From the NCBI GenBank assembly GCA_022842935.1, contig JALHOP010000004.1:124001-188000 (forward strand): 64,000 nt of DNA, given 5' to 3'. The translations under genes were made by a program, and so were the position numbers. The stretch comes from Myxococcota bacterium (GTDB lineage Bacteria; Myxococcota; XYA12-FULL-58-9; JALHOP01). A model generated the notes under the pieces. That model was not told where the DNA came from. It worked only from the letters and a program-made list of their open reading frames with translations, and ran no database searches. Positions 1 through 64,000 of this stretch are shown here, piece by piece; position 1 is the stretch's first letter, and each line of letters opens with the position of its first letter.

Positions 1-1
1 C

Positions 2-568
2 GTAAAAGAGCGACTTTTTGACACCAGGGATCGCTTGTCCGCTAAAGCGACCAGGGGCCTCGCGACCAGCGCCATAGGCACCAAATCTGTGGCGCTGCCG
101 ATAAGCAAAGATGCCGCCGATACAGGGCAGGGTTTGGCCGTGTTGTTTGCAAGCCTCGTCATGACCGTCAGCCTCGCCGCCAGCGAAGACGCACGCTTTC
201 ACCTGTTGGAGAGCCAACTTAGGGTGGCAGACCAGGCGCGCGCAGCGCCGGCCAGCACGACGTGCCTGACCCTCTACCCCAAGGTGGCGCCGCCGGCGCC
301 CGCGGCGATGGCTACCCCGGCTCCCGACGTCTCCATCAAGAAGTCACTGGCGGACGCTTTCAGCGGCCGTGGTCGCGCGACGGCATGCGTCTACGGGGCT
401 TCGGGCGTACGGCGTCAGGACCCCCGGTTCGGTATGCGCCAGATCACCCTCGAGCTCGCAACCCCGCTTGCATCACCGGGACCCCTGCGCTTGATGCTGC
501 GCACGGTGGTGGAGCGCTTCGCTATGGGTCGCAACAACGCAGAGGTCTACGCGGGGATCAGCTACTGA
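2..568 (+). CDS. 3' end of an unidentified protein gene (5' end outside window)
   Basis: The frame is open from the window edge to a TGA at 566-568, and its codons have the GC-rich third positions of the real genes here, so I read it as the end of a gene that starts upstream. A TTG at 35 and an ATG at 161 are possible internal starts if it is a short gene. The visible 188 residues have an Ala/Pro-rich middle and no motif I recognise; they do not resemble L3, EF-Tu or EF-G, which often precede rpsJ. About 200 bases separate it from rpsJ, so it is probably a separate transcription unit. Confidence 0.5.
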   Translation, partial: VKERLFDTRDRLSAKATRGLATSAIGTKSVALPISKDAADTGQGLAVLFASLVMTVSLAASEDARFHLLESQLRVADQARAAPASTTCLTLYPKVAPPAPAAMATPAPDVSIKKSLADAFSGRGRATACVYGASGVRRQDPRFGMRQITLELATPLASPGPLRLMLRTVVERFAMGRNNAEVYAGISY

Positions 569-773
569 GCAGCGGCTGAAAAATCGACACGCTGCCGTGA
601 AAAAGTGCTCGACGGGGTCCGACTGTTTTGTTAGAAGCCGCGCCCCTGAGTTCAAAAGGCACCCGTCCTCGTGGCGGTGATGCGGTTTGACAACGCGGAA
701 AGCGCCGTCCGGGCGCGTGATCGAAGGCTGCTAAAGGCCCTCGAGAGCGCACCCGATGCAAACGAGAGTTGAG
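569..773 (+). promoter_or_regulatory. Leader/promoter region of the S10 superoperon
   Basis: This 205-base gap must hold the promoter and leader of the ribosomal protein operon. A small hairpin (GCGCC 702-706, GGCGC 712-716) lies in it. TTGACA at 687-692 is a perfect -35 box but no AT-rich -10 follows at 16-18 bases, so I do not assign a promoter. A GAGAG at 764-768 is the likely ribosome-binding site for an rpsJ start at 774. Confidence 0.4.
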
Positions 774-1106
<333 letters not shown>

Positions 1107-1120
1107 GGCGGAGCACGTCA

Positions 1121-1753
1121 ATGAAAGTCGATGTCTTCAACCTAGAGAACAGCAAAGTCGGCAGCGTCGATCTGCCCGATGACGTGTTCGGCGCCGAGGT
1201 CAACGAGACCCTCCTTTGGGAGATGGTCAAGGCCCAGCGCGCGTCGCGTCGTCGCGGTACGCACAAGACCAAGCGCCGTGGCGAAGTTTCCGGCGGTGGT
1301 ATCAAGCCGTACAAGCAGAAGGGCACCGGCCGCGCTCGTCAGGGCTCGAGCCGCGCTCCGAATCACGTCGGTGGCGGCGTCGTCTTCGGCCCCAAGCCGC
1401 GTGACTACAGCTACCGTCTCCCGCGCTCGGCCCGCAAAGCCGCGCTTGCCAGCGCTTTGTCGCTGCGCGCCAAGGGCGGTTTGGTCATCGTCGACAAGAT
1501 GGACTTCAAGGCCCCGAAGACCTCGGGCGTCGTTGAGTTCATGGGCAAGCTCGGCACGACCACGTGTCTCATCATCGACGGTGAGAACGACAACCTCAAA
1601 CTGTCGGCGCGTAACCTCAAGAACGCGAAGTACCTCTTCGCTTCTGCGGTGAACGTGTACGACATCCTCGACTACGACAAGCTGGTCATCACCAAAGGCG
1701 CTCTCGAGCAGGTCATCGCTCGCGTCAAGAGTGAAGAAGCGAAGGCGGCGTAA
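1121..1753 (+). CDS. rplD: 50S ribosomal protein L4
   Basis: L4 of the large subunit exit tunnel. In E. coli L4 also represses its own operon. The 210-residue protein has the long basic tunnel loop at about residues 45-90, with the conserved [15 protein letters not shown] stretch. It follows rpsJ directly. In nearly all bacteria rplC (L3) lies between rpsJ and rplD, and here it is absent. Confidence 0.98.
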
Positions 1754-1764
1754 GGGTAACGACC

Positions 1765-2055
1765 ATGCAGAATCACGAAATCCTAGTCCGTCCAATCATC
1801 ACTGAGCGCGCTACTACGGCGCAGGAGCGTCTTGGTCAGTTCACGTTCGAGGTCAAGAAGGCCGCGAACAAGAACCAGATCAAGAGCGCCGTCGAGACCA
1901 TCTACGGCGTGTCCGTTACTGCGGTGCGCACGATGACCATGCCGGGCAAGCTCAAGCGCCGCGGCCAGAGCATCGGCAAGCGTCCCAACTGGAAGAAGGC
2001 CATCGTTCAGCTCAAAGAAGGCGACAAGATCGACTTCTTTGCCGCGGAGACCTAG
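1765..2055 (+). CDS. rplW: 50S ribosomal protein L23
   Basis: L23 lines the tunnel exit and is the docking site for trigger factor and SRP. The 96-residue length is typical. Conserved features are ILVRPIITERAT at residues 6-17, a Lys-rich N-terminal helix and the loop GKRPNWKKAIVQL. It lies 11 bases after rplD and 47 bases before rplB, in the usual order. Confidence 0.98.
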   Translation: MQNHEILVRPIITERATTAQERLGQFTFEVKKAANKNQIKSAVETIYGVSVTAVRTMTMPGKLKRRGQSIGKRPNWKKAIVQLKEGDKIDFFAAET

Positions 2056-2102
2056 TTCGCTTGTCTGTCCGCGGCCAACGCGACCAGACGTAGGAAAAGA
2101 CC

Positions 2103-2954
2103 ATGGGCGTAAAGACCTTTAGACCGACGACGCCAACCAAGCGTCATCAGACCCGCGCTGATTTCTCGGAGCTCACGACCAAAGGTCGCGCGCGTCCCGA
2201 GAAGTCGCTCACGGCCCCACTCAAAGAGAAGGCGGGCCGTAGCAACCAGGGTCGCATCTCCGTCCGCTTCAAGGGCGGCGGTCACAAGCGCAAGTATCGC
2301 ATCATCGACTTCCGTCGTGACAAGCTCGACGTGCCCGCGAAGGTCGTTCGGATCGAATACGATCCGAACCGCTCCGCGCGCATCGCGCTCCTGCACTACA
2401 AGGACGGCGAGAAGCGCTACATCATCGCCCCGGTAGGCCTTGCTGCCGGCGACACGGTGATTTCGTCCGCGCAAGCGGACATCAAGCCGGGCAACTCGCT
2501 GCCGCTCGTTAACATCCCGTTCGGCACGATGGTCCACGCCATCGAGATGAAGCCGGGCAAGGGCGCTCAGCTCGCGCGGAGTGCCGGTGTGCAGGCGACA
2601 CTGATGGCCCGCGACGGTGGTTACTGCCTCCTGCGCTTGCCCTCGGGCGAGATTCGTCAGGTGCCGGAATCTTGCCGCGCCACGATCGGTCAGGTCGGCA
2701 ATACCGACCACGAGAACATCGTGCTTGGTAAAGCCGGTAAGTCGCGTTGGCTCGGCCGCATGCCGCACAACCGTGGTGTCACCATGAACCCGGTCGACCA
2801 CCCGTTGGGTGGTGGCGAAGGCAAGAGCTCTGGTGGCCGTCACCCGGTGACGCCATGGGGCAAGCCGACGCGTGGTTACAAGACCCGCAAGAACAAGTCG
2901 ACGAACCGCTTCATCGTTCAGCGTCGTCCGCCTAGCAACATGAGCAAGGGATAA
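2103..2954 (+). CDS. rplB: 50S ribosomal protein L2
   Basis: L2 binds 23S rRNA at the subunit interface and is needed for peptidyl transferase activity. At 283 residues it has both L2 halves (OB-like domain about 45-125, SH3-like domain 125-205) and the C-terminal block [12 protein letters not shown]. His233 there corresponds to the conserved functional histidine. GGAAAAGACC just before the ATG supplies the ribosome-binding site. Rare codons or transfer signs are not evident. Confidence 0.99.
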
Positions 2955-2960
2955 GCCTCC

Positions 2961-3242
2961 ATGCCACGTTCACTGAAAAAAGGTCCCTTCGTGGACAAGC
3001 ACCTCGTCAAAAAAGTCGAGGAGATGAACAAGAGCGGTGCCAAGCGTGCCATCAAGACCTGGTCGCGTCGTTCGACCATCTTGCCGGACATGATTGGTCA
3101 CACCTTCGCGGTCCACAATGGCCGCAAGCACATCCCGGTGTTCGTCACCGAGAACATGGTCGACCACAAGCTCGGTGAGTTTGCTCCGACCCGTACCTTC
3201 AATGCTCACCCGGGCATCAAGAAGAAGGAAGTAGCGCGCTAA
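2961..3242 (+). CDS. rpsS: 30S ribosomal protein S19
   Basis: S19 of the 30S head, partner of S13 near the A site. The 93-residue product begins [14 protein letters not shown], which is diagnostic, and has the [21 protein letters not shown] block. It starts 6 bases after rplB. Its stop overlaps the rplV start by one base (TAATG), indicating translational coupling. Confidence 0.99.
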
Positions 3243-3631
3243 TGGCTACCAGAGAGAAACAGAAGGCCATCAAGCGGGCCGAAGAGCGCAAGGCGGCTGG
3301 GCCGACTGCGTCGCTCAACTACCTGCGTATGTCGCCGCAGAAGGTGCGTCTCGTTGTCGACCTCATCCGCGGCCGCGCCGTGGAAGAGGCCCTCAATATC
3401 CTCACGTTCAGCCCGAAGGCCGCTGCTCGTCCGCTCGGCAAGCTCTTGAAGAGCGCCGTTGCCAACGCCGACCAGAAGGGCGGTGTCGACCTCGACAAGT
3501 TGGTCGTCAAGACCGCTTTCGTGGACGAGGGGCCAACCTGGCGCCGGTGGCTTCCGCGCGCTCAAGGTCGCGCCACCCGCATCCGCAAGCGTACGTCGCA
3601 CGTCACCATCGTTCTAGGCGAGAGGGCTTAA
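3242..3631 (+). CDS. rplV: 50S ribosomal protein L22
   Basis: L22 spans the large subunit and its beta-hairpin lines the exit tunnel. The 129-residue product has the signature [18 protein letters not shown] at about residues 23-40 and the basic hairpin [16 protein letters not shown] near residues 104-119. The first 20 residues are a Lys/Glu/Ala-rich extension beyond the shorter E. coli protein. It is coupled to rpsS through a TAATG overlap. Confidence 0.98.
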
Positions 3632-3635
3632 ACAC

Positions 3636-4325
3636 ATGGGTCAGAAGACACATCCAGTAGGCTTCCGCCTCGGCGTCATTCGTACCTGGGATTCCAAGTG
3701 GTACGAGGACAAGAACTACGCAGCTTGGCTGCACGAAGACATCAAGCTTCGTGACTTCGTGAAGAAGAAGCTGAACAGCGCCGGTGTCTCGAAGGTCGAG
3801 ATCGAGCGCGCGGCCGCCAAGGTGAAGATCAGCATCTACACCCCGCGTCCCGGCATCGTCATCGGCAAGAAGGGCGTCGGCATCGAGCAGCTCAAGAAGG
3901 AGCTGCAGGTCCTGTCGAAGTCCGAAGTCTTCGTGAACATTCACGAGGTCCGCAAGGCCGAGATCGACGCTCAGCTCGTCGCCGAGAACGTTTGCGTTCA
4001 GCTCGAGCGCCGCGTTGCCTTCCGAAGAGCCATGAAGAAGGCGGTACAGACCGCTCTCAAGTTCGGCGCCAAAGGCATCCGTATCGCCGCCGCAGGCCGC
4101 TTGGGTGGCGGTGAAATGGCCCGTCACGAGCAGTATCGCGAGGGCCGTGTTCCCTTGCACACGCTGCGCGCGGACATCGACTTCGGCTTTGCCGAGGCGA
4201 AGACCACGTACGGAAAGATCGGCGTCAAGGTGTGGATCTTCCGCGGAGAGATTCTCCCGGAGTCGGGTCCGTTGCCTCCGCGCGAGAAAGCCCCAGAACA
4301 GCCCCGGGAGCGCTTCGACTCCTAA
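3636..4325 (+). CDS. rpsC: 30S ribosomal protein S3
   Basis: S3 at the mRNA entry channel of the 30S subunit. The 229-residue protein starts [13 protein letters not shown], has the KH domain loop [14 protein letters not shown] at about residues 71-84 and the C-terminal S3 domain with [20 protein letters not shown]. The C-terminal tail is Pro/Glu-rich. Gene order and the 4-base gap after rplV are standard. Confidence 0.99.
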
Positions 4326-4357
4326 TTGGGGTTGACCGCTAAAGAGGACTAAACGTC

Positions 4358-4771
<414 letters not shown>

Positions 4772-4783
4772 GACTTAAGACCA

Positions 4784-5170
4784 ATGGCACAGAACGCTGA
4801 ACGAGTCGTCGCTTCGAATATCCGTGACCGGAACCCGGCAGAGCTCATTTCGCTCCGCTCGGCGAAGGTCGAGGAGCTCCGCAAGCTTCGCTTCAAGAAG
4901 GCCCTCGAGGGCTCGCAAGCCGTCACCATCAAGTCGCACGAGTTTCAAGCTCTGCGACACGACATCGCCGTCTTGAACACCGTCTTGGGTGAGAAAGACC
5001 GCGGCGTGACTGTCGAGGCCAAGGCGCCTCGTGCGCCCAAGGCGAAGGCTGAGAAGGCACCCAAGGCCGAGAAGAAGGCCGCAGCGCCCAAGGCTGAGAA
5101 GAAGCCGAAGGCCGAGAAGACCGAGAAGGCTCCCGCCAAGAAGGCGAAGGCCAAGAAGGGCGAGGAATAA
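4784..5170 (+). CDS. rpmC: 50S ribosomal protein L29 with a long Lys/Ala/Pro tail
   Basis: L29 sits beside L23 at the tunnel exit. Residues 14-74 form the normal two-helix L29 domain (the [19 protein letters not shown] region and [15 protein letters not shown]). Residues 79-128 are a low-complexity tail of Ala-Pro-Lys-Ala and Ala-Glu-Lys units that roughly doubles the usual 60-70 residue length. The tail gene segment directly abuts the similarly biased head of rpsQ, two bases downstream. The tail is probably disordered and basic. Confidence 0.97.
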
Positions 5171-5172
5171 AA

Positions 5173-5565
5173 ATGGCTGAGAAGACTGCAAAGCCGAAGG
5201 CGAAAGAAGCGGCCGCGGCTCCGAAGGCCGCTAAGGCTCCGAAGGCGACGAAGGCTCCCAAGGCCGAGATGACTGCTTCGGCGGATGTTTCGAAGGTCGC
5301 GGAAGAGCGCAAGAAGTCCATCAAAACCCGTCGCGGCGTGGTCTTGAGCAACAAGATGGACAAGACGGTGGTCGTCGAGATCAGCCGTCGTTACCAACAT
5401 CCGAAGTACGGCAAGTTCTTGAAGCATCGCATTCGCCACAAGGCGCATGACGCTGACAACAAGTGCAACATCGGGGACATCGTGGTCATCGAAGAGACCC
5501 GTCCGCTGTCGAAGGACAAGCGTTGGCGTGTCATCGAGATCGCGGTCGCCGCGTCGGCCGTCTGA
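5173..5565 (+). CDS. rpsQ: 30S ribosomal protein S17 with a Lys/Ala-rich head
   Basis: S17 binds 16S rRNA early in 30S assembly. The OB-fold core occupies about residues 48-125, with [19 protein letters not shown] and a [15 protein letters not shown] segment. Residues 1-45 are a Lys/Ala/Pro-rich extension made of APKA-type units, like the tail of L29 encoded just upstream. Typical S17 is 80-90 residues, this one 130. An internal start near residue 35 (GAGATG) is possible but would leave the extension unexplained. Confidence 0.96.
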
Positions 5566-5636
5566 TTCGATAAGGAAGTCCGTGTAAGCGGACACTGAGC
5601 GAGCGTCTGCCAAGGCAGACAAAAGGGTATGTCGTC
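5566..5636 (+). promoter_or_regulatory. Two tandem hairpins in the rpsQ-rplN spacer
   Basis: This 71-base spacer holds two perfect stem-loops: GTCCG 5578-5582 with CGGAC 5589-5593, and GTCTGC 5605-5610 with GCAGAC 5615-5620 (loop CAAG). No T-run follows, so it is not a standard terminator. The second hairpin ends 16 bases before the rplN ATG, with AAAAGGG between them as the likely ribosome-binding site. A role in translational control or RNA processing is an inference. Confidence 0.5.
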
Positions 5637-6005
5637 ATGATTCAGATGCAAACGGTCCTCGACGTCGCCGACAATTCGGGCGCGAAGAAGGTCATGTGCG
5701 TCAAGGTTCTCGGCGGCTCGCGTCGTCGCTACGCCACCATCGGTGACGTGGTGATCGTGGCGATCCGTGAGGCCCTGCCGAACGCCAAGGTGAAGAAGGG
5801 CGATGTCGCCCGCGCCGTCGTGGTGCGGACCTCGAAAGAGATCCTCCGCGCCGACGGTAGCTACATCCGCTTCGACACGAACTCCGCGGTTCTGATCAGC
5901 GCGCAAGGCGAGCCGATCGGCACCCGCATCTTCGGGCCGGTGGCACGCGAGCTCCGCAGCAAGAAGTTCATGAAAATCATTTCGCTCGCTCCCGAGGTGC
6001 TCTAA
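5637..6005 (+). CDS. rplN: 50S ribosomal protein L14
   Basis: L14 forms an intersubunit bridge with 16S rRNA and is the site for the silencing factor RsfS. The 122-residue length is exact for the family. It starts [21 protein letters not shown] and contains the RGDVV-like segment in the usual position (here [12 protein letters not shown]). It is coupled to rplX by a TAATG overlap. Confidence 0.99.
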
Positions 6006-6340
6006 TGGCTCGCCGTCTACGTAAAGGTGACGAAGTCGTTGTCATCGCCGGCGCCCATAAGGGCAAGACCGGTCGAATCGTCGAAGTGATGACCGACTCC
6101 GACCGCGTTCGCATCGAGGGCGTCGCCACGGCGCAGCGCCACGTCAAGCCGGGTCGCGACCCGAAGATGCCGAACGGCGGCATCGTCGAGAAGCTCGGCT
6201 CGATTCACGCCTCGAACGTCATGCCTGTCGACCCGAGCACCAAGAAGCCCACCCGTGTGGGTTCGAAGACTCTCGAAGATGGCACCCGCGTTCGGATCGC
6301 GAAGAAGTCTGGTGACATGTTGCAGGACGCAGGCGTATAA
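6005..6340 (+). CDS. rplX: 50S ribosomal protein L24
   Basis: L24 is an assembly initiator near the tunnel exit. The KOW motif is at residues 5-32 (KGDEVVVIAGAHKGKTGRI). The segment VKPGRDPKMPNGGIVEKLGSIHASNVMPVD is typical. At 111 residues it is normal. The start overlaps the rplN stop by one base. A 124-base structured spacer follows before rplE. Confidence 0.98.
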   Translation: MARRLRKGDEVVVIAGAHKGKTGRIVEVMTDSDRVRIEGVATAQRHVKPGRDPKMPNGGIVEKLGSIHASNVMPVDPSTKKPTRVGSKTLEDGTRVRIAKKSGDMLQDAGV

Positions 6341-6464
6341 GGCGCGTCCCGCACGGGCGCTTTGGTCGTGCGCGAGAGCCTCTGGGCTAGCCCAACCGGC
6401 TCACGAAGATTGTTCGATAGACATCAGCGGGTCGTAGTGCTGGCCGGCTGTAACGAGGGAAGTC
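6341..6464 (+). promoter_or_regulatory. Structured rplX-rplE spacer, possible S8-type control site
   Basis: The spacer contains a two-part stem, GAGCC 6376-6380 with GGCTC 6398-6402, enclosing the 12-base palindrome TGGGCTAGCCCA at 6383-6394. A GC-rich imperfect hairpin (GCG-T-CCC with GGGCGC) lies just after the rplX stop. In E. coli ribosomal protein S8 represses the spc mRNA by binding at the L24-L5 junction, which is this location. I did not verify an S8 motif. Confidence 0.45.
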
Positions 6465-7142
6465 ATGGCAGAAGAGAACGACGATAAGGCCGCAGCGGCT
6501 GCCGCGAAAGCGGAGCGCGCAGAGAAGGCGAAAGCCAAGGCCGCCAAGGGCAAAGAGAAGAAGCGCGACGCCATCAAGGTGGAGCCGTTGCCTGAGGGCT
6601 ACGTGCCGCGCCTGCTCGGCCGCTACAATAAAGAGATCGTGCCGGCTCTGATGAAAGAGTTTGGCTACAAGAACGCGATGGAAGTTCCGAAGGTCACGAA
6701 GATCGTCGTGAACGCCGGTATCGGTGAGGCCACCTCGAACCCGAACCTCGTGAAGGCGGCTGCCGAGCAGCTCTCCGACATCACTGGCCAACACGCGGTG
6801 ATCACCAAGTCGAAGAAAGCCATCGCGAACTTCAAGCTCCGTGGCGGCCAGGCAATCGGCGCCACGGTGACCCTGCGTCGCCTCGCGATGTGGGAGTTCC
6901 TCGACCGGCTCGTGTCCGTCGCCCTGCCGCGTACGCGCGACTTCAAGGGCATCAACGGCAAGGCGTTCGACGGCCGTGGCAACTACACGCTGGGTTTGAA
7001 AGAGCAGATCATCTTCCCCGAGGTCTCCTACGAGGACGTCGAGAAGGTGTTCGGCATGAACATCTCGATCATCACCACGGCGAAAGACGACGTGCAGGGG
7101 AAAGCGCTGTTGCGCCACCTCGGCATGCCCTTCAGGAACTAA
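6465..7142 (+). CDS. rplE: 50S ribosomal protein L5 with N-terminal extension
   Basis: L5 binds 5S rRNA in the central protuberance. Residues about 47-225 match the normal 180-residue protein ([48 protein letters not shown]). The first 45 residues are an added Lys/Ala/Glu-rich head. GAGGGA about six bases before the ATG supports this start, so the head is likely translated. L29, S17 and L30 in the same operon have comparable tails. Confidence 0.97.
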
Positions 7143-7148
7143 CAGACC

Positions 7149-7334
7149 ATGGCTAAGACTTCGAAGCGCGTCCAAGCGACCCGCAAGCCGAAATTCAAGG
7201 TTCGCGCCTACAACCGTTGCCCAATCTGCGGCCGGTCGCGGGCGTTCCTCCGCAAGTTCCAGATGTGCCGCTTGTGCTTCCGCAAGCGCGCGCTGAACGC
7301 GGAGATCCCAGGCGTCATCAAGGCGAGCTGGTAG
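7149..7334 (+). CDS. rpsN: 30S ribosomal protein S14, zinc type
   Basis: S14 of the 30S head. The 61-residue protein is the short zinc-binding form, with Cys24-x2-Cys27 and Cys40-x2-Cys43. The C-terminus [10 protein letters not shown] is typical. It lies six bases after rplE. No zinc-free paralogue is visible in this window. Confidence 0.99.
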
Positions 7335-7464
7335 TCGATTCGTCGTTTATCGCGGGTCGGTCATCGATGTCCGATCTTCGGTAGACGGTTTTCGGTCGTC
7401 GGTAGTCGGCGGCCGGTGATGTCAGCAAGTTCGCAACGCGAATACTGCTGACGAGGTTTAGAGA
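7335..7464 (+). promoter_or_regulatory. rpsN-rpsH spacer with TCGGT-like repeats and a strong stem-loop
   Basis: The first 80 bases are a degenerate repeat of short TCGGT/TCGAT-like words (about 7350-7415). A compound hairpin follows: GTCAGCA 7421-7427 with TGCTGAC 7446-7452, and inside it TTCGC 7430-7434 with GCGAA 7438-7442, loop AAC. The hairpin ends 12 bases before the rpsH ATG, so it could affect ribosome access. No T-run follows it. Confidence 0.5.
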
Positions 7465-7863
7465 ATGCATACCGATCCAGTTGCCGACCTGCTGACCCGT
7501 ATCCGCAATGGCGCCCGCGCGCGTCTTTCGACGGTCAGCTGCCCCCAGTCCAAGCTGAAGCTCGAGATCTGCCGCGTCTTGAAGGAAGAAGGCTACATCG
7601 CCGACTTCCAGAGCGTGCCTGATCAGAAGAAGCAGGGCCAGATTGACATCACGCTCCGCTATGACGAGCGACGTCGCCCGGTCATCAACAGCATCCGCCG
7701 TGTGTCGAAGCCCGGTCTGCGCCAGTATCTGCGCTCGACCGAGATCCCGCGCATCCGCACTGGCCTTGGCATCATGATTTTGACCACGTCGCGTGGCGTC
7801 CTTACCGACCGCGCCTGCCGCGAGCAGGGTGTCGGCGGCGAAGCGCTCTGTTCGGTCTACTAA
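7465..7863 (+). CDS. rpsH: 30S ribosomal protein S8
   Basis: S8 organises the 16S central domain and is the autogenous repressor of the spc operon in E. coli. The 132-residue length is typical. It starts MHTDPVADLLTRIRNG and ends with the conserved GILTTSRGVLTD-like block (here IMILTTSRGVLTDR) and GGEALCSVY. A 130-base structured spacer precedes it, unlike the tight spacing in most genomes. Confidence 0.99.
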   Translation: MHTDPVADLLTRIRNGARARLSTVSCPQSKLKLEICRVLKEEGYIADFQSVPDQKKQGQIDITLRYDERRRPVINSIRRVSKPGLRQYLRSTEIPRIRTGLGIMILTTSRGVLTDRACREQGVGGEALCSVY

Positions 7864-7890
7864 CGACACGACGACAACGAGGAACGAACA

Positions 7891-8430
7891 ATGTCACGCA
7901 TTGGTAAAAAGCCGATTCCGATTCCCGACAAGGTGAAGGTCGAGGTCAGCGCGCGCTCGGTGAAGGTCACCGGTCCGCTCGGTGTGCTCGACGCCGTGAT
8001 CCCCCTGGGCGTCACCATCAAGATCGAGAACAACGTCATTCACATCGGTGCACCCGCTCCGAACCGCCAGAACAAGGGGTTCCAGGGCCTGATGCGCGCC
8101 GTGCTCGCCAACATGGTGAACGGTGTCGTCAAAGGCTTCGAGCGCACAATCGAGATCAACGGCGTTGGCTACAAGGCCGAGCAGAAGGGCGACAAGCTGG
8201 TTCTCCAGCTCGGTTACACGCACCCCTGCGAGGTCGTCTTGCCGAAGTCGGTGAAGGCGAAGATCGACAAGGGCACGGTCGTGACCCTGTCTGGTCCGGA
8301 CAAGCAGGTGGTCAATCAGATCGCCGCAACGCTGAGAGCCTTCAAGAAGCCCGAGCCCTACAAGGGCAAAGGCGTCAAATACTCGAACGAGACCATCATC
8401 CGCAAAGTCGGTAAGACGGGAGCCAAGTAA
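7891..8430 (+). CDS. rplF: 50S ribosomal protein L6
   Basis: L6 lies near the sarcin-ricin loop and GTPase centre. The 179-residue protein has two L6 repeats (about 1-82 and 83-179) and the signature [14 protein letters not shown] near the C-terminus. It starts [15 protein letters not shown]. Its stop is two bases from the rplR start. Confidence 0.99.
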
Positions 8431-8432
8431 CA

Positions 8433-8789
8433 ATGGGCACCAAGGGTTTAACGGGCCGCCAGCGCCGCAAGTTGCGCGTTCGCAAGAAGGTCTTCGGTAC
8501 CGCCGAGCGTCCGCGCTTGAACGTGTTCCGCAGCGCCAAGCACATCTACGCGCAGGTCATCGACGACGACAAGGGCATGACCTTGGCCGCTGCTTCGAGC
8601 CTCGCCGAGACCGTGAAGAAGATGGATGGCAAGAAAGCCGATATCGCCAAAGCGGTCGGCAGCGCAGTCGCGCAGGCTTGCAAGGCCGCCAATATCACGG
8701 CGGTCGTCTTCGACCGTAACGGCTACCGCTATCACGGACGCATCAAGGCAGTTGCCGACGGCGCTCGCGAGGGTGGATTGCAATTCTGA
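8433..8789 (+). CDS. rplR: 50S ribosomal protein L18
   Basis: L18 carries 5S rRNA into the large subunit. The 118-residue length is normal, with [20 protein letters not shown] near residues 27-46 and the C-terminal [19 protein letters not shown]. Its stop codon lies in the loop of a perfect 9-bp inverted repeat that begins the long spacer before rpsE. Confidence 0.98.
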
Positions 8790-8939
8790 CGAATTGCAAC
8801 CCACTGGGGTGGACGTTTATCGCGGCTGATGCCGCTAATCGGCCGCCACTTGAGGCGGCCGAGAAGTTCTAACTGTTCGAGTCCGGACTGGCGTGCCGGA
8901 CGAGGCGGTCCGAAAAAGCGGACCAAAAGAGGTTTCTAA
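8778..8939 (+). promoter_or_regulatory. Five-hairpin rplR-rpsE intergenic region
   Basis: The region holds five stems in a row: TTGCAATTC 8778-8786 with GAATTGCAA 8791-8799 (the loop TGAC contains the rplR stop); GCGGC 8822-8826 with GCCGC 8831-8835; CGGCCGCC 8840-8847 with GGCGGCCG 8854-8861; GTCCGG 8881-8886 with CCGGAC 8896-8901; and GGTCCG 8907-8912 with CGGACC 8919-8924. The ribosome-binding site AAAAGAGG lies directly after the last stem. There is no T-run. I infer a structured leader for rpsE or a processing/attenuation element. Confidence 0.6.
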
Positions 8940-9491
8940 ATGGCTCAGCATGGTGTCGAACAACAAGAAGGCGAAGTCGTCGACAAGCTCGTCGACCTGA
9001 ATCGTACGGCGAAGGTCGTCAAAGGTGGCCGTCGCTTCTCGTTCAGCGCGCTCGTCGTTGCTGGCGACGGCAATGGTCGCGTCGGCGCCGGTCTCGGCAA
9101 GGCTAACGAGGTCCCTGAGGCCATCCGCAAGGGCTTCGACCAAGCCAAGAAGAACCTCTTCTCGGTTCCTGTCGTCAATGGGACGATCCCGCACGAGATC
9201 ATCGGCCGCTACGGCTCGGGTGAAGTTCTCTTGAAGCCCGCTTCGGAAGGTACCGGCGTCATTGCTGGTGGCGCGGTGCGCGCGGTCCTCGAGTCCGCGG
9301 GTATCCACGACATCCTGACCAAGTGCATCGGTAGTCGTAATCCTCACAACGTGGTCAAGGCCACGCTCGACGGCCTGCGCAAGCTGCAGTCGGTCGACAA
9401 CATTGCGAGCGCTCGCGGCAAGACCGCAGAAGAAATGCGCGAGCCCCGTCGCAGCAAGAAGAAAGCCGCGGCGGCTGAAGAGAGGGCGTAA
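8940..9491 (+). CDS. rpsE: 30S ribosomal protein S5
   Basis: S5 shapes the decoding region and mRNA helicase site. The 183-residue protein has the N-terminal dsRBD-like domain ([19 protein letters not shown] at about residues 22-40) and the C-terminal domain ending in [17 protein letters not shown], followed by a Lys/Ala/Glu-rich tail. It follows a 150-base hairpin-dense spacer. Confidence 0.99.
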
Positions 9492-9496
9492 GAGTC

Positions 9497-9781
9497 ATGG
9501 CTGGCTATTTCGAAGTCACGCTGAAGCGCAGCTACAACGGCCGCACCGACTCGGTGATCGGCACGCTGCAGGGTATGGGTCTGAAGCGCCCCGGCACCAA
9601 GGTGTACTTGAAGGACACCCCGGCCGTGCGCGGCATGATCTACAAGGTCGTCGATATGGTGAGCGTCACCCCGAAGACGGGTACGCCGCCGGTCGCGTCG
9701 AAGCGCGAGCTCGCGCGCAAGTTCAAGGCTTCTGGCGGTAAGGCCAAGAAGTCGGCCGCTCAGAAGAGCGCGCAAGCCTAA
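9497..9781 (+). CDS. rpmD: 50S ribosomal protein L30 with a basic tail
   Basis: The core of about 60 residues has the L30 features: LKRSYNGRTDSVIGTLQGMGL and the loop around DTPAVRGMIYKVVDMVSV. Residues about 64-94 form a Lys/Ala/Ser-rich tail absent from the 59-residue E. coli protein. It lies five bases after rpsE and 14 bases before rplO. Confidence 0.97.
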   Translation: MAGYFEVTLKRSYNGRTDSVIGTLQGMGLKRPGTKVYLKDTPAVRGMIYKVVDMVSVTPKTGTPPVASKRELARKFKASGGKAKKSAAQKSAQA

Positions 9782-9795
9782 TTCGAGGATTCACA

Positions 9796-10269
9796 ATGCG
9801 TTTGCATGATTTGAGAGCGCCCGAGGGCGCCAATGTGAAGCGAACCCGCCGTGGTCGTGGCGAAAGCTCCGGTCTTGGTAAGACGGCCGGTCTCGGCGGT
9901 AAGGGCCAGACTGCGCGTACCGGCAAGGGCAAGCGTGGTCGCGGCTTCGAAGGTGGCCAGGTACCCATGTACCGCCGCATGCCGAAGCGTGGCTTCAAGA
10001 ACAAGCAGTTCCGGACGCCGACCGCCGAGGTCAATCTCGACACCCTCTCGAAGAAGTTCCCGAAGGGCGCCCAGATCGATCTCGTTGCGCTGCAGGCCGT
10101 TGGCCTCGCTCGCAAGATCGACGTTAAGGTCCGTGTTTTGGGACGCGGTGAGATGGCGCATGCTTTGAACATCTCGGCGCACCACGTGACCGACGGTGCC
10201 AAGAAGAAGATCGAAGCCGCTGGCGGCAAGGTCAACGTCATCGTTGATCCGACCCCCAAGGCCGCTTAG
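9796..10269 (+). CDS. rplO: 50S ribosomal protein L15
   Basis: L15 is a late-assembly protein of the large subunit. The 157-residue product begins MRLHDLRAPEGANVKRTRRGRG, contains the Gly/Lys-rich GQTARTGKGKRGRGFEGGQ region at about residues 37-55, and has a C-terminal alpha/beta domain that ends near AAGGKVNVIVDP. It is the last ribosomal gene before secY. Confidence 0.99.
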   Translation: MRLHDLRAPEGANVKRTRRGRGESSGLGKTAGLGGKGQTARTGKGKRGRGFEGGQVPMYRRMPKRGFKNKQFRTPTAEVNLDTLSKKFPKGAQIDLVALQAVGLARKIDVKVRVLGRGEMAHALNISAHHVTDGAKKKIEAAGGKVNVIVDPTPKAA

Positions 10270-10270
10270 C

Positions 10271-10387
10271 TCGAGCGCGATTCATCACCCCAGGCGGCGT
10301 TGTCGGCTGCGGGCGCTTCTCACGGGCCAACAACGCCCGCTGCGGTGCGTCCTCGCCTCCGCCGCCTGGTGTGCGACTCGCGCTCGA
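10271..10387 (+). promoter_or_regulatory. Nested three-tier inverted repeat between rplO and secY
   Basis: Three stems nest inside each other. The outer is TCGAGCGCGA 10271-10280 with TCGCGCTCGA 10378-10387. The middle is CCAGGCGGCG 10290-10299 with CGCCGCCTGG 10360-10369, extended by CAC/GTG across one mismatch. The inner is GCGGGCG 10309-10315 with CGCCCGC 10334-10340. The unit follows the rplO stop by one base and ends 78 bases before the secY GTG. No T-run follows. I infer a structured RNA that controls or processes the secY-adk part of the transcript. Confidence 0.65.
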
Positions 10388-10465
10388 TCGCGAAGTTGCG
10401 TGAGACGCTTGATTTCAGTGTGCGCGGGCTCTAAGCATCACGCCTCGCTTTTGGAGTGACCGACC

Positions 10466-11779
10466 GTGGCCTCTGGTTTCTGGAATATCGGCAAGATCCC
10501 CGAGCTGCGCCGCCGCCTGCTGTTCACGGCTGGTCTGCTCATCGTGTACCGCATTGGCATCTTCATTTCGGTGCCGGGTGTCGACCGCGTGCTCCTCGCG
10601 CGCGCCCTCAATCAGCTATCGGGCACGGTCTTCGGCATCTTCAATATGTTCTCGGGCGGCGCCTTCGAGCAGGCGAGCATTTTCGCGCTCGGCATCATGC
10701 CGTACATCAGCTCGTCCATCATCATGCAGCTCTTGACCGTCGTCATCCCGACGCTCGAACGCTTGCAGAAAGAAGGCGAGGCGGGTCGCCGTAAGATCAA
10801 TCAGTACACGCGCTACGGCACCATCGCCCTTGCCTTCGTGCAGGGTTACGGCATCGCGAACTACCTCGTGCAAGGGCCGGGCGGCGCTCAGGTCGTCCGC
10901 GATCCCGGATTCTTGTTCTACGCGATCACCATTCTGACCCTCACCTCCGGCACCGTGTTTGTGATGTGGCTGGGCGAGCAGATCACCGAGCGCGGCATCG
11001 GCAACGGTATTTCGTTGATCATCTTCGCCGGCATCGTGGCGCAATTGCCTTCGAATCTCATCGAAACCGCCCGCTACATGGCGGACGACGTGCTGCAGCC
11101 GGTCCAAGCGATGGTGTTGCTCGCGCTCGTGCTCGGTGTCATCGCGGCCATCATTTTCTTCGAGCAGGCGCAGCGGCGTATCCCGGTGCAGTACGCCAAG
11201 CGGCTGGTCGGCAAGCGTACCTACGCGGGTCAGTCGACGCATTTGCCCCTGAAGATCAACTCGTCGGGTGTCATTCCGCCGATCTTCGCCTCGTCGATTC
11301 TCTTGCTGCCCGCGACGCTCTCGAGCTTCGTGGGCGCCGACTGGCTCTCGTCGGTGACGCAGTTCTTCCAGTCGGACGCCTGGTTCTACAATAGCGCCTA
11401 CGTCCTGCTCATCGTCTTCTTCTGCTACTTCTACACTGCCGTCACCTTCAATCCGGTCGACGTCGCCGACAACATGAAGAAGTATGGCGGCTACATTCCG
11501 GGCGTCCGTCCGGGCAAGAAGACGGCCGAATACATCGACCACGTGCTTTCACGCATTACCTTTGGCGGAGCTCTCTACATCTCTGCCATCTGTGTGCTGC
11601 CGACGGTCATCGTGTCGCAGTTCGAGGTTCCATTCCGCTTCGGCGGAACCGGCTTGCTCATCGTCGTCGGTGTCGCGCTCGACACGGCCCGTCAGATCGA
11701 GTCGCATCTCATCACCCGCAACTACGACGGCTTCGCGGGGGCCAAGGGGCCACGCATCCGGGGCCGCCGGGCTTCTTAA
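10466..11779 (+). CDS. secY: Protein translocase subunit SecY
   Basis: SecY is the membrane channel of the Sec pathway. The 437-residue product has the ten membrane segments expected and family blocks such as [34 protein letters not shown] and the cytoplasmic loop [10 protein letters not shown]. The GTG start at 10466 has GGAG nine bases upstream. It is separated from rplO by a 196-base structured spacer and followed six bases later by adk. Confidence 0.98.
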
Positions 11780-11785
11780 GGTCCT

Positions 11786-12448
11786 ATGCGGATACTTCTG
11801 CTGGGTAAGCCCGGTTCGGGCAAAGGCACGCAGTCCAAGCACATCGCTGCGTCGCGAGGTATCCCAGCGATCTCGACCGGGGATTTGATCCGTCAGGCGA
11901 TTCGTGACGGCACCGAGCTGGGCGTCCGCTTCAAGAGCTTCACCGACCGTGGCCTTCTCGTACCCGACGACCTGATGATCGAGATGGTGGCGGAGCGTCT
12001 GGCCAAACCGGATTGCAAGCCTGGTTTCTTGCTGGACGGTTTCCCGCGCACGGTGCCGCAGGCCGAAGCGCTCGACCGCATGCTCGCCGAGAAGGCAACA
12101 CCTTTGCAGGCAGCAGTGAATCTCGACGTACCAGATGACATTCTCGTCGAGCGCGCCACCGGCCGCCGCAGCTGTCCGAAGGACGGAACGAGCTACCACA
12201 TCAAGTTCAAGCCGCCGAAAACCCTCGGCGTTTGTGATGCCTGTGGTACGGCGCTCATCCAACGTCCGGACGACACCGAAGATCTCGTGAAGTCGCGGCT
12301 CGAAGAGTACCGCAACAAGACGCAGCCCCTCGTCGCGTTCTACCAGGCGCGCGGTATCCTCATCGATCTCGACGGCGTGGCCACTCCCGAGCAGGTCGAG
12401 CGCCGCATCGAGAGCGCGCTGAACAACACGGTGCGAGCAACCGCTTAG
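11786..12448 (+). CDS. adk: Adenylate kinase
   Basis: It interconverts ATP+AMP and 2 ADP in the cytoplasm. The P-loop GKPGSGKGT is at residues 7-15, the AMP site TGDLIRQA follows near 31-38, and LLDGFPRT is at 82-89. It is a long-LID form: Cys130, Cys150 and Cys153 with Asp133 where the fourth Cys often stands, so a Cys3-Asp metal site is plausible. In many genomes map and infA follow directly; here both are displaced. Confidence 0.97.
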
Positions 12449-12579
12449 TCGAATCGGCTTGCGGCTGCGACTGTGATGTTGCTCACGCGTGTGTGGTGAC
12501 CACGTGACAGGCGTCCAGTGGGGCGCCAAACCCTTGTTTTGTTGTAGCGTCGAAGTGTCATCAAAGGTGGAGTGCGGTC

Positions 12580-14658
12580 ATGGCGAATGAACGTCCGGCG
12601 GGTGTCCCAGCAGGAGCTACGTGGGTCGAGGAAGACAAGGAATGGATGCTCGGGTCCGTTTCAGCGGACGGCAAGAAGCAAGGCCCGTACAAATATTGGC
12701 GCGCCGACGGCACCCTTTGCAACGAGTGCATGATGGTCGACGACCAACCGCACGGCCCGTTCAAGCGCTTTCACGAGAACGGCGAGGTCTCCCAGCAGGG
12801 CACGTTCGAGCGCGGCGCGCTTCATGGCACGCGCACCTGGTTCTCGACAGACAGTGTGACGACCGAGCGTATGCACGAAGGTCGCATGTCGAAGAACGTG
12901 TGGCGCTCCGAGATGGATTACGTCCGTAACACCGTCGTCGCCGTACGTCACTTCGACCGGCAAGGCAGACGACTCTTGCCAAGCGGCGAGCCATTTCCCG
13001 ATCGCCCAGAAGGTGTGGCCGCTGAAGCGGAGTATCACGAGAAGCAGGACCAGTGGGCGGCCGGCAGCGCGCGTGAGGACCACTCCAAGGTTGGTCGATG
13101 GCGCTACTGGTACAAGGACGGGACGCCGAAGGAAGATCTCAACTACGTCGACGGCAAGAAGAGCGGCGCAGCGAAGACCTTCCACGAAAACGGACAGGTC
13201 TTCGAAGAGGGCACGTACAAAGACGACGAGCGCCACGGGCTGTGGAAACGCTACGGCGAAGACGGCAAGCTGCTCGTCGAAGCGACATTCGCTGAAGGGA
13301 CGCTGCACGGTCGCTACACCGACTGGGACCCTGACCTTGCGCCCACTTACGCAGCCGAGGGCATGGTCGCCTTGCTATCCGAGTACGACCAGGGCGTCCC
13401 GACCGGGGGCTGGCACCTGCTCGGCGCGGGCGGAAAGCGCCTGGTGTCTCGCGACCTCGGCGTCATCGGCGACCAGGAGTCGGTTGCGGACTCGCCGGCC
13501 CTCGAGAACGTTCGCAAGAGCGCGGCCGAGTGGACCGAGCTCGCGCAGACTCTCCTGCGTGAACGGCGCTTCGGCGAGGCTATCGTCGCACAGGCTCGGG
13601 CAGCGGCGCGCTCGGCGAACGTCGACTCGCTGACCGCTTCGATTGCCAAGCTCGCGCTGCCGACGACGCCGGACGGTGCCGAGAGCCTCGGCGCCGAGAT
13701 CCTCGAGAACGCGTCCGAGCACTATCCCGACCTGCTGGCCGGCTTCCTACGGGGCGCCGACCCGTCCAAGCTATGTCGGGCCCTGTCGATCGTGGCGGAC
13801 AAAGCGAACCGAGCCTTCGCTGCGCTGGACCTCATCAACGCCGCCTTGTTGCTCGCGCCGCAGCACAAGGACTACCTCTTCACGCGGGGCCTCGTGCTCA
13901 TGCGCCTGGGCCTGCCGGAGCAGGTGAAGCTCGACGTCGCCGAGCTCGCGACTGTGGAAGAGCGAAGCGCGGCGTTTCTCGGCGACTACAACCGCGTGTT
14001 GTTCCGTAAGTTCGACTTCTGGCCGAGCTCGCGAAAGCCCGAGACCTACTACGATGGGCTTCCCGATGGACCGGAGCAGAGCCTCGAGGCGATTCGCAAA
14101 ATCATCGGCAAGTATGCGAAGCGGCTGACGCTCGTGCGCCAAGCGCTGACCAAATACGTACGCCCCGAGGTTCCTTGGATGATCGCCGACCTCGAGCGCC
14201 TCGCCGCTGGTGCAGAGCTTGTCGAAGACAGCTGGGAGACCGAAGAGGACGAGAGTATCTCCGTCGATGAGACCCTGAGTCTCGATGAGCACGAGCTACC
14301 CGACCTGCTTCGCCTTGCCCGCGCTGATTGGGCGGCGCTGACCTGGTTGTGTTGGAGCGTTGGCGAGAGCACGGTCGCGCTGCCGTCCGCGATCAAAGCG
14401 CCTGCCGATTTTGGCAAGGCCTGTGGCATGGCGGTGCAGCACTACTGGCGCGTCCGCGATAAGGTTCACATGAACGGTTACGGGGCGCGGCATAGCAACG
14501 TCCCGGGCTTCGAATGGGAGGGTATCGATATCGACGCCATGCACCCAGCGCTCGCGGGGATCGCCGAGCAGGAGTACGCTGAGGTCGCAGCGGTCTTCAG
14601 GTGGCTCACTGACCAGAGCAACCGGTCCCCGTGGCAAGATAACCTCCGAGGCAGCTGA
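12580..14658 (+). CDS. YwqK/MORN-type repeat protein with helical C-terminal region
   Basis: Residues about 20-130 and 165-290 contain repeats of the form G-W/Y-x-Y-W/F-x-x-x-G (for example KYWRADGTL, FKRFHENGEV, RYWYKDGTPK, KRYGEDGKL), typical of YwqK-like MORN-2 repeats. The remaining 400 residues are predicted mostly helical with TPR-like stretches (ALDLINAALLLAPQHKDYL) and an acidic segment near 540-565. No signal peptide is seen, so it is likely cytoplasmic. The stop overlaps the start of the FHA gene (TGATG), so the two are probably co-translated. I do not assign a function. Confidence 0.8.
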   Translation: MANERPAGVPAGATWVEEDKEWMLGSVSADGKKQGPYKYWRADGTLCNECMMVDDQPHGPFKRFHENGEVSQQGTFERGALHGTRTWFSTDSVTTERMHEGRMSKNVWRSEMDYVRNTVVAVRHFDRQGRRLLPSGEPFPDRPEGVAAEAEYHEKQDQWAAGSAREDHSKVGRWRYWYKDGTPKEDLNYVDGKKSGAAKTFHENGQVFEEGTYKDDERHGLWKRYGEDGKLLVEATFAEGTLHGRYTDWDPDLAPTYAAEGMVALLSEYDQGVPTGGWHLLGAGGKRLVSRDLGVIGDQESVADSPALENVRKSAAEWTELAQTLLRERRFGEAIVAQARAAARSANVDSLTASIAKLALPTTPDGAESLGAEILENASEHYPDLLAGFLRGADPSKLCRALSIVADKANRAFAALDLINAALLLAPQHKDYLFTRGLVLMRLGLPEQVKLDVAELATVEERSAAFLGDYNRVLFRKFDFWPSSRKPETYYDGLPDGPEQSLEAIRKIIGKYAKRLTLVRQALTKYVRPEVPWMIADLERLAAGAELVEDSWETEEDESISVDETLSLDEHELPDLLRLARADWAALTWLCWSVGESTVALPSAIKAPADFGKACGMAVQHYWRVRDKVHMNGYGARHSNVPGFEWEGIDIDAMHPALAGIAEQEYAEVAAVFRWLTDQSNRSPWQDNLRGS

Positions 14659-16055
14659 TGAGCGGTCGCACAATAGAAATTGCCGAGCATCTCTGGGTCG
14701 TGCTCGAAACCATGGCGCGCGACATGGCGACCGAGCCGCGCGCTCTGGTGAACCAGGCCGTTTTCAACTGGGCGCGCCAGAATGGCTATTCCGTGTCTGC
14801 TGCAGCGTCGCCGCCTGCCGCGCCAGCGGAGCAGCCGGCTGCATCACTGGCTTCCGCAGCGGTCAGCGCGCCCGCGCGTCCCCAGCCACGGGAGGCGCCG
14901 ACGGAACAGCCGAAAGCCTCGGGGGTGGACGAGCCGGCCAAGACGGTCGCCAAGACGGTGGACGAGCCAGCCAAGGTGGTGGCCAAGGCGGCGGAGGAGC
15001 CTGCCAAGGTGGTGGCCAAGGCGGCGGACGAGCCTGCCAAGGTGGTGGCCAAGGCGGCGGTTGCGTTCCCCTCCGTTTCTGCGCGTATCGCGGCGATTGA
15101 CGCGGAAGTCGATCGCTACTGTCTCGCTCCGGTCGTCGTCGATGCCCAGTTCGGTGACGACGACACGTCGCAAGACGGGGACGACGACGAGGGTCCCGCA
15201 GAAGAAGAAGAGTCGGCGCAACCACCGGACGACGCGGGCAGTGAGCTCGCGGACGACGCCGCCCAGGGGGATGAAGACGACGACGTGGGCGACGCGACTG
15301 AAGAACCGCCGGTGGCGCACGTGCGTCCAGGCCCAGTCATTGATGTTGCCGTGCTGCGTGTCGCTGCGGCCCAACGTGTCGTCGCCATCGATCGGGCAGT
15401 CGATGACGTGCTGCCGCGCCCGCTGGCGGCGGCGCCCATCCCTGTCCCAGCCCCGGCCCCGCCCGCGGCTGCCGCCCCGGTTTCGGCGCCGGCTCAATTG
15501 CCCCCCGCAGCACGGCCGACTCTCACCGTGGCGCCGGCGACCCTTGCAGCGTCGTCGCCCCCAGCGCCCAGCCCGGCTCCGGCGGTTGCGACCGCGGCGG
15601 CGGAGGCCCCAGGGTCCGGAAAGGCGCGGCCCCGGTTGAACACGAGCGAGCTCAACAACTTGCTCGGCGAGGTCGACGACATTCTTGGTCAAAACGTCGT
15701 GCGCGATACGGCTCTGTCTCCGGCGATCAGCTTCGTGCTCGAGCTGCGCGTCCGAGGTACCGACCAGGTTTGCATCGTCGCGACCGAGCCCGTGGTCATC
15801 GGTCGTGGCTCGCACTGCGATCTCGTCATCAAGTCCGCCGAGGCCTCGCGCGAACATGCCGTGGTCACACGCAAAGGCGCGACGTATGTGATCGAAGATC
15901 GCGGGTCGAGCAACGGCACCTGGTTTGGGGCCGAACAGGTGCGCTCGCGCGAGATCCACAGCGGTGACGTGTTCCGAATCGGCAGCGTCGACGTCGTGGC
16001 TTCGTTCAAGGTCGCCGACGCGCAAGCGAAGGCCGGCCGACAAATCACGGCTTGA
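14658..16055 (+). CDS. FHA-domain protein with repeat linker
   Basis: The C-terminal 100 residues (about 365-455) are a forkhead-associated domain, which binds phospho-Thr: GRGSHCD, SREHAVV and DRGSSNGTWF are all present. The N-terminus (EIAEHLWVVLETMARDMA, then LVNQAVFNWAR) is a helical module seen ahead of FHA domains in myxobacterial proteins. A long Ala/Pro linker joins them and contains four 11-residue repeats and an acidic stretch. Coupled to the upstream YwqK-repeat gene. It converges with the next gene, overlapping by 11 bases. It may read phosphorylation by a kinase such as the one at 26535. Confidence 0.88.
   Translation: MSGRTIEIAEHLWVVLETMARDMATEPRALVNQAVFNWARQNGYSVSAAASPPAAPAEQPAASLASAAVSAPARPQPREAPTEQPKASGVDEPAKTVAKTVDEPAKVVAKAAEEPAKVVAKAADEPAKVVAKAAVAFPSVSARIAAIDAEVDRYCLAPVVVDAQFGDDDTSQDGDDDEGPAEEEESAQPPDDAGSELADDAAQGDEDDDVGDATEEPPVAHVRPGPVIDVAVLRVAAAQRVVAIDRAVDDVLPRPLAAAPIPVPAPAPPAAAAPVSAPAQLPPAARPTLTVAPATLAASSPPAPSPAPAVATAAAEAPGSGKARPRLNTSELNNLLGEVDDILGQNVVRDTALSPAISFVLELRVRGTDQVCIVATEPVVIGRGSHCDLVIKSAEASREHAVVTRKGATYVIEDRGSSNGTWFGAEQVRSREIHSGDVFRIGSVDVVASFKVADAQAKAGRQITA
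14928..15059 (+). repeat. Four tandem 33-bp repeats inside the FHA gene
   Basis: Copies lie at 14928-14960, 14961-14993, 14994-15026 and 15027-15059. The last three differ at only a few bases, the first is more diverged. Each encodes an 11-residue unit of the type D/E-EPAK-V/T-VAK-A/T-A/V. Copy number could vary between strains because the unit keeps the frame. Confidence 0.95.
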
Positions 16056-18456
16056 CGCCTAACTCGGCGGCTGTTTTGCCGCCCCGTTGGCGTAGGTAGG
16101 CGACGTTCGCTTCGTGGTTGGCCTTCATATGGTGGTCAAGCGCTGTCTTACCTTCGCCGTCGACGAGATTGACCGCAGCGCCCCGTGCGAGCAGCAGCTC
16201 GCTCATCGTGGTTGAGCGCGAAGCTGCGAGCGGTACTGGCCAACACGAGCGTTTCGTGCTCGCGGCGCTAGCTCCGTTCGGTCGAACGCCCCTGTCGAGC
16301 AAAGCCTTCGCTGCGGCGACGTCGTCATTGGCAAGCAGAAGGCCAAGCTCGGCCTCATCGGCGAGTCGCTTGGATAGGGCCTGTTTGTCTTCCGCTATCG
16401 CGGGCATGTCGAGGGCCGCCGCAATGTCGGCATGCTCGACGTCCCATGTCACGGTCGAGCGCCACGCAGCCTCGGCTTCGAGCTCCCGCAGCATTGCGCG
16501 GTTGTTCCCGAGGAAAGCCGCATCGTGTAGCTCTTGGAAAGAGCGGCCCGCGATGCCGACGACGCCGTAACACTCGGGCAGGGCGAAGCGCTCGCGCAAC
16601 GAATGGATACGGCCCTCGCGGACGTCTTCTGTGAGGGCGTCTTGCGGCGGCAGCGGTTCGGCGGGACGCCAGGCCGCAGCGTCGAGTGCGTAGCTCTCGA
16701 CCACGAGATGTTGACGCTCGAGTGCGCCGTTCGGCGCGGTCGTACCCGCGACGCCCTCGATTGGGACATGGACGCCGACGACGTGCGTTGCATCGGGTGT
16801 TATCGCCGCCACATGTTGCCACCCCATCATGAGCTCGGAGCTGTGTGGGATCTGGGCTGTTGCCCGGCGTTCTGGGTCGAAAACGACCAGCGCCCTTGGC
16901 GTCGACGCCAGCGCGAAACCTGGTGGCGTACCGTCCAGCCGCAGGTCCGTGGCGGTGGCGGAGTACCGCATCATGATTGTGTCGGTTGCCTCACGGCGTC
17001 GGAGCTCGGCGCCCGGGGCGAGCAGCGCACCCGCAAACGAGTAAGTGCCCGTTCTACCCATGCCGAGAGCCGCGCTGACGCGCTCAGCATGCATGGCGGC
17101 CTTGACCTCGGAGATAGTGGCAGCCTTTTCGCCCACTCCAATGGCGCCGTCCGCGACCTCGCTGGAAGCGCGCTCTCCCGCCGAGTCGTAAAGTGGAGAC
17201 CAGCGAACCAGGGCACGCGTCCGCGCGACGGGGTTTGGGTTGGTCGAAAGGGCGAGGAGCGATCGTGCGTCTCCCCATGTGTTGGCCCCGTTCAAGAAGG
17301 CCGTGGCTTCGAGCTCGAGGCTGTCGCGCCGGTAGAGCGCCGCGCCGCGCTCCGTGACCACCGTGACGGTGCTTGCGTCGACGCGTACTCTGTCTGGCGA
17401 GCGAAGGTTGCGAACCAGCGCGAAGGGCAGGGGAGCACGGGCCGCGCGAACGCCAGTCGCCGCGTCGAGCGCGAACAGCACAGCTGCTGTCGACACATAG
17501 ACGGTGTCCGCGGTGACACACAAAGGCCCGCGTGGCGGCGGTAGCTTGTCGCTCGTCCAGCGCACCTCTCCCGTCGATAGCGCGAGCGTCGTAACCTTGG
17601 CGGTACGCGCCGCGCTGTCGACGCTCATCGCGTAGACGGTGTCGCCCTCAACGTCCGCGCTCAACAAGCCTTTCCCGTGAGCCGAGCGCCACCAGCGAAT
17701 CCCCCCGTTCGCAGTGTTCCAGGCGGACAGGCCGGCGTCGGTCCCCACGAGGAGCGTCCCCCCAACGAGGCGAGCTGCAACTACGGCCTGATCGTCACTT
17801 GCGGGCTTTCGCCAAAGCTCTCGCCCCGAGACACTATCGATGCACGCGACATCGCTTGCGGCCAGGCAGACCATGGTGTCGCTACTCGTCACCGTCGGTA
17901 CGACGCTCGCTGCGCGCGGCGTGAAAGAGTGCTCCCACAGCGTCTTGCCGCGACCAAGATCGATCGCGCGCAGGAGGCCCTTTGCGGCGATGAGGAGCCG
18001 GCTCCGACTACCGTCGAGCGCTGCGATGGCGTCTGCTTCGAGACGGTGCTCCCAGAGCGTGACGCCGCTATCGAGCGCGATGGCGAGCCAGACGGTGCGC
18101 CCCGCGCGAGAAAGCTGCAGTACGACTTTTCCCGCGGCGACGTCGACTACAGTGTATGCCCCGTCCTGAGCCGACGGCCGCTTGCCCCGCCAGATGACGG
18201 CGCCAGATGGCCAGTCGAGCATGACGAGCTCACGCTGGTCGAATTGCCCACCGTCCGCGCTCAAGCCAACCGCGCCAACCAAGAGACGGTCGTCCGGCAT
18301 GAAGCTGAAGATGTCGACGAATGGAGCATCGATGGGCCGCGACCAAACGGGTAGCGAGCTACCTACCGGCCGCGCCGTGGTGAGGCGATCGGGGCGCTGC
18401 GGGGACGAACAGCCGAATGAGGCGAGCGCTACGAGCAACGCGATCGACGATTTCAC
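16045..18456 (-). CDS. Lipoprotein with PQQ-like beta-propeller and ankyrin repeats
   Basis: A hydrophobic N-terminus ending in FGCSS suggests lipidation at Cys16. Residues about 60-370 hold propeller-like repeats with SG/TG-x-x-x-W signatures (WPSGAVIWRG, LDSGVTLWEHR, GRGKTLWEH, VSGRELWRK, STGEVRWTS), as in BamB-like PQQ proteins. The last 110 residues contain ankyrin-type repeats (AAAKALLDRGVRPNG, LLLARGAAVNLVDGEGKTALD). The start is GTG 18456. A TATAGC lies six bases upstream on the same strand, so the mRNA may be nearly leaderless. It is probably an envelope scaffold; the partner is unknown. Confidence 0.82.
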   Translation of the reverse strand: MKSSIALLVALASFGCSSPQRPDRLTTARPVGSSLPVWSRPIDAPFVDIFSFMPDDRLLVGAVGLSADGGQFDQRELVMLDWPSGAVIWRGKRPSAQDGAYTVVDVAAGKVVLQLSRAGRTVWLAIALDSGVTLWEHRLEADAIAALDGSRSRLLIAAKGLLRAIDLGRGKTLWEHSFTPRAASVVPTVTSSDTMVCLAASDVACIDSVSGRELWRKPASDDQAVVAARLVGGTLLVGTDAGLSAWNTANGGIRWWRSAHGKGLLSADVEGDTVYAMSVDSAARTAKVTTLALSTGEVRWTSDKLPPPRGPLCVTADTVYVSTAAVLFALDAATGVRAARAPLPFALVRNLRSPDRVRVDASTVTVVTERGAALYRRDSLELEATAFLNGANTWGDARSLLALSTNPNPVARTRALVRWSPLYDSAGERASSEVADGAIGVGEKAATISEVKAAMHAERVSAALGMGRTGTYSFAGALLAPGAELRRREATDTIMMRYSATATDLRLDGTPPGFALASTPRALVVFDPERRATAQIPHSSELMMGWQHVAAITPDATHVVGVHVPIEGVAGTTAPNGALERQHLVVESYALDAAAWRPAEPLPPQDALTEDVREGRIHSLRERFALPECYGVVGIAGRSFQELHDAAFLGNNRAMLRELEAEAAWRSTVTWDVEHADIAAALDMPAIAEDKQALSKRLADEAELGLLLANDDVAAAKALLDRGVRPNGASAASTKRSCWPVPLAASRSTTMSELLLARGAAVNLVDGEGKTALDHHMKANHEANVAYLRQRGGKTAAELGVKP

Positions 18457-18511
18457 GTGTTCGCTATAGCACCGGTAGCCATCCGCCGTCGCGGCCAGTT
18501 ATGACACACGA

Positions 18512-19036
18512 ATGGCGCTCCCCGTCATTCGCACCGAACGCCTCGTGCTTCGCGAGCGCGCCCTCGACGATCTCGAAGCCTGCATTGCGATGGACAATGA
18601 TCCGGAGGTGCGCCGCTTCATCGCTTTGCCGATGGAGGGAGACATGCACCGCGCCTTCATTCGGGGGCGCATGATGCACCGGTATCCCGAGCACTTGGGT
18701 TACTGGTCGGTCCTCGCCGACAAGAAGTTCGCCGGCTGGATATTGCTCATCCCCCGGGAGCTCGAGGGGCCAGAGGTCGAGATTGGATGGCGGTTCGTTG
18801 CCGAAGCACGCGGCAAGGGATACGCGACCGAGGCGTCGGCGGCGGTACTGCGTCATGCGCTAACGACCGCGGGCTTGCGCGAAGTCGTCGCGGACATCGA
18901 CCCAGAAAACAAAGCGTCACGACGGGTGGCCGAGAAGCTTGGCATGCGCCACGTGAGGACGTGGCTCGAGTCGGGGCGCCCGACAGCGCGCTATTCGATT
19001 TCTGCCGCTACGACCTCACTTGGTAACCTGGGCTGA
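18512..19036 (+). CDS. GNAT-family N-acetyltransferase (RimJ/RimL-like)
   Basis: The 174-residue product begins with the RimJ/L pattern RTERLVLRERALDDLEA and has the acetyl-CoA loop EARGKGYATEA at about residues 97-107, followed by DIDPENKASRRVAEKLGM. These are the acetyl-CoA binding and stacking elements of the family. RimJ/RimL themselves acetylate ribosomal proteins, but many relatives act on other substrates, so the target is open. It is divergent from the propeller gene and 20 bases upstream of map. Confidence 0.88.
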   Translation: MALPVIRTERLVLRERALDDLEACIAMDNDPEVRRFIALPMEGDMHRAFIRGRMMHRYPEHLGYWSVLADKKFAGWILLIPRELEGPEVEIGWRFVAEARGKGYATEASAAVLRHALTTAGLREVVADIDPENKASRRVAEKLGMRHVRTWLESGRPTARYSISAATTSLGNLG

Positions 19037-19056
19037 CATCCGCCACGTCTCCAGCT

Positions 19057-19845
19057 ATGGTGCGCGCGCAGATGGAACAGAAGAAGCGCAAGGGCATCGT
19101 CCTGAAGTCACCCCGTGAGATCGAGATCATGCGCGGTGCCAATCAGCACGTGGCGGAGGTCCTCGAGATCATGGCGCAGGCGGTGAAGCCTGGCGTCAGC
19201 ACGTGGGACCTCGACCAGATCGCGCGTGCGGAGATCAAAAAGCGCGGGGTTGGTAGCGCGTTTCTTGGCTACCACGGTTTCCCAGCGACCATTTGCGCAT
19301 CGCCCAATGAGGTGATCGTTCACGGCATCCCCTCGAAAGAGGTCGTGCTCGAGGAGGGCGATGTCATCGGCCTCGACATTGGGCTCATCTACGAGGGCTA
19401 CGTGGGAGATGCGGCTCGCACGATCCCGGTTGGCTCTATCGCCGCTGAGACCAGACGGCTTCTGGACGTCACCAAAGAGTGTCTCGAGCGAGCCATCAAG
19501 GTGTGCACGCCGGAGCATCGCCTCTCTGACATCGGCAAAGCGGTTCAAGACCACGCGGAGGCGAACGGCTACGGCGTCGTCCGCGAGTTCGTCGGCCACG
19601 GTATTGGTACGACGATGCACGAGGATCCGCAGGTGCCAAACTACTTCAGCGGACCCAAGCCACGCCTGAAGCCAGGTATGGTCATCGCAATCGAACCGAT
19701 GGTGAATCAGGGCACCCACGAGGTCGACGTCTTGGCCGACGGCTGGACGGCCGTCACCCGCGACCGCAAGCTCTCCGCGCATTTCGAGCATAGCGTCGCC
19801 ATCACTGAAGGCGAACCGATCGTGCTCTCGCGCCTCTACCATTGA
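19057..19845 (+). CDS. map: Type I methionine aminopeptidase
   Basis: It removes the initiator Met from nascent proteins. Counted from the ATG at 19057 the five metal ligands are Asp107, Asp118, His181, Glu213 and Glu244, all present, and His89 lies in the VHGIP motif. An in-frame ATG at 19072 is an alternative start; neither has a clear ribosome-binding site. map normally lies between adk and infA; here it is 6.6 kb from adk and 12 kb from infA, but still between them. Confidence 0.96.
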   Translation: MVRAQMEQKKRKGIVLKSPREIEIMRGANQHVAEVLEIMAQAVKPGVSTWDLDQIARAEIKKRGVGSAFLGYHGFPATICASPNEVIVHGIPSKEVVLEEGDVIGLDIGLIYEGYVGDAARTIPVGSIAAETRRLLDVTKECLERAIKVCTPEHRLSDIGKAVQDHAEANGYGVVREFVGHGIGTTMHEDPQVPNYFSGPKPRLKPGMVIAIEPMVNQGTHEVDVLADGWTAVTRDRKLSAHFEHSVAITEGEPIVLSRLYH

Positions 19846-21299
19846 TGCGCGCTACGGGTCTGGCTCTTGCCGCGCTGTGCGCCTGCGGTGCTCCGCTGCG
19901 GCAGACAGGTCCGAAGGTTGGCTCCCCAAGCGCCGCGCGCGGCGGCGTCGTGATCGTACTTGCACATCGAGCCGACGGCAAAACCGGATTCGGGTCGGGG
20001 ATCCTGCTACCCGCGAACGGTGACATCCTCACGAATCGGCACGTCACCGACGGGGCGACCTCGTTGGGAGTGCTGCTCTATGATCCCAAGCGGCCGAGCT
20101 ACGCCGCCGAGGATGGTGGGCTCGGTCGCTACGTATTCGAGAACGAAGGGGCGGTAACGTCTGCTGCGCTTGTCCGCGAGAGCGTCCTCTTGGATATGGC
20201 GCTCGTCCACGTCGATGCTGACACGTCCTTGTATCCGAAGCTCACGGTGCGGCCAGAGCCAGTCGAGGCGGGCGAGCAGGTTTACGCCATCGGTCATCCC
20301 GGCGAATCTGTCTGGTCGATCACGCAAGGTCTCGTGAGTGCCGTTCACAATGGCCTTGTCCAGACGGATGCGGCCATCAGCTTCGGCAACTCGGGCGGCC
20401 CCCTTGTGGATGCGCAGGGTCGGCTCGTTGGGCTCAATACGTCGCGACTGCTCGGCGACGTCGATGGGGTAGGATTCGCACGCCCGGTCGGTCTCATCCA
20501 ATCGTTCATCGATGACTCCGCTGAAGCGGAACTCGATTTGTCGAGTCCGGCTTCGGCGAGTACAGCCTGCACGCGGGCAGTGGAGATTGCCTCATCGCGT
20601 ATCGCGCCGTGCCTTGCGGCTTTCGACTTCTACGATGTTCGCCAGGACGCGATGGCCGAGGTGACGGAGCTGCTTTCGCTGCCGGAGCCTGCTCGGTCAG
20701 TGGTGCAGACCCGTGGCACCATGCTCGACCGGGAGAGCTGGGTCGCGCGCTACGTCCGGATGGTGCAGGCGTATGTCGCCGACACGCGTAAAGACGACCT
20801 CAACAGCGAGATCCAGCGCATGGCGGACGAGGTGGCGCCGCTCACGCCGGCCATCAAACGGCAGATCTTGGCGCACATCGAGCGACCAGAGGTCAAAGGC
20901 CGCTTGGGGCACCTCTACGCAGCAACCGAGACCGACCTTCGTGCCGAGCAGCTGGCGCATGAGCAGCGGCGCACGGGAAGGAACTACGCTGACGACGGAG
21001 CGGCCCTGCGGCGCAGCATCCGCATGGGGGTGCGCGTCGACGAGGTCGTCATGGTCGATGCGAGTCAAGCCTGGGTCCTCTCCGTGGGGCGCAACCCTGA
21101 CGGCTCGGTGTATCGCGACACCGAATATTGGGTCAGAGCAGGCGACACCTGGGCTCTGCGGCTGCCGCGCCCCACTGAGGCGGCAAGCGCCCCGGCGACC
21201 TGGCCAGCGCCCGAGACCTACGACGATCGCGTCAGGGTCTCGCGCGACCTGAAGATCGTCTGGCTGCTTGCTCGGGTCCGGCAGCCCGACGCAAGCTAA
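19845..21299 (+). CDS. Trypsin-like (S1C) serine protease lipoprotein
   Basis: From the ATG at 19845, which overlaps the map stop, the protein has a lipobox-like LCAC with Cys14, then a chymotrypsin-fold protease. The triad is His66 (TNRHV), Asp117 (LLDMAL) and Ser183 (GNSGGP). There is no PDZ domain. Residues 220-484 form an unrecognised C-terminal region. The relation to map is positional only. Its catalytic domain resembles the one at 37902, but the C-terminal parts differ. Confidence 0.87.
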   Translation: MRATGLALAALCACGAPLRQTGPKVGSPSAARGGVVIVLAHRADGKTGFGSGILLPANGDILTNRHVTDGATSLGVLLYDPKRPSYAAEDGGLGRYVFENEGAVTSAALVRESVLLDMALVHVDADTSLYPKLTVRPEPVEAGEQVYAIGHPGESVWSITQGLVSAVHNGLVQTDAAISFGNSGGPLVDAQGRLVGLNTSRLLGDVDGVGFARPVGLIQSFIDDSAEAELDLSSPASASTACTRAVEIASSRIAPCLAAFDFYDVRQDAMAEVTELLSLPEPARSVVQTRGTMLDRESWVARYVRMVQAYVADTRKDDLNSEIQRMADEVAPLTPAIKRQILAHIERPEVKGRLGHLYAATETDLRAEQLAHEQRRTGRNYADDGAALRRSIRMGVRVDEVVMVDASQAWVLSVGRNPDGSVYRDTEYWVRAGDTWALRLPRPTEAASAPATWPAPETYDDRVRVSRDLKIVWLLARVRQPDAS

Positions 21300-21383
21300 A
21301 GCTCCCGCGCGGGGCGTGGGTAGAAAACCAGCGGCGAGCGCCGCAAAGACGGGCCGCCCTTGGGGCCAAGCGAAGCAAACGCC

Positions 21384-22760
21384 GTGGCGCAGCGCATTCC
21401 TCAGAAGGTCCTGGTGGTCGGCGGCGGCATCAGCGGACTCGCGACGGCGTTCGAGATGCAGCGCCTCGCCCGGGAGCGCGGCGAGTCCCTGATCGTCGAG
21501 GTGCTCGAGGCAGAGCCCTGGGTTGGGGGGAAGCTTCGAAGCCGGCGGCATGAGGGCTTCTTGATTGAGGAGTCCGCTAACGGCTGGCTGCGCGCGAGTG
21601 GCGCGACCGACGCCCTGTGCGAGGCCGCCGGCGTTGGCCCCAGCATCGTGCAGGCAGGCGAGGCCGCTGGGCACCGCTACCTGGTCGCCAAGGGGAAGCT
21701 TCGGGCTTTGCCGCAATCTCCGTTTCAGCTTGCGACCAGCGACTTGTTGTCGCTCGCCGGCCGTGTGCGCGTCGCCAAGGAGCGCTTCGTCCCCGCCGCT
21801 GTCGGCCAAGACGACGAGAGCGTGGCTGCGTTCGGCCGGCGCCGCTTCGGGCCCGAGGCCACCGAGCTCTTCATCGACCCGCTGGTGACCGGTGCCTGCG
21901 CTGGCGACCCTGAGCGCTTGAGCTTCAGCGCGTGCTTTCCAAAACTCGCCGCTCTCGAGCGCACGCATGGCAGTCTCATCAAGGCGATGATGGCTGGTCG
22001 AAAGGCCGGGGTCGACGGAGCGAGCGTTCCCGACGCGCGGCGTTTGACGTCGCTCACGGGTGGCATGGGCGGTTTGTGCGAGGCCTTGAGGAGCGCGCTT
22101 GGCGACTCCGTCCGCTGCGGGGGACGAGTGGTCCGCGTCGAACGCATGGGTGGCTACCGCGTTCATTTCGCCGACGGGACGACCGCCGTCGGGGACGCGG
22201 TGGTCGTTGCGGCCCCGGCCGAGGCGGCGGCGCGCATGCTTGCGAGCCTCGACGATTCGCTGGCCCGCGAGATCGGCGCCATCAGCTACAACGCAGTTGC
22301 TGTGGTCGCGCTCGGCTTCCCAGAGGAAGCGGTCAAGCTCAAGGGCTTCGGCTTCATCGCGCCACATCGCGAGCGCCGGTTCATGCTTGGCACGCTCTTC
22401 GAAACCAATCTCTTCGCCGGCAGGGCAAAGGCCGGTTACGTGCTGACCCGGACCATGGTCGGCGGCACGCGCCGACGCGAAGCTCTCGAAGCGACCGACG
22501 ACGAGCTGGTCACGAGCGTTCGCAACGAGTTGGCCGATCTCGCGAACATCTTGGCGCGACCTGCGCTTACGCAGGTCATCCGCCACCCGCGCGCCATCGC
22601 GCAATACGAGGTGGGACACGCGGCCCGTCTTGGTCGTATCGACGGGCGTCTCGCAAACCATCCAGGACTCTACCTGACGGGAGGAGCCTACCGCGGTGTC
22701 TCGGTGAATGATTGCGTGGCCGATGCGACGGCGACCGCGCGACGGGTCATCGGCGTCTGA
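21384..22760 (+). CDS. hemY: Protoporphyrinogen oxidase, HemY/PgoX type
   Basis: It oxidises protoporphyrinogen IX to protoporphyrin IX with FAD and oxygen. The dinucleotide-binding motif VVGGGISGL begins near residue 9 and the C-terminal FAD segment LYLTGGAYRGVSVNDCV is typical. I choose GTG 21384 because the NAD/FAD fold begins eight residues on; TTG 21360 would add eight residues. The length of 458 is normal. No other heme gene is nearby. A related flavin oxidase is less likely. It ends 20 bases from the convergent hydrolase gene. Confidence 0.88.
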   Translation: MAQRIPQKVLVVGGGISGLATAFEMQRLARERGESLIVEVLEAEPWVGGKLRSRRHEGFLIEESANGWLRASGATDALCEAAGVGPSIVQAGEAAGHRYLVAKGKLRALPQSPFQLATSDLLSLAGRVRVAKERFVPAAVGQDDESVAAFGRRRFGPEATELFIDPLVTGACAGDPERLSFSACFPKLAALERTHGSLIKAMMAGRKAGVDGASVPDARRLTSLTGGMGGLCEALRSALGDSVRCGGRVVRVERMGGYRVHFADGTTAVGDAVVVAAPAEAAARMLASLDDSLAREIGAISYNAVAVVALGFPEEAVKLKGFGFIAPHRERRFMLGTLFETNLFAGRAKAGYVLTRTMVGGTRRREALEATDDELVTSVRNELADLANILARPALTQVIRHPRAIAQYEVGHAARLGRIDGRLANHPGLYLTGGAYRGVSVNDCVADATATARRVIGV

Positions 22761-22780
22761 GGTCTGCTCATCGCTGGTTT

Positions 22781-24277
22781 TCAGAACGGCGCATCGCTCG
22801 CATGCGGGACGCTGCCGTCGAACAGCATGCGCTCGCTCGTTTTCCCAGTCCGTGGGGCTCGCCAGAACTCGCCCACGAGGTCGCGTAGCGAAACCCCGTC
22901 GTAAGTCGGCACAGGAAAGAGCCAAACCAGGGGGTCGACGATGAGTCCGTGGAGATTCTCATCGGCGGGCGTCTCCTGTGGATCCGCTGGCGCGTACAGC
23001 CACGTGATCGGCTCCATGGCGTCGGTCATGTCGTCGTAATAGGCATCCCGCGCTGCGAGGTCTTGTGGCGTCGAGGCGGAGACGATTGGAAGTAGGTAGT
23101 CGCCCATGGCGTTCTGGTCGAAGCGGTTCATGGCCACCATGGTGCGAATGCCCCAGCCGAGCGGAGGAGCGCGCGTTGTTGACGTGTACGCGAGGGGCCC
23201 TGGTCCGCATGCAGCAAGGCCCAGGCCGCGCTCCGCCGCGAGAGCAGCGCACTTCGGGTCGACGACGCTGCGATAGATCGAGTCGACTGCCTCGAAAAAA
23301 GCGTCAGGCTCGACGTCGCCGCCTTTGAACGGATACCCGGGTTCGTCGAAAGTCCCCGTGCGGAACGCCGACCCCAATAGCAAGGCGAAGCGCTGCTCCG
23401 CAATGGCGGTCGGCATTCTCTCGGCGATGACGTTGATTTGCCTTTGCGCACCAACGCTCCCCGCGGAGCTCCCCGTCAACAAGACCTCGCTTGTCGCGTC
23501 GTTGAGGCCGTAGGCGTAGAAGAGGATATCGACCATGGCTTCCACATTGTGGTGGCCGGTGAACACGAAGGGCACCGGCGGCGCGTTGCTCTTCCATGCG
23601 ACGTCTTGGGGCGTCGTGTTGGTCCCCCCCCAAAGGTCACTCGAGCAATAGCGACCATAGGCATGGTTAGCTGCGTGAAAGACCGGGTTGACGGAAGGGT
23701 CGCGCGAGAAGAACGTGCCGTTGTTGCGCGCCGAGCTCACTGGCGCGCCATCGGCGGCCTCGTTGCGCGAGGACACGAAGCCGACAGGCCTTCCCACGCA
23801 CGACCCATACGTGCCGTCGCAACGACCGCCACCCTCCAGATAGATGACCCACGTGTTCGTGGGCGCGCTCGCCATCGAGACGTACAACGCGAACGTGGAG
23901 CCGTCGTTGCACTGCGCGTTTTGCCAACGCTCGTGACGTTCGGCGGGTCGGACCGTCTCGGTGAGTTGGGCGCCAAGCGCGCACGCGTCGACGTCGTATC
24001 CCGAGCAGTCGGCCCGACAGCTTGCCTGGCCGCTCGCCCAGACCGCAGCGAGGCTCGTACAATCGACGACGCCCCCATCGCATAGCTCCCTCCCGTCGAG
24101 CGTGCCGTTACCGCAAAGCGACGGAGGCGCAACGTCCTCTGGACCTTCGTCCGCAGGGGGGGACAGCTCGTCGGGCGGCGGGGAAGGCTCTGGCGCGCGT
24201 CCCGGGGGTGCGGGGTCGCCGCAGGCGGCGACGAGCGCGGTGAGGAACGAGAGACGGCCAATGTGTGGTCTGCTCAT
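22781..24277 (-). CDS. Pectinacetylesterase/Notum-like lipoprotein hydrolase
   Basis: The signal ends in LVAACGD with Cys19 as the lipidated residue. A Pro/Glu/Asp-rich linker and a Cys-rich segment follow (CGNGTLDGRELCDGG at residues 55-69), the type common in myxobacterial surface proteins. The hydrolase domain has YLEGGGRC (oxyanion region, 147-153), CSSDLWGG (211-218) and the nucleophile elbow GSSAGS with Ser271. ATG 24277 has GGAG five bases upstream. It likely removes acyl groups from polysaccharide or protein; the substrate is not known. It is downstream of the GH51-like gene on the same strand. Confidence 0.85.
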   Translation of the reverse strand: MSRPHIGRLSFLTALVAACGDPAPPGRAPEPSPPPDELSPPADEGPEDVAPPSLCGNGTLDGRELCDGGVVDCTSLAAVWASGQASCRADCSGYDVDACALGAQLTETVRPAERHERWQNAQCNDGSTFALYVSMASAPTNTWVIYLEGGGRCDGTYGSCVGRPVGFVSSRNEAADGAPVSSARNNGTFFSRDPSVNPVFHAANHAYGRYCSSDLWGGTNTTPQDVAWKSNAPPVPFVFTGHHNVEAMVDILFYAYGLNDATSEVLLTGSSAGSVGAQRQINVIAERMPTAIAEQRFALLLGSAFRTGTFDEPGYPFKGGDVEPDAFFEAVDSIYRSVVDPKCAALAAERGLGLAACGPGPLAYTSTTRAPPLGWGIRTMVAMNRFDQNAMGDYLLPIVSASTPQDLAARDAYYDDMTDAMEPITWLYAPADPQETPADENLHGLIVDPLVWLFPVPTYDGVSLRDLVGEFWRAPRTGKTSERMLFDGSVPHASDAPF

Positions 24278-24376
24278 GGTCACTCCGACTGCAAGCTGGG
24301 TGCCGCCGTTCCAGCGGGCTTTTCGCGGTCTTTTTCGGGCTCGCCTGATCCCTCGCGTGACCAGGTCGCTTCGGAG

Positions 24377-26365
24377 CTAGCGGCTGAAGCGGACACCGGT
24401 GATCGAGGTCGGGGGAAAGTCGATGGCGAGGCCGTCCGCGCTCGGCGTAACCGTGATTGCTTCGATTGCAACGGCGCGGGGGGTTGTGGGGTTATTGGCG
24501 TCGGTTGGCGAAGTGCTCGCCAAGCGCTCGACCGCGACCAGACCATCGATGGAGAAGGGCGCGGCAACGCTGATCTCGCGGGTCAACGTGGTCTCGGGCG
24601 TGGTGTTGATCACCAACAGGTCCAACTCCGTCGTTTGTGCATTGGTGCTCGCCAGCACGATGAGCTCGGGCACGTCCGCTGTCGCAGACATGGTCCCGGC
24701 CTCGTCGAGGAAGTAGTCGTAGCGGCGGTTCGCGGCTGGCGGACTCACGTCGACCGCGACACGCCGTGCTGCGGTGTAGTCGCGCAGCAGTTTGAGCCCC
24801 CATGCCTCCGCCGTCGGGATCGCCGTCGCGGGGTTCACAGAGCTTTGACCTCCCACGTTCTGCCAGGTGAGGTAGTTGGGGCCTAACACGGCCACCTTGT
24901 CGTCGATGAAGGATGCGAGCACGTAGCTCGTCACCAGACCCACCGCGCCAAGTGCGGTGTTTCGCAGGTTGGGTAGGCCACCATCCATGGTGTCTTGCCA
25001 AGGGTGGACTTCAGTACCGTAGATGCGCAGCGGCGTGTCGTAGGCCTTGGCGGTCGCGTCGAGTCGCGTGATGAGGACGCTCACCCGCGACATCATGTTG
25101 GCGAAGGGCGCTTCGGGATAGAAGTCGGGGACCGGGTAGTTGTCGACGATGTGCCACTGCCAGCCGTCGAGGGGGAGAGTGGGGTCGAGCGTGTAAGCCT
25201 GGTCGATGTAGCCAAAGCTTCCGGAGATGGCGATCGACGGATCGACCAGCTTCATGGCCTCGGCGTATTGACGCAGACCGGGGAAGTCGACGACGCGAAA
25301 GTCCGTGAAAACGAACACGCCAGCGGGAGGGATGGCGCCGTTCACGCCGTCGCCGAAGCGAATCTCGCCGGTCGCTGCGTTGAGCTCGTAGTGGTTGTCG
25401 AGAGGGCCAGACGAAGCGAGATCGTCCACCATCGTCCACGTGGTGGTGCTGTCGGGTGTTTCGCCGAGGCGAACCGTCACCGACGCCCGCTCGACGGTGG
25501 GCAGTTTGATGAAGCGTCGCTGGTTGGGGGCGCTGGTGGTTCGCAGGGCATCGTCGTTGTAGGCCCAGGTCGTTGGCGTAACGGCTTGGTAGTTGGTGAA
25601 CGAACGACTCCCCCCGACCACGACCATGCGTCTGTCTGCGGTGATTAGGGCTGCGTTGGGTGAAAGAAAATCATCATCCGCGTCCCAAATCTGCCAGATG
25701 CGGCCGTTGCCCCACTCGTTGGCGAGCTCCCAGTGGTGGATGCCGTAAGGCTCGGGGTGCCCATTGGCGGCCCGCACATTCGCCCACGCCGTGCCTCCGT
25801 TCGGGTTCGTTCCGACTGGCGCGTTCATGTACTCGACCCAGTTGGCCGCCGCTGCGAGGCCGAGGTTGATGTTGATGACACAAAGGAGCTTGCCGCCCAT
25901 GTCTTCGGCGAGGCGACCGGCCTCATCGAGTCCAAAGACGTTTTGTTCGGGCTGCCCTGTAAATGCGTTGAACGTCCAGCGGCTCTCGACCGGCCCGATA
26001 GCGGTCCGCCAATCGAAGAGGTTCGCGTAGGTGCCCCCGGGGTAGCGCAGCCAGTCCGTCCCAACCGAGACGAGAGCCTCACGGAGCGCGAGGTTCGTGC
26101 TGCCGTCACTGGCCACGAGCCCCTGGCCGCGGTTGATGTAGGTCATGTTGTAGCCAATAGCGGGCAGCTCGCCGAAAACTTGGGCCGGGTCGACCGCGAG
26201 ACGGGGCGCGCCCGGTGGGTCGCTGTCGGTGGGGTCCTCGTCGCTTGGTGGCGGGGGCGCGCTGTCGCTGGGGGTGTCACCACCAGGGCTCTCGTCCGGG
26301 GGGGCTGTGGGGGTTGGGGCGCTACACGCGGCAACCAGGAGCGTGAGGACAGCGACGAAACGCAT
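24377..26365 (-). CDS. GH51-like (arabinofuranosidase-type) lipoprotein
   Basis: Signal LVAACSA with Cys14, then a Pro/Asp/Ser-rich linker to about residue 52. The catalytic part has RYPGGTYAN, WELANEWGNG with the probable acid/base Glu217, and IYGTEVHPWQ with a candidate nucleophile Glu452, as in clan GH-A enzymes such as GH51 and GH39. A C-terminal beta domain follows. ATG 26365 begins the signal peptide. It forms an apparent two-gene minus-strand unit with the esterase-like lipoprotein, 99 bases downstream. The sugar specificity is inferred only at family level. Confidence 0.8.
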   Translation of the reverse strand: MRFVAVLTLLVAACSAPTPTAPPDESPGGDTPSDSAPPPPSDEDPTDSDPPGAPRLAVDPAQVFGELPAIGYNMTYINRGQGLVASDGSTNLALREALVSVGTDWLRYPGGTYANLFDWRTAIGPVESRWTFNAFTGQPEQNVFGLDEAGRLAEDMGGKLLCVININLGLAAAANWVEYMNAPVGTNPNGGTAWANVRAANGHPEPYGIHHWELANEWGNGRIWQIWDADDDFLSPNAALITADRRMVVVGGSRSFTNYQAVTPTTWAYNDDALRTTSAPNQRRFIKLPTVERASVTVRLGETPDSTTTWTMVDDLASSGPLDNHYELNAATGEIRFGDGVNGAIPPAGVFVFTDFRVVDFPGLRQYAEAMKLVDPSIAISGSFGYIDQAYTLDPTLPLDGWQWHIVDNYPVPDFYPEAPFANMMSRVSVLITRLDATAKAYDTPLRIYGTEVHPWQDTMDGGLPNLRNTALGAVGLVTSYVLASFIDDKVAVLGPNYLTWQNVGGQSSVNPATAIPTAEAWGLKLLRDYTAARRVAVDVSPPAANRRYDYFLDEAGTMSATADVPELIVLASTNAQTTELDLLVINTTPETTLTREISVAAPFSIDGLVAVERLASTSPTDANNPTTPRAVAIEAITVTPSADGLAIDFPPTSITGVRFSR

Positions 26366-26534
26366 GGGACACAAAGCAGCAAGACCGATGCCAGTGATGG
26401 GTGCCGGAGGTTTTGGAGGGCACGAGCCGCCCTGGGTTCTCGTGGGACCAGTCCGGAGGGCAGGGCGATCCGCGCGGAGATCATGTGGTGCGTGTCGCGA
26501 AGCAGCTGTTAAGCTTTAGATTACGAGCCCGTCG

Positions 26535-28079
26535 ATGTCCTCCGTTTCTCCCGCGTGTTTTGGTTCCTACCAGGTCCTGCAGCGCCTCTCGCAGGGTGGC
26601 ATGGGTGACGTCGTGCTTGCCCGCAAGACCGGGGCCCACGGCTTCGAGAAGCTCTTCGCGGTCAAGACGCTGCGGCGCGAGCTCGCCGCAGATGAGCGCT
26701 ATCGCAGACAGTTCAACGACGAGGCACGCCTTGTGTCGCGCTTATTGCACCCGAACATCGGCCAAGTGTTCGATTACGGAGAGCAGGACGGCGTCCTCTA
26801 CCTCGTCATGGAGTACGTCGACGGTGTCGCGCTGAGCAAGCTGCTTACAACCCACGGCAGGCTTGCCCCAAAGACAGCCGTCGAGGTTGCGCTTCTGGTG
26901 GCGCGCGCTTTGCATCATGCGCACCGGGCGGTCGGCAGCGATGGGCGACCAATGGGAGTGGTCCATCGCGACGTCAGCCCCCAAAACATCATGTTGACCT
27001 CGCAGGGTGTGCCCAAGCTCATCGATTTCGGGATCGCGCTGATGCGCAATCGCGAATCTCCCGAGACTGTCGATGGGGTGAAGGGCAAAGTTGGTTACAT
27101 GTCGCCTGAGCAACTCCTCGGGCGGCGCCTCGACGCTCGAACGGACATCTTCTCCCTCGGTGTCGTCCTCCACGAGATGCTGACCGGGCGTTCTTTGTTC
27201 TCGGCCGACAATGTTGCGGTCACCGTCACCGCCATCATGCAGAACGACGTCGCGCCGCCGTCTGCGATTGTCCCCGAAGTACCGCGCGAGCTCGACGCGG
27301 TGGTGATGAAGGCGCTGGCTCGCAAGCCCGAGGAGCGCTACCCCGACGCCGACGCCTTCGCCGCTGCGCTGGTCGGCTTGCCAGTTCTCACGGGTGGGTC
27401 GATCGAGGCCTTTGCTGCCAGCGTCGTGCCTGCTCTTCGCTCGACGCCCTCCGAGCCAGTGTCGCGCCCGAGAACCGAGACGGCGACACGCGAGCTCGAG
27501 GCGAGCGATCTCTCTGCACTCCCCTCGGGCGAGCAGGCTCGTCCACGGCGCCGCGCGTTCGGCTTCGCGGCCCTCGCTTTGCTCGTCCTCGTGCCGGCCG
27601 GCGCCGGGTTACTCTACGTGGGCGCAAGACAAGCCGCACCCTCGGTGGTGCCCACATCGGGCGACGGCGTAACCGTCGCACCAACGCAACCGGAAGCCGC
27701 CCTCGTCGAGCTACGTTCGCCGACCGCCCATACTCCAGCGCCCGAGTCCGAACGCGCGACTCCCCCCAGCCAGAGCACGTCGCCGCAGGAGAAGAAGTCG
27801 CGCACGTCTCGCCGAGGTCGCGAGCGCCCTGGAACTCCCGCGCCCGCGCCGTCCGCTCCAGCGGTCGAGACGGCGCTTGGCGCGGTCTCCATCGTCGCTG
27901 AACCGTATGCTCAGGTTCGCATCGATGGCGGCGAAGCGGGGGTGACGCCGCTGTTGCACCAGCGTATCGCCGTGGGGCGGCACGTCATCGAGTTCGTCGA
28001 TCCCGAGACAGGTCGGGTGCGAGAGAGTCGTGTCGTCCTGGTCGAAGCCGGGAAGGAATCTCTGGTAAGTGTCCGCTAA
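26535..28079 (+). CDS. Ser/Thr protein kinase with membrane anchor and PEGA-like domain
   Basis: A Hanks-type kinase domain spans about residues 9-282: Gly loop SQGGMGDV (19-26), Lys44, catalytic HRD 144-146 with Asn151, and DFG 164-166. A Pro/Thr/Arg-rich juxtamembrane segment leads to one membrane segment at about 342-362. The outer part is Pro/Ser-rich and ends in a PEGA-like beta domain (GAVSIVAEPYAQVRIDGGEAG). This layout fits a membrane sensor kinase. The next gene starts 22 bases after the stop, so the kinase may be co-expressed with the two following proteins. Confidence 0.94.
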   Translation: MSSVSPACFGSYQVLQRLSQGGMGDVVLARKTGAHGFEKLFAVKTLRRELAADERYRRQFNDEARLVSRLLHPNIGQVFDYGEQDGVLYLVMEYVDGVALSKLLTTHGRLAPKTAVEVALLVARALHHAHRAVGSDGRPMGVVHRDVSPQNIMLTSQGVPKLIDFGIALMRNRESPETVDGVKGKVGYMSPEQLLGRRLDARTDIFSLGVVLHEMLTGRSLFSADNVAVTVTAIMQNDVAPPSAIVPEVPRELDAVVMKALARKPEERYPDADAFAAALVGLPVLTGGSIEAFAASVVPALRSTPSEPVSRPRTETATRELEASDLSALPSGEQARPRRRAFGFAALALLVLVPAGAGLLYVGARQAAPSVVPTSGDGVTVAPTQPEAALVELRSPTAHTPAPESERATPPSQSTSPQEKKSRTSRRGRERPGTPAPAPSAPAVETALGAVSIVAEPYAQVRIDGGEAGVTPLLHQRIAVGRHVIEFVDPETGRVRESRVVLVEAGKESLVSVR

Positions 28080-28101
28080 AACATCTTCCCATGAACCAGC
28101 C

Positions 28102-29871
28102 ATGCGCAGCCGCTTCACACCGTGCTTCGTTTTGTTCGCTGCCCTCCTGCCGTGTTGCGCGGATAGTGGACTGAGCCTCACCATCGCGCGCCCTCCGGGG
28201 TACGAGCTTTCGGTGACTCAGTTCACGCTCGATGTGCTCGAGCCCCCTGCGGCCGACTGGTCGTGTTCGGCACTCGCCTTTGGCGAGCGTGCCGAAACCG
28301 AGGTCCAGAGTGTCGTCATCGCGAGCACGCGCCTCGAGGCGGGTGCTCGGCTCGCAACACCTCTGCCGGTTCGCCGCGATGCCAGGCAACTTTTCGTTGC
28401 GCATGGCTTTGGTCCCGATGGACTGCGCCTCGTTAGCGGCTGTGCCACCCGAGAGCCGGGTGGCACCCTCGACATCGCGATTGCTACGGTTCCGCGGTTA
28501 CGCCTCGATGCCGACAGTCCACTCGAGCTCTTCGATGGTAAGTTGTACGGCCCGATGCCGTCGCGGCTCGCGATTGATGTGCGGGATGTTCTCGGCGGTG
28601 CGGTCGCGGATGTCACCGTGCGCTGGTCGATCGAGGGTCCCGGGGCATTCGCGCTCGATGTCGACACGCAGACCGACAGCGACGGCGTCGCGCGCCTCAT
28701 TCCCGAGCTGGGTGAGCTTGGGGGGCCGTATCGTGTCCGAGCGCGGGCGCCCTGGGCAGAAGAGCCTCGCCCAGAGATCGTGACCTTCGAGCTCGTCGAC
28801 GCCCGCGAGACGGCTCTGCCCAAGCCTCCGCTTCAGCTGGTGACTGTTTCAGCGGAGCGTGGTGGGCCTGCGCTCGTCGGCACCCTGGGCGTTGGCGAGT
28901 GTGCAGACAGCGCATTTTCTGCCTTCTCTCTAGCGCGCAATGACTCGTTTGTCTTTCCGGGGTGCGCGCTCGTTGCGGGCGTAGGGGTCGGCGTCGCCGA
29001 CGTGCCGACCCTCGTCGTCAATCTCGTGGGCCAGCCGCCGCGCGTCGGCCGACTCGCCTTGGCAACGGGCGCGCTCGAAGATTGTGGTCCGCTGCCGCTG
29101 CCAGCGGCCGAGCAGGCGTGTGTGGCGACCGGGATCTACGATGCCGACCCATGCGGACGTTCCGGGCGAGCGCTCGTCGTGTTCAGCTGTCCGACTGGGG
29201 AGTCGACGACGGTGACGACCGCCCACACGTTCGATGTAGCGACCTGCGACGTGACTGATCGCGGGGCGCAGGGTCTTGCGGCCACTGCGGCGGCCCGGGC
29301 GGTGACGCGGGTGGGTTGTCTCGATGTCGACAACATTCCGCGTAACGCGGTCGTCGCGCGCGAAGACAGCCGCGACCTCCTCTTTCTGGAAGAGTCGCCG
29401 ACGCTCGCGCGCCGCGTGAGGGGCGTGACGCAGTTCTACGATTTCGGCCAGGAGGGGACATCGCACGTGCTCTTGGGCCTTGGCAGCAATGGCGACCGGC
29501 TGCGCGTCGTGAGTTTCCGTACCCGTAGCGACCCCGAAAGCGACAACTTGCTCGCCGACACCGCCGCCGCCTTCGATGTGCCCGTTCGACCGCTTACTGG
29601 GAGCGTTGCGGACCTCGACGGCGACGGTCTCGTCGACCTGTTCGGTCTCGCGCGCGGCGGCGATGCGCAGACCCGGTCGGTTCTCCTGTGTCTCGGCCGC
29701 GGTTCGACATCGCCCATTTGCGCGCTCGGCTTCGAGCTTCGCACCGAGGGGCGTGATCTGGCAGTCGCTACCGACCTCGACGGTGATCGCGTCTTCGACT
29801 TCCTCGGCGCCGATTTCGCGGGTGGGGCGTGGCGTATCGTCAGCAATTCTCTCGTTCGAGGTGTGCGATGA
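28102..29871 (+). CDS. Secreted lipoprotein with beta-sandwich and VCBS-like region
   Basis: ATG 28102 begins a signal ending in LLPCCADS, with Cys18 or Cys19 lipidated. An upstream GTG at 28069 would overlap the kinase gene and add residues ahead of the signal, so I reject it. Residues about 130-250 look like an Ig-like beta sandwich. Residues about 485-575 contain DLDGDGLVDLFG and DLDGDRVFDFLG, the Asp-rich loops of VCBS/FG-GAP repeats that bind calcium. Function is unknown. The stop overlaps the next start (ATGA). Confidence 0.8.
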   Translation: MRSRFTPCFVLFAALLPCCADSGLSLTIARPPGYELSVTQFTLDVLEPPAADWSCSALAFGERAETEVQSVVIASTRLEAGARLATPLPVRRDARQLFVAHGFGPDGLRLVSGCATREPGGTLDIAIATVPRLRLDADSPLELFDGKLYGPMPSRLAIDVRDVLGGAVADVTVRWSIEGPGAFALDVDTQTDSDGVARLIPELGELGGPYRVRARAPWAEEPRPEIVTFELVDARETALPKPPLQLVTVSAERGGPALVGTLGVGECADSAFSAFSLARNDSFVFPGCALVAGVGVGVADVPTLVVNLVGQPPRVGRLALATGALEDCGPLPLPAAEQACVATGIYDADPCGRSGRALVVFSCPTGESTTVTTAHTFDVATCDVTDRGAQGLAATAAARAVTRVGCLDVDNIPRNAVVAREDSRDLLFLEESPTLARRVRGVTQFYDFGQEGTSHVLLGLGSNGDRLRVVSFRTRSDPESDNLLADTAAAFDVPVRPLTGSVADLDGDGLVDLFGLARGGDAQTRSVLLCLGRGSTSPICALGFELRTEGRDLAVATDLDGDRVFDFLGADFAGGAWRIVSNSLVRGVR

Positions 29872-30662
29872 TCGTCCTTGGTCTCGTGCTTCTCCTTGGC
29901 GCAGCCGATCTCGACGCGGATCTCGCCACCGCAGAGTCACAGCTCGCGGCCTATGATTTCGCCGGCGCTATCGCCACACTAGAGCGCTGTGAGCGCGTCA
30001 GCGGGAGGCGACTCGAGCAAAGTGTTCGCCTTTACGAGGGGCTCGGGATCGCGCTCGCGAGCAGCGGCAAAGCAAGTCAGGCCGAAGAAGCGTTTCTTGC
30101 TCTCGCAACCATCGCACCCGAGCGGGCCATTCGCTACACGCTCTCGCCGAAGATCACCTTCGTCTTCGAGCGTGCGCGCGAGCGCGCCGCCCAGCAGGGC
30201 ACGCCGTCGCTCCAGCTGTTATGGCCGCTCACCGCTGACGCCAACGCGCCCGTAGCCATCGACCTCGAGGTTCTCGCGAACCCGCGCGAGCTCCTGCGGC
30301 GAGGCGTGCTGATCGCCGAGCGCCCCGGTATGGCCGAGCGGTCATTCGCTGTCGATCTCCCTCCAGCGGGGACGCGCGCGACAGTCATCGTCCCGCCGCC
30401 TGAGGTCCCTGTCAGTGGGCCGGGCCAGCTACGGCTGCACCTCGTCGGTGTCGACGAGCACGACAACGAGATCACCCGGGTTGGTACCGCAGTCCAGGCA
30501 CGCACGGTGGCGCTCTCCTACGAGCGGCCAAAGGCCTGGTACGAACGACGGTGGGTTTGGATCGTCTCAGGTGTCGTCTTCGCTGGAGCGGTGAGTGGCA
30601 CCGTGTACGCCCTAACGCGGGAGCCATCGCCGACGGTTCCTGTCTCTGTCGACGCGCGTTGA
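29868..30662 (+). CDS. TPR-like protein with C-terminal membrane anchor
   Basis: ATG 29868 overlaps the previous stop. The product is 264 residues: a signal-like start (VLGLVLLLGAADLDAD), a TPR-like segment (QLAAYDFAGAIATLERCE, then EAFLALATIAPERA), a conserved RYTLSPKITFVFERARERA block, a beta-rich middle, and one C-terminal membrane segment near residues 225-248. The protein at 58897 has the same order, including a block of similar spacing (LSPSKYPPVFISAFKEVRARV), so the two are likely paralogues. It may link the kinase and lipoprotein to an envelope complex, which is inference. Confidence 0.75.
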   Translation: MIVLGLVLLLGAADLDADLATAESQLAAYDFAGAIATLERCERVSGRRLEQSVRLYEGLGIALASSGKASQAEEAFLALATIAPERAIRYTLSPKITFVFERARERAAQQGTPSLQLLWPLTADANAPVAIDLEVLANPRELLRRGVLIAERPGMAERSFAVDLPPAGTRATVIVPPPEVPVSGPGQLRLHLVGVDEHDNEITRVGTAVQARTVALSYERPKAWYERRWVWIVSGVVFAGAVSGTVYALTREPSPTVPVSVDAR

Positions 30663-31004
30663 GAGGCGGGCGCACGATCAGCTTTGGGCGCAGGCAGGAG
30701 GCTCGCGCGAGCGCGCTTGCTTCACAGTGCTCGATTGGCGCGTATTGCTTGGCGATGAATTGCCCAGGATGAGCCTGTCCGCACGTCGCGAACCGAGTGT
30801 CGTTGGCGCCGTCGTGCCCCGGATCGGACTGCGTCGTGTCCTCACTACGCCGCGCTATTTCGCTCAAGCTTCGGTCGCTAGATGTTTGACGCGGGTCTGC
30901 GGGTGAAACGACCGCGTCTTAGGAACCCACGCGCCTAACTTGAACGTGCGCCCCCTTGAGGCTGGCAACGCAACCTGGGTGGCGGATCCCGCGAGACTGA
31001 TCGC
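30663..31004. other. Intergenic region, no gene recognised
   Basis: This 342-base stretch has no frame with the codon bias of the neighbouring genes. I see no terminator with a T-run and no convincing promoter; TTGACG near 30885 and TTGAAC near 30941 lack a -10 partner. It separates the kinase cluster from the small membrane protein. Confidence 0.5.
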
Positions 31005-31697
31005 ATGGCAGCCATCACGTTGACCTCGACCCGTGGTCCCAGCACGCCAAGACTCGAGCGCTTGATGAACGGCGACCTCGCTCCCTGGATCGCCGCACGG
31101 ACGCCTATCCCTGCGCTCAGCGCGCTGGTGAAGACTGCGGGTCGCAAACCCGAGCATTTTCGCTTGGCGCTCAAAAATGGGGACGCGACGACCCTCATTG
31201 CCGGTTGGCTGCGCTGCTCCGGCGGCACGCTAACGCTCTGTGTGGACGGCGCGGCTGTGGATAAACCGACGCCGCTGCGGGAGCAGCTCCGTCAGCTCTG
31301 GGTCCGTGGCGCCATGCGCAAGGTGAGCGATCCTGCATTTGGGCGCTTCGTTGGGGTGGTCATTCAAGCCATGCGCGAGCGTGTGACGGCAGATCCAGCC
31401 ATCACCCGCATCGAGATCGTTGGTACGCAGATCGCGAGTCCACACCTTGCCGGGGTCTTGCGTGAGCTTGGGCTGACAACAGATGTCAGCTATCCGACCG
31501 TACCCAACGGCCTTGCCTGGGGAATTGCGGCTGGTGGAATCGCCCTTGGCTGCGGCCAACTGGCTGAACCGACGCTCTCGGGGCTCGTCAGTGCGATCGC
31601 TGTCGTCCTAGCGGGTGGACTCACGATCGCAAAGGTTTCCTCGATGCGAGGCAGCTATGCCGTCGAGCGCCTGGAAAACCGATTCGAAAAGGCCTGA
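31005..31697 (+). CDS. Hypothetical protein with two C-terminal membrane segments
   Basis: A 230-residue product with GC-biased codons. The first 165 residues are soluble-looking. They are followed by two closely spaced hydrophobic segments (about 171-187 and 194-211), separated by a short loop, and a basic tail. This would form a hairpin anchor. No family recognised. It lies just upstream of the infA promoter. Confidence 0.6.
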   Translation: MAAITLTSTRGPSTPRLERLMNGDLAPWIAARTPIPALSALVKTAGRKPEHFRLALKNGDATTLIAGWLRCSGGTLTLCVDGAAVDKPTPLREQLRQLWVRGAMRKVSDPAFGRFVGVVIQAMRERVTADPAITRIEIVGTQIASPHLAGVLRELGLTTDVSYPTVPNGLAWGIAAGGIALGCGQLAEPTLSGLVSAIAVVLAGGLTIAKVSSMRGSYAVERLENRFEKA

Positions 31698-31714
31698 CCG
31701 CCGCCGTTTTTGCC

Positions 31715-31743
31715 TTGCCGGCTCGGAGTCGCTTTGGTATAGC
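31715..31743 (+). promoter_or_regulatory. Sigma-70 type promoter for infA and the alpha operon
   Basis: TTGCCG at 31715-31720 and TATAGC at 31738-31743 are separated by exactly 17 bases. Transcription would begin near 31750, giving a leader of about 60 bases before infA. This fits a new transcription start after the 19-kb insertion that cut the alpha block off from the spc operon. Confidence 0.6.
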
Positions 31744-31809
31744 GCCGCTTCCTTTTCGGGCCGGATGTGCCTAACGGCGCGGTTCGACTCGTGAAGGGCG
31801 AGAGGGAGC

Positions 31810-32028
31810 ATGTCGAAGGAAGATACGATCGAGACTGAGGGTACCGTGCTCGAGCCCCTGCCGAACGCGATGTTCAGGGTCGAGCTTGCCAATGGACACA
31901 AGCTGTTGTGTCACATCAGCGGCAAGATGCGGATGCACTTCATCAAGATCCTTCCAGGAGACAAGGTGACGGTTCAGCTCTCTCCCTACGATCTGACGCG
32001 TGGTCGGATCACTTACCGAGCGAAGTGA
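31810..32028 (+). CDS. infA: Translation initiation factor IF-1
   Basis: The 72-residue S1/OB-fold protein assists initiator tRNA selection on the 30S subunit. It has [31 protein letters not shown] and [18 protein letters not shown], all diagnostic. GAGAGGGAG just before the ATG is a strong ribosome-binding site. It heads the alpha block. Confidence 0.99.
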
Positions 32029-32035
32029 GTCTGCA

Positions 32036-32149
32036 ATGAAAGTTCGAGCATCCGTTCGCAAGATCTGCGTGAAGTGCAAGGTTATCCGCCGTCGCGGCGC
32101 CGTGCGCGTCATTTGCAGCAACCCGCGTCACAAGCAGCGTCAAGGTTAA
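32036..32149 (+). CDS. rpmJ: 50S ribosomal protein L36
   Basis: A 37-residue zinc-type L36, starting [15 protein letters not shown]. Metal ligands are Cys11, Cys14, Cys27 and His32. It lies seven bases after infA and six bases before rpsM, the normal position. It is short enough to be missed by length filters. Confidence 0.97.
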
Positions 32150-32155
32150 TCAGCA

Positions 32156-32521
32156 ATGGCACGTATCAGCGGCGTCGACCTTCCCCGTAACAAGCGCATC
32201 GATGTGGCGCTCCGTTACATCTACGGCATCGGTCCCAAGAATGCCCTCGACATCATCGCCAAGGCCGAGCTCGATCCGGCATTGCGGACCGACAAGCTGA
32301 GCGAAGGCGATATGTCGAAGCTCCGCGAGATCATCGAGCGCGAGTACAAGGTCGAAGGCGACCTGCGCCGCGAGACCTCGATGAACATCAATCGCCTCAT
32401 GGACCTCGGCTGCTATCGCGGACTCCGTCACCGCAAGGGTCTGCCGGTCCGTGGTCAACGTACGCACACGAACGCTCGCACCCGCAAAGGTCCGAAGCGC
32501 ATGGCTGGAGTTAAGCGCTAA
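32156..32521 (+). CDS. rpsM: 30S ribosomal protein S13
   Basis: S13 contacts the P-site tRNA and bridges to the large subunit. The 121-residue protein starts [19 protein letters not shown] and has the C-terminal basic stretch [20 protein letters not shown]. It is coupled to rpsK by a TAATG overlap. Confidence 0.99.
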
Positions 32522-32913
32522 TGGCTACCGCAACCGCCGCTGGCAAGGTCAAGAAGGTCAAGAAGAACATCCCCACCGGGATGGTCTACGTCCAGGCGAC
32601 CTTCAACAACACCATCATCACCATCACCGATCCGACGGGCGCCGTCGTCTCGTGGTCGTCGGCCGGCTCGAAGGGCTTCCGCGGCTCGCGCAAGTCGACG
32701 CCGTTCGCCGCTCAGGTCGCTGCCCAGGATGCGGCCACCAAGGCAGCCGACACTGGCATGCGGTCGGTTGGCGTCCTCATCAACGGACCTGGTGCTGGTC
32801 GTGAAGCCGCCGTGCGCGCCCTGCAGGCGTCGGGCTTCAAGATCACCATGATCCGCGACATCACGCCCGTGCCCCACAATGGTTGCCGCCCGCCGAAGAA
32901 GCGCCGCGTTTAA
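32521..32913 (+). CDS. rpsK: 30S ribosomal protein S11
   Basis: S11 lies on the 30S platform near the mRNA exit. The 130-residue length is normal; conserved parts are [25 protein letters not shown] and the C-terminal [18 protein letters not shown]. The first 20 residues are Lys/Ala-rich. The start overlaps the rpsM stop. Confidence 0.99.
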
Positions 32914-32934
32914 TTCCTTCGAGGTTTTAGAGTA

Positions 32935-33561
32935 ATGGCTCGTTATACCGAATCAGTTTGCCGCCTTTGCCGGCGCGAAAACATGAAGCTCTTCCTCAAG
33001 GCAGAGCGTTGCTTTACCGAGAAGTGCGCCATGGAGCGCCGGCCGTATCCGCCGGGTCAGCACGGCCAGGGTCGCCACAAGTTCTCGGAGTACGGCATCC
33101 AGCTGCGCGAGAAGCAGAAGGTTCGCCGCATCTACGGCGTCCTCGAGCGTCAGTTCTACGGCTACTATGCCGAGGCCTCGCGTCAGAAGGGCATCACCGG
33201 CGAGGTCATGCTCCAGTTGCTCGAGCGCCGTCTCGACAACGTCGTCTATCGCTTGGGTTTCGCGGGCTCGCGCTCGGAAGCGCGTACGCTCGTGCGTCAC
33301 GGCCACGTGACGGTGAACAACAAGAAGGTGAACGTTCCCAGCTTCCAGGTGAAGACGGGCATGGTCATCAGTGTGCGCGAGAAGTCGCGTCAGATCGGCC
33401 GCATCATGGAAGCTCTCGGTAACGCCGAGAAGCGCGGCGTGCCAGGCTGGCTCACGCTCGACGCAGGTGCGTTCACGGGGACGGTTCAGTCGTTGCCTCA
33501 GCGCGACGAGATTCAGATCCCGATCCAAGAGCAGCTCATCGTCGAGCTCTATTCGAAGTAG
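32935..33561 (+). CDS. rpsD: 30S ribosomal protein S4, zinc-binding form
   Basis: S4 starts 30S assembly and in E. coli represses the alpha operon. The 208-residue protein has an N-terminal Cys cluster (Cys9, Cys12, Cys26, Cys31) that marks the zinc form, and the S4 RNA-binding domain at about 98-160 ([19 protein letters not shown]). It is followed by a 183-base structured spacer before rpoA. Confidence 0.99.
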
Positions 33562-33744
33562 CAAAAAACGCGATGGCGTACTGTCTACTGCAGCGGACAG
33601 TGCGCCATTGGACCTTCGGCCTCCCGAATATGCGGGCGGCTGAAGGTGAAGCACTGGCCAGAGGACTTACAGGCCAGCGTTTCTAAACCCTTAAAGGCCT
33701 CGCAGGACTCGCGGTGAGACTGCTCGGCTCAAAAAGGAGTCCTC
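33562..33744 (+). promoter_or_regulatory. Four-stem structured leader between rpsD and rpoA
   Basis: Stem 1 is 13 bp with one G-U pair (33573-33585 with 33596-33608). Stem 2 is CCTTCGGCC 33613-33621 with GGCTGAAGG 33638-33646, stacked on CCCG/CGGG (33623-33626 with 33633-33636). Stem 3 is CTGGCC 33654-33659 with GGCCAG 33672-33677. Stem 4 is AGGACTC 33704-33710 with GAGTCCT 33737-33743. Stem 4 covers the rpoA ribosome-binding site GGAG 33736-33739. I infer a translational switch for alpha, perhaps bound by S4 or another ribosomal protein. Confidence 0.65.
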
Positions 33745-34746
33745 ATGCAGCGCAATTGGCGAGACCTCATCCGTCCCAAACACCTCATCACGGACCGTGA
33801 AGGACTTACGGCCACGTATGGGAAGTTTTTCGCTGAACCGCTCGAGCGCGGTTTCGGCATCACCCTCGGCAATGCCCTCCGCCGCGTGCTCTTGAGCTCG
33901 CTGCAGGGTGCGGCCATCTCGGCTGTGCGCATCGATGGCGCCTTGCACGAGTTCACGGCCATCCCGGATGTCACCGAGGACGTGACCGACATCATCCTGT
34001 CGCTCAAGGACGTTCTCGTTAAGACGCACTCGAACGAGCCCCGCGTCTTGAAGATCGACGTTCAGGCTCCCGAGAAGGAAGAGCTCAAGGTCACCGCGAA
34101 GGACCTCACCGGCGACGACGCCGTGGAAGTCTTGAACCCAGACCACCACATCGCCACCGTCGCCCCGGGCGGCAAGTTGGCGATGGAAGTCATGGTTCGC
34201 CGCGGCCGTGGCTATGTTCCCGCCGACAAGAACAAGGCGCCGAACATGGCGGTGGGTTGGATCCCGATCGACTCGCTCTTCAGCCCCATCCGCAAGGTCA
34301 GCTTCAACGTGACCAACGCGCGTGTTGGCCAGCAGACCGACTATGACAAGCTCACGCTCGAGGCTTGGACCGACGGTTCGGTGTCGCCGGACGACGCCGT
34401 CGCTTTGGCCGCCAAGATCTTGAAAGAGCAACTCACCGTCTTCATCAACTTCGAGGAAGAGGAAGAGTTCGAGATCAAGGAAGAGACTCCGTCGCAGGAG
34501 AAGTTCAATGAGAACTTGCTCCGCAGCGTCGACGAGCTCGACCTGTCGGTTCGCGCCGAGAACTGCTTGCAGTCGGCCAACATCAAGTACATCGGCGATC
34601 TCGTTCAGAAGACCGAGGCCGAGATGCTCAAGACCAAGAACTTCGGACGCAAGTCGCTCAAAGAGATCAAAGAGCTGCTCGCCGAAATGGGCCTGTCGTT
34701 GGGTATGAAGCTCGACGCCTGGCCACCGAAAGAGCTCAAGCGCTAG
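33745..34746 (+). CDS. rpoA: DNA-directed RNA polymerase subunit alpha
   Basis: The 333-residue protein has the dimerising N-terminal domain ([20 protein letters not shown] near residues 32-51) and the C-terminal domain that binds UP elements and activators ([35 protein letters not shown]). The GGAG six bases before ATG 33745 can pair with an upstream strand. In most bacteria rplQ follows directly; here a terminator-like hairpin and an opposite-strand gene follow. Confidence 0.99.
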
Positions 34747-34771
34747 AGCGCGAGTTTCTGGGGAACGACGA

Positions 34772-34805
34772 GGCCCGCTCCAACGCGCAAGCGCTGGGGC
34801 GGGCC
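34772..34805. terminator. Probable bidirectional terminator after rpoA
   Basis: GGCCCGCTCC 34772-34781 pairs with GGGGCGGGCC 34796-34805 (one G-U). It lies 25 bases after the rpoA stop and TTCTCGCTTTTGG follows, a weak T-tract. The minus-strand gene at 34842 converges on it, so it may serve both strands. Confidence 0.65.
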
Positions 34806-34841
34806 TTCTCGCTTTTGGAGGTCTGCCCCCCCAGGGGGCAG

Positions 34842-35483
34842 CTAGCGACGCGCTTGAAGGAGGTCGAAGGTCGCGGCGGTCAGCGGCGGAATGACCATGG
34901 CCGAGGATGCCGGGGCGGGGAGGGCCATCGGCGCTACCGGCGCGGGCTCTGCGACCCGGACCGCTCGCACCTGCGCACCTTTTGTGGCGCTCTCGGTGGC
35001 CGCGGCGAGTACGGAGCCCGCGAGGTCGCTGCCTGTTAGGCGCTTGAAGTAGCCGGCAAGCCGGCGGACGCCCTCGAAGGTCGCAGCGAGGCTCAGGGCT
35101 ACGACGCTCAGATCGCCACCCACGGCAGGTATCGCGTTGACGAAGCCCGCCAAGGCGAGGCCGCTCCACGCCATGGGGGCGACACCGTTCGCGAGCGCCC
35201 CGCGGATCGCCGAAATCTCGTGAACGTGCGTCAGCTTGCCGACGTAGTCCAAGCTTGTGGCTCCGTCGGGGACGCTTACCGTCACCTCGGCGCCAACGCC
35301 GCTCTGGGCAAGAAGACGCAGGTTGCGATCGCGCGGGTCGGCCGCGAGGACGATGGCCCAAGGGGTTTCGCCGTTGGTGCCTTCGACCAGGGCATACGAG
35401 CGGGCGCGTAACGCAGCGTTTTCGCTGAGGGCCCGTGCTACGACGGCGCTGTCGGTTGATGGGCGTAGTCGCGATAGATGCAT
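34842..35483 (-). CDS. Hypothetical protein lying antisense between rpoA and rplQ
   Basis: The 213-residue product has consistent GC-biased codons, and ATG 35483 has AGGA seven bases upstream. The N-terminal 95 residues are soluble. A hydrophobic, Gly/Ala-rich central region (about 105-140) could be one or two membrane segments. The C-terminus is Ala/Pro-rich. No family recognised. Its position and orientation separate rpoA from rplQ. Confidence 0.7.
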   Translation of the reverse strand: MHLSRLRPSTDSAVVARALSENAALRARSYALVEGTNGETPWAIVLAADPRDRNLRLLAQSGVGAEVTVSVPDGATSLDYVGKLTHVHEISAIRGALANGVAPMAWSGLALAGFVNAIPAVGGDLSVVALSLAATFEGVRRLAGYFKRLTGSDLAGSVLAAATESATKGAQVRAVRVAEPAPVAPMALPAPASSAMVIPPLTAATFDLLQARR

Positions 35484-35619
35484 GGCCTTATCCTGACGCA
35501 AGGGGCTGACGGTCACATATCGCGTTATGCGACTGACCGGTGCGCGCAGCAGGTCTGCAGGCGCGTCAGGGCTCGGCTCGAGGTCAGCTGGTCGGAGATC
35601 GACGCTGGTTCTTTTCCAC

Positions 35620-35648
35620 TTGGCTTTTTGAAAGTGCCCTTGTATACA
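35620..35648 (+). promoter_or_regulatory. Sigma-70 type promoter of rplQ
   Basis: TTGGCT 35620-35625 and TATACA 35643-35648 are separated by 17 bases. Transcription would start near 35655, about 53 bases before rplQ. A small leader hairpin (GGCC 35661-35664, CACC 35669-35672 with GGTG 35677-35680, GGCC 35681-35684) follows. This gives rplQ expression independent of rpoA. Confidence 0.65.
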
Positions 35649-35707
35649 GCCGCGCTCTTTGGCCCCTACACCCTGCGGTGGGCCTCAAAGATTTCAAGGA
35701 TTCGACC

Positions 35708-36094
35708 ATGCGTCACGGCAACGGACTCAAAAAACTCAACCGATCGAGCACGCACCGTAGAGCGACGCTGCGCAACATGGTCACCGCGTTGTTCACTCAT
35801 GGTCGCATCGAGACCACCGAGATCAAGGCCAAGGCCTTGCGCCCGGTCGCCGAGAAGCTGATCACCTTGGGCAAGCGCGGCGACCTGCACGCGCGCCGCT
35901 TGGCGGCCAGCTACCTGACCGATGCAGACGCTGTGAAGACGCTCTTTAGCGACATCGCCGACCGTATGCGTACCCGCGCTGGCGGTTACACCCGCGTGCT
36001 GCGCGTCGGCATGCGCCGTGGTGACAACGCCACCGCCGCGATTATCGAGCTCGTCGACCACGATGTGAAGAAGGCTGCCGCCGCCAAGGCGTAA
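35708..36094 (+). CDS. rplQ: 50S ribosomal protein L17
   Basis: L17 lies near the tunnel exit. The 128-residue protein starts [24 protein letters not shown] and has [21 protein letters not shown] at the C-terminus. ATG 35708 has AAGGA seven bases upstream; longer upstream reading is not the family start. It has its own promoter and terminator, so it forms a monocistronic unit. Confidence 0.99.
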
Positions 36095-36121
36095 GTAAGC
36101 CCTCCTTCGTGTGCGCGATAG

Positions 36122-36155
36122 CGCCCGCCCACTCTCACGAGTCGGCGGGCGTTTT
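36122..36155 (+). terminator. Intrinsic terminator of rplQ
   Basis: CGCCCGCC 36122-36129 pairs with GGCGGGCG 36144-36151, and ACTC/GAGT continue the stem inside across one mismatch. TTTTCGTTT follows directly. This is the clearest intrinsic terminator in the window. Confidence 0.9.
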
Positions 36156-36544
36156 CGTTTCGGGTCTCAAGAACCTGTCGCTCGACCGCGTGTTCGGCGC
36201 TGTCTGTCACCCAGGTCAGGCGAGGAGGCCTGGGCTTGGTCCCGCGGGACTGCGCAGTCGTTCCGAGGCTCGTCAGGTTCGGTACCTCGAAACGCTGTGC
36301 GAGCGTCAACCAGAGCTCGTTCGTGGTGCGGCCGCGTATGCCGGTGACAGCGCCCGTTCGCAAGCCAGTCCCGCTGCCTCCGAAGAAACACCCGGTCCGG
36401 CCCCACGTCAGTGACTGACATGTGGGCACTCTGGGGTGTGATCGAAAACACACGCAACGGTGCCTGAGTGTCACCGATAAGCTCGCCATGCAACAGATGG
36501 CGAGCTTTGGCGATCAGTGTGTGACCGATGGCGACAGCGAAATT
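36156..36544. other. Gene-poor region with a strong inverted repeat
   Basis: No convincing gene. A minus-strand frame here (about 36150-36470) has gene-like codon bias but runs through the rplQ terminator and into rplQ, so it may be a gene remnant. A perfect 11-bp stem lies at 36479-36489 and 36497-36507 (AAGCTCGCCAT/ATGGCGAGCTT, loop GCAACAG), ending in TTT, which may be a terminator. Confidence 0.45.
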
Positions 36545-36838
36545 ATGACCGTCCTTCTGACGCTCGCAAGCGAGAAACACCCTGATGACATCGCCGTCGA
36601 GCGCGAGCTCGCGCGGCTCGAAGTTCGTATGCGCCGCCTGCCTCCGGACCTCGTCTTCGGCGAGCTACGCAACGTGCTGGCTGCAATGTCGACGCTGCAG
36701 CGCTTAGACAGCGGCCGTGCAGTCGCGCGCTTGTACGCTATCGCGGCGTCCTTGGCGAACCGTCTGTCGAGTGACCGCTCCGCCGAACGTCTGTCCGGAC
36801 CGCGTCGGCCCACCAGGGGCAGCAGGTTGTTGCAGTAG
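36545..36838 (+). CDS. Small hypothetical helical protein
   Basis: From ATG 36545 the product is 97 residues with clear GC-biased codons. The first 70 residues are predicted helical (ASEKHPDDIAVERELARLEV, VFGELRNVLAAMSTLQR) and the end is basic and Ser/Arg-rich. The frame is open back to 36422, but the upstream part carries an 11-bp hairpin and is less gene-like. No family recognised. Confidence 0.45.
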   Translation: MTVLLTLASEKHPDDIAVERELARLEVRMRRLPPDLVFGELRNVLAAMSTLQRLDSGRAVARLYAIAASLANRLSSDRSAERLSGPRRPTRGSRLLQ

Positions 36839-36940
36839 AGCTTCTGGCCTTGCGTGCTCGCGCCGGCACTGCCAATCGCTCGTGTCGTCTGGCTTCACGT
36901 CTTGGTTTGGCCGAGCGACCCATGATCGAGGCTCTTCCGG

Positions 36941-36956
36941 TGTGACCGCCGTCACA
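36941..36956. promoter_or_regulatory. CRP/FNR-family operator, TGTGA-N6-TCACA
   Basis: TGTGA 36941-36945, six bases (CCGCCG), TCACA 36952-36956. This matches the E. coli CRP core consensus at all ten positions, and the inner bases also continue the symmetry. It lies about 120 bases upstream of the predicted -35 box, which is further than the usual activator position, so the regulated promoter could be another one. Confidence 0.55.
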
Positions 36957-37061
36957 TGCACAGGCCGGGCCGGATTGAAGAATTCCGTAAGTTGCCCCGT
37001 CTATGGCCTTACGATGCACGCGGCTTGCGAGGCTATGGGATCGGGCACGGCAGAGCCGTGC

Positions 37062-37091
37062 TTGACTCAAGCTACGCAGGTCGCGTTTAAC
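37062..37091 (+). promoter_or_regulatory. Sigma-70 type promoter before the LPP20 gene
   Basis: TTGACT 37062-37067, 18 bases, TTTAAC 37086-37091. The -35 box matches five of six consensus bases and the -10 box four of six. Transcription near 37098 would give a leader of about 90 bases that contains the hairpin at 37124-37145. Confidence 0.55.
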
Positions 37092-37188
37092 TTCGAGCGC
37101 TCGGCGGTCGCCGGAAGCGCGGCCTCCCGCCTCAAGTGGCGGGAGTAACGAAAAATCACCTCGGTGTTGAGCACTGGAGACAAGACAT

Positions 37189-37782
37189 ATGAAGAAGGTT
37201 GTCGTTGCGTTGTTGGGATGCCTTGCCATGACGAGCCTCGCGGCTTGCGGGAAGAAAGAGGGCGACGCGCCCGCCAACTTCAAGGGCATCGACTATCCGG
37301 AGTGGGTCATGAAGGGCTCCGGCGCCTTCGGTGGCGATAACAAGCGGGTGTTCTACGGTGTCGGCTCGGTGAGCGGCATCAAGAACCAGTCGCTCGCTCG
37401 TACCACCGCCGATAACCGCGCCCGCGCGGAAGTCAGCAAGATCTTCGAGGTCTACTCGGCTTCGCTGATGAAGGACTACTCGGCGTCGACCACTGCCGGC
37501 GACATGAGCAAGTCGAGCGAAGAGCAGCACGTCGAGCAGGCGATTAAGACGTTCAGCGCCTCGACCCTGTCGGGCGTCCAGATCGTCGACCACTGGTTCC
37601 ACCCGCAAGATGGCACCATCTACTCGTTGGCTCAGCTCGACCTCGAGGCGCTCACCAACAGCCTCGACAAGATGAAGGAGCTCAACTCGCAGGTGCGCGA
37701 CTACGTGCGCCAGAACGCCGAGCGCGTTCACATGGACCTCGAGAAAGAAGAGGCCAAGCGCGAAGGCGCCAGCAATCAGTAG
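37189..37782 (+). CDS. LPP20-family lipoprotein
   Basis: The signal ends SLAACGKK with Cys20 as the lipidated residue. The next segment IDYPEWVMKGSGAFGGDNKRVFYGVGS is typical of LPP20-type outer membrane lipoproteins, followed by a helical region and a charged C-terminus. Proteins of this family often lie beside LpoB-like and COG3014-like lipoproteins, as here. Role is likely in the envelope; the partner is not established. Confidence 0.85.
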   Translation: MKKVVVALLGCLAMTSLAACGKKEGDAPANFKGIDYPEWVMKGSGAFGGDNKRVFYGVGSVSGIKNQSLARTTADNRARAEVSKIFEVYSASLMKDYSASTTAGDMSKSSEEQHVEQAIKTFSASTLSGVQIVDHWFHPQDGTIYSLAQLDLEALTNSLDKMKELNSQVRDYVRQNAERVHMDLEKEEAKREGASNQ

Positions 37783-37806
37783 CTCTTCGTAAGCAACGAC
37801 GACGCC

Positions 37807-37840
37807 ATCCCGGGGCGCGGTTTCGCCCGCGCCCCGGGAT
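37807..37840 (+). terminator. Perfect 14-bp stem-loop after the LPP20 gene
   Basis: 37807-37820 and 37827-37840 are exact inverted repeats, 14 bp of almost pure GC, with loop TTTCGC. No T-run follows (TTGGCC), so termination may be partial, or it may protect the 3' end of the LPP20 message. A second small hairpin (TCCGC/GCGGA) lies near 37873-37886. Confidence 0.6.
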
Positions 37841-37901
37841 TGGCCGTCGAAGTCCCGCCCTCAAGTGGTCGTCCGCTTTCGCGGAAAGGTTTTGAGCCCC
37901 C

Positions 37902-39152
37902 ATGCGCAAGTCGCTCTTCGTTGTCGCGGCGGTCGTGACGTTCTCGAGCCTGACCGCTCACGCACTCCCTCCGAAAGAGATCTACAAGAAGGCCGGCCCG
38001 GCTGTGACCTTGATCCTCGGCTCCGACGATGGACGGCAGGGGTCCTCGGGCACCGGCTCGATCGTCACGCCCGAGGGCAAGGTGATCACCAACGCGCACG
38101 TGGTGCTCAACCAGGCGGGAAAGCCGTTCAAGACCATCTACGTTTACTTGAAGCCGCCGAAGATCACCGGCGACAACGCCAAGGACCTCACCAACCGCTA
38201 TAAGGGACGCGTGTTGGCCTGGAGCCCACCCGACGAGCTCGATCTCGCGGTCATCCAGATCGAGTCCCCACCGTCAAACTTGCCGACCATCAACTTCGCG
38301 AACCCAAACAATGTCGAAGTGGGGGACGAAGTCGTGGCTATCGGTCACCCCGAGCAGGGCGGGCTTTGGACCTTGACCACCGGCACCGTCTCGACCGTGA
38401 TCCTCAACTTCAACGGTGTGAGAGGCAAAGACGTCTTCCAGACCGAGGCCTCGGTGAACCGTGGCAACTCTGGCGGTCCGTTGCTGGACGACCAGGGAAA
38501 TATGGTCGGTATCAACACCATGATCGCGCGTCAGGCTGCTGACGGTCTAACCATCACGTCGGTGAACTTCTCGCTCAAGTCGTCGGTTGCCGTGCTCTGG
38601 CTCGGCGGTCAGGGCATGGGCCTCGCCTACGCGCCCAAGGCGTCCGACCAGCAGCTGCAGGTTGCCGTGGCGCCGCAGCAGAACAAGCCGGCTGCGGAGG
38701 GCTACACCAAGCCAGCAGAGCAACCGTCAGCCGTGGTCGCGATGAACGATCCGCCGAAGTCGCAACCCGCGACCGCGCCCACGCAGCCGCAAACCAAGCC
38801 GACGCAGCCTGCCAAGCCCACGCAGCCCACCAAGCCGAGCGAGCCTGTTCAGACCGTACCGGTCGACGAGAAGCCCCCGGCGACCATCGTCGTCGTTGAC
38901 GAGCCGCCGAAGCAGACCGCCGACAGCGTCCGCCAAGAAGGACAGAGTCTGGGCAAGAACAAAGACGACGAGAAGCTCACCCAGGGCCAACGGCTCGACC
39001 CGAAGAAGGCGAAGCCGAAGTACCACACGCCAAAGCGTCCGGTGAACCTCGACGACCTCCGCAAGCAGCAGATGAAGGAGCTCGACGATATGATGGACGA
39101 GATGCGTGGCAAGGTCCGCAGCAAGAGCGACAAGAGTGGCGGGCTTTGGTAA
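37902..39152 (+). CDS. Secreted trypsin-like (S1C) serine protease with Pro-rich tail
   Basis: A signal peptide ends near AHA-LPP (residue 21). The protease domain has His66 (TNAHVV), Asp114 (LDLAVI) and Ser190 (GNSGGP), all three catalytic residues. There is no PDZ domain. Residues about 245-355 are Pro/Gln/Lys/Thr-rich with repeated TQPTKP-like units. The C-terminal 60 residues are charged and Lys-rich. The location between two lipoprotein genes of an envelope cluster suggests a periplasmic role in cell-wall or envelope maintenance. Confidence 0.88.
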   Translation: MRKSLFVVAAVVTFSSLTAHALPPKEIYKKAGPAVTLILGSDDGRQGSSGTGSIVTPEGKVITNAHVVLNQAGKPFKTIYVYLKPPKITGDNAKDLTNRYKGRVLAWSPPDELDLAVIQIESPPSNLPTINFANPNNVEVGDEVVAIGHPEQGGLWTLTTGTVSTVILNFNGVRGKDVFQTEASVNRGNSGGPLLDDQGNMVGINTMIARQAADGLTITSVNFSLKSSVAVLWLGGQGMGLAYAPKASDQQLQVAVAPQQNKPAAEGYTKPAEQPSAVVAMNDPPKSQPATAPTQPQTKPTQPAKPTQPTKPSEPVQTVPVDEKPPATIVVVDEPPKQTADSVRQEGQSLGKNKDDEKLTQGQRLDPKKAKPKYHTPKRPVNLDDLRKQQMKELDDMMDEMRGKVRSKSDKSGGLW

Positions 39153-39223
39153 CTTCTTGAAACGACCTCGTCAGACGACGTAGACGTTTCACGCACTTCG
39201 CAAACCCTTCTCAGGAACAATCA

Positions 39224-39844
39224 ATGCATCGTACGTTGGTGGCTCTGTCTCTCGTTGCGTTTGTCGGTTTTGGCGGACTCGCTGCATGCGGTGGCGGTAA
39301 GCGCAAGGTCGCGCGTGTCTCGACCGACACGCAGACCGATCTCTCGGGCAACTGGAACGACACCGACGCCAAGCTCACCAGCGAGAAGCTGATCAGCGAT
39401 GCGTTTGGCTCTGCCTGGATCGCCGACTTCCAGAAGGAGCAAGGTCGCAAGCCTGCGATGCGCGTCCACGGCATCATCAACAAGACCGATGAGCACATCG
39501 ACGCTCAGGTGTTCGTCAAGAACATCGAGCGCGCCATGGTCAACAGCGGCAAGGTGAAGGTGGTTGCGCAGGGCGGCAACGAGCTCGGTTCGGTGAACGC
39601 AGAGCAAGACTACGGTGCCGGCGGCCGCGTCAGTGATCAGTCCGCGGCGAGCATCGGCCAGCAGACAGGCGCCGACTTCGTCCTCGTCGGACGCATGGCA
39701 TCCATCGTCGACCAGGTCGAAGGCGAGAAGGCCAAGTTCTACAAGATCACGTTCGAGCTCATCAGCTCCAATACCGCCGAGAAGGTTTGGATTGGTGATC
39801 ACGAGATCAAGAAAGTGATCACGCAGGCCGGCACGAGCTGGTAA
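39224..39844 (+). CDS. LpoB-like penicillin-binding protein activator lipoprotein
   Basis: The signal ends GLAACGGG with Cys22. The fold matches the LpoB family: LSGNWNDTDAKLTSEKLISD, a DAQVFVKNIERAMVNSG helix, then ADFVLVGRMASIVDQ and the C-terminal sheet ending KVWIGDHEIKKVI. In E. coli LpoB activates the peptidoglycan synthase PBP1B; outside the enterics the partner is unproven. It sits between the protease and the COG3014 gene. Confidence 0.88.
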   Translation: MHRTLVALSLVAFVGFGGLAACGGGKRKVARVSTDTQTDLSGNWNDTDAKLTSEKLISDAFGSAWIADFQKEQGRKPAMRVHGIINKTDEHIDAQVFVKNIERAMVNSGKVKVVAQGGNELGSVNAEQDYGAGGRVSDQSAASIGQQTGADFVLVGRMASIVDQVEGEKAKFYKITFELISSNTAEKVWIGDHEIKKVITQAGTSW

Positions 39845-39894
39845 CATCCCTGCCGTGCACGAGCAGCACGGTCCAGAGCGTCCCCAAAGTTCGC

Positions 39895-39933
39895 AACGCC
39901 ACGTCGTAGGCATCGATGCCTCGACGTGGCGTT
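39895..39933 (+). terminator. 18-bp stem-loop between lpoB-like and COG3014 genes
   Basis: AACGCCACGTCG 39895-39906 pairs with CGACGTGGCGTT 39922-39933. Inside, the palindrome AGGCATCGATGCCT (39908-39921) extends it by up to six pairs with a one-base bulge. CGTTTACC follows, a poor T-tract. A separate 6-bp hairpin lies at 39853-39871. Likely a terminator or 3' stabiliser. Confidence 0.7.
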
Positions 39934-39950
39934 CGTTTACCTAGGTCCCC

Positions 39951-41312
39951 ATGAGCCTACATCGCGTCGGTGGTCTGGTCTTACTGGTGTGCGCCGCAGC
40001 CTGCGGCATGAAGCCCGAGCAGTACTACCAGCAGATGCGTCCCAATTTGATCAAGGGCAACTACGAGGCTGCAGCCGAGTTCATCGAGAAGAACAAGACC
40101 AAGCTCTACTCCGAGGACAATCGCCTCCTTTTCTACATGGACAAGGGCATGGTCCTGTCACTCGGTAAAAAGTACGCCGAGTCCAACGCCATGCTCGAGA
40201 AGGCGAAGACGGCCGCGGAAGATCTCTGGACCGAGAGCATCAGCGCCAACGCCTTGGCGCTCGTGACCACCGACAACTCGTTGCCCTATCAGGGTGAGGA
40301 CTTCGAGAAGGTGATGCTCCACTTCTTGGCCGCATGGAACTACATGGGCTTGGGAGACTACGACGGCGCGCGTGTCGAGGCCCGCCAGGTCACCAACAAG
40401 CTCCAGCTCTACGCGAACAAGTACGCCGAACAAGAGGGCACCCAGCTTTACAAAGACGACGCGTTCGCACGTTGGCTCGCCGGCAAGCTCGCCGAGGCCG
40501 ACGGTGGGGTCGAGGGGCTCAACGACGCTTGGATCGACTACAAGAAGGCGATTGCGGTCTACGAGACCGACTACGCCCAGCGGTACGGGACGCCCGTACC
40601 TGACATGCTCGTGCAGGATTCGCTGCGCGTCCTCGAAGCGCTCGGGCCAGACTTCCGCGACGACTACAACAAGGTGCGCGGTCGCTTCCCCAAGGCCGCT
40701 TACATGAAGCAACAGGACACGCGCGCCGTCGGCGAGATTGTCCTGCTGCACATGAACGGCGAGGCTCCCTACAAGATCGACAAGTTCTGGGACGCGCAGG
40801 CCGCCACCGAGTGGATCCGCGTTGCCTATCCCGAGTTCGTCGAGAAGCCCAAGCGCATTGCGAAGACGCGCATCGTGCCCGTCGAAGGCGTCGCAGGTGA
40901 GACCGAGCTCGCACAAAACGTGACCGCTATCGCGATACAGAACTTGAATGACCACATGGGCCGCATCAAGGCCAAAGCCATCGCGCGCTCGGTTGCCAAG
41001 TATCTCGCTTCGAAGGCGGGACAAGCGGCTGGCGCTGAGCTCTACAAGAAGAACGAAGGCGCTGGCGCCGCGCTCTTTCTTGCCAGCACCATCTTCGGCG
41101 TGGCGAGCGCTGCAGCCGAAGAAGCCGACAAGCGCAGCTGGATTACGCTGCCAGCGCAGATCTGGATGGGCCGAACCTACGTGCCGCCGGGCAAACAGAA
41201 GCTCAGGTTGCAGTTCCTCGATGCCTCCGGGAGCGTCGTGCAGAGCGAAGAGCTCGAAGCGGACGTGCAGCCTGGCAAGACGACGTTCGTGACGTATCGA
41301 ACGTACCTTTGA
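39951..41312 (+). CDS. COG3014-type lipoprotein
   Basis: The signal ends VCAAACGMK with Cys18. The 453-residue product has TPR-like helices near residues 25-160 (YYQQMRPNLIKGNYEAAAEF, LHFLAAWNYMGLGDYDGARVEA) and a C-terminal beta region with GRTYVPPGKQKLRLQFLD. This matches the uncharacterised COG3014 family, which co-occurs with LpoB and LPP20. No catalytic motif is visible. Confidence 0.85.
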   Translation: MSLHRVGGLVLLVCAAACGMKPEQYYQQMRPNLIKGNYEAAAEFIEKNKTKLYSEDNRLLFYMDKGMVLSLGKKYAESNAMLEKAKTAAEDLWTESISANALALVTTDNSLPYQGEDFEKVMLHFLAAWNYMGLGDYDGARVEARQVTNKLQLYANKYAEQEGTQLYKDDAFARWLAGKLAEADGGVEGLNDAWIDYKKAIAVYETDYAQRYGTPVPDMLVQDSLRVLEALGPDFRDDYNKVRGRFPKAAYMKQQDTRAVGEIVLLHMNGEAPYKIDKFWDAQAATEWIRVAYPEFVEKPKRIAKTRIVPVEGVAGETELAQNVTAIAIQNLNDHMGRIKAKAIARSVAKYLASKAGQAAGAELYKKNEGAGAALFLASTIFGVASAAAEEADKRSWITLPAQIWMGRTYVPPGKQKLRLQFLDASGSVVQSEELEADVQPGKTTFVTYRTYL

Positions 41313-41330
41313 CCCTCGCGTCGGGTCGCA

Positions 41331-42046
41331 TCAACCGACGATTCGTAGCGCGGCAGTCTGACCGCCCGCGCTTGTCGACAGCGAGGCTGACGGTTTTGCC
41401 TGCGCCTCCTGCATCGCCTTGAGTTTCAGATTGTCCGCCATGACCGCGTTGAGCTTGGCCAGCTCTTGGCTTGATCGAAGGTGACGTCGTAGCGCGATGC
41501 GACGTCGGTCACGAAAGCTCTCTGATTCTCCTCTGCCAGCTCGAGCTCGTCTTCAGCTTTCCGCAGCTCAGCGCGCGCGTTCGCGATAGCCTCGGAAAGG
41601 CCCGCGACCTCGCTCAAGATGGCGTCGGCGCCCTTTGCGCTACCCACGCGCTTCTCGGTTTGCTTACGGATGCGCTCGGCGCCCTCTGCGACTGTCATGC
41701 CGTCGACGAGCCCAGACCGCCCGCGGTTGACCATCATGAATGTTCGCTCAGCGGCCTCGGCTAAGGCTTCGACCATGGGGTCGGAGACGCCAAGCGATCT
41801 TGCGGTCGTGGTGTCTGCGAGGGTGACGATGACGCTCGCGGCCGCTTTCGCGGAAGGAAGCCAAGCGTTGAGCCAGTCGGTGCGTCCTGCGCGCGGCATG
41901 CCACGGAGGGCGTTTACCCCCTCGGCGAGAGTCCTCGCGTCCGGCCCCCCTCTGCTCATCGCATCGACCAGCAAGCGTGCTTCCTCCTCGGACATGCCCA
42001 GCGCCTGCGCCATCGCCGACGCCATCTCGGCAAGTTCGGTGGGCAT
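41331..42046 (-). pseudogene. Frameshifted gene for a helical coiled-coil protein
   Basis: The reading frame from ATG 42046 is coherent (MPTELAEMASAMAQALGMS to a coiled coil LRKAEDELELAEENQRAF) until about 41466, then ends in a short nonsense tail at 41426. Another frame continues without a break as ELAKLNAVMADNLKLKAMQ and a Ser/Thr-rich end to a stop at 41331. A one-base deletion near 41463-41469 would explain this; AAGGAGCTG read as AAGAGCTG is one possibility. It could be a recent inactivation, a sequencing error or programmed -1 shifting. No family recognised. Confidence 0.7.
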
Positions 42047-42314
42047 GTTCCTATCGTCGACCCACCGGCCATTCGAGCGCAGGCAGCGATGCTTGGGCCG
42101 TCGTCGGCGCCATGGCCGCCGTGTTCGCTTGGTGGGCAACCGGTTTGGGAACAGACGGTTCGAGTGCAAGGACCGAGCTCGCGTGAGCGACGGTGGCTGT
42201 TCGGCCTAGATACACGACTGCTGTCGGCGCGTTGAACGCCTGTCATGCACTTCACCCGAATCAGCCAAGGGGTGGCGCCTCGGCCCCGCAGGCCGTATAC
42301 CGCCGCCGCACTGC

Positions 42315-44464
<2,150 letters not shown>

Positions 44465-44594
44465 ACGACGGCGGCGATAACGCCCCCGCGCGCCACGAAG
44501 TGCTTGTGGCGAATCGCCCCGTTGGGCGTGGCGACCTTGCCGGTCACCGAGTCCGACAACATCCTACGCCCAAGCGCGATGCGTAGGCGGACGG

Positions 44595-45320
44595 ATGAGT
44601 GTGTTGGCGAACGTCGAGGCGACATTGGTCGTCGCTCTGGGCCTTCGGCCCCGTGCGATCCCGCAAGAGCTTGGGTCGATGTCTGTCGACTATCGCGGAC
44701 AGAAACTGACGGTCTCCGCCCGCGCGTACAGCGGAGGCACGGTCGCCTACGCGCGCTTCGTGCGTGTCGACAGCCCGTTTCTCAAGGTCGATAGCGCTTT
44801 GGTGCTGCCAACCTGTGTGACGGCCCAGCCGATCTTCTCCGTCGACATCAACCGGTTGGGGGTCGTGGCGCAGTGGGAGCTGGAGCTTGACCTCTCGCCG
44901 ACCTCTGCTGCCGATGAGCCGCGTGTCGTCGAGGCGCTGGGTGTGGATTGGCGCCCGTCGGCGCGCGGCGCGAGTCATTCCGGTGCTCATCGTCCCTCGG
45001 CATCGGCGTTCGTGGGGCGTTTCGACGCTCTGCCGCTCGACCTCGACCTACGCGTGGCCATGATGACGCGCGCCTTCGTGGAGCTCGCCGTGCGGCGGTC
45101 CGCTACCGACCAAGCCGCGCGCCTCGAGCAGCGCTCCCGCTATGTAAGGAGCCTCCGCGATGACCGGCACGGAGTCAAAGTCGTCCGCCGCCTGCTGGGC
45201 GACCATTTCGCCGAGGAGGTGCTCTTCCCACCGTGGCTCGCGCCGGTCACTCTTGTCGATGAGAGCGCCGATGCGCGTCTGCCAGAGGGTGTAGCTCGAG
45301 GTGACGCGCTTGGAGCCTAA
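44595..45320 (+). CDS. Hypothetical protein, weak bilin-reductase-like features
   Basis: The 241-residue product has GC-biased codons, no signal peptide and no membrane segment. A central block, QPIFSVDINRLGVVAQWELE, followed by a DLSP, and a C-terminal block, RYVRSLRDDRHGVKVV then LLGDHFAEEVLFPPWL, recall the layout of ferredoxin-dependent bilin reductases, which have a P-x-x-x-x-D strand pair and a C-terminal helix pair near the end. The resemblance is by eye and weak. Otherwise unknown. It lies between tgt and a convergent metalloprotease gene. Confidence 0.6.
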   Translation: MSVLANVEATLVVALGLRPRAIPQELGSMSVDYRGQKLTVSARAYSGGTVAYARFVRVDSPFLKVDSALVLPTCVTAQPIFSVDINRLGVVAQWELELDLSPTSAADEPRVVEALGVDWRPSARGASHSGAHRPSASAFVGRFDALPLDLDLRVAMMTRAFVELAVRRSATDQAARLEQRSRYVRSLRDDRHGVKVVRRLLGDHFAEEVLFPPWLAPVTLVDESADARLPEGVARGDALGA

Positions 45321-45383
45321 GAGCTTGCTCTCGCCGCCACCCGTGACGCGTGGCGCAGCGTCAGACGACACGGAGAAAGACGA

Positions 45384-45416
45384 AGGGGCGGTGACGCCAC
45401 TTGCATCACCGCCCCT
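45384..45416. terminator. Bidirectional terminator between convergent genes
   Basis: AGGGGCGGTGA 45384-45394 is an exact inverted repeat of TCACCGCCCCT 45406-45416, an 11-bp stem with an 11-base loop. It lies between two convergent genes. No strong T-run occurs on the plus side; on the minus side CGTCTTTCTCC follows. Confidence 0.7.
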
Positions 45417-45450
45417 CGTTAGCCCGCGACGTTTCTTTGTTGGCTAGGCC

Positions 45451-48027
45451 TTAGGCGTCCCGGCGCATGGTGCGCATGACCGACTTGCCCTTGGTGCGCG
45501 CAATCCGCGCTTCCGCGCCGACCTGCTCGCCCTGGGCGATGGTGCGGTAGGCGCCGACGACGGACGCCCAGGCCTTGCGAGCCTCTTCGCTCAGCTCGGA
45601 CCCAGCCACGATCTTCTCCAGCTCTTCGGCCAACTGTTTTGCCATTTTCGCGCAAGCGGGCGCTTCCGTCGGGCCGCCTCCACCGAGCAGCGCCGCGAGG
45701 GGATTCGCCTCTGCCTGCTCACGGAAGATTGGCTCTCCGTTGGCCTTCATGAACTGGCCAACTGTAATCGCGTACGGGATACGGCCGCCTTCGGTCTCGA
45801 GGCCGTCCGCGAAGACGAGCTTTGCAATCTCACTGGTGACGATGCGCATGCGCTCCGTTTGCTTGGCGATCGCCTTCTCGGCGTGCGCATCCTCGAGGAC
45901 CTTCAAGATCTCCTCGGGCTCTTCGGCCGCCTTGTCTCGAGCACTTCCATGCTGGAAGTCGGCATGGGCGTCTTCGCGGCGGTTGATCTCGCTCTCGACT
46001 GCGTGCGCGGCGCCGAGGAGACGAATGCGCGCTGGCTGGTTCGCAAACGCCCAGACGGCCTGCGTTTCCTTGCGCTCCGCGTGCCGGTAGTTGCCCAGGG
46101 CGCGCAAGATGCGCGTCGGGTGCGTTGTCGCGGTAGCGAACTGCGCGTGACTGATGGCGCCACCTTCTTCCGAATAGTGGAGCCTCTCTTTTGCCTCGCC
46201 GCGATGGTCGCGCTTGTACGACTCCATGAGAGCCGCGCGGCGCTCTTCGGGCGAGCCCTTGCCGGCCGTGCGCGCGACGATGTCGAACGTCATGGCCATC
46301 CAGCGCGGGGCGTCGGGTCCGAGGATGCGCATGGCGCCGTAGTCGGCGGTCGACTCGCCGAGTCGCGTGAACATCTGGAAGAACGCGCCAAGCGCACTCG
46401 CCGACGCCTTGGCTTCGGCTTCTTGCTCGGGCGTGAGCTTTGCGCCGCTTGCGCGAAGCGTATTGAGTCTGAGCTGGGTGGCCACCGCCTTTTCGACGTT
46501 GAACTCGGCGTTGAGCTCGGGGTGGCTCGCGACCTTCAGCCGCAGGTCGTTATGGGCGTCGTTCGTGAGGAACTTCTGGATGTCGCCGTCGCCCAAGACC
46601 TTCGAGGCGAGATCGACGCGCTCGGCGATGGCGCCGCAGCTCGAGCACAGGCAGCCACCCTCGTGCAGGCTCGCGTCGCTGTCGAGCGAGACACCGAGCA
46701 AGACCGCCAGGAGGTACTGGTTGAGCACCGCGCCTTCGAAGATGTGCATGAGCTCATGCGCGAAGACGACTTCGACCAGGCGCTCGCCAGAGATTTCCTT
46801 GGCGCCGGGCGCGTCCGCGTCGCAGAACTCGTCGTTCGCGTCGACGTGGAATTTGATCCAGTCCTGTTTGGCGCCGTCCCAGACGATGTCCTGCAGATAG
46901 CTGAAGTAGGTGATGTGCGGGTTTTCGATGTCCACCGAGGACACCCAGGCATTGAGGACGTCCTGGGCGACGCGCGTCACGCTCGGGCTGCCAGCGCCCA
47001 TGCGCTCGGCCACGCTCTGGGCGGTCTTGTAGACGGCCTGCAGCTGCTTGTCGTTGACGTTCGCTGCGTTGGCGGCCGAGATCTCGGTGTAGTTCGCCTT
47101 TTGCGCGCGGCGGGTGCTGATGTTGTAGCGACCGATCAGCTCGATGAGGATCGGCTTGAGGATCTGCGTCAGAGGACTCTGCTCGACCGCGGTGAGCAGC
47201 TTCTGGTACTTGCCCGGCCGGAACGTCTCGGGGCGGTAGGCGATGCGCGCGATGTCGGCCTTGTCAGCGACCTCGCGGTAGAGCGCTTCGAGCTGGGCCT
47301 CGGTCTTGCCGCCGATCGGCCTGGTGCTTTCACGTTCGAGCTGAGCACGTCGGGCAGCGATCTGCTCGGGCGTCGCTTGCGACGTCGCGCCGCCGGGGGC
47401 GAGCTTGGCTTGGAGGATCGCCTTGAGCTCGTCGTTGACCTCGCCCGCTTTGATCGACGCCACAATGGCGCTCGCCGTTTCGCGCGGTAGGATGAAGGTG
47501 CCGTCGCCCGCAGGCTGCTGGCTCGCAAGCGCCGCCCAGAGGCCGGCGAATGTCTGCAGCGTCGAGGGGCCCGCGATGCCGTTCTTGAAGGCCTCGATGA
47601 GGGCAGCTTTGTCGGCCTTCTGCTCCGGGGTCTTCGCGGCAAGGTCGGACTCGAGGGCAACCACCGCGCCTGTCACCATGGCGCTGAGCAAATATGCGTT
47701 CTTGTAGATCGCGCCGCCCGCAAGAGGCGCGGTCAAGACCTCGGCGAACGCCGTCGCGGTTGCGTTGTACCCGCTAGGCTGGGTGGCCGGAGCCAAGCTT
47801 GCCACCTCGGCAGCGAGGTCATCCGCGAGCTTCGGCGCCTTGTCACCGAAGACCCCGGTCGTGAGGATTTGCTTGAGATCGCGGTAAACGACCTCGGGGC
47901 GGACGGCGCTACGGATCTCGGCCGGAGCACCCGCCAGAGCCTGTTCCACCGTCTTTTTGGTGAGAGGCTGCGGGGCACTTGCGATGGCATCGAAGGGGTT
48001 ACTATTGGCCGAGATGACTGAGGTCAC
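45451..48027 (-). CDS. Large predicted zinc metalloprotease of unrecognised family
   Basis: GTG 48027 has GGGAG seven bases upstream; the product is 858 residues. The metal motif is His424-Glu-Leu-Met-His428 followed by IFEGA, and Glu558-Ser-Thr-Ala-Asp562 (GESTADYGA) fits the ExxxD motif that supplies the third ligand in gluzincins. Three cysteines (459, 461, 464) in GGCLCSSCG follow the active site. The rest is mostly helical and Ala-rich, with a Lys/Arg C-terminus. There is no clear signal peptide. It is divergent from yajC and may share the intergenic promoter region. Substrate unknown. Confidence 0.75.
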   Translation of the reverse strand: MTSVISANSNPFDAIASAPQPLTKKTVEQALAGAPAEIRSAVRPEVVYRDLKQILTTGVFGDKAPKLADDLAAEVASLAPATQPSGYNATATAFAEVLTAPLAGGAIYKNAYLLSAMVTGAVVALESDLAAKTPEQKADKAALIEAFKNGIAGPSTLQTFAGLWAALASQQPAGDGTFILPRETASAIVASIKAGEVNDELKAILQAKLAPGGATSQATPEQIAARRAQLERESTRPIGGKTEAQLEALYREVADKADIARIAYRPETFRPGKYQKLLTAVEQSPLTQILKPILIELIGRYNISTRRAQKANYTEISAANAANVNDKQLQAVYKTAQSVAERMGAGSPSVTRVAQDVLNAWVSSVDIENPHITYFSYLQDIVWDGAKQDWIKFHVDANDEFCDADAPGAKEISGERLVEVVFAHELMHIFEGAVLNQYLLAVLLGVSLDSDASLHEGGCLCSSCGAIAERVDLASKVLGDGDIQKFLTNDAHNDLRLKVASHPELNAEFNVEKAVATQLRLNTLRASGAKLTPEQEAEAKASASALGAFFQMFTRLGESTADYGAMRILGPDAPRWMAMTFDIVARTAGKGSPEERRAALMESYKRDHRGEAKERLHYSEEGGAISHAQFATATTHPTRILRALGNYRHAERKETQAVWAFANQPARIRLLGAAHAVESEINRREDAHADFQHGSARDKAAEEPEEILKVLEDAHAEKAIAKQTERMRIVTSEIAKLVFADGLETEGGRIPYAITVGQFMKANGEPIFREQAEANPLAALLGGGGPTEAPACAKMAKQLAEELEKIVAGSELSEEARKAWASVVGAYRTIAQGEQVGAEARIARTKGKSVMRTMRRDA

Positions 48028-48172
48028 TACTGAACTCCCGGTGCGGATTGGCGCGAAAGTAGGTATCGGGCGCCCTTGGCCCGGGTTGCTTCGCAAAGTA
48101 CGTCCACGACGTCATATAAGCGCCCAAGTTGGCTGGATTTTGCGGGGAGCGGTTGCTTGGTGAGAGGCGCCT

Positions 48173-48583
48173 GTGCTACGCCGCGCCCGCATGCTTCCGC
48201 ACCTTTATAGCCAGATGTTGGTCGCCCAAGCCGCGGGCGGCCAAATGAGCCAGATCTCGAGCTTCGTCATGATCGGGCTCATGTTCGCGGTCGTTTATTT
48301 CCTGCTCATCCGCCCGGCCAACAAGCAGCGCCGCGAGCACGCCGAGCTGCTCACCGCCTTGAAGAAGGACGACGAGATCGTCACCAGCGGCGGCATGTGG
48401 GGCAAGATCATCGCCTTGGACGACAAAGTCGCGACCATCGAGATCGCCGACAAGGTCAAGGTCAAGATGCTTCGTGACCGCATCAGCGGACGCTGGCCCT
48501 CTGCGGCCCCAGCGGCTGACAAAGCCAGTAAGGCAGAGAAGCTCGAGAAGACCGACAGCAAGACCGCGGAGGCCGCGCGATGA
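48173..48583 (+). CDS. yajC: Preprotein translocase subunit YajC
   Basis: A small single-span membrane protein of the SecDF-YajC complex. The membrane segment is near residues 31-47 (MIGLMFAVVYFLLIRPANKQ) and DDEIVTSGGMWGKI is conserved. GTG 48173 has GAGAGG five bases upstream; ATG 48191 is an alternative start. The last 30 residues are an Ala/Lys/Glu-rich tail. TATAAG at 48115-48120 may be a -10 box. It overlaps secD by four bases. Confidence 0.95.
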   Translation: MLRRARMLPHLYSQMLVAQAAGGQMSQISSFVMIGLMFAVVYFLLIRPANKQRREHAELLTALKKDDEIVTSGGMWGKIIALDDKVATIEIADKVKVKMLRDRISGRWPSAAPAADKASKAEKLEKTDSKTAEAAR

Positions 48584-50367
48584 ATAGCAACTGGGTGCTT
48601 CGTCTCATCCTCGTCGTTTCCGTGATCGGCGCAGCGGCGTACATGCTCTATCCTTCGGTCGAGTATTACGGCCGCGCGACCCAAGAGCAGAAGGACGACC
48701 GCGACGTCTTCTGCAAGTCGCTGCCGGTCTGGTCGCACTGCAAGATCTTCAACCTGGGCCTCGACCTTCAAGGTGGGGTGCATCTGGTCATGAGCGTGCG
48801 TGTCGAGAAGGCCATCGAGCAACGCCTCGACCGTGTTGCCGACGCGCTGCGCGAAGGCCTCAAGAAGGACAGCATCGCCTTCACCAAGCTCGATCGCCCG
48901 CGTGACCAGAGTGAGCTCGTGCTCGAGCTGGCTCCCGACGCCAATGTCGAGAGCGCTCGCACGCTGCTCGCGCGTGACTTCACGGTCCTCAACATCGCAA
49001 GCCGCGATGGCGCGACTCTGCATCTCGAGCTCGTGCCGCAAGAGGCCGAGGCTGTCCGCACCAACGCCGTCGATCAGGCGATCAACGTCATCCGCAACCG
49101 CGCCGACAAGCTGGGCGTCACCGAGCCCCAGATCGCCAAGCGCGGCCAGGACAGCATCTTGGTTCAGCTTCCCGGCGTGAAAGATCCCGAGCGCGCGATT
49201 GATGTCATCGGCCGCACCGCACAGCTCGAGTTCAAGATCGTCGATACCGAAGCGACAGCCGTGTTCGACAACATCACCGACTTGCCGGCGGGCGTCGTCA
49301 AGCGGGAAGATCTCCTCGAGGGCCCGAACGGCCAGAGCCTACGCGAAGTCTACTTCGAGTTGCCTGCGTCCGAGCGTGGCGCGGTGAAGGAGCTGCTCAG
49401 CTCGAAGATCCCGCAGACCCGCGACATCGCCTTCGGCCGAATCGGCGAAAAGCGGGGCGCCGCCTCGCAGCGCAACGAGACCTTCCGGACGTACGTTCTC
49501 GACGCTCGCGCTGGTATCACGGGCGACTACCTCATCAACGCCACCGTCCAGCAGGACCAAGAGGTTCGTTCGCGGCATCACGTCGGGATCGAATTCGATC
49601 CCGAGGGCGCCAAGGTGTTCGAGAAGCTGACCGCCGAAAACGTCAAGCGCCGTATGGCCATCGTGCTGGACGGTAACGTCAACAGCGCGCCGTCCATCAG
49701 CGAGAAAATCGGTGGCGGTCACGCCCGCATCACCCTGGGCTCGGGCGACCCGCGTTACGAGCTCGAGGAAGCCAAGAACCTCGCTTTGGTCTTGAAGTCG
49801 GGTGCGCTGCCGGCTCCGGTCGAGGTTTCGGAGAAGCGCCAGGTCGGTCGCACCTTGGGCGACCAGGCCGTCCACGACGGTAGCATCGCCATCATCGTTG
49901 GCACCGTCTTCCTCGTCATCTTCATGCTGTTCTATTACCGGTTGTCGGGCGTCATCGCGGACCTCGCGTTGGTGCTCAACATCGTCCTCTTGATGGCGGT
50001 GCTATCGCTCTTCGAGGCGACTCTGACCCTGCCGGGCATGGCGGGCATCGTCCTCACCGTCGGTATGGCGGTCGACTCCAACGTGCTCATCTTCGAGCGC
50101 ATCCGCGATGAGCTCGCCGCCGGCAAACCCGTGCGCGCGGCGGTGGATGCCGGTTATCAGAAGGCGTTCAGCAGCATCTTCGACTCGAACGTCACTACGC
50201 TCATCTCGGGTGTCGTGCTCATGCAATACGGCACCGGTCCGGTGAGAGGCTTTGCGGTGTCGCTCATCGTTGGCATCGTGTGCTCGCTGTTCACCGCAGT
50301 TGTTTTCACCCGGGTCATCTTCGATTTCTTCATCAACCGCCGCCGCGTGCAGACGCTGAGCATCTGA
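48580..50367 (+). CDS. secD: Protein translocase subunit SecD
   Basis: SecD uses the proton gradient to drive late steps of export. The 595-residue protein has an N-terminal membrane segment, the LGLDLQGGVHLVM motif (about 60-72), a large periplasmic domain, and five C-terminal segments with MAGIVLTVGMAVDSNVLIFERIRDE. The start overlaps yajC, and secF follows 11 bases after the stop. Confidence 0.98.
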   Translation: MNSNWVLRLILVVSVIGAAAYMLYPSVEYYGRATQEQKDDRDVFCKSLPVWSHCKIFNLGLDLQGGVHLVMSVRVEKAIEQRLDRVADALREGLKKDSIAFTKLDRPRDQSELVLELAPDANVESARTLLARDFTVLNIASRDGATLHLELVPQEAEAVRTNAVDQAINVIRNRADKLGVTEPQIAKRGQDSILVQLPGVKDPERAIDVIGRTAQLEFKIVDTEATAVFDNITDLPAGVVKREDLLEGPNGQSLREVYFELPASERGAVKELLSSKIPQTRDIAFGRIGEKRGAASQRNETFRTYVLDARAGITGDYLINATVQQDQEVRSRHHVGIEFDPEGAKVFEKLTAENVKRRMAIVLDGNVNSAPSISEKIGGGHARITLGSGDPRYELEEAKNLALVLKSGALPAPVEVSEKRQVGRTLGDQAVHDGSIAIIVGTVFLVIFMLFYYRLSGVIADLALVLNIVLLMAVLSLFEATLTLPGMAGIVLTVGMAVDSNVLIFERIRDELAAGKPVRAAVDAGYQKAFSSIFDSNVTTLISGVVLMQYGTGPVRGFAVSLIVGIVCSLFTAVVFTRVIFDFFINRRRVQTLSI

Positions 50368-50378
50368 CGAGGTAACCC

Positions 50379-51578
50379 ATGCGTTTGCTAGCCAAGCAGC
50401 CCACCGTCCAATGGATGTCGTTGAACCGGATCTACGTCGCGATTTCCGCCGCGATGTTGGTCATCAGCGTCGTGTCCTTGCTTACGCGCGGCATGAACTT
50501 CGGTATCGACTTCGCCGGTGGCTATGAGCTCCAGGTAAAGTTCGACAAAACCGTCGAAGAAGAGAAGGTCCAGAAGGTCGTCGAGTCGTTGGACCTTGGC
50601 GATTCACGCGTCCAGCGTTACGGCGATGCGTCGTCCAACGAGTTCTTGGTCCTGGTTCGCCAGGAGAGCGCCCTGACGTCCGAGCAGCGCACCAAGCTCA
50701 AGCACGAGATGGAAGGTCTCGCGGGGGGCGAGGCGGGTGTTGGCAACTTCTCCGTCGCCGAGAGCGGTGAGAACATCATCGTCGGCTTTACCAAGCCGGT
50801 CACCGAAGAACAGGTGAGGGGAGTGCTCGCGACGTACGCTCTCGAGGTCAAGCGTTTTAACGCCGGTGAGCGCGCCGACCGCCCCGAATACGTCGTCGAG
50901 CTCGTTTCGGTCGCCGACAAGGTTCAGGCCGCCCTCATGAAGGCCTTCTCGCTGCCCGCTGACTACCAACTGGTTCAGCGCACCGAGTTCGTTGGTCCCC
51001 AGGTCGGCGCGCAGCTGCGTAACCAGGGCATCCTCGCGGTCATCTACTCGATGATCTTCATCCTTTTCTACATCGCGTTGCGCTTCGACTTCTTCTTCGC
51101 GCCGGGTGCCGTGATCACGCTGTTCCACGACACCATCATCATTCTGGGGTTCTTCTCGGTGTTTCAGATCGAGTTCAACCTGCCTATCGTCGCGGCGATC
51201 CTCACGCTCATGGGCTATTCGCTCAACGACACGATCGTCATCTTCGACCGCGTGCGCGAGAACATGGTCCGCTTGCGTGGACGCGACCTGAAGTCCCTGG
51301 TCGACACATCGATCAACGAGACCCTGGCGCGGACCCTCATCACGGCGTTTTCGACGCTCGCGGTCGTGCTCGCCATCCTGATCTTCGGCGGCTCGGTGAC
51401 GCGCGATTTCGCGCTCTGCATGACCGTCGGCATCGTCTTGGGGAGCTATTCGACCATCGCCGTCTCGGCGCCGTTCTACGTGCTGCTGCGTGACAAGCTC
51501 AAAGGGCAGAGCCCCGCCAAGAAAGATGCTCCCTCGAAGCCCTCCGTGAACGGTGGCCAGGCGGCGGCGTCACTCTGA
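50379..51578 (+). CDS. secF: Protein translocase subunit SecF
   Basis: SecF partners SecD. The 399-residue product has GMNFGIDFAGGYELQV near residues 29-44 and the conserved membrane motif TLMGYSLNDTIVIFDRVREN near residue 275. Six membrane segments are expected. The C-terminus is Lys/Pro-rich. It is longer than the E. coli protein (323) because the periplasmic domain is larger. Confidence 0.98.
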   Translation: MRLLAKQPTVQWMSLNRIYVAISAAMLVISVVSLLTRGMNFGIDFAGGYELQVKFDKTVEEEKVQKVVESLDLGDSRVQRYGDASSNEFLVLVRQESALTSEQRTKLKHEMEGLAGGEAGVGNFSVAESGENIIVGFTKPVTEEQVRGVLATYALEVKRFNAGERADRPEYVVELVSVADKVQAALMKAFSLPADYQLVQRTEFVGPQVGAQLRNQGILAVIYSMIFILFYIALRFDFFFAPGAVITLFHDTIIILGFFSVFQIEFNLPIVAAILTLMGYSLNDTIVIFDRVRENMVRLRGRDLKSLVDTSINETLARTLITAFSTLAVVLAILIFGGSVTRDFALCMTVGIVLGSYSTIAVSAPFYVLLRDKLKGQSPAKKDAPSKPSVNGGQAAASL

Positions 51579-51718
51579 TTCTTCGCTTGAATCCGGCGCG
51601 ATAGGCGGTCGAAGCGTGGGGGATACACACCCACGATGTGGTCGTTTACCCTCAGACATCCCTCACCGGCGCTGACGTTGCCGTTGTAGTTCCGCGTGCT
51701 TAGGCGAGAGTGCCAACT

Positions 51719-51734
51719 TGGCACACTGTTCGCT
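51719..51734 (+). promoter_or_regulatory. Sigma-54 type -24/-12 promoter candidate
   Basis: TTGGCACACTGTTCGC carries GG at 51720-51721 and GC at 51732-51733 with exactly ten bases between, as in YTGGCACGN4TTGCW. Two mismatches occur (A for G after CAC, TC for TT). The odd palindrome GTGCCAA-C-TTGGCAC (51710-51724) overlaps the -24 element. Transcription would begin near 51745, 32 bases before the gene. A leader hairpin GTGCCG/CGGCAC (51748-51765) lies next to the ribosome-binding site GAGG. Confidence 0.4.
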
Positions 51735-51776
51735 TGAGCGGACCTTCGTGCCGCACTTTCGGCACCGAGGTCCACG

Positions 51777-53408
51777 ATGCGCCTCACGCTGGTGATAGTG
51801 TCTGCGCTTTCGGTCGCTTGTTCGGGCACGATCAGTGACCCGCTCGGGGATGTTTCGCCGTCCGCGATCGACGCGGCGTTGTGCAATGGCCCGGCTGACC
51901 CGGGCCGTGTCACGATGCGCCGTCTATCGCGCATCGAGTACCGCAACACCTTGCGTGACTTGCTCGGCGACGACGTGGACCGCATCGCGTCCCTCCCCGC
52001 CGACGACCGAGCTTTGGGCTTCGACGCCATCGGGGACGTCTTGAGCACCTCGATCAATCACCTCGCCGCGTACGTCGACAACGGATTCGATGCGGCGACG
52101 CGGGCGATGGCGCGCGACAGAGCGAGGGCCGCGGGCACGCCTGCGCGACTTCTCACCTGCGCTCCGAATGACCAGAACGACGTGGCGTGTTACCGCGCCA
52201 TCGTCCACTCCTTTGCCAAGAGAGCATTCCGTCGACCCTTGACTGACGCGGAGAAGGCAAGTCTTGACTCCGCTTTCACGGATACGCGCGCCGATGGTGA
52301 CGATTTCGACGCCGCGGTTCAGATTGGCGTCGCCACCGTCCTGTCATCGCCGAGCTTCGTTTTCCGCGTCGAGGCACAGTCGGGCGCCGCGGATTCGATC
52401 GAGAACATCGGACCGTTCGAGCTCGCGACGCGCTTGTCGTATTTCCTGTGGAGCAGCACGCCCGACGATGTCCTGCTCGCCGCTGCGGAGAACGGTTCAC
52501 TCGCCACTCCCACTGTGCTGGCTGCCGAGGCCCAGCGAATGCTCGCGGATCCTCGTGCCCAGAGCCTCGTCGACCATTTTGCTGCTCAGTGGCTGGGCCT
52601 TGGGTTGCTCACCGACGCGGACCCCAACGTAGCGAGTTTCGACGAAGAGCTGCGTGCAGCGATGGCGGGCGAGACCAAGGCGCTTTTCAGGTATGCGCTC
52701 GAGCATAACGCGCCGATCACCGATCTCTTCGACGCTGCGTACACGTTCGTTAACGGTCGCTTGGCCGAGCACTACGGGCTCCGTGGGGTTAGTGGGGACC
52801 ACTTCCAGCGGATCACGCTTCCACCGGGTCGCGTGCCCGGAGTGCTCGGCCATGCGAGCTACCTGACCGGCACCTCACACCCGGAGACGACCTCTCCCGT
52901 GAAGCGCGGCAAGTTCGTGCTCGACGAAGTGCTGTGTGTGGCTCCCGGCGCACCGCCGGCCGACGTCGCCGAGCGCGCTGGCCACGTCGACCCGAATGCA
53001 CCTAAGCGTGAGCAGCTTGCGCAGCACCTTGCCGATCCGACTTGCGCGAGCTGCCATGTGCTGATGGACCCGATCGGGCTCGCCTTCGAGGGCTTCGACA
53101 ACGTTGGCATCCCGCGCGCCAGGGACGAGAAGGGTAACACGGTCGATGTCGCAGCCGAGCTCCCAGGAGGAGAGGTCTACGCCGGTCCGGTACAGCTCGC
53201 GGAGGCCCTGGCGGCGAAGCCCGAGACGGTGGCCTGCGCGGTCCAGAAGATCGCGACGTTCGCCCTAGGGCGAGCCGTGAAGCGCGCCGACCGCTGCTCG
53301 CTCGAGGCGGTGGCGGAGCAGGCCTCAACGAGCGGGTACGGGTTGACCGACCTCGTCGTGGCCATGGCCACAAGTCGTCCTTTCACCTCACGCCAGAGCA
53401 CGCAGTAG
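51777..53408 (+). CDS. DUF1592-family lipoprotein with heme-binding motif
   Basis: Lipobox SVACSG with Cys15. The order of domains is that of the DUF1587/1595/1592/1588/1585 set: RLSRIEYRNTLRDLLG near residue 48, AFRRPLTDAEKASL near 150, LSYFLWSSTPDD near 220, then CASCHVLMDPIG at 423-434 and the C-terminal ALGRAVKRADRC. Cys423-Ala-Ser-Cys426-His427 is a c-type heme motif. The partner DUF1552 gene follows 10 bases later. The pair occurs together in planctomycetes and myxobacteria; the substrate is not known. Confidence 0.9.
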   Translation: MRLTLVIVSALSVACSGTISDPLGDVSPSAIDAALCNGPADPGRVTMRRLSRIEYRNTLRDLLGDDVDRIASLPADDRALGFDAIGDVLSTSINHLAAYVDNGFDAATRAMARDRARAAGTPARLLTCAPNDQNDVACYRAIVHSFAKRAFRRPLTDAEKASLDSAFTDTRADGDDFDAAVQIGVATVLSSPSFVFRVEAQSGAADSIENIGPFELATRLSYFLWSSTPDDVLLAAAENGSLATPTVLAAEAQRMLADPRAQSLVDHFAAQWLGLGLLTDADPNVASFDEELRAAMAGETKALFRYALEHNAPITDLFDAAYTFVNGRLAEHYGLRGVSGDHFQRITLPPGRVPGVLGHASYLTGTSHPETTSPVKRGKFVLDEVLCVAPGAPPADVAERAGHVDPNAPKREQLAQHLADPTCASCHVLMDPIGLAFEGFDNVGIPRARDEKGNTVDVAAELPGGEVYAGPVQLAEALAAKPETVACAVQKIATFALGRAVKRADRCSLEAVAEQASTSGYGLTDLVVAMATSRPFTSRQSTQ

Positions 53409-53418
53409 GAGCTCTTCC

Positions 53419-54741
53419 ATGAAGCGATGGCAACTCTCGCGACGCACGTTTCTGCGCGGCACCGGAGCGATGCTGGCGTTGCCGCTCCTTGACGCGATGC
53501 TCCCGGCGGCCGCGAAGGCGCAGACCGCTCCGCCCCTCCGGTTCCTGTTCTACTACGTGCCCTGCGGCAAGCGCGTCGACAGCTGGACCCCAAGCAGCGC
53601 AAACGGCCTCACACTTTCTCCGACGCTGCAATCGCTGTCGAATGTGAAGAACCACATCAACGTGATCGCCAACCTCTACAACCACGGGGCATCCGCCCAG
53701 GCGTCCGGGGCCGGCGACCACGCACGCGGCACTGCGGCGTTTCTTACCTGCATGCACCCGAACAAGAGTGACACCGACATTCGCAACGGCGTGTCGGTCG
53801 ACCAGGTCATCGCGGCAAAATACCAAGGGCAGACCCAGATCCGTTCGATGCAGCTCGGGCTCGAAGCGGGGGGCAACTCGGGCAACTGTGATTCCGGCTA
53901 CGGCTGCGCCTACACCAACAACGTGTCCTGGGCGGATGCGACAACGCCGTTATCGAAGAAGACCGACGCGCTCGACGCCTTCGACGATTTCGTGCTCAAA
54001 GCCGACGAGAGCGCGCTTGCGCGAGCGCATGCACTTGGGCGACGGCAACGCGTCGTCGATCTGGTGCGCGAGGACACGAAGCGTCTCGAGAATCGGCTCG
54101 GCGTAAGGGACCGGCAGAAGCTCGACCAGTACATGACCAGCGTCGACGAGCTCGATACCCGGCTCACCACGCAGCGCGCCGATCTCGAGAACGGCGCCGT
54201 ATGCCAGGGGACGACTCCCGTCTCGGGCGGGGATACCTTGTCGCGCGTTCGCAACATGATCGACGTCATGGTGCTCGCGATGCAATGCGACGTGACCCGC
54301 GTCATCACCTACATGCGTGGTAATGGCGGCAGCGGGCGATCTGGCTTCACCCCGGGAGTCTCTGAGGGCCATCACTACCTCTCACACCACGAGAGCAACA
54401 GGTACAAGCTTGAACAGTACGCCAAGGTGAACGCCTGGGACGTGGCGCAGTTCGCCTACCTCGTTCAGCGCATGGCCGAGACCGATGACGGTCATGGCAA
54501 GCTCATCGACCACGTACTCGCGTTCTATTCCAGCGAGATCGGCGACGGGGATAGGCACAACCATGACCGCTTGCCGGTCGTCGTCGCGGGCCACGCCAAC
54601 GGACAGGTCCCCGGGGGGCGCTACATCGTCGCGCCGGACCGGACCCCAATCGCGAACTTGTTCGCGACGATGACGAACATGGTGGGGGCGGGGACACGCT
54701 TCGCGGATTCAACGGGCTTGCTCAGCGGTCTGGTTGCCTAG
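53419..54741 (+). CDS. DUF1552-family Tat-exported protein
   Basis: A twin-arginine signal is at residues 7-14 (SRRTFLRG), followed by a hydrophobic segment and an AQA-like cleavage region. The 440-residue protein has the DUF1552 core with FYYVPCGKRVDSWTP, RHNHDRLPVVVAGHANG and GHHYLSHHES. It likely folds in the cytoplasm and is exported, which suggests a cofactor. Co-transcribed with the DUF1592 heme lipoprotein. Confidence 0.9.
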   Translation: MKRWQLSRRTFLRGTGAMLALPLLDAMLPAAAKAQTAPPLRFLFYYVPCGKRVDSWTPSSANGLTLSPTLQSLSNVKNHINVIANLYNHGASAQASGAGDHARGTAAFLTCMHPNKSDTDIRNGVSVDQVIAAKYQGQTQIRSMQLGLEAGGNSGNCDSGYGCAYTNNVSWADATTPLSKKTDALDAFDDFVLKADESALARAHALGRRQRVVDLVREDTKRLENRLGVRDRQKLDQYMTSVDELDTRLTTQRADLENGAVCQGTTPVSGGDTLSRVRNMIDVMVLAMQCDVTRVITYMRGNGGSGRSGFTPGVSEGHHYLSHHESNRYKLEQYAKVNAWDVAQFAYLVQRMAETDDGHGKLIDHVLAFYSSEIGDGDRHNHDRLPVVVAGHANGQVPGGRYIVAPDRTPIANLFATMTNMVGAGTRFADSTGLLSGLVA

Positions 54742-55110
54742 GGTCGCAGCCGCTAAAACGGACTGTTCGCTTTTCCTCGCGAACCTCCCAACGATCGCGC
54801 AACGATCCTCCATGGACACACACCTGCGCATTTTTGTTTCGCGCACGCTCAAGAGGGGCTATGATTTCGCCGTCGGAGGTTTCGACTTCCGGCGCAGTCG
54901 CTATAGCGGTCAGCGGCAATCGCTGATCATGTGGCGACTGGTGGCGTGACGACCGGCAACCCTCGGCGGTTGGCTACTGCGAAGAACGGCCAGTCATCAC
55001 ACCACCACTCGGCACACGAGGCCTTGGGGTAACACCTCAAGCCTTGGGTGCAGTCTTACCTGCATAGCGCTCGGATCAGGCCCTGGCAACGACCAAAGTC
55101 GGGGCGCGTA
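54742..55110. other. Intergenic region, no gene recognised
   Basis: The 369 bases lie between convergent genes. A 71-codon plus-strand frame (54734-54949) lacks the codon bias of real genes. GCG-rich imperfect repeats near 54865-54930 could fold, but no stem reaches eight perfect pairs. No terminator with a T-run is evident. Confidence 0.45.
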
Positions 55111-56415
55111 CTAAGTTCCGAAACCGTCCACTAAGTGGCTGATTTTCTTCATGTTTGCCCTCTCGATGGGGCCGATGATGGTCGCCACGAGGCGCCCTTT
55201 GGCGAAGAGCTGCTTTGCCACGCGCCCGACGCTCTCTGCGCTCACTTGGCGCATCCGGCGCGCTTCTGCCTCGAGCATTTCGAGGTCCAGCGCATCGCTG
55301 CAGGTTGACCCGAACAGCGTCGCGGCGCCGAAGTGGTTTGCAAGCTCGGTTGTCGAGTCGATGCGGTACTCGAGCTCGTGGAGACTGCGCTCGCAGACGT
55401 CGTCGATCTCGCTGTCGCTGACGCCCTCGGCGATCAGCTTGGCCAAGACATCGAGCGTCGCGGCTATGGCAGAGGCGGCCCGGCGCGGCGCGACCTTCAA
55501 CTCGATGTCGTAAAGCCCACAGTCAGCATAACAATCAAGGCCGGTCGTCATCTCGTAAACCAAGCCGCGGCGCTCGCATACAGCCTGCTGCAAGCGCGAG
55601 CCCATCCCGTCGTCCAGGATACGCGTCAGGAATTGCATGGCCATGAAGTCATCGTGGACGTCGGGAATCGCCTCGAAGGTCAGTTGCACCGACAGCTGCG
55701 AGCTCGAGACGCTGCGCGTGATCAGCCTGTCGCGATTCGTGAAGCGCGCGGCGTCCCCGTCGGTCGTCACCGGCCCGGACGGAAACTTCGCGAACGCCTC
55801 GGCGGCAATCGCCACCACCTCGGCGGCCTTCAGCGGGCCCGCGATGCAGAGGACGGCGTTCGGCCCCACGTAGTGCCTGGCGTGGTGCGCCTGCACGTCG
55901 CTCACCGCGAAGCCGTTCAAGCTCTCGACGGAGCCGGTGATGCGCCGGCCCATGGGATGCCCGCTCCAGATGTTGGCGCGGGAGACGTTGTTGATGTTGA
56001 CGTCTTCGCCGCTCGCATCGAGGTCAGAGCGAAGCTCCTCTTCGATGATGTGCCGTTCGACATCGATCTCCTGGAACAACGGTCGGGCGACCATGTCGGC
56101 CAGCACGCTCAAGAAGCCCCGCGTTCTGCTGGGATGGACCGTGGCGGCGAGCTGCGTGTGGTCACGCCACGTCGAAGCGTTCAACAAGCCGCCGCTCTTC
56201 TCGAAGGCCCGCGCGAGTGCGAGCGAATCGGGGTGGCTCGCGCTGCCGCGGAAGAGCATGTGCTCGACCATATGCGACAGACCCCATTGGGCGACCTGCT
56301 CGTGCCGTGAGCCGACGCGAACGAACAACGCAATGTCGCTCGAATGCAGGTAGGGCTGCTGGATGGCGACCACCTGCAGACCGTTATCGAGCGTCGCTTT
56401 TTCGTAGGCGAGCAT
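55111..56415 (-). CDS. M16-family zinc peptidase
   Basis: The inverted zinc motif His48-Met-Val-Glu51-His52 is present, and Glu125-Glu127 (IIEEELRSD) supplies the third ligand region about 75 residues later. The second, inactive-type half domain follows with DDGMGSRLQQAVCERRGLVYEM. The 434-residue size matches single-gene bacterial M16B proteins such as processing peptidases. No signal peptide is seen, so it is likely cytoplasmic. It lies alone, 129 bases from the sensor kinase gene on the same strand. Confidence 0.93.
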   Translation of the reverse strand: MLAYEKATLDNGLQVVAIQQPYLHSSDIALFVRVGSRHEQVAQWGLSHMVEHMLFRGSASHPDSLALARAFEKSGGLLNASTWRDHTQLAATVHPSRTRGFLSVLADMVARPLFQEIDVERHIIEEELRSDLDASGEDVNINNVSRANIWSGHPMGRRITGSVESLNGFAVSDVQAHHARHYVGPNAVLCIAGPLKAAEVVAIAAEAFAKFPSGPVTTDGDAARFTNRDRLITRSVSSSQLSVQLTFEAIPDVHDDFMAMQFLTRILDDGMGSRLQQAVCERRGLVYEMTTGLDCYADCGLYDIELKVAPRRAASAIAATLDVLAKLIAEGVSDSEIDDVCERSLHELEYRIDSTTELANHFGAATLFGSTCSDALDLEMLEAEARRMRQVSAESVGRVAKQLFAKGRLVATIIGPIERANMKKISHLVDGFGT

Positions 56416-56544
56416 GGGGAGACGCTGATGTTAGTGGGCGGGCAGGGTCAGTCAATAGGCGGGGACGGGGCGATCGGGCCTAGATGTGGGGGATTTTGTC
56501 ACCAACGCGCGGCTTTTTTAGCTCTGGCAGGCACTTACAAGCGC

Positions 56545-58464
56545 TCAAGGGGTTGGCAGAGACAGGGTGACCCGGGTGCCTTTGGGGGGATTGGCGGCGA
56601 TTGCGATGCTTCCGCCATGCTCGCTCACGATTTGCTGGGTGAGCGATAGGCCAAGCCCGGTACCGCTCTCTTTGGTCGAAAAAAATGGCTCGAAAACGCG
56701 TGCGCGCAACGCGTCGGGGATGCCTCCGCCCTCGTCGACGACCTCGATGACTGCGCTGCCGTTCTCGCGAGCGGTTCGCACGCGCAGGCGTCCGCCTTCG
56801 GGCATCGCCTCGCGCCCGTTCCTGACGATGTTGAGCATGCCCTGACGGAGCTGGCCGGGGTCGACCATGGCGCGCGGTGGGGGGGAAGCAAGCTCGAGCA
56901 CGACATCGATCTTCGCTTGCTTCATCTCCTCGCTCAGCATGCTGAACAGGTCACCGACGAGTTGATTGAGGTCGGCGTCGCGCAGGGCTGGGCGTGGTAG
57001 CCGCGCCATCTGCAAGTAGCTCTCGGTGACCGCGGTCAAGCGCTCGATCTCGCCGGCAATCGCGGTGAGCAGCGCCCGTGCTTCGTTCTTGTGCGCCCCT
57101 TCGAGGCTGGCCTCGAGCTCGTCCTGGAGGAGCTCGGCGTTGAGGCCTATCGCTGATAGTGGGTTGCGGATCTCGTGCGCGACTTGTGCGGAGAGGCGAC
57201 CCACCGCGGCGAGGTGTTCGGAGGCGAGTAGCTGACCCTTGAGTCGCACCGCGTCGGTGACATCATCGCAGACCCAAATGAAGCCGCGGGTGGCGCCGCT
57301 CTCGTCCACGTAAGGCGTCATGGTGACGTCGATGAGGGACTCGCGTTCGCCCGCCCGCGGGACCGGAACCCCGTCGTAGCGCGCGACGGCCTTGGCGGCA
57401 GCCGCGCGCTCGCGCTCCTCGAAGAAGGCAGGGTTGCGAGCCTTTAGCGCTTTGCCGAGCGGGTGGTCGTCGATGTCGAGATCGGTGTCGACCGCCAGTC
57501 CGAACAGCTCGCGCGCCGCCCGATTGCTGCCGATGACCCGCCCGACGGGATCGGTCACGACGACCGCCGAGCGCAGGCTGTTGACGAGATTGTCGTTGTA
57601 CAGCTTGAGCAGCGCGAGCTCGTGTTCGGCGCGGCGTGCGCTCTGGGCGGCACGCTCGCTGTCACGAAGGCGCTGGTTCGCCAAGGCTTCGTTGTCGGCG
57701 ATCCGCTTGGCTAGCTCGCCCTCGCGTTCGGCGAGCGCGCGCTCCTCGCGCGTCGTCGGCGCCACCGTGTCGCCGAGCGCGAGACGGCGCAGCCGACTGA
57801 CAGGGCGGAGCGTGAGGTAGGTCCCAACGGCGATCCAGGGAAGCAACGCGAGCCACACCCAGCGCGGCACCAACGCGCGGTTCCCAGTGGCGCTCTTCGC
57901 TTGCCACTCGAGCGCACGGCGGACGATCGTGCTTGCGCGCCGCAAGTCGGTCGCGACTTCGGCCGCCCCCTGTTCCACGTCGTGTAGCGCCGTCGTCGTC
58001 AGCTCGGGGTCTTCGCCGTCGAGTGAATCGAGCAAAGCTGCAAAGCTCTGGCCCACGTCATTCAGGCGGCTTCGGGCTCGGTCGAGCTCGTCGGCCGCGC
58101 GCTGCATATCGGCGCGCCAGCGTTGATCGGCCGCGGGCAAGGCGGCCCGGAGCAGAGCGGCACGCGTCTCGATGATGCTCTTGTCCATGTCTTCTGCGTA
58201 GTGCTCGGCGCTGTAGGCGACGATGGGGACGCGGTTGGCGAGCCTAGGGTCGAGAACGGCTTCGCGCGCGCGGGCGACGGCTCGCTCGTGATAGTCGGCG
58301 ACGCGCGTCATGATCTGCTCGAGGTCACTGCGCGTCTGGCCGACCGCATTGACCTGCTGCGCAAGGCGGGTGCGATCGATCCAGCTCGCGCCAGCGAGCG
58401 CCGCAGTGAGCACAACCGTCAGGAGCGGCGCCCAGAGGATCTTGAGGCGCAGGTCGATGGCCAC
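56545..58464 (-). CDS. Sensor histidine kinase with PAS domain
   Basis: Two membrane segments (about 10-27 and 201-220) enclose a helical periplasmic sensor region. A coiled coil (240-285) leads to a PAS domain (about 290-405), a HisKA domain with His430 in AHEIRNPLS, and an HATPase domain with NIVRNGREAMP and DEGGGIPD. All catalytic motifs are intact. GTG 58464 is the start. No response regulator gene is adjacent, so it is an orphan or signals through a distant partner. Confidence 0.93.
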   Translation of the reverse strand: MAIDLRLKILWAPLLTVVLTAALAGASWIDRTRLAQQVNAVGQTRSDLEQIMTRVADYHERAVARAREAVLDPRLANRVPIVAYSAEHYAEDMDKSIIETRAALLRAALPAADQRWRADMQRAADELDRARSRLNDVGQSFAALLDSLDGEDPELTTTALHDVEQGAAEVATDLRRASTIVRRALEWQAKSATGNRALVPRWVWLALLPWIAVGTYLTLRPVSRLRRLALGDTVAPTTREERALAEREGELAKRIADNEALANQRLRDSERAAQSARRAEHELALLKLYNDNLVNSLRSAVVVTDPVGRVIGSNRAARELFGLAVDTDLDIDDHPLGKALKARNPAFFEERERAAAAKAVARYDGVPVPRAGERESLIDVTMTPYVDESGATRGFIWVCDDVTDAVRLKGQLLASEHLAAVGRLSAQVAHEIRNPLSAIGLNAELLQDELEASLEGAHKNEARALLTAIAGEIERLTAVTESYLQMARLPRPALRDADLNQLVGDLFSMLSEEMKQAKIDVVLELASPPPRAMVDPGQLRQGMLNIVRNGREAMPEGGRLRVRTARENGSAVIEVVDEGGGIPDALRARVFEPFFSTKESGTGLGLSLTQQIVSEHGGSIAIAANPPKGTRVTLSLPTP

Positions 58465-58896
58465 GTTGCTACGCTAACACGTCGAGCGCGCGAGCGGATC
58501 CCCCAAACCCGCGGTGCGGCCGGGGTAAGGGTACCTGCGGCGGCGAGACGTTATAGCGGAGACGATGTTCACGGTTGTCCGGATGCCGTACGCGCTTTGC
58601 CGGCTGGTTAGCGCGGTCGATGGCCACTCGCGTCACCCCGGGACGGCAAGAGCTTCACTTCAGGGCGCTCCGAGCTGCCCGCCTGGGTGTCGACGGCCCC
58701 CCCGCGATCGAGCGCGACATGACGCCGGGGGCGGGGAGCCACAAGGCGCGCCGAACACCGCCGCAGCTGTTTGGTTTTTCTCGTTTTTTCAGGCGCGTTG
58801 CGTCGCTCGTCGGCGTTGGATGACGCCGCGGCGGAGGCGTGCTCAGAGACACACCGTCGCAACGTAACCCGCCGATAACACGAGCCGGAGGAGTCT
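58465..58896. other. Intergenic region with a possible small gene
   Basis: No recognised protein. A 67-codon plus-strand frame from ATG 58620 to 58823 has gene-like codon bias but no ribosome-binding site. A terminator-like stem lies inside it: CCGAACA 58751-58757 with TGTTTGG 58768-58774 (one G-U), then TTTTT and TTTTTT tracts to 58789. The two interpretations exclude each other. The GTG 58897 has GGAGGAG just upstream. Confidence 0.4.
58751..58789 (+). terminator. Orphan terminator-like hairpin with T-tracts
   Basis: A 7-bp stem with a 10-base loop followed by GTTTTTCTCGTTTTTTC. No plus-strand gene is clearly encoded upstream, so a small RNA or small ORF from about 58550-58750 could end here. 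The nearest -10-like element is TATAGC at 58552-58557, without a good -35. Confidence 0.45.
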
Positions 58897-60195
58897 GTGC
58901 CGGCACGGTTGACCGCTCGATTGGCATTCGGCGTCGCGGTGCTCTTGGCACCTTTCCCAGCATTGGCGGGGAAGGGCCGAGTCGCTTTGCATCCGGTTGT
59001 CGTCATTGGCGGCAGCGTTCCCGAGAGCGCTGCCGCTTCAATGACGCAGGCTCTCATCGACGAGCTCAAGGCGCTCGAGGTTCAGGCCATCCTCGTCCAG
59101 GACGTCGTCGCGCCTGAAGCCGTCACGATCGCCGCGCCGGCGACGGACCCGAAAGCAGCCCAGCGCCTCGCCGAAGGGCGCAAAGCGCTGCAGAAGCTCC
59201 AGCTACCAAAGGCCATCCCGGCCCTCGAGGCCGCTGTTGCGGGGTTTGCAGGCGACGACGCGCGAGCGGGTGAGGCAGCGCTCTTGCTTGCCGAGGCGCA
59301 CTACCGTCGTGGCGACGAAGCCAAGGGGCGTAAGGCTCTCGAGACCGTGGCGCGGGTGGCCCCCGACACCCGGCTCAGCCCGAGCAAATACCCGCCGGTA
59401 TTCATCAGCGCTTTCAAAGAGGTTCGAGCGCGTGTTGTGAAGGACTCGCGATCTGTGACGACGTCTGCCGATCAGCCTGGCCGCGCCATTCGCTCTGGAA
59501 TCGAGGCCAACACATGTGACGGCGCGATGCGGGCGCGTGGTGTGCGACTCGCCCGCGCGCCGGATGCCGACCTCGTCGTCCTATTGGGTATCGCCAACGG
59601 CGAACGCTTCTTCACCGTTGGGGGCTTTGCCGGCGATGTTCGGACGGGCCGCTGGGCGACTCTGCCGACGCTCAAGGTCGACGCCAACATGCTCTCGGCG
59701 AGCATCGAAGGCGGCAAGCTGGCGCGCGAGCTCGTCACACTCGGCAAGCGCTTCGTCGCGACCCAGGTCGAAGGCGAGCTTCGTTTCGTCGATGCCGTCA
59801 TACCTCCCACCCCTGCTGCGGCGGTCGGCCAAGAGCCTGAGGTGCTGAACCCTGACCGGCGCCCGCTCAATGACAGCACGTCGTTTGCGACCTTCGCGCC
59901 GCCAGCGGTCCAAGAGCCCGGGCCGCTCACGCGCAGCTCTGCGACCGACAATCTCGAGCGCGACACGGCTCTCGCTGCCGATATCGCGGCCCTCGACGGC
60001 TACGCGACCGAGCCCAGCTACGCCGACGTGCCGCTCGCGACCAGCGCGACCGAGGCAAGGCGCGGTGGCGTCCTTGGCAAGTGGTGGTTCTGGACGGCGG
60101 TTGGGGTTGGCGCCGCTGTTCTCGGCGGCACCGCGTATTACCTGATGAGCCGCGACCGGCCGAGCGACACACTCTCGGTGCAGGCCGCCTGGTGA
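58897..60195 (+). CDS. TPR-like protein with C-terminal membrane anchor
   Basis: GTG 58897 is preceded by GGAGGAG. The 432-residue product has a signal peptide (ending PFPALAG), a TPR-like segment (about 85-150), a block RLSPSKYPPVFISAFKEVRARV, a beta-rich middle, a low-complexity stretch, and one C-terminal membrane segment near residues 394-413. Its order parallels the protein at 29868, and both are next to a surface lipoprotein gene. The stop overlaps the GTG start of the kelch gene. Confidence 0.8.
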   Translation: MPARLTARLAFGVAVLLAPFPALAGKGRVALHPVVVIGGSVPESAAASMTQALIDELKALEVQAILVQDVVAPEAVTIAAPATDPKAAQRLAEGRKALQKLQLPKAIPALEAAVAGFAGDDARAGEAALLLAEAHYRRGDEAKGRKALETVARVAPDTRLSPSKYPPVFISAFKEVRARVVKDSRSVTTSADQPGRAIRSGIEANTCDGAMRARGVRLARAPDADLVVLLGIANGERFFTVGGFAGDVRTGRWATLPTLKVDANMLSASIEGGKLARELVTLGKRFVATQVEGELRFVDAVIPPTPAAAVGQEPEVLNPDRRPLNDSTSFATFAPPAVQEPGPLTRSSATDNLERDTALAADIAALDGYATEPSYADVPLATSATEARRGGVLGKWWFWTAVGVGAAVLGGTAYYLMSRDRPSDTLSVQAAW

Positions 60196-61655
60196 AGCAG
60201 CTCGCAGTCTTCGTCGCCGCCGGTCTCGTCGCCTGCGGAGGGCCGCCGGCCTTGCAGCTCGAGATCCATCGACCCTGCAACGGCTCCTCGCTCGAGACCA
60301 ACGGCGTCGCCTGGGTTGAGCTAGCCATCGCGTCACCCGAGCTCGACGCGCCGGTGCGTGCTACGTTTGGTGCCGGCGAGTCACAGGGTAGTCTCGACGC
60401 CATCAGTGCGGTTTCGCGTGCGACGATCGCGGTCGCGGGTCGTCTTGCTGACCGTGACGGCGGAGTTGGGTCGGTGGTGGTCGCGGGCGGGGTTGGCTAT
60501 GTCGACCTGGTCGAAAATCAAGAGCGGGTCGCGTTGGTTGCCGGACAAGTGCGTACCTTCATCCGTGCGACCCCCACCGCCGAGGTCGACGCCGCGTGTA
60601 CCGAGCAAGTGATGGCGCGCGTGTCGCATTCGGCGAGCCTGCTCGACGATGGCCGTGTCCTCCTGGCCGGCGGTGCGGACGACAACGGCCCGCTCTCGTC
60701 CAGCGAAATCTACGACCCACGCGAAGGGACGTTCGGCGCGGGGCCAGCCATGACGGTCGCGCGCAGCGGCCATGCTGCCACCGTCCTGCTCGGTGGTCGC
60801 GTGCTCCTCTCCGGCGGTTTCGACGCCGCTGGAAAGCCGGTGGCTTCGGTTGAGCTCTTCGACGGCGACACCTTCTTGCCGCCCGTCGGTATGGACGAAG
60901 GACGCGCGTTCCACACCGCGACGCTGCTCAAGGACGGCCGCGTCCTCATTGCAGGTGGCCTCGGTAGCGGCGGCACGGTGGTGCCGACCACCGCCATCTA
61001 CGATCCACGCAATGACAGCGTCGTTGATGGTCCAAACCTCAAGGCGCCGCGCGCCCGACACGCTGCGGTGCTCGTGGACGACGCCGTCGTCGCCTTGATC
61101 GGCGGTGTCAACGATGTGTCGACCGTGGGCCGGGTCGAGTTCGTCGACATCGATGGCGACATTAGCATCAATGGTCCGGTGTTGCGGACACCCCGAAGTG
61201 ATGCGGCGGTTGGGTACTTGGCGAACAAGCGCGCGATCGTGGTGGCCGGCGGTTATGCCGAGCGCGTCCAAGAGATCGGGCGAGGCACTGCCATCACGGG
61301 CATCGAGGTGATCGACATCGAAAACGACCTCGAAGCCAGCGCCATCGCTTGTGCTGACGCGAACCTGACCACGCCTCGCGCGGCCGCCGCCGTCTCGCCT
61401 GCTCCAGGCGGGCTTTTGCTTGCTGGTGGTTCGGTGGCACCTGGTGAGGCGAGCAACAGCGCGGAGCTGCTCACCTTCGATGCGGGCCCGTGCCGCCCGA
61501 CCATCGACCCGGTTGGTGACCTCTACGCCAGTCGCTTCGCTGGCACCGCGACTCCGCTTGTCAGTGGCGACGTCTTGGTCGCCGGCGGCGCCACCATCGC
61601 CAAGGGCACGTTCTCGTCACGCAAAGCAGCAGAGATCTTCATCGTCCCACGTTAG
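60192..61655 (+). CDS. Kelch-repeat lipoprotein
   Basis: GTG 60192 overlaps the previous stop and begins a signal ending GLVACGG with Cys15. The 487-residue product has at least five kelch-like blades, each with a run such as HSASLLDDGRVLLAGGADD, GHAATVLLGGRVLLSGG, FHTATLLKDGRVLIAGGLG and RHAAVLVDDAVVALIGGV. This predicts a beta propeller at the cell surface. It follows the membrane-anchored TPR protein and precedes a soluble TPR protein; the three are probably one operon. Confidence 0.9.
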   Translation: MKQLAVFVAAGLVACGGPPALQLEIHRPCNGSSLETNGVAWVELAIASPELDAPVRATFGAGESQGSLDAISAVSRATIAVAGRLADRDGGVGSVVVAGGVGYVDLVENQERVALVAGQVRTFIRATPTAEVDAACTEQVMARVSHSASLLDDGRVLLAGGADDNGPLSSSEIYDPREGTFGAGPAMTVARSGHAATVLLGGRVLLSGGFDAAGKPVASVELFDGDTFLPPVGMDEGRAFHTATLLKDGRVLIAGGLGSGGTVVPTTAIYDPRNDSVVDGPNLKAPRARHAAVLVDDAVVALIGGVNDVSTVGRVEFVDIDGDISINGPVLRTPRSDAAVGYLANKRAIVVAGGYAERVQEIGRGTAITGIEVIDIENDLEASAIACADANLTTPRAAAAVSPAPGGLLLAGGSVAPGEASNSAELLTFDAGPCRPTIDPVGDLYASRFAGTATPLVSGDVLVAGGATIAKGTFSSRKAAEIFIVPR

Positions 61656-61666
61656 AGGTTTGCAGC

Positions 61667-62107
61667 ATGGCTATCGTCGTTGATCGCGAAAGACTCGAGG
61701 CGCTCCGCGCCGCGCGTGGCGTCGGGAGCGTGCCCGGCGATGTGCACGAGCTCTTGCGTGACGCCGAGCATGCGAAGCTCCGTGGCAACTTCGAGGAGGC
61801 CGAGCGCCTCTTGCAAGAAGCACTGCTCACCGATCCGTCGCGGCCGTCGGTGTGGAGCATGGTTGGGGCGCTCGAGGACCAGCTCGGCGAGGTCTCGGTC
61901 GCGCGCGAAGCCTATCGAGAGGCCTTGTCGCTCGCCGACGACGATGAGACGGGACTCGCCCTCGCGAGACTCCACATGTCGGTTGGTGAGTGGGACGACG
62001 CCATCGCGGTCGCGACGCACCTGGCCCTGAACGGACAAGACGAAGAAACGCGAGGCGTGGCCACACGACTCGCACACGAAGCGAAAGCGCGAAAGGGAGC
62101 GAGCTGA
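61667..62107 (+). CDS. TPR protein
   Basis: A 146-residue soluble protein with TPR helices at about residues 31-133: AEHAKLRGNFEEAERLLQEAL, SMVGALEDQLGEVSVAREAYREAL and ARLHMSVGEWDDAIAVATHLAL. No signal peptide. It overlaps the RNB gene by one base (TGATG), so the two are likely translated together. Such proteins are protein-binding adaptors; the partner is unknown. Confidence 0.8.
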   Translation: MAIVVDRERLEALRAARGVGSVPGDVHELLRDAEHAKLRGNFEEAERLLQEALLTDPSRPSVWSMVGALEDQLGEVSVAREAYREALSLADDDETGLALARLHMSVGEWDDAIAVATHLALNGQDEETRGVATRLAHEAKARKGAS

Positions 62108-64000
62108 TGCGACGAATCGTTGGTAACGAAGGACCTCGCGAGCGGCAGCCGCTGTCCGATGCCGGCCGCGCCGGGAAGACTCCCGCGCGGGGTGGCGCCA
62201 ATCGCACGGACACCCGGACCCCGACGTTGCCTCCTCGCACGTCGCTCCCCACGAGCGCCTCCGATACGCGCAGCGGCCGGACCGCGGCGCCTGCGGGAGC
62301 GAGCAGCGTTGCAGGCGGCCTGCACGATCTTGTGACTGCTCTGGCGGACACCACGCCGGCCCTTCTCCCCATGCAGACCGCTCCGCGCCGCGATTTGCAG
62401 GGAGAGGTGACTGGGCATCTGCGCCGGGTGGTCGGCAAGAAGAACCAGCTCGAAGCGACTTTTCACCCAGACGACCGTGGGTTGAAGCCGCTGGTCCTGC
62501 ACCCGCAAGACGCGCAGGGGATCGCCGAGGGTGGGCGCATCACCATCCAGGCCACCGAGGGGGGGCTTTCGCTAGTGACCCGGTCGACCGAGAAGGTCTT
62601 CAGCATGGTCGGTCGCGTCGAACGCGACGGACAGGGCCTTGCATTGGTCGCGCGCGATCCCAGAGCGCCACTACAGCGCGTGCCGCTCGTCGGGGCGAGC
62701 GACGCGATGCTCGGCAAGATGGTCCTTGCGCACGTCGAACAGCCTCTTTCGCAGGGTCGCACTGCTGAGATCCGCGAGACTTTCGCTGCCAACGAGAGCT
62801 GGAAGATGAAGTTCACCGAGATCGCCGTCCATCGGGGCGTCGAGGCGACCTTCTCGAAGGCTTACCTTGCGGAGCTCGACAAGCTCATCGCGAAGTTCAA
62901 CCCCGATGCGATCAAGGGGTACGTCGACCTCACTGACAAACCGTTCATCACAATCGACAATCCTTATTCGAAGGATCTCGACCAGGCGATGTGTATCGAA
63001 GACCACCCGACCATCAAGGGTGCGAGCGTCGTCTACTACGCCATAGCGGATATCAGCTATTTCTTCGGTTTGTCGGGCGGTGACAACGGCGCCATCAACG
63101 AGCGCGCACGACGTCTGCAAACCACCACCTACATGCCCGGCGTCGACATGCCGGTGCTGCACCGTGCGTTGTCCGAGAACCTCATCTCGCTGGGGGCCGA
63201 CGTCAAGCGCCCGTCTTTCGTCATCAAGTACACGGTTGGCGCCGACGGGAAGGTCTTGGACAAACCGGAGTTCATCGACGCGGTCGTGAAGAGCCAGCGC
63301 AAAACCAACTACGGCCACGCGCAGGACTATCTCGACGGCAAGGTGAAGGTCGACGATCCGGTGCTCAAGAACGCCTACGACCGCTTGAAGGTCGTCGGCG
63401 GGGCGCTGCTCGAGCAGGCGAAGTTGCGCGGCATGATCACGGCGCCCGAGGGTGAGCGCTGGGCCAACATCGATGCGAAAGGGGAGCTGGTGCTCGAGCG
63501 TCGCGGCCAGCGCTGGATCGAGGAGGCCAACGCGCAGATCTCGATCACTGCGAACGCGCTCGTCGGCGAATTCCTCGTCGCGAACAACGCGCCTGCATAT
63601 CATCGCATCCACAAGGCGGCAGACGCGAAGCGTCTCACCTTGGCGCGTGACGCCGTCCGCACGCTCGGCGTCGATTGGCCTGACGGAGTGTCGCCGGCCG
63701 AGATGCTGGCGAAGCTCGACCGCGCGATGCCAAAGTACCGCGCGGTGCGCAACCTCGTGCTGCGCGCGCAGCCCAAAGCGATTGTTTCGGCAGACCCGAC
63801 GAGTCACGAGGGGCTCAAGGTTCCGCACTACGTTCAGGTGACCGCGCCGATGCGGCGCGAGCGCGACGGACGCAACCATACCTTCGTGCGACAAGTCCGC
63901 GATGGCGAGACGCCCGACACCAGCCGCGGCGGCGAGGTGCTCGACTCCTCCGAGGTGGCGCAAGCGCGCGATGGCCGGATCGACCGCGAGGTTCGCGAGG
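62107..64000 (+). CDS. RNB-domain (RNase II/R family) protein, incomplete at window end
   Basis: The frame is open from ATG 62107 to the edge. A basic, Pro/Thr-rich N-terminus (about 85 residues) precedes an OB-like region (about 105-225) and the RNB domain. The metal site reads TIDNPYSKDLDQAM: Asp284, Asp290 and Asp292 match the first three conserved Asp, but Gln293 replaces the last Asp of the DxDD motif. VVYYAIADISYF, TTTYMPGVDMPVLHRALSENL and HEGLKVPHYVQVTAPMRR follow, the last near the conserved Arg. Activity may be altered. It is coupled to the TPR gene upstream. The 3' end is outside the window. Confidence 0.85.
   Translation, partial: MRRIVGNEGPRERQPLSDAGRAGKTPARGGANRTDTRTPTLPPRTSLPTSASDTRSGRTAAPAGASSVAGGLHDLVTALADTTPALLPMQTAPRRDLQGEVTGHLRRVVGKKNQLEATFHPDDRGLKPLVLHPQDAQGIAEGGRITIQATEGGLSLVTRSTEKVFSMVGRVERDGQGLALVARDPRAPLQRVPLVGASDAMLGKMVLAHVEQPLSQGRTAEIRETFAANESWKMKFTEIAVHRGVEATFSKAYLAELDKLIAKFNPDAIKGYVDLTDKPFITIDNPYSKDLDQAMCIEDHPTIKGASVVYYAIADISYFFGLSGGDNGAINERARRLQTTTYMPGVDMPVLHRALSENLISLGADVKRPSFVIKYTVGADGKVLDKPEFIDAVVKSQRKTNYGHAQDYLDGKVKVDDPVLKNAYDRLKVVGGALLEQAKLRGMITAPEGERWANIDAKGELVLERRGQRWIEEANAQISITANALVGEFLVANNAPAYHRIHKAADAKRLTLARDAVRTLGVDWPDGVSPAEMLAKLDRAMPKYRAVRNLVLRAQPKAIVSADPTSHEGLKVPHYVQVTAPMRRERDGRNHTFVRQVRDGETPDTSRGGEVLDSSEVAQARDGRIDREVRE

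Follow-up and report, generated by a model that had tools for sequence, protein, structure and literature searches.

The DNA analyzed here is a 64,000-nucleotide stretch from a Myxococcota bacterium, referred to below as the window. Within it, the ribosomal-protein genes of the spc operon give way to secY-adk. rplO is the last ribosomal-protein gene before secY-adk and is separated from secY by a spacer of 196 nt, 117 nt of which are occupied by a nested imperfect hairpin (Table 1). A stable structure is thus placed between two co-directional genes, and the gene order and shared strand suggest that a single operon runs across it. Approximately 19 kb of mostly non-ribosomal genes (12449-31809), including a map-like gene at 19057-19845, lie between adk and the alpha-operon genes, the latter starting again near 31.8 kb.

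Table 1. Coordinates of genes and sequence features around the rplO-secY junction of the window
Feature	Position	Strand	Basis or remark
rplO (ribosomal protein L15)	9796-10269	+	Stop codon TAG, 10267-10269
Nested imperfect hairpin, 117 nt	10271-10387	+	Arm pairing, folding, shuffles
Outer arm, 5' side	10271-10280	+	10/10 pairs with 10378-10387
Outer arm, 3' side	10378-10387	+	10/10 pairs with 10271-10280
Middle arm, 5' side	10290-10299	+	10/10 pairs with 10360-10369
Middle arm, 3' side	10360-10369	+	10/10 pairs with 10290-10299
Alternative hairpin	10286-10347	+	22-nt arms 10286-10307/10326-10347, 82% complementary, -31.9 kcal/mol; prediction only
Linker from hairpin to secY, weakly structured	10388-10465	+	Folding versus shuffles
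GATTT, fits RNase E-type RNWUU	10411-10415	+	Weak; such sites are common by chance
GCTTT, second RNWUU-type site	10447-10451	+	Weak; such sites are common by chance
GGAG, likely secY Shine-Dalgarno sequence	10453-10456	+	By eye
secY	10466-11779	+	GTG start
adk	11786-12448	+	Directly 3' of secY

The original prediction described three strictly nested inverted repeats forming a folded element of 117 bases right after rplO. The element indeed starts one base past the rplO stop codon, and its outer and middle arms form 10 perfect pairs each, just where they had been placed. The outer helix extends to 12 paired positions of 13 (10271-10283/10375-10387) and the middle helix to 13 of 14 (10286-10299/10360-10373). 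The innermost repeat, described as 7-bp arms, was only approximate: an inner helix is present and is weaker, with six pairs (10311-10316/10347-10352), one of them G-T, followed by short helices up to 10327/10335.

The segment from 10271 to 10387 folds at -73.3 kcal/mol, compared to -50.4 +/- 3.6 kcal/mol for dinucleotide shuffles (z = -6.3), and none of 2,000 shuffles folded as low. When the whole spacer was shuffled, its best 117-nt piece reached the energy of the hairpin in 0 of 300 cases. The nested repeats are not a chance product. The hairpin also had a lower energy than all 4,259 117-nt segments sampled within the window. On contig C1 of the same genome, 9 of 22,216 segments across 400 kb were as low or lower; these lay at three places, namely, two hairpins by four-helix-bundle-like genes and, at the start of the contig, a low-complexity coding repeat rich in glycine. 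The genome background was taken from the window and these 400 kb, with genes called by a home-made codon-usage caller. Co-directional spacers had a mean z of -0.85, with 10% below -3, while convergent spacers were the most structured class, with 35% below -3, and coding stretches of matched lengths had a mean z of -0.17. The open linker brings the score of the whole 196-nt rplO-secY spacer to only -2.5. The two strands fold alike (-73.3 and -75.1 kcal/mol), so that the sequence by itself is silent on whether the element acts as RNA or as DNA.

The region between the hairpin and secY was less folded than expected, as 197 of 200 shuffles of 10388-10475 folded at least as well. We estimate that chance alone would give about half an RNWUU site in a sequence with the length and base composition of the linker, and the match at 10411-10415 may be such a chance occurrence. 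No sigma-70-type promoter for secY was found in 10388-10465 by consensus or by eye. The hairpin has the GC-rich stem-loop of a Rho-independent terminator, and no U run directly follows the stem: the sequence past 10387 reads TCGCGAAGTTGCG..., with the first TTT at 10413. A terminator scan of the + strand near the hairpin gave no match, and a search of Rfam 15 with the hairpin (E values up to 10) returned nothing credible and nothing above the gathering score. On the growing RNA, the alternative hairpin is predicted to form first and to be displaced once 10360-10387 has been made; forcing this alternative costs ∼11 kcal/mol relative to the final long fold.

Further copies of the hairpin were absent from its own genome, where the other matches were pieces of at most 36 nt with E values of 0.07 or worse. 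A repeated palindrome of the REP or MITE type was ruled out on this basis, as the element is single copy. The class to which the genome belongs was represented by one order with eight genomes, and in a DNA search of all eight, the hairpin matched only itself. Absence of the arms in close relatives with the same gene order had been named as a reason to reject the prediction, and at the level of the order the outcome went against it: in five genomes of the same order in which secY follows rplO, the arms were absent and the spacers (45, 118, 155, 137, and 82 nt) were all dissimilar, the closest relatives compared being members of the order rather than of the genus or family. The absence from these relatives indicates either fast turnover or no function. 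We conclude that the hairpin is real, statistically strong, and lineage specific. A literature search for rplO-secY hairpins found nothing direct. The rplO-secY spacer of genome G054 (L014 / L152), at 352 nt, consists largely of repeated TTCAAACCGCTGGCGCGGTTTGAA-type palindromes (z = -9.4).

The same junction was compared across the phylum. For rplO-secY spacers of at least 60 nt in 16 families, the median of the family-median z values was -2.4, a comparison that was settled on when the first spacers were already known and that leaves out short-junction families because spacers under 60 nt were unscored. The junction was more structured than 71 co-directional spacers sampled within 20-kb regions of the phylum's genomes (median z of -1.0; P = 0.005, one-sided Mann-Whitney test), 58 other ribosomal-operon spacers (median z of -1.2; P = 0.007), and 113 co-directional spacers of the genome containing the window (P = 0.0001); these tests set family medians, drawn from varying numbers of genomes in partly non-independent families with script-placed gene ends, against single spacers. 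Ribosomal-operon spacers overall did not differ from controls (P = 0.43). The excess of structure across families is modest.

In one Myxococcaceae-like family (f13), the junction carries two hairpins flanking a conserved GCTTGTGTAGGCT (L188 434-560, minus strand; L191 142-275; and relatives). Pairing holds in 97.6% of cells over 28 distinct spacers, and five pairs have changed on both sides, compared to 2.1 in shuffles. Four of these are among the 10 pairs of hairpin 1, and the fifth is an inner one in hairpin 2, whose outer stem is nearly invariant. The covariation score of 0.134 versus 0.085 was higher than that of any of the 500 shuffles or of any slid version; because the shuffles leave relatedness in, this is support for the hairpins and not proof. 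As far as their sequences indicate, the f13 hairpins are unrelated to the window element, and an Rfam search on related junctions, f13 included, returned nothing credible.

The reading that we favor, with a probability of roughly 0.4, is that the element is a fast-evolving intraoperonic mRNA hairpin that acts as a 3' stabilizer and processing boundary where the ribosomal-protein genes of the spc operon meet secY-adk. We infer three events, transcription through the element, cleavage, and protection by the hairpin. The transcript would be read through the hairpin into secY-adk and then cut in the open linker 3' of it. The hairpin would stop 3'-to-5' exonucleases and prolong the life of the upstream ribosomal-protein message, and secY-adk would be left on a separate, less abundant fragment. 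As an outcome, ribosomal proteins and the secY product would be made in different amounts. The extreme stability (0 of 2,000 shuffles), the start immediately after rplO, and the open linker and ribosome-binding region point to this reading, as do the structured junction in 16 families and the f13 hairpins. The genome also encodes two RNase E/G-family genes, PNPase, and Rho. The reading is weakened by the absence of the hairpin from same-order relatives, by equal folding of the two strands, by an RNase E-type site that is possibly due to chance, and by the modest size of the family excess.

Protective stem-loops within operons are typically shorter and less stable than the window hairpin, and the REP sequences of malE-malF are multicopy. 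Like the malE-malF type of 3' stem-loop, the window hairpin is a very stable structure inside an operon, it directly follows the stop codon of genes whose products are required in greater quantity, and RNase E/G and PNPase genes are present in the genome; it differs in being single copy. Protective structures of the malE-malF type and programmed decay are known in operons (PMC5927463), and the stability of a stem-loop together with an RNase E site sets gene ratios in a reporter operon (PMC10667835). Intraoperonic stabilizer hairpins and partial terminators that lack a U-tract are both kinds of element that are already known.

A partial terminator of the latter kind, working as a hairpin alone or with Rho, would stop most polymerases after rplO and let some continue into secY-adk. 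We consider this somewhat unlikely. It would fit the position directly 3' of the stop codon, the presence of a rho gene, and the pattern of spacer structure in this genome, where convergent spacers, in which terminators are expected, exceed co-directional ones in the share below a z of -3. The GC-rich stem after a stop codon is shared with Rho-independent terminators, but the window hairpin has no U-tract, gave no match in the terminator scan, has a far longer stem, and is intraoperonic, no promoter being evident downstream. As no separate sigma-70-type promoter for secY was found, strong termination would starve an essential gene. For many bacteria, it has been proposed that hairpins lacking a U-tract serve as termination units, although the support is computational and from RNA-seq (PMC8355165). 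Those hairpin-cluster terminators likewise lie less than 80 bases from the stop codon and dispense with the U-tract; they are clusters of short hairpins, whereas the window contains one long nested hairpin.

It is also unlikely, though conceivable, that the palindrome has no selected function and arose by neutral events, such as templated mutation or decay of an insertion, in a tolerant spacer. A single-copy, lineage-specific element that folds equally on both strands would fit such an origin, and other strong inverted repeats occur in unrelated places, for example, by the four-helix-bundle-like genes on C1. However, other families of the phylum also carry strong hairpins between rplO and secY, one set of them covarying, strings of hairpins occupy further ribosomal-cluster spacers of the genome, and long perfect arms are unlikely to persist without selection unless they are recent. 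A third proposal, which we regard as very improbable, is a regulatory leader of secY-adk in which the mutually exclusive folds 10286-10347 and then 10271-10387 form a switch sensing a ribosome at the rplO stop codon or a bound protein. The complementarity of the alternative arms and their predicted early formation would suit a switch, and because the outer stem starts one base past the stop codon, a terminating ribosome would cover it. The energetic advantage of the long fold argues against a balanced switch, strong sequestration of the ribosome-binding region is not seen, and neither an Rfam match nor conservation was found. Ribosomal-protein autoregulatory leaders, e.g., those for S8 on the spc operon and S4 on the alpha operon, are likewise structured RNAs within ribosomal-protein operons. 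In contrast to such leaders, which precede a regulated ribosomal gene, the window hairpin lies where the ribosomal part ends on its 3' side, and it lacks an Rfam match and conservation.

It had been suggested that the element might set secY-adk apart from the ribosomal genes. The boundary element itself was confirmed and the recurring structured junctions fit this suggestion, while the lack of the arms in the five same-order genomes speaks against it; a regulatory role of this kind is plausible. More broadly, the rplO-secY junction of this phylum might be under recurrent selection for an RNA boundary element with fast turnover of sequence and fold, unrelated hairpins arising there repeatedly and adjusting how much ribosomal protein is made relative to SecY-Adk; we think this improbable at present. 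If it were true, gene order would be kept while the RNA element setting the ratio is reinvented in each lineage. The recurrence at this junction is of greater interest and can be tested, while a lone hairpin in one genome is of modest interest.

Other ribosomal spacers of this genome resemble the hairpin-cluster terminators. The rpsD-rpoA spacer (33562-33744) contains three strong hairpins in a row (z of about -6.7) and, as a whole spacer, is statistically stronger than the rplO-secY hairpin. The rpsN-rpsH (7335-7464) and rplR-rpsE (8790-8939) spacers are strongly folded into strings of hairpins and have the 12-mer CGTTTATCGCGG in common. As a genome-wide motif, this 12-mer was rejected, with four copies compared to two for the reversed control. 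The rpsN-rpsH spacer also contains a TCGGTNN heptamer tract resembling arrays on contig C1. Two four-helix-bundle-like genes, diverged from each other and recognized by eye in the translation, lie at L127 1160-2090 and point in opposite directions. A very strong hairpin (arms of 31 to 35 nt) stands just 5' of each start codon, with flanking arrays of 7/14-bp TCGG repeats.
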